Source of the DNA: Acidobacteriota bacterium | GTDB taxonomy: Bacteria; Acidobacteriota; Terriglobia; UBA7540 | Assembly (NCBI GenBank): GCA_902812365.1 | Contig: CADDZC010000033.1 | Span: 1 to 40,342 of the forward strand | Direction of reading: 5' to 3' | Length of the DNA stretch: 40,342 bases | In this document: in pieces, positions 1 to 40,342 of the stretch | Position numbering within the stretch: position 1 is the first letter of the stretch | Layout of the letters: every line of letters starts with the position of its first letter | Position numbers and translations under genes: made by a program | The notes under the pieces: model-generated | Databases searched by the model: none | What the model saw: only the letters and a program-made list of their open reading frames with translations | What the model was told of the DNA's origin: nothing

Positions 1-51
1 TTTCAATCGATCGCGCTCTTTCTGGCTCAACTCGATCGGCTCCTCTCTCAT
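1..51 (-). CDS. ISNCY-like transposase, N-terminus only (cut by window edge)
   Basis: Only the first 17 codons lie in the window, reading inward from the left edge. The translation is MREEPIELSQKERDRLK. The stretch ELSQKERDRLK is typical of the start of the helix-turn-helix domain of ISNCY-family (ISDol1-like) transposases, recognised from memory of the family. A good ribosome binding site (GGAGG at 56-60 on the complementary strand) sits 4 bases before the ATG. The short direct repeats at 77-117 fit the end of such an element. The rest of the gene lies outside the window, so whether it is intact cannot be told. Too little sequence is present for more than a family-level guess. Confidence 0.6.
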   Translation of the reverse strand, partial: MREEPIELSQKERDRLK

Positions 52-76
52 CGGTCCTCCCGCACCTTATGAAAGA

Positions 77-117
77 GGACATTTCTACCTTGCACAAACC
101 GGACATTTTCATTTTGC
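77..117. repeat. Pair of 17-base direct repeats at IS end
   Basis: Copies at 77-93 (GGACATTTCTACCTTGC) and 101-117 (GGACATTTTCATTTTGC) are spaced 24 bases start to start. They match at 14 of 17 positions. They lie in the leader region of the transposase gene and are probably its terminal transposase binding sites. Confidence 0.6.
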
Positions 118-223
118 GGCTACAAAGATAATATCGGCTCTTGACGGCCGGCGCCATTTCGGTTAGCCTGGGACCTTCGTAGCCACCAGAAGAATCGAAG
201 CCCCGATCGAGGAGACGCGTCTG

Positions 224-760
224 ATGAAGCGGATGATCGTGAGGGCCGCCCTTTGCCTGATGACCGCCGGCCGGCTCGGCGCCGCCGACAACCTGCGGGT
301 GAATCCGAAACTGAACTTGATGAAGAACGGGGACCAGGGCCGCCTGATTCTGGGCGACCATCTGGGCGACGGCATTGTCAAGGGCGAGGTCAATTACATC
401 ATCTTCTATGCCGGCTTCTGCTACAACGCCAAGCGGCAAGCCGAGCGAACCGTGGAGCTTTACCACCAGTATCGGGACCGCGTGCACTTCGTGGTCGTCG
501 ACTGGTCGGGCATCTTTTCCTCCCAGGATTTGCCGCCCGCGCAGCGGGAGCTTTCCCTCCAATACTTTCACGGCGACATTCCGCACACCACAATCCTGGA
601 TCGCAACGGAAAGGCCGTGTTTGACTACACCGGCGAAGCCGACGACGCCACGCTGATCGGCTGGCTCGATTACGCGCTCCGCTCGTCGCCCGACTCGCCA
701 ACCTTAGCCGCTGAGCCCGCGGCGCCCGAAAAGGCGGATCCGAGCTCGGGCGGGCGCTGA
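224..760 (+). CDS. Secreted thioredoxin-like protein with single active-site Cys
   Basis: 178 residues. Residues 1-20 look like a cleavable signal peptide ending in LGAA. The segment IIFYAGFCYNAKRQ (about 59-72) lines up with the thioredoxin active-site strand and helix (FWATWCGPCK type). It is followed by a strand VHFVVVDW and a likely cis-proline segment IPHTTILDRNGK (about 126-137), which is the classic thioredoxin-fold order. The second cysteine of CxxC is Ala here (CYNA), so the protein cannot form the usual redox disulfide within the motif. It may act as a monothiol or as a binding protein. GAGGAG at 209-214 precedes the ATG by 9 bases. The neighbouring VKOR-DsbA fusion suggests a role in extracytoplasmic thiol chemistry, but that is inference. 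The exact family is not recognised. Confidence 0.75.
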   Translation: MKRMIVRAALCLMTAGRLGAADNLRVNPKLNLMKNGDQGRLILGDHLGDGIVKGEVNYIIFYAGFCYNAKRQAERTVELYHQYRDRVHFVVVDWSGIFSSQDLPPAQRELSLQYFHGDIPHTTILDRNGKAVFDYTGEADDATLIGWLDYALRSSPDSPTLAAEPAAPEKADPSSGGR

Positions 761-827
761 CCCGCTTCCGCCGCCGCTGAGCCGCGCCGCTTGCCGGTCC
801 TCCCGCGGCGCGCGCCAGCCGGTCGTG

Positions 828-833
828 TAGAAT
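828..833 (+). promoter_or_regulatory. -10 box TAGAAT directly before the VKOR gene
   Basis: TAGAAT lies six bases upstream of the ATG at 840, so transcription would begin at or next to the start codon. No Shine-Dalgarno site is present in the gap. This fits a leaderless or near-leaderless mRNA. No good -35 box is seen. Confidence 0.35.
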
Positions 834-839
834 AGCCGT

Positions 840-2372
840 ATGCGGAAATCGCTGATCGTGGCCCTCAGTCTTTTCGGCCTCTTCGATTCCCTGTATCTCT
901 GGTGGGTTTACACGTCGCCGTCTCATCCTCTGGTTTGTTTGGGCACGGGCTGCGACGTGGTGCGCGCGAGCCCGTACGCGCATTGGCGGGGATTGCCGCT
1001 TCCCGCTTACGGCGCGGAAATGTACGCGGTGCTTGTGCTGCTGGTCTTCGCCGAAGCTTTGGCGGGCGGAGCGCGGGCGCGGCGAGTGGCCAGCGCGACC
1101 ATCGTCGCGGTCGCCGCCGCCGGATTTCTCGTTTCCGCCTATCTGAGCGGCCTGGAGGCTTTCGTCATCCATGCGTGGTGCGCCTGGTGCGTGGCCTCCG
1201 CCGTCGCCATCACCCTGATTTTGGCGCTCGCGGTGTGGGATTTCCGGCACCGAGAAGCGCCGCTCGAAGCCTCGGCGGCGCTCGCGCGCGCGCGGACGTA
1301 TTTCGTGCTCTCGGTCGTGGCCCTGGCCGCGGGAATTCCTTCCTTCCTCCTCCTGCGCCAGTCCGGGGCGTCGCCGAGCGCGCCGGCGGTTTCGCCCGCG
1401 GCGCTGGAGGAACGGCTGGTGCGCCCGGACAGCCACGCCACCGGCAACCTCGATTCGCCCGTGACGCTGGTGGAATTCGGTGATTTCCAATGCCCCTTTT
1501 GCGCCGCCGCCCAACCGGTCGTCGAGACCATCCTGAAGAATTACGGGGATCGCCTTCGCTTTGTCTTCCGGCACTTTCCCGTGCGCGAGCTCCACACCCA
1601 AGCGGAGACGGCCGCCGAAGCCAGCGAGTGCGCGGCCGCGCAGGGCAAGTTCTGGCAGGCGGAGCGGATGTTCTATCAGAACCAGAGCGATTTGAGCGAG
1701 CCGGCCCTCGAGCGCTACGCCGCCCAGCTCGGACTCAACACCGCCCAGTTCGACCAGTGCCTGACCAGCGGCGCCATGGCGGCGCGAGTCCAGCAGGACG
1801 TGGAAGACGCCAAAGCCCTCGGCGTCCACGGACCTCCCACGTTCTTCCTCGACCATCAAGAGATCGTCGGCGTGCCGGACTATCACCGCCTGGCCGGAAT
1901 GATCGACCGCGAGCTGGCCGCCCGCGGCCTCGAGGCGGCGCCCGGCTTCGGCGCGCCCGCCGGCAACGTGTTCGCGCAGCTCGGGGGATCGGCGCTCGCC
2001 TGCAGCCCGGAGGAAGCCAGACTCCGCCAGCCTTCGCTGATCCATACGGCCGAGGCCGAGCGGCTGTTTCGCGACCGGGCGGCGCTGTTTGTGGACGTGC
2101 GGCCGCCCGCCGATTTCGCCACCGGCCACATTCCCGGGGCCGTCAACGTGCCGGTCGAGGAGATGGAAGCGCGATGGTCGCGCCTGCCGCGCGATCAGAC
2201 GATCGTGCTCTATGAGAGCGGCCGGGCCGGCTCCTCGCCCGAGGACGCCTGCGCCATGAGCCGCGGTGCCGGGCGCGTCCTGCTCAGCCACGGATTCGCC
2301 GGCGGCCGGGTGAAGGTTTATCAGGAAGGGTTCAGCGGCTGGGAGAAAGCCGGGCTGGCCGTTGAACGCTAG
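840..2372 (+). CDS. VKOR-DsbA-rhodanese fusion protein
   Basis: 510 residues in three parts. Residues 1-175 form a vitamin K epoxide reductase domain with about five membrane spans, a loop cysteine pair C33/C38 and the active CxxC C114-C117 (CAWC). VKOR passes electrons from a DsbA-like partner to quinone. Residues 200-365 are the DsbA-like partner, with CPFC at C218/C221 after FGDFQ and a cis-proline loop GPPTFF (331-336). Residues 400-510 are rhodanese-like (DVRPPADFATGHIPGAVNVP), but the catalytic loop cysteine is replaced by Glu459 (LYESG), with a Cys at 471 nearby. VKOR-thioredoxin fusions are well known. The added rhodanese part is less usual and is probably not a sulfurtransferase. The protein should make disulfide bonds in exported proteins, of which this window has several Cys-rich examples. 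No ribosome binding site is seen, in line with a leaderless start. Confidence 0.9.
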   Translation: MRKSLIVALSLFGLFDSLYLWWVYTSPSHPLVCLGTGCDVVRASPYAHWRGLPLPAYGAEMYAVLVLLVFAEALAGGARARRVASATIVAVAAAGFLVSAYLSGLEAFVIHAWCAWCVASAVAITLILALAVWDFRHREAPLEASAALARARTYFVLSVVALAAGIPSFLLLRQSGASPSAPAVSPAALEERLVRPDSHATGNLDSPVTLVEFGDFQCPFCAAAQPVVETILKNYGDRLRFVFRHFPVRELHTQAETAAEASECAAAQGKFWQAERMFYQNQSDLSEPALERYAAQLGLNTAQFDQCLTSGAMAARVQQDVEDAKALGVHGPPTFFLDHQEIVGVPDYHRLAGMIDRELAARGLEAAPGFGAPAGNVFAQLGGSALACSPEEARLRQPSLIHTAEAERLFRDRAALFVDVRPPADFATGHIPGAVNVPVEEMEARWSRLPRDQTIVLYESGRAGSSPEDACAMSRGAGRVLLSHGFAGGRVKVYQEGFSGWEKAGLAVER

Positions 2373-2413
2373 CGGCGCCATCCGCGGCCTGGTCTCATCC
2401 GCCGCCGATCACG

Positions 2414-2419
2414 TATAAT
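2414..2419 (+). promoter_or_regulatory. Perfect -10 box TATAAT before the tricorn-like gene
   Basis: TATAAT matches the sigma-70 consensus exactly and is 28 bases before the preferred ATG at 2448. No convincing -35 box is seen at 16-18 bases upstream. Confidence 0.4.
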
Positions 2420-2447
2420 CGGCAACCTTACAGCCGCGGAGGTGTTC

Positions 2448-5400
2448 ATGCGCCGGGTTCGGTGGAGTCTTCTGCTGTACGGTCTGATGTGGAGTTGCGG
2501 GGCGGCCGCCCAGGAAATGCCGGAAGGCCGCTTGATGCGGTTTCCCGACGTCGGCAAGGATCAAGTCGTCTTCAGCTACGCCGGCGATTTGTGGCTGGTC
2601 TCGACCCAGGGCGGCACGGCGCGGCGCATCACCACGCATCCGGGTCTTGAACTGTTCCCCAAGTTCTCGCCCGACGGCCGCTGGATCGCGTTCACGGGGC
2701 AGTACGACGGCAACTTTAACGTCTACGTGATCCCTTCCGGCGGCGGCGAGCCGCGCCAATTGACCTTCGAGCCGGACCCGATCCACGTGCCCGAGCGCAT
2801 GGGGCCGAACAACGAGGTGATCACCTGGTTTCCCGACAGTCGCCGCATCCTGTTTCTCTCGCGGCGTCAGACCTTCAACGGCTGGTTTGGCCAGTTGTAC
2901 AGCGTCGGCATCGACGGCGGCCTGCCCGAGCCGTTGCCGGTGCCCAAGGGCGGCCTGACCTCGTTCTCACCGGACGGAACCAAGATCGCCTACAACCGCA
3001 TCTTCCGCAATTTCCGGACCTGGAAACGTTACACGGGCGGCCTGGCGCAAGATATCTGGATCTATGATCTAAAAGCCCAGCACATCGAGCGCATCACCGA
3101 CTACCCGGGCACGGACACCTTTCCGATGTGGCACGGCGAAACCATCTATTTTGCCTCGGATCGGGGAGCCGAGCGCCGGATGAATCTGTACAGTTACAGC
3201 CTGCGCACCCGGCAAACCCGCCAACTGACCCACTTCGCGGAGTATGACGTCAACTGGCCGAGTCTGGGCCCGGACTCGATCGTCTTCGAGAATGGCGGCT
3301 TTCTCTATCTGTTCGACCTCCGGTCGGAGAAAGTCCGCAAGCTGACCGTCTACGTGCCGGGGGATTTCGACCAGGCGCGGCGCCACTGGACGAACGTGAG
3401 CCGGCTGATCACCTCGTTTGACCTGGCGCCGGATGGCCAGCGGGCCGTGCTGACGGCGCGCGGCGACGTGTTTACCGTGCCCGCCAAAGAGGGAAGCATC
3501 CGCAACCTCACCCAAACACCCGGCATCCGCGAACGAGACGCCACCTGGTCGCCCGACGGCAAATGGATCGCCTACTTGTCGGACCGCAGCGGCGAGGACG
3601 AGCTCTACATCGCGCCTCAGGACGGCATGGGCCCGGAAGTCCGCATCACGTTTGACGGCACGATGTTCCGCCTGCCGCCCGTCTGGTCTCCTGACAGCAA
3701 GAAACTCCTCTGGGCCGACAAGAGCCTGCGGCTGTTCTACGTCGATATCGACGCCAAGAAGCCGGTTTTGATCGACCAGGGCCGCGACTTCGACATCACT
3801 GACTACAACTGGTCGCCCGACAGTCAGTGGGTGGCCTACGCCAAGCCGGAGCGGAACGGCAACTCCGCCATTCTTCTTTACTCCCTCGCCGGCCGCCGCC
3901 TCGCCCCGGTCACCACCAGCTTCTATAACAGCCGCAGCCCGGTGTTTGATCCCGGCGGCCGGTACCTGTATTTTCTCTCCGACCGCGATTACAACGAGGT
4001 GCTGGGAGCCTATGACTTCGAGTTTGCCAATCCCAAGACCCGGCGCGTGTACGTGGTGACGCTCCGCGCCGAGCTGGCGTCGCCGTTTGCGCCCCAAAGC
4101 GACGAGACCGGCGCCAAGAAGCCGGGCGGCGGCGCGGCGGAGGAGGAGAAGGCGAAGCCGGAGGCCCGGGCGCCGGCGCAGAATTTCCGCATCGATCTGG
4201 AAGGCATCCAGAATCGCCTCGTCGCGCTGCCCATCCCCGCCGGAAACCTGCGCGGGCTCGGAGCGTCCAAGGAGGCGGTGTTCTACGCTTCCCTGCCGAT
4301 TTTCGGGCTTTCCGGGCCGCTACCGGGCGAGCAACCGGCCATCCACATCTTCGAGATGAAGGAGCGGAAGGATCAGGTGCTGATCGAAGGCGCGCAGGAC
4401 TTCGCGCTCTCATTCGACGGCACCAAGCTCCTCTATCGGGCGCAGGCCGCGCCGCCCGGCGAAGAACGCCCGCCCCAAGCCGCCACCTACGGCATTATCG
4501 AGGCCAAGGCCCCGGCCGGAGGCCCGCATAAGGTTGGCGACGGGGCGCTGAACCTCTCGGCGCTGCGCCTGGAAGTGGATCCGCGCGCCGAGTGGAAGCA
4601 GATTTTCAACGAAGTGTGGCGGCAGGAGCGGGACTACTTTTATGAGCCGTCGATGAACGGAGTGAACTGGGAAAGAGGGCGGCAGCGCTATGCGGTGCTC
4701 CTGCCCTACGTCAACGACCGCTACGACCTGACTTACGTCCTCGGGGAGATGATCGGAGAGCTTTCCAACTCGCACACCTACGTGGGCGGCGGCGACTACC
4801 CGGACCTCAATCCGGTAAACGGCGGCCGGCTGGGGGCTGACTTCGAGCTCGACCCCGCCAGCGGCGACTACCGCTTCGGGAAGATTTACCCGGGCGAGAA
4901 CTGGGACCCCCAACGGCGCTCCCCGCTGACCGAGCCCGGCGTCGGCGTTCACGCCGGAGACTATCTGCTGGCCGTCAACGGCAAGCCGCTCCGCGCTCCC
5001 GAGAATCCTTACGCCCGCCTGGTGAACACCGCCAATGAGAACGTCACGCTGACGGTGAACGCGCGGCCCACGATGGAGGGCGCGCGGCAGGTGGTGGTGA
5101 AGCCCATCCCGAGCGAGTTCGGGCTTCACGAGCTGAACTGGATCGAGACGAACCGCCGCAAGGTGGAGGAGGCGACGCGCGGCCGAGTGGGATACGTTTA
5201 TTTGCCCGACATGTCCGCCGCCGGCCTGAACGAATTTGTGAAGCAGTATTTCCCCCAAATTCGCAAGGAGGGTCTGATCTTCGATGTGCGTTACAACGGC
5301 GGCGGGTTCGTGGATCAGATCATCTTCGAGCGGCTGCGCCGCATCCTGGCCGGCATGAACGCCGCCCGCAACTTTGACAGCAGCACCATCCCCGACAACG

Positions 5401-5801
5401 TCTTCTACGGTTACATGGCCTGCGTCGCCAACCACTACACGGCCTCGGACGGCGACTTTTTCGCCTATTTCTTCAAGCAGTACCGGCTCGGTCCGGTGAT
5501 CGGCGAGCGAACCTGGGGCGGCGTGCGCGGTATTCGCGGCGAGATCCCGCTGATCGACGGCGGCTACATCACCCGCCCAGAGTTCTCCCTTTACGACCTC
5601 AACAGCCACTGGGTGATCGAAAACCGCGGAGTCGAGCCCGACATCGTGGTGGACAACCGGCCTGACCTCGTCATGCAGGGCCATGACCCGCAGCTGGAAA
5701 AGGCCGTCGAGGTCGTCATGAAGCAGATCGAGGAGCACCCGAAGCGGCTCGCGCCGCGACCACCCGATCTGCCGGCCTATCCATCCGGCCCGGGCCGGTA
5801 G
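2448..5801 (+). CDS. Secreted tricorn-like protease (PD40 propeller, PDZ, S41)
   Basis: 1117 residues from the ATG at 2448, chosen because GGAGG at 2438-2442 precedes it by 5 bases; the longer frame starts with a GTG that overlaps this site. Residues 1-20 are a signal peptide ending in GAAA. A long beta-propeller region follows, with repeated WSPDGKWIAY-type blades (about 20-560). Then come a tricorn C1 region, a PDZ domain (about 800-870) and an S41 peptidase core. The tricorn catalytic residues are present: Ser-His in SNSHT (His776), nucleophile Ser1000 in TASDGD, and Glu1063 in GVEPD. Tricorn degrades peptides released by upstream proteases. Bacterial forms with signal peptides presumably work in the periplasm on imported or envelope peptides. 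There is a low-complexity Pro/Ala/Glu linker near 550-580. The OPT transporter at 11355 is a possible functional partner in peptide use. Confidence 0.93.
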   Translation: MRRVRWSLLLYGLMWSCGAAAQEMPEGRLMRFPDVGKDQVVFSYAGDLWLVSTQGGTARRITTHPGLELFPKFSPDGRWIAFTGQYDGNFNVYVIPSGGGEPRQLTFEPDPIHVPERMGPNNEVITWFPDSRRILFLSRRQTFNGWFGQLYSVGIDGGLPEPLPVPKGGLTSFSPDGTKIAYNRIFRNFRTWKRYTGGLAQDIWIYDLKAQHIERITDYPGTDTFPMWHGETIYFASDRGAERRMNLYSYSLRTRQTRQLTHFAEYDVNWPSLGPDSIVFENGGFLYLFDLRSEKVRKLTVYVPGDFDQARRHWTNVSRLITSFDLAPDGQRAVLTARGDVFTVPAKEGSIRNLTQTPGIRERDATWSPDGKWIAYLSDRSGEDELYIAPQDGMGPEVRITFDGTMFRLPPVWSPDSKKLLWADKSLRLFYVDIDAKKPVLIDQGRDFDITDYNWSPDSQWVAYAKPERNGNSAILLYSLAGRRLAPVTTSFYNSRSPVFDPGGRYLYFLSDRDYNEVLGAYDFEFANPKTRRVYVVTLRAELASPFAPQSDETGAKKPGGGAAEEEKAKPEARAPAQNFRIDLEGIQNRLVALPIPAGNLRGLGASKEAVFYASLPIFGLSGPLPGEQPAIHIFEMKERKDQVLIEGAQDFALSFDGTKLLYRAQAAPPGEERPPQAATYGIIEAKAPAGGPHKVGDGALNLSALRLEVDPRAEWKQIFNEVWRQERDYFYEPSMNGVNWERGRQRYAVLLPYVNDRYDLTYVLGEMIGELSNSHTYVGGGDYPDLNPVNGGRLGADFELDPASGDYRFGKIYPGENWDPQRRSPLTEPGVGVHAGDYLLAVNGKPLRAPENPYARLVNTANENVTLTVNARPTMEGARQVVVKPIPSEFGLHELNWIETNRRKVEEATRGRVGYVYLPDMSAAGLNEFVKQYFPQIRKEGLIFDVRYNGGGFVDQIIFERLRRILAGMNAARNFDSSTIPDNVFYGYMACVANHYTASDGDFFAYFFKQYRLGPVIGERTWGGVRGIRGEIPLIDGGYITRPEFSLYDLNSHWVIENRGVEPDIVVDNRPDLVMQGHDPQLEKAVEVVMKQIEEHPKRLAPRPPDLPAYPSGPGR

Positions 5802-5817
5802 CGGGGCGGCGGCGGGC

Positions 5818-6843
5818 TCAGGGGGCAGGGTTGCCGGCGGGCGGCTCGGTAGCTTTGCGCAGCTTGTAGAGCAGCGAGCGATAGCTGATGTTCAGGGCCT
5901 GAGCGGCTTTTTTGCGATTCCAGTGGTGAGCCTGCAGGACCTCGAGGATCACTTTGCGCTCAAACTCGCGCGCCGCCTCTCGGGCCATGCCTTTGAGAGG
6001 GATGGAGCCGGGCCGTGAAGCCTCGGGCGGCCAAGAAGGCGGCTGCGGCCCGAGCTCGCTCCAGATCGCATCTTCGGACCCGAGAACGACATAGCGCTTG
6101 ATCAGGTTCTCCAACTGGCGGATGTTTCCCGGCCACGAGTACGCCTGAAAACGCTCGAGAATGCGCCGCGACAGCGGCTTGGCCTTGCCGTTGTACCGGT
6201 CGTTGTACGCGGCGAGCAGATAATCCACGATGGCAGGAATATCCGCGAGCCGCTCGCGCAGCGGAGGCACCCGCAGCCCCACGACGTTGATCCGGTAGAA
6301 CAGATCCTCGCGGAAGGCCCCGGCGGCGATCCGATCCTCGAGGCGCTGGTGGGTGGCGCACAGCAGCCGGAGGTCGACGTGGCGTTCCTCTTGGCCGCCG
6401 ATGCGGCAGAACTTTCCATCCTGCAGCACTTGCAACAGCTTGGCCTGGAGGCTGAGCTCGAGCTCCGAGATCTCGTCGAGAAAGAGGGTTCCGCCTTGCG
6501 CGAGCTCCACCCGGCCGGGCTTGCTGCCCAAGGCTCCGGTAAAGGCTCCCTTTTCGTATCCGAACAGTTCGCTTTCGAGCAGCGCTGCCGGGATCGCCGG
6601 GCAGTTGACCTTGACGAACGGCGCGGACGCCCGCGGCGACCGCTGGTGAATAAACTTCGCCAGAACCTCTTTGCCGGTACCGCTTTCACCGTAGATCAGC
6701 ACCGGCACATCGACAAGCGCCACGCGCTCCGCCTTTTGGAGGAGGGTCTGCATGCCGCGCGAGCGCCCGAAGAGAACCGATTCCGGCGGCAGCACCGGTT
6801 GGGCCTTCGTCGGGTAGCCGTCTGCAAAATTGCCCTGCGCCAT
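5818..6843 (-). CDS. Sigma-54 activator without receiver domain (AAA+ plus Fis-type HTH)
   Basis: 341 residues from the ATG at 6843; the frame can be extended to a TTG at 6852. The AAA+ sigma-54 interaction domain starts almost at once (about 22-250), with Walker A GESGTGKE (52-59), the sigma-54 contact loop GAFTGA (99-104), Walker B TLFLDE and the arginine-rich PPLRER segment. A Fis-type helix-turn-helix closes the protein (WNRKKAAQALNISYRSLLYKLRK). There is no receiver, GAF or PAS domain, so no built-in switch is visible. It lies downstream of the NtrC-type regulator at 7144 with the same orientation and is clearly paralogous to it. It may be expressed under control of that regulator, or be set by a partner protein. 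It converges with the protease gene, leaving only 16 bases between stop codons. Confidence 0.92.
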   Translation of the reverse strand: MAQGNFADGYPTKAQPVLPPESVLFGRSRGMQTLLQKAERVALVDVPVLIYGESGTGKEVLAKFIHQRSPRASAPFVKVNCPAIPAALLESELFGYEKGAFTGALGSKPGRVELAQGGTLFLDEISELELSLQAKLLQVLQDGKFCRIGGQEERHVDLRLLCATHQRLEDRIAAGAFREDLFYRINVVGLRVPPLRERLADIPAIVDYLLAAYNDRYNGKAKPLSRRILERFQAYSWPGNIRQLENLIKRYVVLGSEDAIWSELGPQPPSWPPEASRPGSIPLKGMAREAAREFERKVILEVLQAHHWNRKKAAQALNISYRSLLYKLRKATEPPAGNPAP

Positions 6844-7143
6844 CGTCCCCAAAGTCCAGACGTTAAGTAGTCTTCTAGCCGAGCACCTGAGGGTCCAAAC
6901 GGACGGCTCGGCCGCCTAGCCAGCCCGCGAAGGCCCGGCCGTCCAGAAATATTCTCAATATATTCAACAACTTACCGACTGCACCTGGCTCCGTCCCGGG
7001 CCGCCCAGCAATCGCCCCGGTCCCGCCCCGCGAGCCTCGAGAAGAGAACTGGATTTTCCCTGAAGGGTAAGACTGTTCTCTCCTCCGCGGCTCGGGGCAG
7101 TTGAGACCAGCTGCTGCGCGGCATAGCGGGCGAGACCGGCGCG
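6844..7143. other. 300-base gap between the two sigma-54 activator genes
   Basis: No gene is seen. The gap holds the long hairpin at 7031-7094 and an AT-rich patch near 6947-6972 inside otherwise GC-rich DNA, which could be a promoter region for the receiver-less activator. I did not recognise a -24/-12 (GG-N10-GC) promoter in it. Confidence 0.5.
7031..7094 (-). repeat. Long imperfect inverted repeat (hairpin) in the regulator gap
   Basis: CGAGCC (7031-7036) pairs with GGCTCG (7089-7094). GAGAAGAGAAC (7039-7049) pairs with GTTCTCTCCTC (7075-7085) with one mismatch. A third palindrome, CCCTGAAGGG, lies in the loop. The structure starts about 50 bases after the stop of the response-regulator gene. 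There is no U-run on the minus-strand side, so it is not a standard intrinsic terminator. It may be an RNA processing or regulatory structure. Confidence 0.5.
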
Positions 7144-8538
7144 CTAGCTGCGGTCAATGTTGTATTGCCGGATTTTGTACAGCAGTGCCTTGTAACTGAT
7201 GTTCAGGAGGCGGGAGGCTTCTTTGCGGTTCCACTTTGTGCGCTCGAGAGCGCGCGTGATGGCTTCAATCTCGGCTTCGTCTTTCACCCCGCGGACGAGC
7301 GACTTCAGGTCCCCGGGCTCGCGCACCTGGGCGCGAACCGACGCCTTGGCGCTGCCCGCAACCTCGGCCGCCTTGACCTCGAGATCCCCTAGCACCAGCG
7401 ATTCGTCGCCCAGAATCAAATAGCGCTTGACGAAATTCTCGAGCTCGCGCAGATTGCCCGGCCAGTGGTACCTCATGCAGGCCTCCACCAGAGGCGGCGA
7501 GACCGGCAGCGGATTGCGTGCGTAGCGAGACGCGAACAGGCCCATAAAGTGCCGCAGCAGGAGCGGAATCTCCTCCTTCCGTTCGCGCAGGGGAGGCAGG
7601 TGGATGGTGAAAGCGTTCAAACGATAATACAGGTCTTCGCGGAACTTCTTGGTGGCGATGGCCTGCTGGATGTCAATATTCGTCGCCGCCAGGATTCTCA
7701 CGTCCACGCTCACCATGGTGCGGCTGCCCAGGCGCGAGAACTTCTGATCCTGAAGCACGTGGAGGAGCTTGGCTTGCAGGCCGGGCGGCATTTCACCGAT
7801 TTCATCGAGCAGGATCGTCCCCTTGTCGCAGAGCTCGAACTTGCCGGGCTTCGAGCGGGTGGCGCCCGTAAAGGCTCCCGGCTCGTAGCCGAACAGTTCG
7901 CTTTCCAGCAGCTCGGCCGGCAGCGCCGCGCAGTTCACCTTTAGAAAGGTGCGGTGGGCGCGAGGCGACAGCTTGTGGATGAGCTGGGCCACCACTTCCT
8001 TGCCCGTGCCGCTCTCGCCCAGCATCAGCACCGGCACGTTGACGTTGGCCACTTGGCTGACCTGGTTCCGAATCCGCCGCATGGCCGGACTGGCGGCCAC
8101 GAAAAAGACGTCTTCGCTCAGCTCCTCGACCTCGCCCGCCCGAGCCTCGGCCTGGGCGAGTGGGGACGCCGGCTGCAGGCAGTGGCTGATGACGGCGTCG
8201 AGCTCCGCCTTTTGGAAGGGCTTGGTCAGATAATCCTGAGCGCCCAGCCGAATGGCCTGCACCACTTTGCGGGTGTCACTGACGCAGGACAGCATCACCA
8301 CCTTCAGGGCGGGGTGAATTTCCCTTAGCCGCTCGAGGGTTTGGAGTCCGTCGAGCCCCGGCATGAGCAGATCCAGCAGCACCAGGTCGGGCACCGCGTC
8401 ACCCTGGACTTGGGCGATGGCCTCGGCGCCGCTCTGGGCCGTGCGCACGCGATAGGAGTCAACTTCCAGCAGCGTTTGCAAATAACGGAGCATGCTGGGT
8501 TCGTCGTCCACCACCAGGATGCTCGCCGGACTGGACAT
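7144..8538 (-). CDS. NtrC-family response regulator (receiver, AAA+, Fis-type HTH)
   Basis: 464 residues. The receiver domain (1-120) has acidic pair D11/D12, phospho-acceptor Asp56 in LLDLLMPG and Lys106 in LTKPF. The AAA+ domain (about 143-375) carries Walker A GESGTGKE (174-181), GAFTGA (221-226), Walker B TILLDE and PPLRER. The C-terminal Fis-type helix-turn-helix ends KWNRKEASRLLNISYKALLYKIR. It activates sigma-54 promoters when phosphorylated, almost certainly by the histidine kinase encoded just upstream (30-base gap, same strand). The regulated genes cannot be told from the window. Length and domain order are normal for the family. Confidence 0.95.
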   Translation of the reverse strand: MSSPASILVVDDEPSMLRYLQTLLEVDSYRVRTAQSGAEAIAQVQGDAVPDLVLLDLLMPGLDGLQTLERLREIHPALKVVMLSCVSDTRKVVQAIRLGAQDYLTKPFQKAELDAVISHCLQPASPLAQAEARAGEVEELSEDVFFVAASPAMRRIRNQVSQVANVNVPVLMLGESGTGKEVVAQLIHKLSPRAHRTFLKVNCAALPAELLESELFGYEPGAFTGATRSKPGKFELCDKGTILLDEIGEMPPGLQAKLLHVLQDQKFSRLGSRTMVSVDVRILAATNIDIQQAIATKKFREDLYYRLNAFTIHLPPLRERKEEIPLLLRHFMGLFASRYARNPLPVSPPLVEACMRYHWPGNLRELENFVKRYLILGDESLVLGDLEVKAAEVAGSAKASVRAQVREPGDLKSLVRGVKDEAEIEAITRALERTKWNRKEASRLLNISYKALLYKIRQYNIDRS

Positions 8539-8568
8539 GAGCCGTCCTCTCCTTCCCCAGATTCATCG

Positions 8569-9489
8569 TCAGAAAGGGTTCAAAGGTAGAAGAAAACAGA
8601 ACGTCGAGCCCGCCCTGACTTCGCTTTCCACCCAGATTTTGCCTCCATGCGCCAGCACCAAGCGGCGGGCGACGGCAAGGCCGAGGCCCATCCCCCCGGG
8701 CGGTTCGCCGGAAGGAGACAGTTTAACGAAATCGTCAAAGATTTCCTGGCGGTATTCGGGCGCGACCCCGGGGCCGGTATCGGAAACGTTGACTCGCACG
8801 GAGTTGGGAAGCGGCAGATTCTGCCGCCGCCTTTCCTGCTTGACGCCCGGCTGGGGGCGGCTGCGGCGTTCCCAAACGTAAGGCTCGGCGGTCAGCCAGA
8901 CGGTACCGCCGGCCGGAGTAAATTTGAGGGCGTTCTCGAGCAGATTGGATACGACATGCTGGACCTTGTCGTAATCGAACGGAAACGGCGGCAACGGCTT
9001 GGTCTCGGGAAAGTAGAGCGCCACCCGCTTCTTTTGAAACGACGGCAGCCAGTATGTATACAGCTCGGAGAGGCAGGCCCGCAGATCCCCGACTTCGAAC
9101 TTCACCGTCAGTTTGCCGGTCTCCAGAGCGCTGTAACTTAAGAAATCTTCAATGAACTTTTGCAAACGAACGCAGTTGTATCTCGATTCGTCCAGGATTT
9201 GGCGCTGGCGAGGGTTGAGTGCACCGGCCTTCTCGGTCAAAAGCAGGTCGACGTAACCGGCAATGATCGCCAGCGGTGTTTTCAACTGGTGGGCCGCCAT
9301 TCCCAGGGCTACCGTGCGGCGGTGGCTCTCCTCCTGCAGCGCCTGGAAGGCCTCCAGCAGTTCCCGGTAGTCGGCGGAGGCGGGTCCGGGCGCGGCCGAG
9401 GCCGGAACGGGAACCGTAGTGGGGGAGTCCGCCGGCTTCACCGGCGATGCGGTCGCGCTCAACGGCTCCTCACGGCGCTTGTGGGCCAT
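8569..9489 (-). CDS. Soluble sensor histidine kinase
   Basis: 306 residues. There are no membrane spans and no recognisable sensor domain. Residues 1-40 are a Pro/Ala/Thr-rich tail, followed by a short helix leading into the dimerisation domain. The phospho-acceptor is His67 in AAHQLKTPLAII. The ATPase domain has N-box NLLENALKF (182-190), G1 DTGPG (237-241) and G2 GMGLGLA (266-272). It has an extra basic, Arg-rich loop at about 205-225 between the N-box and G1. It is cytoplasmic, so it must sense an internal signal or a partner protein. It precedes the NtrC-type regulator by 30 bases and is its likely phosphodonor. The ribosome binding site is weak. Confidence 0.93.
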   Translation of the reverse strand: MAHKRREEPLSATASPVKPADSPTTVPVPASAAPGPASADYRELLEAFQALQEESHRRTVALGMAAHQLKTPLAIIAGYVDLLLTEKAGALNPRQRQILDESRYNCVRLQKFIEDFLSYSALETGKLTVKFEVGDLRACLSELYTYWLPSFQKKRVALYFPETKPLPPFPFDYDKVQHVVSNLLENALKFTPAGGTVWLTAEPYVWERRSRPQPGVKQERRRQNLPLPNSVRVNVSDTGPGVAPEYRQEIFDDFVKLSPSGEPPGGMGLGLAVARRLVLAHGGKIWVESEVRAGSTFCFLLPLNPF

Positions 9490-9827
9490 TGAAGGCTCTC
9501 AGAAGATTCCACCTCAGTGGAGGCCGGCCGGGCGTCGTTCCCTTCCCCGCGCCCCGGATCACTCGAGCACAGCCGCTCGCGCCCCGGGGAAACCGTTCGG
9601 TTTCCCGACGTCGAAGACCTGCCACCAGGCCGCAAAAAGGGCACCCGATTTCTCTTTCACAACAAAAAATCTGACCGCGCCGCCGGCCGGGGTTTCGTCG
9701 GTCATGGTGACGGGACCTCGGGATGCTGCTAAGCCTTTATACGTCTATGAGCTGCGACGACAGGCAAAGCGCGAGGCCCCTGGCTCTTTGGCCTATTGCG
9801 TGCTATGTCTATCATGGGCAGGGAAAT
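9490..9827. other. 338-base gap between divergent kinase and PilZ genes
   Basis: No gene is supported. The right half is less GC-rich. It contains TTGGCC (9788-9793), a 16-base spacer and TATCAT (9810-9815), a plausible sigma-70 promoter for the PilZ gene. A small hairpin (CCACCTCAGTGG) lies near 9508-9519 in the kinase leader. Confidence 0.4.
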
Positions 9828-10241
9828 ATGTCAAGAGTCAACTACCGGCCCGAGCGGGGGATCGGCAGCGTGGCCAGAACCAGAAGCAAGAAACTTGAGC
9901 GCCCAGGGGCCGCCGGTCGGCCGGCCCGCGAGCGGCGCCGCTCGGAACGCCTGCCGCTAGCTATCCCCGTGTTTGCGCGCGGCCTGGATCCACAGGGAAA
10001 GGAATTTTTGGAATTTACCACCACGATCAACGTCAGCGCCGGCGGGGCTCTGTTGCTCATGCGGCGCTCGCTGCCAACGGGTTCGAAGGTTTTTTTGGAG
10101 ATTCCGGCCGCCCCGCTGCCCCGCGTCACCTCCCCTCCCAAGCTCACTCGCACCTTGCAGGGCGAGATTGCGCGGGTCACGCCCTCCGATCCGTCGTATC
10201 TTTGGGCCATCCGTTTTGATCAGCCGGTCGGAGCCAACTGA
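9828..10241 (+). CDS. PilZ-domain c-di-GMP binding protein
   Basis: 137 residues from the ATG at 9828; the open frame extends upstream to 9723 but the extra part is not protein-like. The PilZ domain covers about 35-135. RRRSER (about 36-41) fits the RxxxR cyclic-di-GMP motif, and NVSAGG fits the D/NxSxxG motif. It ends in a beta strand WAIRFD typical of the fold. The N-terminal 33 residues are basic and probably flexible. It is a single-domain PilZ protein and probably works as a c-di-GMP-responsive adaptor. An internal in-frame GTG near 9869 could also be the start, as no ribosome binding site is strong. Confidence 0.8.
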   Translation: MSRVNYRPERGIGSVARTRSKKLERPGAAGRPARERRRSERLPLAIPVFARGLDPQGKEFLEFTTTINVSAGGALLLMRRSLPTGSKVFLEIPAAPLPRVTSPPKLTRTLQGEIARVTPSDPSYLWAIRFDQPVGAN

Positions 10242-10258
10242 ACGCCGCGCGGGTTGTC

Positions 10259-10295
10259 CGGCTGCGGGTGGGTGCAGCCGCTTCCGTTCGGTTTT
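10259..10295 (+). terminator. Weak terminator-like hairpin after the PilZ gene
   Basis: CGGCTGC (10259-10265) pairs with GCAGCCG (10274-10280), 7 pairs with an 8-base loop. A short T-run (TTTT, 10292-10295) follows 11 bases later, which is too far for a strong intrinsic terminator. Confidence 0.3.
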
Positions 10296-10377
10296 GCCGC
10301 CCTCGGCAAATTCTCACAGCAGTATATTTAAGTCTTTGATATTCAATAATTTGTAGCTTTATACCGCTTCCGAATTA

Positions 10378-10737
10378 TCAAGCATTCGCACTCTTCTGGA
10401 AACTCGCGATGGCCTTGGCTTCGTCGTCATGAACGTCGAAGACCGTCAACAACTTGGTGATCTGGAGCAGATCCTTCACCTTCTTCGTAAGGTTCAACAG
10501 TTTCATCTGGCCGCCTTGATTGGAAACGGCGGTGAAACCGCTCACCAACTCGCCGATCCCCGAGCTGTCGATATACGTGACATCGGTCAGATTCAGCAGC
10601 AGATTCTTGTGTCCCTTGGCCAGCAGGCCGCGAATCAACTCGCGCAACTGGCTGCAACCCTCGCCGAGCGTAATGCGCCCGCTGATATCGATGACGATCA
10701 CTCCGTTAACTTCCCGCGTTGTGGCCTTCATGCTCAC
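10378..10737 (-). CDS. STAS-domain anti-sigma factor antagonist
   Basis: 119 residues, a single STAS domain of the SpoIIAA/RsbV type. The phosphorylatable serine lies in YIDSSGIGEL (Ser58/Ser59). In this family the unphosphorylated antagonist binds its cognate kinase and frees a sigma factor or other target; phosphorylation switches it off. The kinase is encoded by the overlapping upstream gene. The GTG at 10737 is preferred because GGAGGA lies 7 bases upstream, inside the end of the kinase gene; an ATG at 10731 is possible. The 32-base overlap implies translational coupling, which would keep the two proteins in fixed ratio. Confidence 0.92.
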   Translation of the reverse strand: MSMKATTREVNGVIVIDISGRITLGEGCSQLRELIRGLLAKGHKNLLLNLTDVTYIDSSGIGELVSGFTAVSNQGGQMKLLNLTKKVKDLLQITKLLTVFDVHDDEAKAIASFQKSANA

Positions 10738-11191
10738 GGTCCATTCCTCCTTGATTAAAATCCGCTTTCGAGTTGATCCGCTTCACCAGGGTGACTTCCG
10801 TCCCTACGCCCGGTATCCGTTCCACGCGAAAATCATCCATAAACGAGCGGATCAGGAAAATCCCCCGTCCCGAAACCTTGAGCAGGTTCTCGGATTCCAG
10901 AGGGTTGGGGACCTTTTCCGCATCGAACCCGGGGCCTTCGTCTCGGACACGAATCTCGAGCCGATCCGGATAGACCAAGAATCGCAGCCGGACGTGCTTG
11001 CGGCGGTCGTTTTTGTTACCGTGCATGATGGCATTAATCATCGACTCGTGCACGGCCATGCCGATCCGGTGCTGCTCTTCCTCGTCAAAACCGGCGCTCA
11101 CGCAGACCCGCTGCACCATCCCTTCCGCCACTTCGACGTTGCCGAGGTCGCTCTCGAGCATCACTTCAACAACGCTGGCTTCAGCCGTCAT
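10706..11191 (-). CDS. RsbW-like anti-sigma factor / serine kinase
   Basis: 161 residues from the ATG at 11191; the open frame extends to 11320 but that part looks non-coding. It is a GHKL ATPase: N-box HESMINAIMHGN, G1 DEGPGFD and G2 SGRGIFLIRSF. This is the RsbW/SpoIIAB type, which phosphorylates a STAS antagonist and binds a sigma factor or another target. The STAS gene overlaps its last 32 bases, completing a two-gene partner switch. No sigma factor gene is next to it, so the output is unknown. Upstream on the minus strand TTGACT (rc of 11242-11247) could be a -35 box, but the -10 match is poor. Confidence 0.9.
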   Translation of the reverse strand: MTAEASVVEVMLESDLGNVEVAEGMVQRVCVSAGFDEEEQHRIGMAVHESMINAIMHGNKNDRRKHVRLRFLVYPDRLEIRVRDEGPGFDAEKVPNPLESENLLKVSGRGIFLIRSFMDDFRVERIPGVGTEVTLVKRINSKADFNQGGMDREHEGHNAGS

Positions 11192-11354
11192 GGTCCGTTG
11201 CTTGCCGCAAACCGCGTTAACCCTACAATAGAGGGTGAGGAAAGTCAACGAAGGACAAGCCCTCCTGGCTCCTCTCGATCCAGCGGCGTCGAGCATAATC
11301 AAACGCCCGTCCGAGGTCAACCGGAAGGGTTCAAACCCGCGCCGGCGGCGGCGC

Positions 11355-13406
11355 CTACCGCGCGCTTCTCCGCAACGGAACCCGAATCAAACAGTAGGCC
11401 AGGATGGCAAATGCCACCAGCGAAACCCAGCCGCCCCAGCGAGCCACGAAGGGCAGCACAGCTTTCCCCAGCCAAAGTTGGGTCAGCGACGGAACTCCTT
11501 GAATGAACAGCACGGCGAGCAGAATGCCGGTAATGGCTTCGCCGGCGATGAAGCCGGAGGCCAGCAGCGTGCCCCGCTCCTGCGCTTTAGCCTGTTCGGC
11601 AGGAGCCATCAGCTTGCGGCGCGCCGTGACGTCGGCGATCCACTTGATTAGGCCACCCACGAAGATGGCCGAGGTCGTCTCGAGCGGCAGGTACATGCCG
11701 ACGGCGATGAGCATTGGGGAAGGCGCGTCGATCATAATCAGCGCCAGGCCCAGCCAGCAGCCCATCACCAGGAGCCCCCAGGGCATCTGGCCGCCCACAA
11801 TCCCCTGGGCCAGCTCGGCCATCAGGCCGGCCTGCGGGGCGGGCAACTCTCGCCCGCCGATCCCGCCCGTGGCCAGATTCGCCTCGTGCAGGGCGATGAT
11901 GGGCAGCAGCAGGAAAAACGATACCGCCGTGACGCTCATCACCTCGACCACTTCCATCTTCCACGGCGTGCCGCCGAGGATGTAGCCGGCCTTCAGATCC
12001 TGGATCAGGCTCCCGGAAACGCAGCAGGCGCAGCAGACGATCGAGGCCACGCCGAGTACTTCGGCCACTCCGCCCAGGCCCTTGGCGCCAATCGCCACCA
12101 TCACCAGCGCGGCGATCACCAGCGCGCACAACGTCAGCCCGGAGACCGGCTGATTGGAGGATCCGACCAAGCCCACCAGGTAGCCGCCCACCGCGGAGAG
12201 GAAGAATCCGGCCAACGTCATGACCAGGGCGGCGAGAATCGCCGCCGCCCAGCTTTGGGCAAAATGCTCGTAAATAATGGTGATGGGGATGACGAGCGCG
12301 ACGATGGCGGCCGTGATCCACTTGATCGAGATGTCGCGGTCGAGCCGCGTGCGGGCGAGCGCCGCCGCCCCGGTGGCTTCGGCGCTTTCGAGGGCCCCGC
12401 GAACCGAGCGCAGGATCGACTGGCGCATGTCATAGAGCGTGTACAGGGTACCCACCAGCATGGCGCCCACGGCGATCGGGCGAACCACGTTGTACCAGAC
12501 CGTATAGCTCACCAGCTCCCACGGCGCCACCCTGCCCGGGGCCGGCCCCAGCCGCTGCGGCAGTTCCGGGTCGATGAACAGCACCAGGGGAATCAGCAGC
12601 AGCCAGGCCAGCACGCCGCCGGAAAAATTGATGGCGGCCAAGCGCGGTCCGATGATATAGCCGATGCCAATCAGCGCCGGGGAGGCCGAAGGCGTGGTAT
12701 AGGCGATGCCGCCGCTATAGGCCACCTCACCGAGCGCCTCTTTCTGGTACCCGAAGTAGCGAATGACCGACTCGGGGAACTTCACAAAGAAGGAGACCGA
12801 GCCCTTGAAGAGCTGGAGCCCTTTCTCGTCTTTGAAGATTTGCAGCAAGGCGCCGAGGCCGAGCGCCCCGAAGACGTAGCGGGGAGCGTCCGAGGCTCCC
12901 TGCTGCCCCGCCTTCACAATCTCGGCGCTCGCGGTGCTCTCGGGAAAGGGCAAGTCCGGCGATTCGACACAGAGGGGGCGGCGCAGAATGATAATGAAGA
13001 AGACTCCGAGCAATCCGCCCGCCAGCAGGATCAGCGTGCCGACCCAGTAGTGACCGCGCAACTCGGTCCACAGACGCTGGCCTCCTACGTTCACCATCAT
13101 GAAGGCGGGGATGGTAAAGATGGCGCCGGCCACCAGCGCTTCGCCCACCGAGGCGGCCGTGCGGGCGATGTTCTGCTCGAGCACCCCGCCGCGAAAGAAC
13201 GGCAGCCGGAACAGCGCAATGGCGATGACGGCCGCCGGAATCGTGGCCGCCACCGTCTGCCCCGCCTTCATTCCCAGATAGGCGTTCGCGGCCCCGAAAA
13301 TGGCCGCCATAAGGATCCCGGCCAGCGCCGCCTTGAGCGTTAGCTCGCGCTCCCTCGATTCGGCCGGGACCAACGGCTTAAAGGGTGGTGTCTTCAATTC
13401 CGGCAC
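11355..13406 (-). CDS. OPT-family oligopeptide transporter
   Basis: 683 residues from the GTG at 13406, chosen because GGAGG lies 6 bases upstream; an in-frame ATG at 13460 without such a site gives 701 residues. It is a strongly hydrophobic protein with about 14-16 membrane spans. The family motif NAYLGMKAGQTVAATIPAAV follows the first span. Later segments include SNQPVSG and GGTPWKMEVVEV, which are typical of the bacterial OPT (TIGR00733-like) branch. OPT proteins import oligopeptides or metal-chelate complexes, driven by protons. With the secreted tricorn-like peptidase at 2448 it would fit peptide scavenging, although the two are 6 kb apart. The stop is close to an RsbW-like gene on the same strand, with a 160-base gap. 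Confidence 0.92.
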   Translation of the reverse strand: MPELKTPPFKPLVPAESRERELTLKAALAGILMAAIFGAANAYLGMKAGQTVAATIPAAVIAIALFRLPFFRGGVLEQNIARTAASVGEALVAGAIFTIPAFMMVNVGGQRLWTELRGHYWVGTLILLAGGLLGVFFIIILRRPLCVESPDLPFPESTASAEIVKAGQQGASDAPRYVFGALGLGALLQIFKDEKGLQLFKGSVSFFVKFPESVIRYFGYQKEALGEVAYSGGIAYTTPSASPALIGIGYIIGPRLAAINFSGGVLAWLLLIPLVLFIDPELPQRLGPAPGRVAPWELVSYTVWYNVVRPIAVGAMLVGTLYTLYDMRQSILRSVRGALESAEATGAAALARTRLDRDISIKWITAAIVALVIPITIIYEHFAQSWAAAILAALVMTLAGFFLSAVGGYLVGLVGSSNQPVSGLTLCALVIAALVMVAIGAKGLGGVAEVLGVASIVCCACCVSGSLIQDLKAGYILGGTPWKMEVVEVMSVTAVSFFLLLPIIALHEANLATGGIGGRELPAPQAGLMAELAQGIVGGQMPWGLLVMGCWLGLALIMIDAPSPMLIAVGMYLPLETTSAIFVGGLIKWIADVTARRKLMAPAEQAKAQERGTLLASGFIAGEAITGILLAVLFIQGVPSLTQLWLGKAVLPFVARWGGWVSLVAFAILAYCLIRVPLRRSAR

Positions 13407-13474
13407 GGGCAGCCTCCGGCGGGCACCGCCGCCGTTCGACGGCCGGCGCGCCCAAGCCATCCAGAAGATCAGCG

Positions 13475-13483
13475 ACTATAACA
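13475..13483 (-). promoter_or_regulatory. Extended -10 box for the OPT gene
   Basis: On the minus strand the sequence is TGTTATAGT, an extended -10 (TGn followed by TATAGT). Transcription would start near 13468, leaving a leader of about 60 bases before the preferred GTG, or about 8 bases before the ATG at 13460. A 16-base perfect GC palindrome (13488-13503) sits just upstream. Confidence 0.4.
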
Positions 13484-13563
13484 TGAGGCGCGGCCGGCCG
13501 CGCGCCGGGGCGTTTTGCATGGGAGGGGTAAATGCCGGGTACAGCTATAGGTTCAACGCTCTC

Positions 13564-14790
13564 TCAATAAACGCGCGGGGAGTACCTCACGACCTCGAGG
13601 TTCTTCACGTCCTCGCTGGCCTTGACGAAGAGGAAGTCATAGGGGGAGCTCGCGCACGCAGCGAGCGCACGGTCGTCCTCGCCCGCCGCTAGTCGATAAG
13701 CCGCCACGACTTCGCCGCTATTCGGATCAACAACCGTGATCAGCTTCCGCGCGTCGGGGCTTTCGGAGAGAGCCGTCCCGACTGGGCCGAACTGGACGAA
13801 GATGTGGTCGAGGCCGGCCGGCCCGAACTGCAGGGGTTTCACGCCGGAGGCAGGAGTCGGAATCTGAAACTGGTGGATGACTTCCCCGGCCGGCGATACG
13901 ATGAACACTCGCGGGGGATCCGTACCCCACAACATATCGATGTTTCCGTCGCTCGCGCTGATTTGGCGCGTGCCGCTAACGACGGTGACGAACGAAGGCG
14001 CTTTGTCCTCGGGCGCCTGACCCCGCCACCCGGAAGGCTGCCTGGGCTCGCCCGACGTTAGAGACCCTCCAGCCCCCTTGAGGAGCCCGGGATTGACGTC
14101 GGTAGGTGCTTGAATGCCGGACACGAACTGCCCACTTCGATCGAAGATTCCCGAGAACGCTTCACCGTGCTCGCCGACCACGGCCGTTCCGGTAATCAGA
14201 AAGCTTCCGTCAAGGAACACAGCGAGCCGCAGGGGCGTGATCGTCTTGCCGTGAATGCCGCCAAGCTTGGTATAGGAGTCCACCGTTCCGTCCTCGCGGT
14301 ATCTCACGACTAGGTAATCGACGAGAGCCTTCCCCCCTGCCGCCTCGCGGCCGGCGTAAGCCTCGAGCAGGGCGTATACCTGCCCGCGGGCGTCGACGTC
14401 GAAGTCGTAGCGAATGATGTCCTGGTATTCAGAGATGGACGGGATGCCGTAAAGGAGGGCATTTTTGTGATCGATGGAAAGTTTCCGGATCGGCAGCTTC
14501 GAGACGCCGTTGCGCTGGTTCAGCACGGCCTGCGGCGCGTCGCTATAGATCATATAGATGTTCCCGGCCGGATCGCACTTCATTTCGTTAGTGACCAACA
14601 AAGGCGGAGGAGCGGAAAAAGAAATCTTCTCGTCCCTGATCAGATCGCGAAGCGGTGGCGTCGCCGGCATCTGTCTCGCCGCCGGAGTGCCAGATTGCCG
14701 CCCGAACCCCACACTCTTCCACGCTAGGTTGATTAATATGACCGTTCCAAAGGCAACCCATGCCCTCTTGCGCGCTCGGTTCCAACCCAT
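13564..14790 (-). CDS. Exported propeller-like protein of unknown function
   Basis: 408 residues. The N-terminus has basic residues followed by a hydrophobic segment (VAFGTVILINLAW, about 12-24), a signal peptide or membrane anchor. The rest is rich in short beta-strand pairs of the type DPAGNIYMIYSD, DARGQVYALLEAY, LDGSFLITGTAV and DPNSGEVVAAYRL, spaced as in NHL or other six-bladed beta-propellers. No catalytic motif is recognised. CAGGGG precedes the ATG by 6 bases. It lies 116 bases downstream of a small Cys-rich secreted protein on the same strand, so the two may be co-transcribed. I do not recognise a named family. Confidence 0.75.
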   Translation of the reverse strand: MGWNRARKRAWVAFGTVILINLAWKSVGFGRQSGTPAARQMPATPPLRDLIRDEKISFSAPPPLLVTNEMKCDPAGNIYMIYSDAPQAVLNQRNGVSKLPIRKLSIDHKNALLYGIPSISEYQDIIRYDFDVDARGQVYALLEAYAGREAAGGKALVDYLVVRYREDGTVDSYTKLGGIHGKTITPLRLAVFLDGSFLITGTAVVGEHGEAFSGIFDRSGQFVSGIQAPTDVNPGLLKGAGGSLTSGEPRQPSGWRGQAPEDKAPSFVTVVSGTRQISASDGNIDMLWGTDPPRVFIVSPAGEVIHQFQIPTPASGVKPLQFGPAGLDHIFVQFGPVGTALSESPDARKLITVVDPNSGEVVAAYRLAAGEDDRALAACASSPYDFLFVKASEDVKNLEVVRYSPRVY

Positions 14791-14906
14791 GGTTTACCCC
14801 TGATCTTACCAATGAGGCTGGCGCGGAGGATGACGGCTCCCCTCGGCCTTCTCGCCAGTTTATTCCCCGGACCCGCCAAAGCACCAACACCGCGGCGCGA
14901 GCCGTG

Positions 14907-15299
14907 TCAACCACCAAGCTGGAGCCGCTCGTAACGGCCGAAGCAGTCGCGCACATACACGGCCCACAAGCCCGCTGCCGGTTTGGGGGCCAGAAGCTCT
15001 CCGCTGCTGCCGCATTGCTGGCCCGAGTCGAAATCTGCCGAGCAAGTTGAAGTACCGCAGCAGTTACCGGCACTCTCCTGGTTGTAGTAGTACTGGGTAC
15101 CGTAACCCGACGTGCAGACGTTAAACGTCGTGCTACCGTTACAATTTTGGCTGCTGCAGTACAGGGTTTGCTGGGAGGTGGCCGTGCAGCACACCGTGCT
15201 GCAATTCCCGCGCGCTCGCCCGGCACCACCGCCGATGATGAACAATGCACCTGCAATGAGAGAAAATACTCCGGTGTAGGGGGGGGACGTCAACCGCAT
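14907..15299 (-). CDS. Small Cys-rich secreted protein
   Basis: 130 residues from the ATG at 15299; the frame stays open to 15392, but those residues come from a duplicated leader. Residues 1-31 form a clear signal peptide (MRLT, hydrophobic FSLIAGALFIIGG, then AGRARG). The mature part of about 99 residues has 11 cysteines, mostly clustered as C-x3-CC, C-x4-C, CC-x4-C, and is rich in Ser, Thr, Tyr, Gln and Asn. It ends with a different, Cys-poor tail (LLAPKPAAGLWAVYVRDCFGRYERL). It looks like a disulfide-stabilised extracellular protein, and the VKOR-DsbA fusion in this window could fold it. No family is recognised. No clear ribosome binding site precedes the ATG. Confidence 0.55.
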   Translation of the reverse strand: MRLTSPPYTGVFSLIAGALFIIGGGAGRARGNCSTVCCTATSQQTLYCSSQNCNGSTTFNVCTSGYGTQYYYNQESAGNCCGTSTCSADFDSGQQCGSSGELLAPKPAAGLWAVYVRDCFGRYERLQLGG

Positions 15300-15390
15300 T
15301 TTCTGGCGCTGTTGCTCGCCCACAACACAATGGCGTGGGGCGTCTCTGCCAGGGGGAGCGTCAACCGGATTTTCTGCCGCTGTTGCTGGC
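15282..15390. repeat. Direct repeat covering the start of the Cys-rich gene
   Basis: A segment of about 35 bases occurs at 15282-15319 and again about 71 bases further at 15352-15390. The cores share GTCAACCG, ATTTTCTG and CGCTGTTGCT with about three mismatches plus one indel. The first copy holds the ATG of the Cys-rich gene (minus strand); in the second copy the same position reads ATC. Confidence 0.75.
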
Positions 15391-15488
15391 ACTCGGGTGG
15401 CTCGGGGCCGCGGCGCCTGACCTGCCGGCGGAGGCCGGATTCGGGTAAACTAACCGGCTGCATTGAACTTCCGATCCGAGGGCCCGAG

Positions 15489-17522
15489 ATGTTGCGCCGC
15501 CTCTTGCCTTCAACGCTCGCGCTGTTGCCGCTCACCGTTCTGGCTTCCGTCCCGGCTCGCGCTCAGGCGCTTGCCACGACCTCGCCGGACGGCCATTTGT
15601 CGATTTCCTTCGAGTTGAAGTCCAACCCCCAGCCTTACCTTCCCGGCGAGCGCCCCTACTATCGGATCGTCTACCAGGGCCAACCGATCCTCGCCGATTC
15701 GCCCCTGGGGCTCGATTTCATCGGCCAGCCGCCGCTCGACCATGATTTCGAGATCGTCGGCTCCGAGCTGACGACGCACGAGGGTTCCTGGGTGGATGGG
15801 TTTGGGTCGCGCCGCCGGGTTCCCGACCATTACCGCCAGTTGCGCGTCTCGCTCCGCGAGCGGCAGGCACCCCGACGCCGCCTGGACCTGATTTTCCGCG
15901 CTTACAACCAGGGCGTGGCTTTCCGCTATAGGCTGCCCCAACAGCCGGCGCTCGGCCGGTTCACGCTGGCCGCCGAATACACCGGATTCGACTTCGCCCG
16001 CGACGCCACCGCCTACGCCATCAACCTCGGCCGCTTCAGCTCCAACTGGGAAGGCGAGTACCTGCCAACGAAGCTCGATGCCATCAAACCCACCTCCCTG
16101 ATCGGACTGCCGCTGCTCATCCACCTGGAGGGCGGACCGTGGGCGGCGCTGCTCGAGGCGAATCTGACCGGTTACTGCGGCATGGTTGTCAGTGCGGTTC
16201 AAGGCGTGCCCAACGCGCTGATGAGCCGTCTTAATCCGATGCCAGAGCATCAGGAGCAAGCCGTGGAAGGGTCAACGCCTTTGATGACCCCGTGGCGGCT
16301 ACTGCTCGTGAGCCCGCGGCCGGGCGGGCTGATCGAATCCGATTACATGGTTGCCAACCTCAATCCGCCCGCCGCCATCGACCCATCCTGGGTTGAGCCG
16401 GGCAAATCGGCGTGGGACTGGTGGTCAGGAACTTACGCCGCCCACGTCAACTTTCATCCGGGCATGAATACGGCCACGATGGAGCATTACATCGACTTCG
16501 CCGCCCAGCATCACCTGCCCTACATGCTGATCGATGCGGGGTGGTCGGCCCGGATGCCGGCAGCGAACGCCCGGGCGCCGAGCCCCTCGCGCTTTCCGCC
16601 TACCGATATCACCCGCACGATTCCGGCCATCGATCTGCCGGCCATCCTCGCCTACGCCCGCCAGCGCCGCGTCCGGGTGCTGTTGTGGCTGTATTGGACC
16701 GACGCGCGCGATCAGATGGATAAGGCGTTCCCGCTCTACCAGCAATGGGGCGTGGCGGGCGTGAAGATCGATTTTATGGAAGGCGTGCCCGTGGATCAGG
16801 AAAACGTGGCTCTCTACCGCCGCCTGGTGCGGACGGCGGCGCGGTATCACCTCATCGTGGATATTCACGGCGCCTACGAGCCCGACGGCCTGCGGCGCGA
16901 GTACCCCAACCTGCTGACGCAGGAGGGCGTGCTGGGGATGGAATACAGCAAGTGGAGCTACCGCGCCACCCCCACCCATGACGTCACGCTGCCGTTCACG
17001 CGGATGCTCGCCGGACCGATGGATTACACTCCCGGCTGCTTTAATAACGCCACCCGCAGCGGGTTCCGCCCGCGCCCGGTGCAGCCGATGTGCCAGGGGA
17101 CGCGGGCCCACCAGTTGGCCATGTACGTCGATTTTCTCAGCCCCCTCGTGATGCTCTCGGATTATCCGGAAGATTACGACCGCAAGCCCGGCATGGAGTT
17201 CCTCGACCAGGTCCCGACCGTGTGGGATGAGACCCGGGTGCTCGGCGGCGAGCCGGCCCAATACGTCCTGATCGCGCGGCGTCGCGGCGAGACCTGGTAC
17301 CTTGGCGCCATGACCAACTGGGACGCCCGCGACCTCGATGTTCCCCTCAACTTTTTGGGTTCGCGGCCGTATCAGGCGGAAATCTTCGCCGACGGGCCCC
17401 GCGCCGATACCGACGCCACTGACCTCAGCGTCAGCCGGAGGCCGGTCCGGGCCGGCGACCGGCTCTCCGTGCATCTGGCCAGCGGCGGCGGATGGGCGGC
17501 CATTTTGAAGCCCGCGCCATGA
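15489..17522 (+). CDS. Secreted GH97 glycosidase, probably retaining alpha-galactosidase type
   Basis: 677 residues from the ATG at 15489, preceded by GAGGG (15478-15482) with 6 bases spacing; the much longer open frame upstream is not coding. Residues 1-26 are a signal peptide ending in ARA. An N-terminal beta-sandwich (about 27-290) precedes a TIM barrel (about 300-570) and a C-terminal sandwich, as in GH97. The barrel includes SAWDWWSG, LIDAGW and GVKIDFME. Asp428 in KIDF matches the nucleophile of the retaining GH97 branch, and Glu479 in TQEGVLGMEY matches its acid/base. Inverting SusB-type alpha-glucosidases lack that aspartate. It should therefore release alpha-galactose or a related alpha-linked sugar in the periplasm or outside the cell. 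The substrate is inferred from the catalytic pattern only. Confidence 0.92.
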   Translation: MLRRLLPSTLALLPLTVLASVPARAQALATTSPDGHLSISFELKSNPQPYLPGERPYYRIVYQGQPILADSPLGLDFIGQPPLDHDFEIVGSELTTHEGSWVDGFGSRRRVPDHYRQLRVSLRERQAPRRRLDLIFRAYNQGVAFRYRLPQQPALGRFTLAAEYTGFDFARDATAYAINLGRFSSNWEGEYLPTKLDAIKPTSLIGLPLLIHLEGGPWAALLEANLTGYCGMVVSAVQGVPNALMSRLNPMPEHQEQAVEGSTPLMTPWRLLLVSPRPGGLIESDYMVANLNPPAAIDPSWVEPGKSAWDWWSGTYAAHVNFHPGMNTATMEHYIDFAAQHHLPYMLIDAGWSARMPAANARAPSPSRFPPTDITRTIPAIDLPAILAYARQRRVRVLLWLYWTDARDQMDKAFPLYQQWGVAGVKIDFMEGVPVDQENVALYRRLVRTAARYHLIVDIHGAYEPDGLRREYPNLLTQEGVLGMEYSKWSYRATPTHDVTLPFTRMLAGPMDYTPGCFNNATRSGFRPRPVQPMCQGTRAHQLAMYVDFLSPLVMLSDYPEDYDRKPGMEFLDQVPTVWDETRVLGGEPAQYVLIARRRGETWYLGAMTNWDARDLDVPLNFLGSRPYQAEIFADGPRADTDATDLSVSRRPVRAGDRLSVHLASGGGWAAILKPAP

Positions 17523-17533
17523 TTCGAGCGGCG

Positions 17534-20206
17534 CTACTTCGCGTCGCGCCAGTTATCTCCCACGCCCAGATCGACGCGCAGGGGAACGCGCAGCGGATAG
17601 ACGCCTTCCATTTCGCCGCGGATCACTTCGGCGGCAGCCTCCACTTCCGCTTGCGGGGCTTCGAACACCAGCTCGTCATGCACGGTGAGAATCATCCGCG
17701 TTCGCATCCGCTCCTTCCTCAGCCGGTCGTGGACCTTGACCATGGCCAGCTTGAGCAGGTCGGCCGCCGTGCCTTGCAGCGGCGTGTTCATGGCTTCCCG
17801 CTCGGCGCGGTTGCGGGAAGGCGCGTCGTGGCTAGCGATTTCCGGGATCGGGCGCAGGCGCCCGAACAGCGTCCGCACCCGCCCGGTCGCCCGCGCTTCC
17901 TCGATTGAGCGCTCCAGGAACGCCGCCACCTTGGCGTGGCGCCGGAAATATTCGTCGATGTATCGCTGGGCTTCCGTCTTGCTGGTCCCGGTGCGCGCCG
18001 CCAGGCCGAACGCGCTGAGGCCGTAGATGACCCCGTAATTAATGGCCTTGGCCAGCCGCCGGTGCTCGTGGGTCTGGAGCGCCGCCGGGACGCCGAAGAT
18101 CTCCTGCGCCGTGCGCGAGTGGATGTCTTCGTTGTGCGTGAACGCCTCGATGAGAAGCGGGTCTTCCGACATGTGGGCGAGCACGCGCAGCTCGATTTGG
18201 GAATAGTCGGCGGCGATCAGCTTCCATCCCGGCTCGGCGACAAACGCTGAGCGGATCAGCAGGCCAAACTCGTCGCCGACGGGGATGTTCTGCAGATTGG
18301 GATTCGAGGATGAAAGCCGGCCGGTGCGCGACCCGGCTTGATTGAAGCTCGAGTGCAGCCGCCCCGTCGACGGATGGATGTACTTCGGCAGAGGGTCCAC
18401 GTAAGTGGATTTCAGCTTGGCGCGCGTGCGGTACTCGAGAATCTTGCGCGGCAGTTCGTAGCGCTCGGCCAGGGATTCGAGCACCGCCGCCTCGGTCGAG
18501 TACTGGCCGCTCTTCTTGAGCCGCTTTCCGCCGGGCAGTCCCAGCCGGCCAAACAGGATTTCGCCCAGTTGTTTGGGCGAATCGATGTCAAAGGGCTGGC
18601 CCGCGAGGTCGTAGATCTGGCTGGTCAGCTCCGCCAGGTGGCGCTCGAACTCGGCCGAAAGGCGGTTGAGAATCTCGGGATCGATGCGCACGCCCGCCGC
18701 TTCCACGTCCGCCAGCACCGCCGCCAGCGGCAGCTCAATCTGGTCATAGAGAGGCTTCAGTTGCAGGCGGGCGACTTCGGGGGCCAGCAACTCCGCCAAC
18801 TGCCGCGTCAGCTCGGCGGCCTCGCCCAGCGATTCCGCCGGCCGGCGGCCGAGCCGCCGCAAGACGACGTCGGCGAGAGCGTGGCCGGAGGCCAGCGGAT
18901 CCAGCAAATAAGAGTAAAGCAGCGTGTCGTCGGTCACCTGGGCCAGCGCCAGGCTCATCTTGCCCAGGTGCAGACGCAGCAACTTCGAGTTATGGACGGT
19001 TTTGGGACGGGCGGCGTCCGCCAACACGTCGGCCGCGGCGCGCCGCCACTCGGGCGAGTCATCCAGCACCACCGTGGCCAGCCGGCGGCCGTCCGCCAGA
19101 CCGAGACCCACGAGCCTTCCCCCAAAGCCTTCCTCGCCTTCCACGGCCGCCGCCAAGGCCAGGGGCGCGCCGGCTTCCAAGCCGCTCAGCCATCGCTCGA
19201 GGCCTGGCGAACCGCGGAGCTCCTCCACCGGCCGGCCGGGGACGGCCGGCGAAGCCGGAACTTCGGCCAAGAACTCGCGGAGCAGAGTCGAAAAGCCGAG
19301 CTCCTGGCAGAGAGCCGTCAAGGCCGGCAGGTCGCGCTTGCCGACCTTCAGGTCGCCAACGTCGATGTCGAGCGGCACGTCGGTGCGGATGCGCGCCAGC
19401 TCGCGGCTGAGCAACGCCTCATTGCGAAAGTCGCGCAGCGCCTCCAGGTAGCTCTGGCGGGGCTTGCGGGCGCGGGCGTAATGGTTAAGGGCGTTTTCGA
19501 GCGTGCCGAATTCCCGGATGATCTCGGTGGCGCCTTTGGGGCCGATGTAGGTGCGCTTCTTGCCCCCCGGCGTCAGCGGCGCCTCGTGACCGGGCAGCGG
19601 CCGCGCGCCGGGAATGTTATCGCTCGGGTCGCCCGTGAGCGCCAGCCAGTCGATGACCTGGGACGGCTCGACGCCCAGAATCTCCTTCACCTTGGCCGCG
19701 TCGCACAGCACTTCCGGCTGGTCCCCGCCGCGCGACGGCTTGAGCACAAAGATGTGGTCGTTGACGAGCTGAAACAGGTCCTCGTCGCCCGAGACCAGAT
19801 AAACGTCGAAGCCTCGGGCCGCCGCCCGCACCGCCAGCGTCCCCATGACGTCGTCGGCTTCGAACCCCTCTTTCTCGATCACCGGAATTCCGAGCGCCTG
19901 GCAAAACCGCCGCACATAAGGGAGTTGCACGCTGAGATCCTCCGGAAAGGCCGGACGATTGGCCTTGTATTGCTCGAACAGCCGATCGCGGAAGGTGGGC
20001 GCCGCCAGATCAAAGGCCGCGCCCGCGTAAGCGGGTTCGTGATCTTTCCAGAGCTTCAGCAGAGTGCGGACAAAGATGTAGATCGCCTTGGTCGGCAGGC
20101 CGTTCGGGCCCACCAGTGCCGTCTGCATGGGGGCGTAGAAGGCCCGGAAGACGAGCGACATGACGTCGATCAGAAACAGTTTGGGGCGAGGCTCAACGGC
20201 GGACAC
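17534..20206 (-). CDS. polA: DNA polymerase I
   Basis: 890 residues from the GTG at 20206, chosen for GGAGG five bases upstream and because the family starts close to this point; an ATG at 20239 is the alternative. The 5'-3' exonuclease (about 1-300) has the KANRPAFPEDL, EADDVMGTLA and SGDEDLFQLV segments, and its H3TH region carries an insertion of about 15-20 residues after SDNIPG. The middle domain lacks the DxE motif of the 3'-5' exonuclease, so proofreading is probably absent. The polymerase domain has motif A DYSQIELRVLAH, motif B RRLAKAINYGVIYG and motif C TVHDELVFEAP. Motif B has Tyr724 where E. coli has Phe762. It repairs gaps and removes primers. The gene begins 71 bases after the stop of a small secreted protein on the same strand. 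Confidence 0.96.
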   Translation of the reverse strand: MSAVEPRPKLFLIDVMSLVFRAFYAPMQTALVGPNGLPTKAIYIFVRTLLKLWKDHEPAYAGAAFDLAAPTFRDRLFEQYKANRPAFPEDLSVQLPYVRRFCQALGIPVIEKEGFEADDVMGTLAVRAAARGFDVYLVSGDEDLFQLVNDHIFVLKPSRGGDQPEVLCDAAKVKEILGVEPSQVIDWLALTGDPSDNIPGARPLPGHEAPLTPGGKKRTYIGPKGATEIIREFGTLENALNHYARARKPRQSYLEALRDFRNEALLSRELARIRTDVPLDIDVGDLKVGKRDLPALTALCQELGFSTLLREFLAEVPASPAVPGRPVEELRGSPGLERWLSGLEAGAPLALAAAVEGEEGFGGRLVGLGLADGRRLATVVLDDSPEWRRAAADVLADAARPKTVHNSKLLRLHLGKMSLALAQVTDDTLLYSYLLDPLASGHALADVVLRRLGRRPAESLGEAAELTRQLAELLAPEVARLQLKPLYDQIELPLAAVLADVEAAGVRIDPEILNRLSAEFERHLAELTSQIYDLAGQPFDIDSPKQLGEILFGRLGLPGGKRLKKSGQYSTEAAVLESLAERYELPRKILEYRTRAKLKSTYVDPLPKYIHPSTGRLHSSFNQAGSRTGRLSSSNPNLQNIPVGDEFGLLIRSAFVAEPGWKLIAADYSQIELRVLAHMSEDPLLIEAFTHNEDIHSRTAQEIFGVPAALQTHEHRRLAKAINYGVIYGLSAFGLAARTGTSKTEAQRYIDEYFRRHAKVAAFLERSIEEARATGRVRTLFGRLRPIPEIASHDAPSRNRAEREAMNTPLQGTAADLLKLAMVKVHDRLRKERMRTRMILTVHDELVFEAPQAEVEAAAEVIRGEMEGVYPLRVPLRVDLGVGDNWRDAK

Positions 20207-20277
20207 GCGCTCCTCCAGGCGTGAAACTCCCGCTTTCATCACCAGCCGGGCGCCGAACCCGGACGGCCCCGCCGCCC

Positions 20278-20910
20278 TCAGCGATGCGGGTCGGCGGCGC
20301 TGTTTTGGTCGGACGGCGCTCGCCTCAACCGGGCCGTGTAGTAGTCGAAGAAGGTTCCATCCGGGGGCGCCACCTGAACGTCCTCGGTGAGCGTTGCTTC
20401 GCCGACGCGGGTGAGGATGCGGCGAAACAGCCATCCGGGCGGAGTCTGGGCGCCTCCTTCCGGAATAAAGCGCAACCGGGTTTCGTCGAAGGTGACGTGA
20501 TACTGGGTGACAAAGCCGGTGCTCGAAAAAATGTGGAGCGTGAAGCCGGAGCCGCCGCGAGCGGCGCCGAGAAAACCCGTCCACACCTCGCGGCTCGGCG
20601 GAAGCGATTTGGTGGCCGGCATCGAGACCTGCTCGTGAAGCATCAGAAATCGCTTGTCCAGCGCGTAAGCCACGGAAAGATGGACGTCACCGCCGGAACC
20701 GCCCTGCGTCCTTCCTGACCACTCGCCCACCAACCAGGCCAGGGGCGAAAAGTCCGGCCGCGGAGGAAGCGGAATGGTGTAGGTGTGGGATTTCGTCCCT
20801 CGAGCCCGCGCCGGCGCGCCGAGCCCCGCCAGCCACAGAAGGGACAGTCCGGCGCCGAGATACCCTAACCACGAACCGAGCCCGCGCCGGAATAAAGAAA
20901 GCTTCGTCAT
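20278..20910 (-). CDS. Secreted lipocalin-like (DUF1579-type) protein
   Basis: 210 residues. A signal peptide is clear: basic start, hydrophobic stretch to about residue 35, and cleavage near ARA. The mature part has a W-containing motif DFSPLAWLVGEWSGRTQGG (about 53-71) followed by alternating strands. This is the pattern of small beta-barrel proteins of the DUF1579/nitrobindin-like group (LxxLxGxWxG). No ligand-binding residue can be named with confidence. It lies upstream of polA on the same strand and is divergent from the tRNA-Leu gene. The pairing with polA is probably accidental co-transcription. Function unknown. Confidence 0.75.
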   Translation of the reverse strand: MTKLSLFRRGLGSWLGYLGAGLSLLWLAGLGAPARARGTKSHTYTIPLPPRPDFSPLAWLVGEWSGRTQGGSGGDVHLSVAYALDKRFLMLHEQVSMPATKSLPPSREVWTGFLGAARGGSGFTLHIFSSTGFVTQYHVTFDETRLRFIPEGGAQTPPGWLFRRILTRVGEATLTEDVQVAPPDGTFFDYYTARLRRAPSDQNSAADPHR

Positions 20911-21031
20911 GCCCGCAACCCGCGTTCCTCCCCTTCGGCCGAGGTTTCGAGGCTTCGCCGGCGTGAGGACGCTACGCGCCTACGGTACAACGTTTATCGC
21001 CCGCCGATCAAATGCCGCGGCCACGGCCGGC

Positions 21032-21060
21032 TTTCCAAAGCGCCGGCTCCCGACTACAAT
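21032..21060 (+). promoter_or_regulatory. Promoter of the tRNA-Leu gene
   Basis: TTTCCA (21032-21037), a 17-base spacer and TACAAT (21055-21060). The predicted start near 21067 leaves about 47 bases before the mature tRNA. Confidence 0.5.
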
Positions 21061-21113
21061 GACTGCTCCAGGGCCGAACGGGAGTTGCCGGACACCTCGT
21101 TCCCCAGGACGGC

Positions 21114-21199
21114 GCGGGGGTGGCGGAACTGGTAGACGCAAGGGACTTAAAATCCCTTGGACCGCAAGGTCCGTGAGGGTTCGATTCCCTCCCTCCGCA
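21114..21199 (+). tRNA. tRNA-Leu(UAA)
   Basis: Class II tRNA of 86 bases. The acceptor stem GCGGGGG (21114-21120) pairs with CCTCCGC (21192-21198) with one G-U pair. The anticodon stem AGGGA/TCCCT encloses loop CTTAAAA with anticodon TAA at 21148-21150. A long variable arm (GGACC, GCAA loop, GGTCC) and a T-loop TTCGATT are present. The genomic sequence after the discriminator A is CCCA rather than CCA, so the 3' CCA is probably added after transcription. Confidence 0.96.
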
Positions 21200-21249
21200 C
21201 CCATGATGGGGCCCCGACGGCGTTACCGAATCAGACCAGCTCCCGCCGT

Positions 21250-21280
21250 AATCGTGTAAAATTAGTTTGACAAAACGATT
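21250..21280. repeat. Inverted repeat around the -35 box of the first receptor gene
   Basis: AATCGTGT (21250-21257) and AAACGATT (21273-21280) are inverted copies with one mismatch, centred 23 bases apart (about two helical turns). The right arm overlaps the start of the promoter spacer. This could be an operator. Confidence 0.35.
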
Positions 21281-21296
21281 CTAAGCAAATTAAAAC
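21267..21296 (+). promoter_or_regulatory. Promoter of the first Oar-like receptor gene
   Basis: A perfect -35 box TTGACA (21267-21272) is followed after 18 bases by TAAAAC (21291-21296), in an AT-rich stretch. The predicted start near 21303 leaves a leader of about 65 bases before the GTG start. Confidence 0.4.
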
Positions 21297-21369
21297 ATAT
21301 ACTCTTCGACCGCCGCCCTTCATGGCTGCCCAGCTCGTCGCAAACCGGCGGGATACGGAGGAGGATTCG

Positions 21370-24300
21370 GTGGAGATTCGCGCAACCCGCAGCGGCCGCC
21401 CGTGCCGCCGGCGTCGGCTCTGGCTCGTCTTCTGGTTGCTCGCGCTGGCCTCCGCCCCAGGAGCTCGAGCCCAGACGTCGTCGAGTATTACCGGCCTGGT
21501 GGCAGACCCTTCCGGCGCGGCCGTGGCCGGCGCCAAAGTCATCGTGACCAACGTGCACACCGGGACGAGTCGGGTCGCGCTGACGGGCGCCACGGGTTGG
21601 TATCAAGTCGTAGCGCTTCCGGTCGGCGAGTACGAGGTTCGGGTTGAGAAGCCGGGGTTTGCCGAAGAGATCAGGAAGGGCGTCCATCTCGTCGTCGGCC
21701 AGGAGGCGGTGGTCGCCGTGAGCCTCCGCCTCGGGGCGGTCGCTCAGGAAGTGACCGTCAACGCGGACGCGCCGCCGGTCAGCGTGAGCACGGCCGATGT
21801 TTCGGGGCTGGTCGGCGAGCACCAGATCGAGAATCTGCCGCTCAACGGAAGGAGCTATGACGAGCTGCTGACGCTGAATCCCGGGATTGTCAATTTCACG
21901 TCGCAAAAGACGGGCGGGATCGGCGTGTCGAATTCGACGGTGGGCAACAACTTCGCCGTCTCGGGCCAGCGCCCGCAGCAGAATCTGTTCCTTCTCAACG
22001 GGGTGGAATTCACGGGAGCGGCCGAGAACAACATGCAACCGGGGGGCACCAGCCAGCAATTGCTGGGCGTCGATGCCGTCCGCGAATTTAACGTGCTCCG
22101 CGATTCGTACGGCGCCGAATACGGCAAGAGGCCCGGCGCCCAGGTGCTGATCATCACCCGTAGCGGCACCAACCAACTGCGCGGCAGCCTGTACGAATTT
22201 CTGCGGAACAACCTCTTCGACGCCCCCAACTTCTTCGACCGGGGCTCCGCTCCGCTTTTTCAGCGCCACCAATTCGGAGCCTCGCTCGGCGGCCCGCTGC
22301 GGAAAGACCAGACCTTCGCGTTTGGGAATTACGAAGGCTTTCGGCAGCACCTGCACCAGACGGGGGTCGACCTGGTTCCGGACGCGCAAGCCCGCCACGG
22401 ACTGCTGCCCTGCAAGCTGGTCAATCCGGGTCCCAACCCGTGTCCGGCTTCCGGGCTGGTCAACGTCGGCGTGGCGCCCGGCGTCGCGCCCCTGCTCGCG
22501 CTGTGGCCCGAGCCAAGCCCTGGCGCCCCGGACTTCGGAGGGATCGGGGAAGCCTTCAACAGCCCGTTGCAAACGATTCGGGACGATTTTGGAACCGCGC
22601 GAGTCGACCACGTCTGGTCCGGGAAGGACTCGGCCAGCGGCGTGTATACTCTCGACGACAGCGCCGACGTCACCCCGACCAGTTCCAATCTCTTCAGCAC
22701 CGATCTAGAAAACTTGCGGGAACAGGTTTTCAGCGTCGAGCAGACGCATGTCTTTCTTCCCGCGGTTCTCAATACCGCGCGCGTCGGCTTTTCCCGCGCC
22801 GCCTATTTTTATACGGGCGAGCCGACGCCTGGGACCCCGGCGGCCCGCGTCCCGGGCTTTGTGGCGGGCAAGCCGGTCGGCGCCGTGGTGGTCGGAGGGA
22901 GCGCGGCGGCGAACCCCAGCGCGCAGATCGGCCTGGCCGGGAGCAACATTGGAAGCCATTTGCACATCGCGCGCAACCTGTTCACCTCTGAGGATCGTGT
23001 CACCCTCACGCGGGGCGTCCACCAGTTCAGCTTCGGAGCTTGGTTCCAGCGGCTCGAGGCCAATGAGGACCTGGCGCTGGCCCAATACGGCCAAGCGACG
23101 TTTACCGGGCTCCAGCAGTTCTTGCAGGGCGTGGTGGCCAGCTTCCTCTATGATCCGGCGCCGACGGAGATGAACTGGCGTTCGTGGCTGGGAGCCGGGT
23201 ACGCCCAAGATGTCATGCGGCTGACGCCGAAACTGGCGCTGTCAATAGGCGTTCGCAACGAATTCACGACGGGATGGAATGAGGCTCACGGCCGCGCCGC
23301 CAACTTCGTCTTTAAGAACAGCGTCATCCAAACCACGCCCCGCATCGCGCCGTCGGCCTTCACGGTCAATCGGGCGCGGCTTCTGCCGCAGCCCCGCCTC
23401 GGCGTGGCCTGGAGCCCCGTCGGCCGCAAGACCGTCCTGCGCATGGGGTTTGGAATGTACAACGATCTTCAGGATGCGCTGGGTTACCGCATGGACCAGA
23501 ATGCGCCTTTTAATCCATCTTATGGCGTTTCCAATCTTCCCGTCTCGAGCCTGCCGCTGCCTGCCGCCCCCGTGCCGGCCCGGGCCAAGGTGTTGCCCGG
23601 AGGCGTGCAGCCGGACCTGCGGACGCCCACGTTGATCTCTTATTCTCTGCGGGTGGAGAGGGAGCTGTCCGCCAACACGGCCTTGACGATGGCCTACGTC
23701 GGAAGCCACGGATATCATGAAATCGTCAGTTTGGATGATAACGAGCCGCCGCCCGTCGTCTGTCCGGCATCGCCCTGCCCAGCCAACTATCCCGGCACTT
23801 TTCCGCCTCCGCTGGCCGGCGCCCCCGTTCTCCCCGGGACGGACTACATTCCCGCTGGAACCGCGCTGCCGAATCCGGCTCTGGGGAGCGCCTGGGCGTG
23901 GTTTTCGGTGGGCGACAGCTCGTACAACGCCTGGCAGGTCGACCTGAATCACCGGTTCAGCGCCGGCTTGTCGTTCCGCGGCGTTTACACGTGGTCCAAG
24001 GCCCTGGATGACGGCGACTCGCTGAATGCGACGGCGGCGGCCAACGCGCCCGGATTGGTTTCCAACCCCTTCAACTTGCGGGCGGACTGGGGACCGGCCA
24101 CTTACGACGTGACACACGCCGCCGTCCTGAACGGAAGCTATGAGCTGCCCTTGGGGGAGCATCAGCGCCATCTTGGCCGGCCGGGCGGCATCCGCCGCGC
24201 ACTGGCCAGCGGTTGGACGGTAAACGGGGTGTTGACCGCGCAGTCCGGATTCCCCTTCACCCCGGAACTGAGCTACAACCCCTCCAACAACGGAGACACG

Positions 24301-24678
24301 CGGAATCCCGTGCGGCCGTACCGCAACCCGGCCTTTGCGGGGCGCGTGATTCTGGGCAGTCCAAAACAGTGGTTTAATCCCGCCGCTTTCCTGGCGCCCC
24401 CAAACGGCAGCGGATTTTACGGAAACCTGGGGAGAGACACGCTGCGCGGGCCCGGGCTCGCCACTTGGGACGTAGCGTTTCTGAAGGACCAGCGGCTTCG
24501 AGAGGGAATGGTGGTGGAGTTTCGCCTCGAAGTGTTCAATATCCTGAACCGCGCCAACTTTAACACGCCCAACCTGGTCGTCTTCACTCCTTCCGGGGTC
24601 TCGCCCACCGCCGGCGTCGTCACGAGCACGTCTACCCCGTCGCGGCAGATTCAGTTCGGGCTGAAACTGTTGTGGTAG
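21370..24678 (+). CDS. Oar-like TonB-dependent outer-membrane receptor (first copy)
   Basis: 1102 residues from the GTG at 21370, chosen because GGAGGAGG (21357-21364) lies 5 bases upstream and the protein then starts with a clean signal peptide (basic RPCRRRR, hydrophobic LWLVFWLLALAS, cleavage ARA-Q). The longer frame from 21322 has neither. Residues 38-125 are a Cna-B/carboxypeptidase-regulatory domain (ITGLVADPSGAAVAGAKV). A plug domain follows, including LPLNGRSYDELLTLNPGIV, then a large barrel ending in QFGLKLLW with the terminal aromatic residue used by the BAM machinery. No TonB box is recognised. Such receptors import large ligands, often glycans or peptides. It is followed by two hairpins and the HTH-TOBE gene. 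Confidence 0.93.
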   Translation: MEIRATRSGRPCRRRRLWLVFWLLALASAPGARAQTSSSITGLVADPSGAAVAGAKVIVTNVHTGTSRVALTGATGWYQVVALPVGEYEVRVEKPGFAEEIRKGVHLVVGQEAVVAVSLRLGAVAQEVTVNADAPPVSVSTADVSGLVGEHQIENLPLNGRSYDELLTLNPGIVNFTSQKTGGIGVSNSTVGNNFAVSGQRPQQNLFLLNGVEFTGAAENNMQPGGTSQQLLGVDAVREFNVLRDSYGAEYGKRPGAQVLIITRSGTNQLRGSLYEFLRNNLFDAPNFFDRGSAPLFQRHQFGASLGGPLRKDQTFAFGNYEGFRQHLHQTGVDLVPDAQARHGLLPCKLVNPGPNPCPASGLVNVGVAPGVAPLLALWPEPSPGAPDFGGIGEAFNSPLQTIRDDFGTARVDHVWSGKDSASGVYTLDDSADVTPTSSNLFSTDLENLREQVFSVEQTHVFLPAVLNTARVGFSRAAYFYTGEPTPGTPAARVPGFVAGKPVGAVVVGGSAAANPSAQIGLAGSNIGSHLHIARNLFTSEDRVTLTRGVHQFSFGAWFQRLEANEDLALAQYGQATFTGLQQFLQGVVASFLYDPAPTEMNWRSWLGAGYAQDVMRLTPKLALSIGVRNEFTTGWNEAHGRAANFVFKNSVIQTTPRIAPSAFTVNRARLLPQPRLGVAWSPVGRKTVLRMGFGMYNDLQDALGYRMDQNAPFNPSYGVSNLPVSSLPLPAAPVPARAKVLPGGVQPDLRTPTLISYSLRVERELSANTALTMAYVGSHGYHEIVSLDDNEPPPVVCPASPCPANYPGTFPPPLAGAPVLPGTDYIPAGTALPNPALGSAWAWFSVGDSSYNAWQVDLNHRFSAGLSFRGVYTWSKALDDGDSLNATAAANAPGLVSNPFNLRADWGPATYDVTHAAVLNGSYELPLGEHQRHLGRPGGIRRALASGWTVNGVLTAQSGFPFTPELSYNPSNNGDTRNPVRPYRNPAFAGRVILGSPKQWFNPAAFLAPPNGSGFYGNLGRDTLRGPGLATWDVAFLKDQRLREGMVVEFRLEVFNILNRANFNTPNLVVFTPSGVSPTAGVVTSTSTPSRQIQFGLKLLW

Positions 24679-24680
24679 GG

Positions 24681-24725
24681 CGGGTCGGATGACCCGGTCT
24701 CACGTTGCCCCGAAACGGGGGCGTG
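24681..24725 (+). repeat. Two tandem hairpins after the first receptor gene
   Basis: CGGGTC (24681-24686) pairs with GACCCG (24691-24696) around a 4-base loop. CACG plus CCCCG (24701-24712) pair with CGGGG plus CGTG (24716-24725) around AAA. There is no T-run after either. They may protect the 3' end or reduce read-through into the regulator gene. Confidence 0.45.
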
Positions 24726-24776
24726 GCCGGAGGCCCGGAAATCGAGTTGCGTCGAAACTCTTTCGGAGGTAGAAAT

Positions 24777-25199
24777 GTGGCATCCATGGACGAGACACGC
24801 CTGCTACTTCCGCGTGACGCGGCGAAAATCCTGGGGATCAGTTATCCGACGCTAAAGCAATGGATTTATAAGGGCAAGCTGCGCACCGTCCGAACCGCCG
24901 GCGGTCACCACCGGATCCCGGAGCCGGAGCTGGATCAGTTCCTGCACCGCCAGTCCGAGCGCCGTCCGGTCGAAGAACGGCGCGTCGGTTATCGCCGGAT
25001 TAGCGGGCGGAATCAACTGGTGGGTCGGGTCACCGAGATCCGGGTGGACGGCTTGATGGCCCAAGTCTCCATTTCCATCGGGGGGCAGAGGATCAACTCG
25101 ATCATTACGTCCGACGCTGTGCGCGAGATGCAGCTCAAGGTGGGCGACACCGTGGCAGCGCTCATCAAATCCACCGAAGTCATGATCGTCCGGCCCTGA
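24777..25199 (+). CDS. HTH-TOBE (Mop-like) transcription regulator
   Basis: 140 residues from the GTG at 24777, with GGAGGT (24765-24770) 6 bases upstream. Residues 7-60 are an excisionase/MerR-type helix-turn-helix (LLPRDAAKILGISYPTLKQW followed by the wing RTAGGHHRIPEPEL). Residues 75-138 are a TOBE/Mop-like beta domain (NQLVGRVTEIRVDGLMAQVSI ending VGDTVAALIKSTEVMIVRP), the fold that binds molybdate or tungstate in ModE and Mop. It probably binds DNA and responds to a small oxyanion or related ligand. It sits 98 bases after the receptor gene and could be in its transcript. The target genes are unknown. Few residues that would define the ligand can be assigned by eye. Confidence 0.87.
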   Translation: MASMDETRLLLPRDAAKILGISYPTLKQWIYKGKLRTVRTAGGHHRIPEPELDQFLHRQSERRPVEERRVGYRRISGRNQLVGRVTEIRVDGLMAQVSISIGGQRINSIITSDAVREMQLKVGDTVAALIKSTEVMIVRP

Positions 25200-25248
25200 G
25201 GGCTCCGGCGCCTACGGGAGGGCGCCGGGGGAGGGGCGCGAAGGTGGA

Positions 25249-25262
25249 TGTAAACGGTTACA
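25249..25262. promoter_or_regulatory. LacI-type operator upstream of the GH51 gene
   Basis: TGTAAACGGTTACA has perfect 5-base inverted arms (TGTAA/TTACA) around a CG-containing centre, the form of LacI/GalR-family sites. It ends 8 bases before the -35-like box TTGTCA. A close relative of this site lies at 30511. Confidence 0.5.
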
Positions 25263-25270
25263 CAATTCCA

Positions 25271-25300
25271 TTGTCACGGCCCCGGAAAGGGTAGTATCTT
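25271..25300 (+). promoter_or_regulatory. Candidate promoter of the GH51 gene
   Basis: TTGTCA (25271-25276), 18 bases, then TATCTT (25295-25300). A start near 25307 would give a leader of only a few bases before the ATG at 25313, matching the lack of a ribosome binding site. Confidence 0.3.
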
Positions 25301-25312
25301 GTCCGGCGAACC

Positions 25313-27493
25313 ATGACTCGAAGGAGGCCGGGAATCGTGCCCTGTCCACTTGCCTCGCCGCCAAAACCCTGGAGCCGACTTCTTACAGTGATCGTGCTGC
25401 CCGCGATCGCTGGCCTGGCCGGCTCGCCGCGGATGTCCGGCCAGGCCATCTCCAAGTGTATCCGCACTGATAGGAACTCAGCGGCCATCGACGTCTGGGT
25501 GTCCCGGCCCGCCCCCTTCCGCATTCCCCGCACCGTATACGGCACGTTTCTTGAAGACATCGGGCATTCTGTCTTCGGCGGAGTCTCGGCTCAACTGCTG
25601 GATAACCCGAGCCTGGAGAGTTACGATGCGAGCCTCCGAACGTTGCGGGAGCGGTTCTCGCTTCCCGCTTTCGATGCCTCGACAGCGATGGGGCTGCCGC
25701 TGCCCTGGCTGCCGCTCCACGCCGCCGACGGATGGCGCTACGAGCCCCGCTGGGGCCACGCCGCGAACTCGGAGCGTTATCTCTACGTGATGGGGCTCGG
25801 CGGCGGCGAAGTCGGAATCCGGCAAAGCCTGTACGTTCCCATCGAGCGGGAGCGTGCCTATCGTGGCGTGTTGTTCGCCGCTGCCGATGGCCCCGGGTTA
25901 AGGTTGCGAGTCAGCTTTCGGCAACACGATCGGCCGGAGCGCGTGTTGGCCTCGACCGAAGTCAACGTGCCGCCCGCCGGCTCCGATCCGTCGAGGTGGC
26001 ACAAGCTCGGTTTCGAGCTGCACCTCCCCGAAGGCGCCGTCGCGCCCCTCACGCCGGTGGATTTCGCGGTGTCGCTGACCGGCCCGGACCGCGTCTCGCT
26101 GGACGAGATCCGCCTGTATCCGGCCGACGCCATCGACGGTCTCGACCCCGAGGTGATCCGACTGGCGAAGGCTCTCCGTTCGCCGCTTCTGAGGTATGGC
26201 GGCAATTTCACGAGCGGTTATCACTGGTGGGACGGCGTCGGGCCGCTCGACCGCCGCCCCACCCGGCTCAACCAGTCCTGGGGATATCCGGTGTTCAATG
26301 ACTTCGGGACCGACGAGCTTATGGATTTCTGCCGGCTGATCGGGGCGCGCCCGCAAATCTGCCTGAATCTCGGCAGCGGCTCGCCCGAGGAAGCGCGCGC
26401 CTGGGTGGCCTATTGCCAGGCGGGTGCGAAGACGCCGGAAGGCCGGGAGCGCGCGGCGAACGGCCACTTTGAACCTTACCGCGTGGCCGCCTGGGAGCTC
26501 GGCAACGAGCTATGGGGCCACTTCCAAATCGGATGGCAAACCCCGCAAGGCTATGCCCAACGGTACGAGCAGTTTTACCGCGCCATCCGGGACCTGGTAC
26601 CGCGCGACACGTTGATCTTCGCGAACGGCGCCGACGTGGACGCCTCTCGGGATTGGAACGGCGCGCTCATCGACCGCGACGGAGCCGACCTGAGGTATCT
26701 GACCAGCCATTTCGTGGTGGACACCAGCGAGCTGGCCGACCCGCGGGCCAGCCGCGATGCCGCCTGGGCCGCCGACTTGGCGATCCCGGTGGGGGTGGCG
26801 CGGGCCCTCGAGCCCGTGGAGGCCCAGATTGAAGCCAACCCCGTGACCCGCGGCCGGGTGAAGATCGCCTACACGGAATGGCTCTTCGTGGCCCCCGATC
26901 ATTCCCCCTTCCCGCGCTGGGACAACTTGGGAGGGGCTCTGATCGCTTCCGGCTGGCTGAATATGATTCTGAGCCACGCCGGCGAGGTGCCGGTTTCCGA
27001 CATGACCGGGCTGCTGGAATTTGCCGGTATTCATAAGAGCCGCGGGCGCGCCTACGTCAGTCCGCAGTACTGGGCGCTGTGGCTGTACTCGAATTTCGCG
27101 GGCGATACACCGGTGGCGACCGAGACCAGGGTTCGCGAATACGACGTGCACGGCGGTGTGCGGCGCGTGCCCGAGATTGCGAATGTCCCCGAGCTGGACG
27201 TGCTGGCGACGACCGACTCCGGCCGTCACGATGTGACGCTGTTTGTGGTCAACCGCGACTGGCAGGCGGCCGTTCCCGCCACCATCCGCCTGCGCGGGTT
27301 TGCCGCTCAGCCGCTCGCCTCTGTTCAGACCCTGAATGCCGATTCGATGCTGGCGCAGAATGACGACGAACATCCGAACGCCGTCCATCCCGTCGAGTCG
27401 AGTCTACCGGTGGGCGGCGACGCGATTCGGGAGACGTTCGCCGCTCATTCGCTGACCGTCATTCGCTTCAGCCGGGCCGGAGCGGCTCCATGA
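25313..27493 (+). CDS. Secreted GH51-type alpha-L-arabinofuranosidase
   Basis: 726 residues. A basic start followed by LLTVIVLPAIAGLAG (about 23-37) is a signal peptide or anchor. A sandwich-like N-terminal part begins TVYGTFLEDIGHSVFGGV, the usual GH51 opening. The TIM barrel includes LLRYGGNFTSGYHW and AWELGNELWG, with acid/base Glu399, and AYTEW, with nucleophile Glu522. A C-terminal beta domain closes the protein (VTLFVVNRDWQAAVPATIRL). It should remove terminal arabinofuranose from arabinoxylan, arabinan or similar plant polymers; other GH51 activities (endoglucanase) exist but fit less well. Its stop overlaps the start of the next TPR gene by four bases. A LacI-type operator precedes it, so induction by a sugar is likely. 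Confidence 0.9.
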   Translation: MTRRRPGIVPCPLASPPKPWSRLLTVIVLPAIAGLAGSPRMSGQAISKCIRTDRNSAAIDVWVSRPAPFRIPRTVYGTFLEDIGHSVFGGVSAQLLDNPSLESYDASLRTLRERFSLPAFDASTAMGLPLPWLPLHAADGWRYEPRWGHAANSERYLYVMGLGGGEVGIRQSLYVPIERERAYRGVLFAAADGPGLRLRVSFRQHDRPERVLASTEVNVPPAGSDPSRWHKLGFELHLPEGAVAPLTPVDFAVSLTGPDRVSLDEIRLYPADAIDGLDPEVIRLAKALRSPLLRYGGNFTSGYHWWDGVGPLDRRPTRLNQSWGYPVFNDFGTDELMDFCRLIGARPQICLNLGSGSPEEARAWVAYCQAGAKTPEGRERAANGHFEPYRVAAWELGNELWGHFQIGWQTPQGYAQRYEQFYRAIRDLVPRDTLIFANGADVDASRDWNGALIDRDGADLRYLTSHFVVDTSELADPRASRDAAWAADLAIPVGVARALEPVEAQIEANPVTRGRVKIAYTEWLFVAPDHSPFPRWDNLGGALIASGWLNMILSHAGEVPVSDMTGLLEFAGIHKSRGRAYVSPQYWALWLYSNFAGDTPVATETRVREYDVHGGVRRVPEIANVPELDVLATTDSGRHDVTLFVVNRDWQAAVPATIRLRGFAAQPLASVQTLNADSMLAQNDDEHPNAVHPVESSLPVGGDAIRETFAAHSLTVIRFSRAGAAP

Positions 27494-28479
27494 CCAAGCT
27501 GGCGGCGCTCGTGATCCTGGGAGTGGTGGGGTTCGCCTGGCCGGTGGCGGGCTCACCCGAGCAAAAAGAGCTGACGCTCAAGGAGGTGATCCGCCTCGTG
27601 CAGCACCGCAACCGCGGCGCGGCGCCGATCTCCGGGAGCCTGATGGAGCACGGGGTGGATTTCAACCTGACCCCCAAGATCGCTGAGAGGCTGCGGAAGG
27701 CGGGAGCGGACGACCAGGTGCTGCAGGCGGTTTGGAAAGCCACGCCGGTCGGCCGCACCACCCCCGTGGCGCTGTTCGCCAACGCCTCGGGAGCGGAGAT
27801 TCAGGCGAACTTCAAGGAAGCGGAGGCTTACGCCGCCATCCAGGACGAAGCCGACGCCTCCGTGAAGCTGCGAATGATTGCGGAATTTGAAAAGGAACTT
27901 CCCCAAAGCCCGTTACTGCCGTACGTTTACGCGCAGGCTGCCAAGGTCTACCAAGCCGAAGGGGATTACGCCCGCACGATCGAGTACGCCGAAAAGAGCC
28001 TCCAGCTCGACCCCAACAATGTTTTCGGGCTGATCCTGGCGGCCATGGTATTGCCCGAGCCGCGTTTGCTTCATGGCTCAAGCGCCGAGAACGGCCAGCG
28101 CCTGACGGAAGCGGAGAAGGATGCGAAGCGGGCGCTGGAGCTGATCGCGGCCTGGCCCCGGCTGCCCGGCGAAACGGAGGAAGCGTACCGGCGGAGGACG
28201 GGGGCTCTGGCGGCGGATGCCCATTACGCGCTGGGGATGGTCAACATGGCGCGCGCCCAGTTCGAGGCCGCCGCCGTCGAATATCGGCAGGCCATCGCCG
28301 CCGCCACCGGCCAGCCGGCCCCCCAGTATTATTTTCGCCTGGGCGAAGCCTATGCCAGCGAGGGGAAAACAGCCGAAGCCCTCGCGGCGCTCGAGCAGGC
28401 CTCGCAACTCGGCCGCGGAACACCGATTCAACAGTACGCCGATCAGATGATTCAACAACTGCAGGCGGGGAAGAATTAG
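27490..28479 (+). CDS. Secreted TPR protein
   Basis: 329 residues. Signal peptide at 1-22 (hydrophobic LAALVILGVVGFAWPVAG). Residues 25-90 form a helical domain common in Acidobacteria (GVDFNLTPKIAERLRKAGADDQVLQAV) whose function is not known to me. From about 110 on there are TPR-like helix pairs (YARTIEYAEKSLQLDPNN; AHYALGMVNMARAQFEAAAVEYRQAI; YYFRLGEAYASEGKTAEALAALEQA). The ATG overlaps the stop of the GH51 gene (ATGA), with GGAG 7 bases upstream, so translation is coupled. TPR proteins bind other proteins or ligands; here the context suggests a partner of the enzyme or of the receptor at 30610. Confidence 0.88.
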   Translation: MTKLAALVILGVVGFAWPVAGSPEQKELTLKEVIRLVQHRNRGAAPISGSLMEHGVDFNLTPKIAERLRKAGADDQVLQAVWKATPVGRTTPVALFANASGAEIQANFKEAEAYAAIQDEADASVKLRMIAEFEKELPQSPLLPYVYAQAAKVYQAEGDYARTIEYAEKSLQLDPNNVFGLILAAMVLPEPRLLHGSSAENGQRLTEAEKDAKRALELIAAWPRLPGETEEAYRRRTGALAADAHYALGMVNMARAQFEAAAVEYRQAIAAATGQPAPQYYFRLGEAYASEGKTAEALAALEQASQLGRGTPIQQYADQMIQQLQAGKN

Positions 28480-28517
28480 CTGGGGCGTTCCGCGGGCCCC
28501 GCCTTCATCCGAGGCCG

Positions 28518-30116
28518 ATGACACGACGAAGTTTCAAGCCGGAGACAGCGCAGACTTCCCGGCGCCGAACCGCCAGAGGGCTGCGGCGCTCGGTCGCGGG
28601 CGTATTCCTTTTCCTCCTTGCCTCGGGAACCCCGGGCTCCGCGCAGCCAAGCCATCTGGAGCGATCGTTGGCCCTGCTCGAGCAAGGGAACCTGAAGGAG
28701 GCCGAACGGGAGGCGCGCCTGGTGCTCGATGACCCTGTCTTACGGGCTCCCGCTTGGGCGATGCTCGGCACGATCCGGCTGCGGGAAGGAAAATATTCCG
28801 AAAGCGTCAGCGATTTGCAGAAAGCCATCCAGATCAATCCCCACCTGGTGGGGGCGCGCATCAACCTGGGCCAAGCTTACGAACTACGGGGCGATAACGC
28901 CAGGGCGCGCCAGGCCTGGGAGGCGGCGCTCCGGCTGGATCCGGGCAATTACAACGCCCGGTTTGATTTGTCCCAGCTGTTGGCCTCTCAGCACGACTAC
29001 CGCCGGTCGCTCGAGGCGGCGCAGCCGGTCATTGCCCAGCTCGAACGATCGCCGGAAGGCCTTTGGGTCCTGGCCAGCGATTATCTCGGGCTGAAGCAAA
29101 CCGATCGCCTGCGGAAAGTGGTGGGCGCGTGGCTGGGTTTGCCGGGCGCGCCGGTGGACGCCTCACTGAGGTTCGCAGCGCTGTTGATGAGCCGCGGAAT
29201 GATGCAGGAAGCGGCGCAGGTGTTGGAAAAGAGCAAGCCAGGCGGCTCGGCGTCCTACGCGGTGGCGGCGGAGCTCGGCGAATGCTACCTGTCGCTGGGC
29301 GACCTGAAGCGGGCCGAAGAGAACTATCACCTCGCCTTGGCCCTGAACCCGGATTCCACGCCGGCCAATCTGGGCTTGGCTCGGATCGCTGAAAAGCAGA
29401 AGGACACGGAAAAGGCGCTCGCTTATCTGATCCGGGCCAAGAAAGCTGAACCCCGGAATCCGGATGTGCTCTTCGAGTTCGGCAAGGTCTGCCTGGAAAG
29501 AGACCTGATGGACGATGCGCTTCCCGCCCTCGAACAGGCTGTGGCGCTCGAACCGCATCGAGACTCCTTCGTCTACGTCCTCGCCTCCGCGCACGTCGCT
29601 AAGAAGCAATATGCGCCGGCCGCGGCGCTTCTGGCCCAGCTCCTGGCCAAGCATCCGGACGATCCGGTTTTGAACTACGCCATGGGCGCCCTGCGCTATC
29701 TGCAACAGAACTACAGCGAGGCCGAGTCGTATTTGCAGAAGAGCATCCGCGAGGAGCCGCATCAGTTGGCCGCTCACTACTACCTCGCGCTGGTCGACGA
29801 GCGATTGGGGAACGACCGGCAGGCTGTGGCGCGATTCCGCAAGCTCCTCGAACGCTACCCTGAGCATGCGCCCTCTTACGTCGGTCTCGGGACCGTGCTG
29901 CTGAAAGAAAAGAAATACGGCGAGGCCGAGCAGGCGCTAGAAAGAGCCATTCAGTTGGACCCTCAGTCCGTCAAGGCTCACTATCAGTTGGGAATGCTGT
30001 TGGGGCGAATCGGCAAGTTGGCCGAATCCAACGAGCAGATGGCGATCGCGCAGAAGCTGGAGACGGCCGAGCGCTCAAAAAACGAAATGGAGCTTCGGCT
30101 GCTGATGCCCGATTGA
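28518..30116 (+). CDS. Secreted TPR-repeat protein
   Basis: 532 residues. After a basic, Arg-rich start (1-26) there is a hydrophobic stretch VAGVFLFLLASGTPGSAQ, a signal peptide. From about residue 45 to 520 the protein is an unbroken run of about 13 TPR units of 34 residues, with typical ends such as YEKAIQLDP and ALNPDSTPANLGLARIAEKQ. Many units end in LDPxxxxAHYxLG. There is no other domain. It lies 38 bases after the preceding TPR gene and is likely in the same operon with GH51. It probably acts as a periplasmic or surface scaffold; the partner cannot be named. Confidence 0.9.
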   Translation: MTRRSFKPETAQTSRRRTARGLRRSVAGVFLFLLASGTPGSAQPSHLERSLALLEQGNLKEAEREARLVLDDPVLRAPAWAMLGTIRLREGKYSESVSDLQKAIQINPHLVGARINLGQAYELRGDNARARQAWEAALRLDPGNYNARFDLSQLLASQHDYRRSLEAAQPVIAQLERSPEGLWVLASDYLGLKQTDRLRKVVGAWLGLPGAPVDASLRFAALLMSRGMMQEAAQVLEKSKPGGSASYAVAAELGECYLSLGDLKRAEENYHLALALNPDSTPANLGLARIAEKQKDTEKALAYLIRAKKAEPRNPDVLFEFGKVCLERDLMDDALPALEQAVALEPHRDSFVYVLASAHVAKKQYAPAAALLAQLLAKHPDDPVLNYAMGALRYLQQNYSEAESYLQKSIREEPHQLAAHYYLALVDERLGNDRQAVARFRKLLERYPEHAPSYVGLGTVLLKEKKYGEAEQALERAIQLDPQSVKAHYQLGMLLGRIGKLAESNEQMAIAQKLETAERSKNEMELRLLMPD

Positions 30117-30144
30117 GATCACGGCCGGTCAAGAGAGCCCTGTA

Positions 30145-30189
30145 GTTGATAACGCTGTCAGGCCGAGACGAACTTGTTGGGTTATCAAC
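30145..30189. repeat. Perfect 9-base inverted repeat after the TPR gene
   Basis: GTTGATAAC (30145-30153) and GTTATCAAC (30181-30189) are exact inverted copies with 27 bases between them. No T-run follows, so it is not a standard terminator. It could be a spaced operator or an RNA stem. Confidence 0.6.
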
Positions 30190-30467
30190 CGGCAGAGGCC
30201 GAACCGTGCGGGCGCTTCGGTGGGTTGGATCCGCCGATCCGGCATCCGGCCCGCTTTTAAAGGGCAGCAAGACCAGATATCTTATTGACAACAAATGAGA
30301 TGAAATTCTGAAGCGCCTGCCGTACCGCGCCGCCACGAAGCCGACTTTTGGCCCCGCCGATTTTCCTGGCCTTCCATTCCTCGCATTCCTGGGCGGCCGA
30401 CCGAAGCCACCAGCTTTCCGCAGGGACGAGTAAGATAAATACAGGATTAGGAACGATAAAAAAACTA

Positions 30468-30497
30468 TTGACACACCCAAGAAGAATGTAGTTAGAT
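30468..30497 (+). promoter_or_regulatory. Promoter of the second Oar-like receptor gene
   Basis: Perfect TTGACA (30468-30473), an 18-base spacer and TTAGAT (30492-30497), with a poly-A run (30457-30464) just upstream that could act as an UP element. The start would be near 30504, a few bases before the LacI-type operator. Confidence 0.45.
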
Positions 30498-30510
30498 GCC
30501 GGCTTGTCGA

Positions 30511-30524
30511 TGTAAGCGCTAACA
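30511..30524. promoter_or_regulatory. LacI-type operator before the second receptor gene
   Basis: TGTAAGCGCTAACA is a near-perfect palindrome around AGCGCT and a textbook LacI/GalR-family site. It lies just downstream of the predicted transcription start, where a bound repressor would block RNA polymerase. It matches 11 of 14 bases with the site at 25249. Confidence 0.6.
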
Positions 30525-30609
30525 TACGTCGGGCGCTTCCCGCCGCCCGAGCGCCGGGCGGAGGTTCAGGGGCGAGGGATTAGACCTCGTTTCGGGAAAG
30601 GGGGCTTGT

Positions 30610-33600
30610 ATGAAAAATCGGGTGCTGGAATGGCTGCTCTTGGCCGCCGTGGCCAGCTTGGGCGTGGCGGGGATGACTCGCGCCCAAGTGGCCGACCGCG
30701 CGGTCATCACGGGCATTGTCACCGACCCCTCCGGAGCCGCGGTGGCCGGAGCCAAGGTGACGGCGATTGACGAAGACACGGGCGAAAAGACGGTAGTGGG
30801 CACGAACGCGGCCGGCAACTACAGCACGCCTCCCTTGGTCCTGGGGACTTACACTTTGCAGGTCGAGGCCCCAGGATTTAAGACCTACTCGCGTCCGGGG
30901 ATCGTCCTGAGCGGCGGAGCCCAATACCGGCAGGATGTGCAATTGCAACTGGGCGCGGTGAGCCAGACCGTCGAGGTCACGGCCAGCTCCCAGATGATCA
31001 ACACCGAGACCCCGACGGTTGCCCACACCGTGGGCCAGACGTACTACCACGATTTGCCCGCCGTCATGGGAGCGGACATCCGGTTGGCGGAGGCTATGTT
31101 GCAATTACAGCCGGGGTATGTTCCGGTGGCGCCCAACGGCGACGCCATCTTTCGCGGCAGCCAGTTTCAGTCGCGGATTAACGGCGGCCAATCGATGGCC
31201 ACCGAGAACTGGTTCGACGGAGCCGCGTTCGGATACGCGGAAGGACACCAACAGACCCAGGAGAGCTCCCTGCCGTATGCGTCCGTCAAGGAATTGACGG
31301 TGGTCGAGAATACGTTCTCGGCGCAATACGGCCGCACCAGCGGTGGGTTCAATATTTACACGGTCAAGTCGGGCACCAAGGAGTTTCACGGTAATCTGTA
31401 TAACTTTCTGACCAGCAACAAACTGGACGCGCGCAACTTTTTCCTGCCCAATACCCTACCGCTCACTCAAGACAACTGGGGCCTGGCGGTGGGTGGACCA
31501 GTCCCGAAGGTGACGAAGTGGGGAAAGACGTTCTGGTTTTTCAACCTCGATGGTCTCGACTACCACAGCACCGTGAACATCGGGTACGTCAATACGCTGC
31601 CCACCCTGCCGGAACGCAGCGGCGATTTCAGCGGGCTCCTGAACACCAACAACGTGGTTGGGCATGACGCGTTGGGTCGCCCGATCTACCAGGGGGAGAT
31701 CTTCAATCCCGCCACCACCCGGACGATCAACGGGGTGCCGGTGAGGGATGGTTACGGATTTGACCCGGTTACTGGGTTGCCCACAGCCACGGCCAACATG
31801 ATCCCCGTCGGTGATCCTTTGCGCAGCCAGATCGCCGCCAAGCTGGTGCCGTTGATTCCGCCTCTCGACCGCAACACGCCCGTCCAAAACGAGTTTGGCG
31901 GAACTTCCGACGACAACAACAAGATCAACGTCCGAACCTGGCTCTTGCGGCTGGATCACACCTTCAACGACAAATTCTCCATGAGCAACACCTACTTTCA
32001 GAATCTTCGGCCGCGCATTGCGCACTGCGGCGGGCCCGGCGGCTGCAACACCCTGCATAACGGCGAAACCTCGCCGCAGTTGAATGACACCTATATCGGC
32101 CAGGGGTTCTACCAGAAGATTACCAACCATTTCGACCACCTGCAGTTCAACTGGGTCATCAAGCCCAATCTGTTCAACCACACCACAATCGCTTACGATC
32201 GATGGCACATGCAGGGCCACTCGCTATCAGGAAGAGTCGGCTGGAACTCCAAGCTGGGCCTGGGCATTCTCGACAACAACGCCGGGCCGCCTAACATCAG
32301 TTTTTCCGGCACCATTCCCTACACCAGTTACGGCACGCCGTGGCTGAGCGATGGGAGCGACATCAGCAATCGGTATCAGTTTCTGGATGATTTAACCTGG
32401 ATTAGCGGCCGGCATACGGTCAAGGGCGGAATCGAGTATCGCTGGATGGGGTATCCGCAAACCGGCTGGGCCGTCAACAGTGGAGGCTCATTCAACTTCA
32501 GCCAGTTGGAGACGGGAGGCTATGACGCCCTGGGGAACAACCTCTCCAGCACCGGAGACCCCTTTGCGTCGTTCCTGCTGGGTCAGGTGAACGGTGCTGG
32601 CTTCACCGTGTTCAGTGAATACCGGCCCACGCAGAAGTATTTCGCTCCGTGGATCAACGACGACTTCAAGGTGACGCCCAACCTAACCCTCACCTTGGGC
32701 CTGCGCTTCGACTGGTCGTCGGGGCTTTATGAGCAATTCGGGCGCTTCTCCACGTTCTCCCCCACGGTGCCCAATCCCGCCGCCGGTGGTCATCTGGGAG
32801 CCGACGTGTTTGGCGGCCAGGCTCCGGCGGGTAACAGCAACTGGAACGTGGGCCCACGCTTCGGCTTCGCGTATCGCCTGCACGACCGCAACGTCATCCG
32901 CGGCGGGTACGGCATCTATTACGCCGGCGTTCCGGCTAGCCTGTTCAATTCCTACCCGGTCGACGGATATTTGACGAACCCGACCGTGCCCAACTTCACC
33001 AACGGCCAGTTTCCCGCTTACTACTGGGACAACGGCTTTCCCAAAGCCAACATTGTCACGCCGCCGGTGCTGAACCCTTCGGTCATGAACGGAGGCAATC
33101 CGGTGGCGGTCGCCCCGGATACCTATCTGATGCCCCGATATCAGAACTGGTCGCTGTCATTCCAACGCCAGCTCAGCAACAACATGGCGCTGGACATCGC
33201 CTACGTGGGCAACCACGGCACGCGGCTGATTGCCGGTTCGGACTTTGCCGGGTTGGCCGTGAACGCTAATAACCCCCGGGTGCTGAGTCTGGGGCCGGCG
33301 CTCTTGCAGGCGGATATCAATTCTCCACAGGCCAAAGCCGCCGGCATCGCGCCTCCTTACCCCGGCTTTACGGGAGACGTGGCCCAAGCCTTGCGCCCGT
33401 GGCCGCAATATCAACACATCCTGTGGCGGAATATTCCGGCCGGGACCAGTATCTACCATGCCCTGCAGATCACGTTTGACCGGCGGCTGACCCACGGCTT
33501 CCAGTTCCGCGCCGCCTACACGTGGTCAAAGCTCATCAACGACGGGGCGGACGCGGGTCAAGCCGGCTACGGCCCTCCGATTCAAGACCCGACAAACTTC

Positions 33601-34188
33601 CAGAAAGAACTGCGCGCTGTCAGCTATGACGACGTGCCGCAAATCCTTTCGCTCGGCTGGATCTACCAATTGCCGTTCGGATCCGGCAGGAGGTTTGGCG
33701 GCGCGACGACGGGCGCGGTCGAGAAACTGATCTCGAACTGGCAGTTTTCGGCCATACAAACGTACCAAACTGGCCGGCCGCTCCATATCTTCATGAACAA
33801 CAACCTGGGCGGCCTGCTGTTTAACTCCGACAAGCGGCCCAACAAGGTCGGACCGGGAATCAATACGAGTTTCCGCGATCCGAATGCCGACGCTTACCTG
33901 CTTAAAACCGGATGGGCCGACCCGGGGCCCCTGGCCTTCGGCAACGCCGGAAACCAGGACCCCCATACGCGGGGATTCCCGTACTACAACGAAGACCTGT
34001 CTGTTTTCAAAGACACTTACTTCGGCGAGAATCGATATGTGCGGTTGGAGGCGGACGCTGGCAACCTTTTCAACCGCGTCGATTTTTGTCCGCCCGATAC
34101 GAATTGGAGCGACCCGTTTTTTGGGAGGACGGGCAGCCAGTGCAATATCTCACGGCGCATCCAGTTCGGGCTGCAAATCTTCTTCTAG
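30610..34188 (+). CDS. Oar-like TonB-dependent outer-membrane receptor (second copy)
   Basis: 1192 residues. Signal peptide 1-25 (LLLAAVASLGVAGMTRA). Residues 32-120 are a Cna-B/carboxypeptidase-regulatory domain (ITGIVTDPSGAAVAGAKVTA). The plug follows (about 130-260; SVKELTVVENTFSAQYGRTSGG), then a large barrel ending QFGLQIFF with C-terminal Phe. AAGGGGG (30598-30604) lies 5 bases before the ATG. It has the same layout as the receptor at 21370 but differs through the plug (DLPAVMGADIRLAEAML in place of the LPLNGRS type), so it belongs to another subgroup. It imports an unknown large ligand. The preceding GH51/TPR genes and the shared operator type suggest a plant glycan or its fragments. 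Confidence 0.94.
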   Translation: MKNRVLEWLLLAAVASLGVAGMTRAQVADRAVITGIVTDPSGAAVAGAKVTAIDEDTGEKTVVGTNAAGNYSTPPLVLGTYTLQVEAPGFKTYSRPGIVLSGGAQYRQDVQLQLGAVSQTVEVTASSQMINTETPTVAHTVGQTYYHDLPAVMGADIRLAEAMLQLQPGYVPVAPNGDAIFRGSQFQSRINGGQSMATENWFDGAAFGYAEGHQQTQESSLPYASVKELTVVENTFSAQYGRTSGGFNIYTVKSGTKEFHGNLYNFLTSNKLDARNFFLPNTLPLTQDNWGLAVGGPVPKVTKWGKTFWFFNLDGLDYHSTVNIGYVNTLPTLPERSGDFSGLLNTNNVVGHDALGRPIYQGEIFNPATTRTINGVPVRDGYGFDPVTGLPTATANMIPVGDPLRSQIAAKLVPLIPPLDRNTPVQNEFGGTSDDNNKINVRTWLLRLDHTFNDKFSMSNTYFQNLRPRIAHCGGPGGCNTLHNGETSPQLNDTYIGQGFYQKITNHFDHLQFNWVIKPNLFNHTTIAYDRWHMQGHSLSGRVGWNSKLGLGILDNNAGPPNISFSGTIPYTSYGTPWLSDGSDISNRYQFLDDLTWISGRHTVKGGIEYRWMGYPQTGWAVNSGGSFNFSQLETGGYDALGNNLSSTGDPFASFLLGQVNGAGFTVFSEYRPTQKYFAPWINDDFKVTPNLTLTLGLRFDWSSGLYEQFGRFSTFSPTVPNPAAGGHLGADVFGGQAPAGNSNWNVGPRFGFAYRLHDRNVIRGGYGIYYAGVPASLFNSYPVDGYLTNPTVPNFTNGQFPAYYWDNGFPKANIVTPPVLNPSVMNGGNPVAVAPDTYLMPRYQNWSLSFQRQLSNNMALDIAYVGNHGTRLIAGSDFAGLAVNANNPRVLSLGPALLQADINSPQAKAAGIAPPYPGFTGDVAQALRPWPQYQHILWRNIPAGTSIYHALQITFDRRLTHGFQFRAAYTWSKLINDGADAGQAGYGPPIQDPTNFQKELRAVSYDDVPQILSLGWIYQLPFGSGRRFGGATTGAVEKLISNWQFSAIQTYQTGRPLHIFMNNNLGGLLFNSDKRPNKVGPGINTSFRDPNADAYLLKTGWADPGPLAFGNAGNQDPHTRGFPYYNEDLSVFKDTYFGENRYVRLEADAGNLFNRVDFCPPDTNWSDPFFGRTGSQCNISRRIQFGLQIFF

Positions 34189-34205
34189 CTTTCCGTCCCA
34201 CTCCG

Positions 34206-34248
34206 CCGCGGCGGCCCGCCGAGTTTCGCGGGTTGCCGCGGTTTTTTT
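34206..34248 (+). terminator. Strong intrinsic terminator after the second receptor gene
   Basis: CCGCGGC (34206-34212) pairs with GCCGCGG (34235-34241). Two G-U pairs and CCCGC/GCGGG extend the stem around a short loop, and seven T residues follow (34242-34248). It lies 17 bases after the stop codon. It separates the receptor gene from the convergent minus-strand operon. Confidence 0.88.
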
Positions 34249-34254
34249 GTTGGC

Positions 34255-34271
34255 GAGCCCCGTAAGGGCTC
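34255..34271 (-). repeat. Hairpin just after the ASPIC-protein gene
   Basis: GAGCCC (34255-34260) and GGGCTC (34266-34271) form a 6-pair stem with a 5-base loop, four bases past the minus-strand stop. On the minus strand it is followed by A residues rather than T, so termination there is unlikely without help. Confidence 0.4.
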
Positions 34272-34274
34272 CTC

Positions 34275-36134
34275 CTACCGGCGCGAGAACTCTTCAACAC
34301 TCACAATTCCTTGGCCTTCCCGGATCACAACGAGCCGGTTGGCCTCGACTTGACCCACCGAGTCCGTATGGCCGGACGGCCAGCGGACTTCCACCCCATC
34401 CGCTCGCGTGGCGCTCCCCAATCCGAAGTGGAGCCGGAAATCGTTTTGGGAAATGTAACTGGATCCGCTCATAACTTCCTGGATCTGCGCATGGCCGCGC
34501 GTCACCACCCGCACGCGCGCCCCGATGGCACTGCGATTCGACTTCGTGCCCATACACTTGACCTTTAACCAGTTGTGGCCGGCCGCGGAGTCGTTGCGGA
34601 GGAGCGAGGGAGGCTCATTCAGATTGCAGACGGCGACGTCGATGTCGCCGTCGTTGTCAAAGTCTCCGAAGGCCGCGCCGCGGCTGCTGTGCAGGGCCGC
34701 CACGCCCGAGCCTGCCTCCTCCGAGACATCGCCGAACCGGCCGTTGCCGAGATTGCGATAGACGATCTTTCGTTGCTTGAAGGTGGCGGGCAGCCGATGG
34801 GCGGCGATTTCCGGGAAGACGTGTCCGTTGCACATGAAGATGTCGGGCCAGCCGTCGTTGTCGAGATCAAAGAGCCCGACGCCCCATCCCAGAAACTTGG
34901 TATTCATTCCCAGGCCCGCCTGAAACACGGCATCATAAAACGTGCCGTCGCCATTGTTGTGGTACAAGTTGGCCCGCTGGTCGGAAAAATTCGTCTTGAC
35001 GATGTCGAGCCAGCCGTCGCCATCGTAGTCGCCCACCGCCACGCCCATACCGCCCTGCGCGGCCCCGTCCTCGTTGAAAGCGCAACCGGCCTGGGTCGCG
35101 ATCTCGGTGAACGTACCATCGCGATTGTTGTGATAGAGCCGGCTGGCGGTCGTATCACAGGCCACGTAAATGTCAGGCCAGCCGTCGTTATCGAAGTCCG
35201 CCGCCACCGCCGTCAACCCGTAAGAGCCGACCGGAACCCATTGGGCGCTCACCGACGTGGGCAAACCGAGGCCGTGGGGAATGGTGACGCCGGAGACCTC
35301 GGACACATCCTCGAACGTTCCGTCGCCGCGGTTGTGGTAGAGAAGGTTCGTTCCGCCGCCCAGCCCTTGCGGCCCGCAGGCGACCGGAATCCCGAAATAA
35401 CGACAATACTGATTTTCGCCCGGCTGCGGCGCCAGGCGCGGATCAAAGTCGACGTAATTGGCCACGAACAGGTCCAGATGGCCGTCGCGATCATAGTCGA
35501 GGAAGCAGCAGCCGCTGTTCCAGCGGACGTGCGGGCCAGTCTGCAGCAAGCCGGCTTCCTTGGTGACGTCGGTGAACGTACCATCGCCGTTGTTGTGATA
35601 GAGAACATTCTGGCCCCAGAAGGTGACGAACAGATCGTCGTAACCGTCGTTGTCGTAGTCGCCGACGCAGCATCCTTGACCCCAGCCCGATCGCACCAAT
35701 CCGGCTCTTTCCGTCACATCGGTGAACGTTCCGTCCCGGTTGTTGTGAAACAGACGGTTCGACGGCGGGCGTCCCGCCAGAATGCCATCAAACCGGGTGC
35801 CGTTGACGAAGAAAAGATCGATCCAGCCGTCGTGATCGTAATCGAAAAACGCGACCCCGCTTCCAAACTCCTCGATCAGGTAGCGCTTGGAGGCGACGCC
35901 GCCGCACACGTTCTCCGCTGCCCCCAGCCCCGCCGAGCCCGCGACATCGACGAACGAAAATGCCGGCCGCTCTTTGCCTCTCGTCGCCGCCACCGCGCCG
36001 CCCGGCCGGAGGGGAACTGCCGCCCCTGCTTCAGCCAGGAATCCGTAGATCGGCGCCCAGAAGGCGAGCCGGCCGATCGACCGCAGAAAATCGCCGCGTG
36101 ACATCATCGGTTGTTGGTCGAGCTTCCGCCCCAT
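34275..36134 (-). CDS. FG-GAP/VCBS repeat protein with ASPIC-UnbV domain (CRTAC1 type)
   Basis: 619 residues. The start has a signal-like segment after a short basic region (FLRSIGRLAFWAPIYGFLAEAGA). The body is a beta-propeller of FG-GAP/VCBS units with at least seven calcium-loop motifs of the form DxDxDGxxD (DYDHDGWID, DYDNDGYDD, DYDRDGHLD, DFDNDGWPD, DYDGDGWLD, DLDNDGWPD, DFDNDGDID). The units alternate with LYHNNGDGTFTDVT-type segments. The C-terminal 75 residues form the ASPIC/UnbV domain (SAIGARVRV to VEVRWPSGHTD). Such proteins are exported and probably bind ligands or the cell surface; the biochemical role is unknown. The start lies 6 bases after the stop of the TPR gene upstream, so it ends a three-gene operon. 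Confidence 0.93.
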   Translation of the reverse strand: MGRKLDQQPMMSRGDFLRSIGRLAFWAPIYGFLAEAGAAVPLRPGGAVAATRGKERPAFSFVDVAGSAGLGAAENVCGGVASKRYLIEEFGSGVAFFDYDHDGWIDLFFVNGTRFDGILAGRPPSNRLFHNNRDGTFTDVTERAGLVRSGWGQGCCVGDYDNDGYDDLFVTFWGQNVLYHNNGDGTFTDVTKEAGLLQTGPHVRWNSGCCFLDYDRDGHLDLFVANYVDFDPRLAPQPGENQYCRYFGIPVACGPQGLGGGTNLLYHNRGDGTFEDVSEVSGVTIPHGLGLPTSVSAQWVPVGSYGLTAVAADFDNDGWPDIYVACDTTASRLYHNNRDGTFTEIATQAGCAFNEDGAAQGGMGVAVGDYDGDGWLDIVKTNFSDQRANLYHNNGDGTFYDAVFQAGLGMNTKFLGWGVGLFDLDNDGWPDIFMCNGHVFPEIAAHRLPATFKQRKIVYRNLGNGRFGDVSEEAGSGVAALHSSRGAAFGDFDNDGDIDVAVCNLNEPPSLLRNDSAAGHNWLKVKCMGTKSNRSAIGARVRVVTRGHAQIQEVMSGSSYISQNDFRLHFGLGSATRADGVEVRWPSGHTDSVGQVEANRLVVIREGQGIVSVEEFSRR

Positions 36135-36140
36135 GCGCCG

Positions 36141-37232
36141 TCAGGGATCAATCGGGGATGCTCCGGCGTCCGCCTGCCGGGCCTCTCGCCAGCGTTCCGA
36201 TTCCACCGTCTCGTTCTGCTCCAGCTTTTCGAAGGTTTGCAGGGCGGCGCGGCTTTCCTCTAGTCTGCCCAGTTTTCGCAGCGCCAAACTCAACAGGTAG
36301 TAATAGCTTGAAGTGCGGGAATTGACGGCAATCGCCTTTCGGGCCGCCTCCGCACACGGTCCCCACTCGCCTTCGTACTCGTAAGCCTTGGCCATCTGGA
36401 AGTAAGCCAGATCAGACCGAGGGTTGATTGACAGCGCCTGGCGAGCATAATCGAGGGCTCGCTGCGGTTGCTGCTGGCGGTTATAAAAGGCGCTCAGGTA
36501 TTCATAAGGCCAGGGTGACTTCAGCCCTTGTTGCTGATCCAGGCGGACAGCGATGCGGTAGTACTTGGCGGCCTCCTCACTTCTCCCCAGCGCTTCCTCG
36601 ACCAGACCGAGGTTGTTGTACGCCTTCATATAGGAGGGGTTCCACCGGAGGGCCGCTTCAAACTCACGCTCGGCCAGCGGATAGACGCCGCGCGTGTAGT
36701 AGAGGCGCCCGAGCCAGTAATGAATCTCGGCCGAGCGCGGCTCCAGGCGGGCCGCCTGCTCGAGCTCCGTTTCGGCAAGATCGTAGCGACCGACGATCGT
36801 GCAGTCCAACCCCAGGATCTTGTGCGCCTCGCCGTTGTTGACGTCCAGCTCCAGAGACCGCGACAGCTCTTTGACGGAATCGCCGATCTGGTGGAGGCGA
36901 AACAGGACGTAACCCAAGTCGTAATGCGCTCGGGCCGAGTCCGCATGGTCGCGAACATAGCGGGTGAGCGCTGGCAGCACGGTTTGCGTTTGGTTTCGGG
37001 CAATCTGATCCTCCAGGCCGCCGAGCTCATCGCCCGGGTCTGACCGCGGTTTCCCGGCTGCCTCCTGGGGGGAACGCCACATGTTCCGATCCGCCGGCCT
37101 CGCGGCCGCCTCTTGCCCGCCTTTCGCCGGCGGGCCGGAGAGCATCAGCGCGCAGCCCAGAATCACCAGTCCCGGCAACGCCTTCGGAGGGAGTGGCCCG
37201 GCGGGGTCACGAGGTTTCTGCCGCTTCCGCAT
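36141..37232 (-). CDS. Exported TPR protein
   Basis: 363 residues from the ATG at 37232, which gives a basic start (MRKRQKPRD) and a hydrophobic export segment (LPGLVILGCALMLSG). An ATG at 37289, overlapping the upstream stop by 14 bases, is an alternative, and the frame remains open to 37391. LGC could be a weak lipobox, which would make it a lipoprotein. From about residue 75 there are about 7 TPR units (YDLGYVLFRLHQIGDSVKEL; IHYWLGRLYYTRGVYPLAEREF; AYNNLGLVEEALGRSEEAAKYY). The tail is acidic and Glu/Ala-rich. It lies between a giant TPR protein and the ASPIC protein in one operon. It may help assemble or anchor them. Confidence 0.87.
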   Translation of the reverse strand: MRKRQKPRDPAGPLPPKALPGLVILGCALMLSGPPAKGGQEAAARPADRNMWRSPQEAAGKPRSDPGDELGGLEDQIARNQTQTVLPALTRYVRDHADSARAHYDLGYVLFRLHQIGDSVKELSRSLELDVNNGEAHKILGLDCTIVGRYDLAETELEQAARLEPRSAEIHYWLGRLYYTRGVYPLAEREFEAALRWNPSYMKAYNNLGLVEEALGRSEEAAKYYRIAVRLDQQQGLKSPWPYEYLSAFYNRQQQPQRALDYARQALSINPRSDLAYFQMAKAYEYEGEWGPCAEAARKAIAVNSRTSSYYYLLSLALRKLGRLEESRAALQTFEKLEQNETVESERWREARQADAGASPIDP

Positions 37233-37275
37233 CTTGATTCCACTCACCGCCTGCCCGCAGCGCCAACTCGCGCCG

Positions 37276-40017
37276 TCAATTCCTTTCATGCAGCCGCGCC
37301 AACGCCCGGTCGAGGTTCTCTCTCGCCTCCTGATACCGAGGGTTGCGCTCGAGGGCTTGCCGGAAGGCCGCCACCGCCCGGCGGGCATCACCCTGTTGAG
37401 CCAGAGTCAACCCCAAATAGTTATACGCCTCGGCGCCTGACGGGTGGAGCCGGATGGCGTCCTGGAACGTCGCGGCGGCTTTCGCCAACTCTCCCCTCTT
37501 CAGCCAGGCTTGCCCGAGGGCGCAATCAGCCTCATAGTCATCCGGCTTCAGCCTCAGCGCCTCGCGAAACTCCGCCGCCGCCCCTTCAAGGTCTCCGCTT
37601 TTCATCAAAGCCGCGCCGAGGTTGCGGTGAGCTTCGAATGATCCGGGCGCGAGCCGAACCGCTTCGCGCAGGTCCGCAAGAGCTTGCTCCGTGTGCCCGC
37701 GGCGGATTTCCGCCTCCGCCCGGCTCAGATCGGAGCCGGCGATCTGGTTCCGATCCTCCGCTTGAATCAACTTCTGGGCCAGGGCCAGTTCGGAGGCCGA
37801 CTCGCTGGACCGTCCCGTCCGCCCCAGCGCGAGGCTCAACTGATAGTGAGCGTCGCCCCGCGACGGATCAAGGCGGATGGCCTGGCGAAGATGAACGATG
37901 GCCTCTTCCGGCGACTTCTCATCGAGCAGAGCCTTGCCCAACATATATTGGGCGTCGGCCGATCCGGGGTCCATCGCCACGACTTTACGCAGTTCGGCGA
38001 TCTCTTCCGGCAAGCCGGACTTCCGGCCATACGCCACGGCCAGATTGTAGTGGGCGCTTTCCAGGTTTGGCTGAAGCTTAACCGCCGCCTGCAGCTCGCG
38101 GATCGCCTCGTCGACATCACGCTCGATGAGAATGGCTCCCAAATTGGCATGCGCCTCGGCGTAATCCGGCTTGTAATCCAACGCCGCCCGGAATTCCGAG
38201 ATCGCCTCGTCCGTCTGCCCGGCTTGGGCCAGCACCAACCCCAGGTCGTTATGGACCTCGTAAAAGTCGGGCGCTTCGCGCAGGGCCTCTCGAAACTCTT
38301 GCATGACTTCTTCTCGATCCGCTCCCTGCCGGCCCAGCAAGCGACCGAGGACGTAGTGGGCTTCCGGCAGGCGGGGTTTATTTTGAAGGCTCCGGCGGAG
38401 TTCGCTGATCGCTTCGCTCACATTGACCGAGCCCGCTACGGCACGAACATCCAGGTGCAGGGCGGCTTCGAACTGCGCCAGCGCCGGGCCCATCTGTCCC
38501 AGCCTCAGCAGGACTACCGCTTCGTCCATATACGCCGAGAAGTCGTTGCGGTTGAGGCTGAGGGCGCATTCCAAAACGGGCAGGGCCTCTCGAAGGTCGC
38601 CCGTCTCTTTGAGCGCCATCCCCAGAAACGCATAAGCGTCACCGGCCGCGGGATTCAACGTCACCGCCTTCCGCAGCTCCGCCACTCCTTCCGCCCGCTG
38701 GCCGGCGTACCACAGCGCCACGCCCAAGTTGTAGTGGGCGTCGTCCGACCGCGGGTCGAGTTCCACCGCCCGGCGAAGCTCCTGCGCGGCCGCCCTCAAA
38801 TCGCCCTGTTGGCCGAGGACAAAGCCGAGCAGGTTGTGAGCCTGAGCGTCGTCTGGATCCAGGCTGACGGCCCGGGCCAGCGCCTCGCGTGCCCCGCTCA
38901 GGTCTCCGCCGGCCAACAGTCGCGCCGCCCGCTCGTCAAGGTTCGCCGCCCCCGTGTTGCGCGCCCGAACCGCGGCGGCCCTCGGTCGGGACGAGGCCAG
39001 TTGCTTCAAGGTGGATCCCAGGCTGTAATACGCCTCGATCATTTCCGGTTTCGCACGAAGAGCGTCTTCGAAACTTTCCACGGCCTGGGTCAAGTTGCCC
39101 ATCTGGCGGAAGGTTTGGGCCATTTCGTAATGGGCCTGATAGGCTAGGGCGCCGGGGTGGGCGGCCAAAGCCCGCTCGAGCTGCTCGAGGGCGGCGCGCG
39201 GATGGCCTTGAGCGCGCAAAACCAGGCCTAGGTTGATGCGAGCCTGGGGATCAGCGGGCGCGAGCTGGGTGGCGCGCTCCAACGCCGCTCGGGCGCCTTC
39301 GAGATCGCCCGCGCTCGCCAGCGCCGAACCCAGGTTGTTATAGGCCCGCACAAAGTTCGGCTGAAGGGCGACCGCTTCCCGATACTCCCGGATGGCATCC
39401 GGCAAGTCATTGTTCTGGACAGCCACATTCCCCAGGCCGTTGTGGGCCTCGGCGGATTTCGGATTTTGGCTCACCACCCTCTGGTATTCCGCCGCCGCCT
39501 TCTTCAGCTCGCCCATCTCCTGCCAGGTCAGGGCCAGTGCCAGCCGGGCCGATTCGTCCCCCGGCCGCAACTGGAGCGCCGCCTGCAGCTCGGATGATGC
39601 TTTCGTGAAGTCTCCGGCGTCGCCCGCCAGCACGCCGAGGTAGTAGTGAGCTTGCGCGTCGCGGGGATCGAGTTGGGCAGCCTTTTCGAGAGCCGTTTGC
39701 GCCTCCTGCGGATGACCCAGCCTGATGAGGGCAATTCCCAAGCCGTCGTAGGCCGCCGCCCATTGGGGATCCGCTGAAAGCGCTTGCGTGAACTCCTCGG
39801 CCGCCCGCTTCCATTGCCGTTGCCTTAGCCAAGCGGAACCTTGGCGGTAATGAGATTCAGCCGGGGCAGGCGGGGTTTGGGCAGCGAGTGCGGGAACGAG
39901 GAGCGCGATGACCGCCGCGGCGAACGTCCAGCCACCGCGGTCCCTGAGCTCGAAACCGGCGCCTCCTCTGCGGAGGCTGCCGCTGGTCGCGCCCTTGTTC
40001 GTGGAAGTCTTCCGCAT
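37276..40017 (-). CDS. Giant exported TPR protein
   Basis: 913 residues. The N-terminus is basic (1-26), followed by a hydrophobic export segment (FAAAVIALLVPALAAQ). Residues 50-905 are almost all TPR, about 23-24 units of 34 residues. Many units share AHYNLGVAL, AxxxLRxAVxLxP and similar consensus stretches, and the DNA repeats every 102 bases. A short break rich in Ala and Arg (about 345-360) and another near 545-555 divide the array into three blocks. No catalytic domain is visible. The array would form a long superhelix suited to binding an extended partner. No ribosome binding site is present. An extended -10 box lies about 25 bases upstream. It overlaps or abuts the next TPR gene. Confidence 0.92.
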   Translation of the reverse strand: MRKTSTNKGATSGSLRRGGAGFELRDRGGWTFAAAVIALLVPALAAQTPPAPAESHYRQGSAWLRQRQWKRAAEEFTQALSADPQWAAAYDGLGIALIRLGHPQEAQTALEKAAQLDPRDAQAHYYLGVLAGDAGDFTKASSELQAALQLRPGDESARLALALTWQEMGELKKAAAEYQRVVSQNPKSAEAHNGLGNVAVQNNDLPDAIREYREAVALQPNFVRAYNNLGSALASAGDLEGARAALERATQLAPADPQARINLGLVLRAQGHPRAALEQLERALAAHPGALAYQAHYEMAQTFRQMGNLTQAVESFEDALRAKPEMIEAYYSLGSTLKQLASSRPRAAAVRARNTGAANLDERAARLLAGGDLSGAREALARAVSLDPDDAQAHNLLGFVLGQQGDLRAAAQELRRAVELDPRSDDAHYNLGVALWYAGQRAEGVAELRKAVTLNPAAGDAYAFLGMALKETGDLREALPVLECALSLNRNDFSAYMDEAVVLLRLGQMGPALAQFEAALHLDVRAVAGSVNVSEAISELRRSLQNKPRLPEAHYVLGRLLGRQGADREEVMQEFREALREAPDFYEVHNDLGLVLAQAGQTDEAISEFRAALDYKPDYAEAHANLGAILIERDVDEAIRELQAAVKLQPNLESAHYNLAVAYGRKSGLPEEIAELRKVVAMDPGSADAQYMLGKALLDEKSPEEAIVHLRQAIRLDPSRGDAHYQLSLALGRTGRSSESASELALAQKLIQAEDRNQIAGSDLSRAEAEIRRGHTEQALADLREAVRLAPGSFEAHRNLGAALMKSGDLEGAAAEFREALRLKPDDYEADCALGQAWLKRGELAKAAATFQDAIRLHPSGAEAYNYLGLTLAQQGDARRAVAAFRQALERNPRYQEARENLDRALARLHERN

Positions 40018-40342
40018 GGCGGCGTTCAGCGCAGGCTAAAATTCTAGCACGCGGCTCTGTCGCCGCCTAAGGGATTCGGACCCCGCCAAGTCAGCGTCCA
40101 ACCGCGGTTCGGAGGCTCCATGAAGCGGAAGCCGGGTCGAGAACTGGGTCTCCGCTTGCCGGGACCGTCGCCGCCGGGTCGCGGTTGCGGGGCTGGTTTC
40201 GCCGAAGCTTCCCGGCGCCCCGCCGGCCCGAACGTGCACCGGGGGCGACGTTTCCCCGATCCTCGCATCGCGGCGCCGCCATCTCGGCTTAACCGAAATT
40301 ATCCTTCACAGTATCCGCGGTGCGGCGGACCACCGGGCTATT
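40018..40342. other. Right-hand end of the window, no gene seen
   Basis: About 325 bases. It holds the promoter of the giant TPR gene near 40041-40049. The remainder is GC-rich. Open frames on the minus strand are Arg/Pro-rich with no recognisable domain and look like chance. An AT-richer patch (40289-40313) may belong to a promoter for a gene beyond the window. Confidence 0.4.
40041..40049 (-). promoter_or_regulatory. Extended -10 box for the TPR-TPR-ASPIC operon
   Basis: On the minus strand TGCTAGAAT, an extended -10 (TGn plus TAGAAT). Transcription would start near 40034, giving a leader of about 17 bases before the ATG at 40017, without a Shine-Dalgarno site. The -35 region is poor, as expected for an extended -10. 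Confidence 0.45.

Follow-up and report, generated by a model that had tools for sequence, protein, structure and literature searches.

The 40,342-nucleotide window analysed here, which constitutes contig C33 in a genome assembly of 3.5 Mb, contains a set of genes that has, in our judgement, about an even chance of being a SusD-less nutrient-capture locus of the glycan-utilisation type, in which exported TPR and ASPIC proteins would form a scaffold accessory to an Oar-type receptor. The grouping of TPR genes with such receptors exceeds chance in this genome, and receptor/TPR/ASPIC sets recur elsewhere in the Acidobacteriota. Members of this phylum are abundant in soils, and they encode dozens of Oar-type receptors per genome and almost no SusD, which bears on how polymer fragments are held and imported; the recurring set names candidate partners for these tasks.

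Gene content and organisation of the locus

The locus comprises the following genes, given with their positions in the window:

21322..24678, + strand: second Oar-type receptor, 1118 aa (Pfam OMP_b-brl_4, 630 bits; CarboxypepD_reg)
about 24744..25199, + strand: small HTH_17/MerR-like and TOBE protein (Pfam TOBE, HTH_17)
25313..27493, + strand: GH51 alpha-L-arabinofuranosidase-type enzyme, exported, 726 aa (Pfam Alpha-L-AF_C; phmmer to solved GH51)
27490..28479, + strand: TPR protein a (TPRa), exported, 329 aa; start overlaps the GH51 stop
28518..30116, + strand: TPR protein b (TPRb), exported, 532 aa, 14-repeat TPR superhelix
30610..34188, + strand: Oar-type receptor, 1192 aa (OMP_b-brl_4, 539 bits; CarboxypepD_reg, 70 bits)
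34275..36134, - strand: FG-GAP/UnbV-ASPIC (CRTAC1-like) protein, exported, 619 aa, Tat-like signal SRGDFLR
36141..37391, - strand: TPR protein c (TPRc), exported; ends 6 nt short of the ASPIC gene
37276..40017, - strand: TPR protein d (TPRd), exported, 913 aa, >20 repeats; first gene of the TPRd-TPRc-ASPIC operon

The seven genes named in the earlier note, from GH51 to TPRd, were all recovered in place and with the domains it had assigned (open reading frames, Pfam). Immediately upstream of GH51, beyond the range which that note covered, the same strand encodes the second Oar-type receptor and the HTH/TOBE protein, the latter a possible candidate for a ligand-sensing regulator to judge from its domains. 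On the plus strand, GH51 and TPRa overlap by 4 nt, TPRa and TPRb are 38 nt apart, and 493 nt separate TPRb from the receptor at 30610. This receptor gene and the ASPIC gene stand tail to tail, with 86 nt between their stops. The start of TPRc, most likely near 37289-37391, overlaps the TPRd gene at 37276; as TPRd, TPRc and ASPIC either overlap or lie at most 6 nt apart, they are taken to form an operon on the minus strand.

Both receptors match the Oar family of TonB-dependent receptors (OMP_b-brl_4, PF25183) across the full barrel, and the 30610 protein combines this barrel with a CarboxypepD_reg domain. A Pfam match to the Plug domain was absent from receptor 30610 and weak in receptor 21322. 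Receptors with PF25183 are numerous in this genome, which encodes dozens of them. A further Oar-type receptor gene (G000:C7:23615-26353) is interrupted by several stops and frame changes, which may point to a pseudogene or to a faulty assembly.

Pfam support for the GH51 enzyme is modest, with 50 bits for Alpha-L-AF_C and the catalytic ASD1 domain under the cut-off. Its similarity to solved GH51 arabinofuranosidases (phmmer E about 1e-55) and the alignment of the GNE and EW active-site motifs, which contain both catalytic glutamates, nevertheless make 25313..27493 a firmly predicted member of this family. The protein at 34275-36134 scores over the cut-off for FG-GAP (194 bits) and UnbV_ASPIC (82 bits) and is similar to the solved cartilage acidic protein 1 (9etn; phmmer E 2e-22), placing it in the CRTAC1/ASPIC family, with which it shares the FG-GAP repeats and the ASPIC domain. 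Unlike the solved CRTAC1, it is bacterial, has a Tat-type signal and shares its operon with two TPR genes. ASPIC proteins mostly contain the Tat-type motif SRRxFL; export of the window copy, which reads SRGDFLR, via the Tat route is uncertain.

In the loose sense of a receptor with one or more glycoside hydrolases and a regulator, the genes constitute a polysaccharide-utilisation locus: GH51 and HTH/TOBE adjoin two receptors, and a GH97 enzyme is encoded farther upstream (15147-17522, + strand). Between GH97 and the receptors lies the gene for DNA polymerase I, carried by the opposite strand. A canonical locus is defined by adjacent SusC and SusD, and here a receptor is present but SusD is absent from the genome.

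Linkage of TPR genes to receptors and ASPIC genes

Linkage in the genome itself was assessed in stretches around receptors and in 28 receptor-free control stretches, using codon-bias gene calling and a custom HMM for TPR genes. An immediately adjacent TPR gene was found at 11/36 Oar receptors, on the same strand in 9 of these 11 cases and with several receptor-TPR gaps of <130 nt. TPR genes made up 11 of 65 receptor neighbours (17%) versus 6 of 459 control genes (1.3%; p=3e-7). The control stretches happened to be TPR-poor, and a second baseline was therefore taken from a genome-wide estimate of 57 to 100 TPR genes, against which TPR-Oar adjacency still had P=1e-7 to 2e-5. ASPIC genes showed a similar association, with a TPR neighbour at 8 of the 11 sampled in this genome (p=4e-10).

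The linkage was repeated in G010, which belongs to another genus of the same family, where 8/22 receptors had a TPR neighbour (p=7e-4) and TPR genes accounted for 23% of genes at the receptor versus 3% (3/96) of genes farther off in the same stretches. In G029, from another family of the class, it was seen at one of 20 receptors, as part of a TPR-ASPIC-Oar-TPR run. Receptors lacking a TPR neighbour thus numbered 25/36 in this genome, 14/22 in G010 and 19/20 in G029, and Granulicella plasmid pACIX902 has no TPR gene immediately beside its annotated receptors. The notion of a TPR partner for each acidobacterial Oar is weakened by the last two of these results.

Receptors with a linked TPR gene were scattered over a tree of 91 receptors, requiring 14 changes for this genome and G010 together versus a mean of 14.6 after shuffling (p=0.45). 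The linkage has consequently arisen or been retained many times, and a single inherited receptor-TPR clade is rejected as its source. When the best ASPIC gene of each relative was considered, 5/20 had a TPR neighbour, and most belonged to another ASPIC group without TPR neighbours, so that TPR linkage is confined to some ASPIC groups.

Conservation in related genomes

Among 40 relatives, close orthologues of receptor 30610 were identified in G001, G002 and G016 (60-70%), and three relatives in G003 (about 49-58%). Orthologues of TPRb (46-51%) were found only in G001, G002 and G016 of the 40, the next best match falling to 30%. These are the same three genomes that hold receptor orthologues at 60% or above, a coincidence with a chance of about 1 in 10,000, uncorrected for genome kinship. 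TPRb lies beside the receptor on the same strand in the window, convergently in G001 and divergently in G002, and in G016 it has moved into the TPRd-TPRc-ASPIC operon. This operon is also conserved in G001, G014 and G003 (two copies) and, with TPRb added, in G016. The arrangement in which the receptor faces the ASPIC-TPRc block recurs in G002, where the contig ends within TPRc, and in G003. Loss of the TPR genes from receptor loci of relatives had been named in the earlier note as counting against its proposal; in most relatives having the receptor, they are retained with it.

The enzyme adjoining the receptor orthologue differs, being GH51-like in G002, G003 and G016 and a trehalase in G001, and TPRa is paired with the GH51-like genes of G002, G003 and G016. 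The usual TPRa paralogue (L134, L135, L136) is near-universal in the family; at L134 it adjoins genes for RNase III, signal peptidase and an AsmA-like protein, and it matches no Pfam family at 1e-5.

The TPR proteins and the absence of SusD

In AlphaFold2 models, TPRb (pLDDT 89) and TPRc (pLDDT >90 across the repeats) form plain TPR superhelices throughout except for disordered ends. Among the matches listed, the closest solved folds to both models were designed TPR proteins and the OGT TPR domain, and TPRb was also near the bacterial envelope TPR proteins PilF, MamA and LbcA. The TPRb model aligns with the envelope scaffolds (LbcA, PilF/PilW, MamA) and with the OGT superhelix at Z 20-27; those proteins are linked to a protease, pilus or glycosyltransferase, whereas the window TPR genes are linked to an outer-membrane receptor.

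In SusD itself, four TPR units are combined with the domains PF14322 and PF07980, and the protein serves as the lid of SusC (PMC11351036). It was not among the 50 fold matches listed for either the TPRb or the TPRc model, and none of the four window TPR proteins matched a SusD family in Pfam at E<=1e-3 (for the two longest, among the best 25 families listed), while seven of seven Bacteroidota SusD controls matched both PF07980 and PF14322. The TPR proteins carry Sec-type signals. By one crude rule applied to both groups, a lipobox was present in 1/48 TPR proteins near Oar or ASPIC genes versus 38/64 SusD proteins, and in none of the four from the window. The candidate explanation that the TPR proteins are SusD homologues is rejected, as they have neither a SusD domain nor a lipobox.

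The statement of the earlier note that SusD is missing here holds beyond the window proteins, as neither PF07980 nor PF14322 was found anywhere in the genome or in any of the 40 relatives (41 genomes). Across the Acidobacteriota, PF07980 (SusD_RagB) was detected in 4/396 genomes. The lack of SusD thus characterises the phylum and is not specific to this locus.

Comparison with other Acidobacteriota and Bacteroidota

Similar sets occur on plasmids of cultured Acidobacteriota: Acidisarcina pACPOL3 contains an Oar-CRTAC1-TPR run beside GH172, LacI and fucP genes, and Granulicella tundricola pACIX901 contains Oar-TPR-CRTAC1-CRTAC1 with genes for trehalase, alpha-glucosidase and GH88 next to it. 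Contig C14 of the genome studied here has the order Oar-TPR-ASPIC. Several loci with linked TPR genes also encode glycosidases, LacI regulators or malectin. Granulicella Oar-like receptors also adjoin M14 and S9 peptidases.

For Bacteroidota, a Hymenobacter FG-GAP/ASPIC protein was used as query, yielding 80 loci (L143-L222) and, with the seed, 81, which are the best matches of one query and not independent. SusD adjoined the ASPIC gene in 51/81 of these loci (SusC-SusD-ASPIC order) and lay within two genes in 62/81, and none of the 81 had a TPR gene; Pfam bore out the SusD call in all seven cases sampled. Since bacteroidotal ASPIC genes of the kind sampled usually follow SusC-SusD without a TPR gene, their neighbourhoods parallel the acidobacterial receptor/TPR/ASPIC sets. 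Both kinds of locus have a TonB-dependent receptor, glycosidases, a gene for a helical-repeat partner and, often adjoining, an ASPIC gene. The acidobacterial set differs in that it lacks SusD, its receptor is of the Oar type (PF25183), and the partner, which is optional, is a TPR protein exported by Sec and not lipidated. The position of ASPIC beside SusC-SusD, matched in Acidobacteriota, gives an initial clue to the function of bacterial CRTAC1-like proteins, an uncharacterised family. Our literature search found no description of receptor-TPR-ASPIC sets and no paper linking Oar with TPR, ASPIC with SusD or FG-GAP with SusC/SusD.

Putative function and alternative explanations

If the locus serves nutrient capture, the Oar-type TonB-dependent receptor would import an oligosaccharide and the exported GH51 enzyme would cleave off arabinofuranose. 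The four Sec-exported TPR solenoids and the putatively Tat-exported CRTAC1-like FG-GAP/ASPIC protein could act as an envelope scaffold that keeps the receptor, its substrate or the enzyme together, presumably by physical contact. As the TPR proteins have no lipid anchor, a position at the periplasmic face or release is likelier than a surface-anchored lid, although the side is itself a prediction. From GH51 only, we infer an arabinose-containing glycan as the substrate, a weak call because the neighbouring enzyme changes from GH51 in the window to a trehalase in G001. Besides the linkage to receptors and ASPIC genes in this genome and again in G010, a scaffold is favoured by the scatter of linked receptors on the tree, the three genomes shared by the TPRb and receptor orthologues, the facing arrangement in G002 and G003, and the glycosidase-associated runs of Acidisarcina and Granulicella. 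The preference of the sampled bacteroidotal ASPIC genes for SusD over TPR neighbours, together with the rarity of SusD_RagB in Acidobacteriota, points the same way. Against it, a TPR neighbour is missing from most Oar receptors, the adjoining enzyme is not constant, and co-location could stem from variable regions rich in expanded families. The latter explanation, by which Oar, TPR and ASPIC genes are adjacent without joint function, is in keeping with the large size of all these paralogue families, the scattered linked receptors, the 25/36 receptors without a TPR neighbour and the little linkage in G029. We consider it rather unlikely, given the low local background in G010, the predominance of same-strand pairs with several short gaps, and the persistence of TPRb with the receptor in the same three genomes despite changes of orientation.

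The TPR proteins might instead be periplasmic adaptors for protein or peptide handling, with a receptor that secretes or imports a protein or peptide and a TPR protein that recruits a protease or cargo. Sec signals without a lipobox, the modelled resemblance of TPRb to LbcA, the TPR partner of protease CtpA, the peptidases beside Granulicella receptors and a protease-TPR-Oar row on contig C9 would all fit, but the window encodes a GH51 enzyme, and glycosidases, LacI regulators or malectin are found at several of the TPR-linked loci; we regard this as unlikely. Very doubtful, in our view, is that the TPR proteins are functional equivalents of SusD, located at the surface, where they would bind glycan and shut the Oar barrel like a lid. 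The usual ASPIC neighbours are indeed a receptor and SusD in the sampled Bacteroidota and a receptor and TPR protein in the acidobacterial sets, SusD is nearly absent from the phylum, and the Oar-TPR-ASPIC order (contig C14, Granulicella) mirrors SusC-SusD-ASPIC. The models, however, are plain superhelices without SusD domains, lipoboxes are far rarer than in SusD, and most Oar receptors stand without a TPR neighbour, whereas SusC-SusD pairing is the hallmark of canonical polysaccharide-utilisation loci (PMC11351036). Of the suggestion that secreted TPR proteins replace SusD, the parts that stand are the absence of SusD, the retention of TPR genes with the receptor, the recurrence of the Oar/TPR/ASPIC set in Acidobacteriota, often by glycoside hydrolases, and the SusC and SusD neighbours of bacteroidotal ASPIC genes; replacement itself is unproven, as the TPR proteins have no SusD domain and no lipid anchor and are missing by most receptors. 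A broader version, in which Acidobacteriota evolved their own receptor-partner system, with exported TPR solenoids and ASPIC proteins doing the substrate-holding job of SusD in a convergent outer-membrane capture machine, is decidedly speculative.

Further receptor-associated gene sets

Three other contigs of this genome contain receptor-associated sets with additional genes. On contig C9 (L068 3417-10022), an S41-PDZ protease, a TPR protein and an Oar receptor are encoded in a row on one strand, which recalls a protease with a TPR adaptor. On contig C10 (L042 1508-10890), a selenocysteine synthase (SelA) gene adjoins an Oar-TPR-ASPIC set. Contig C49 (L071 5576-15992) encodes an Oar receptor followed by four consecutive exported TPR proteins on the same strand and then a polysaccharide deacetylase.
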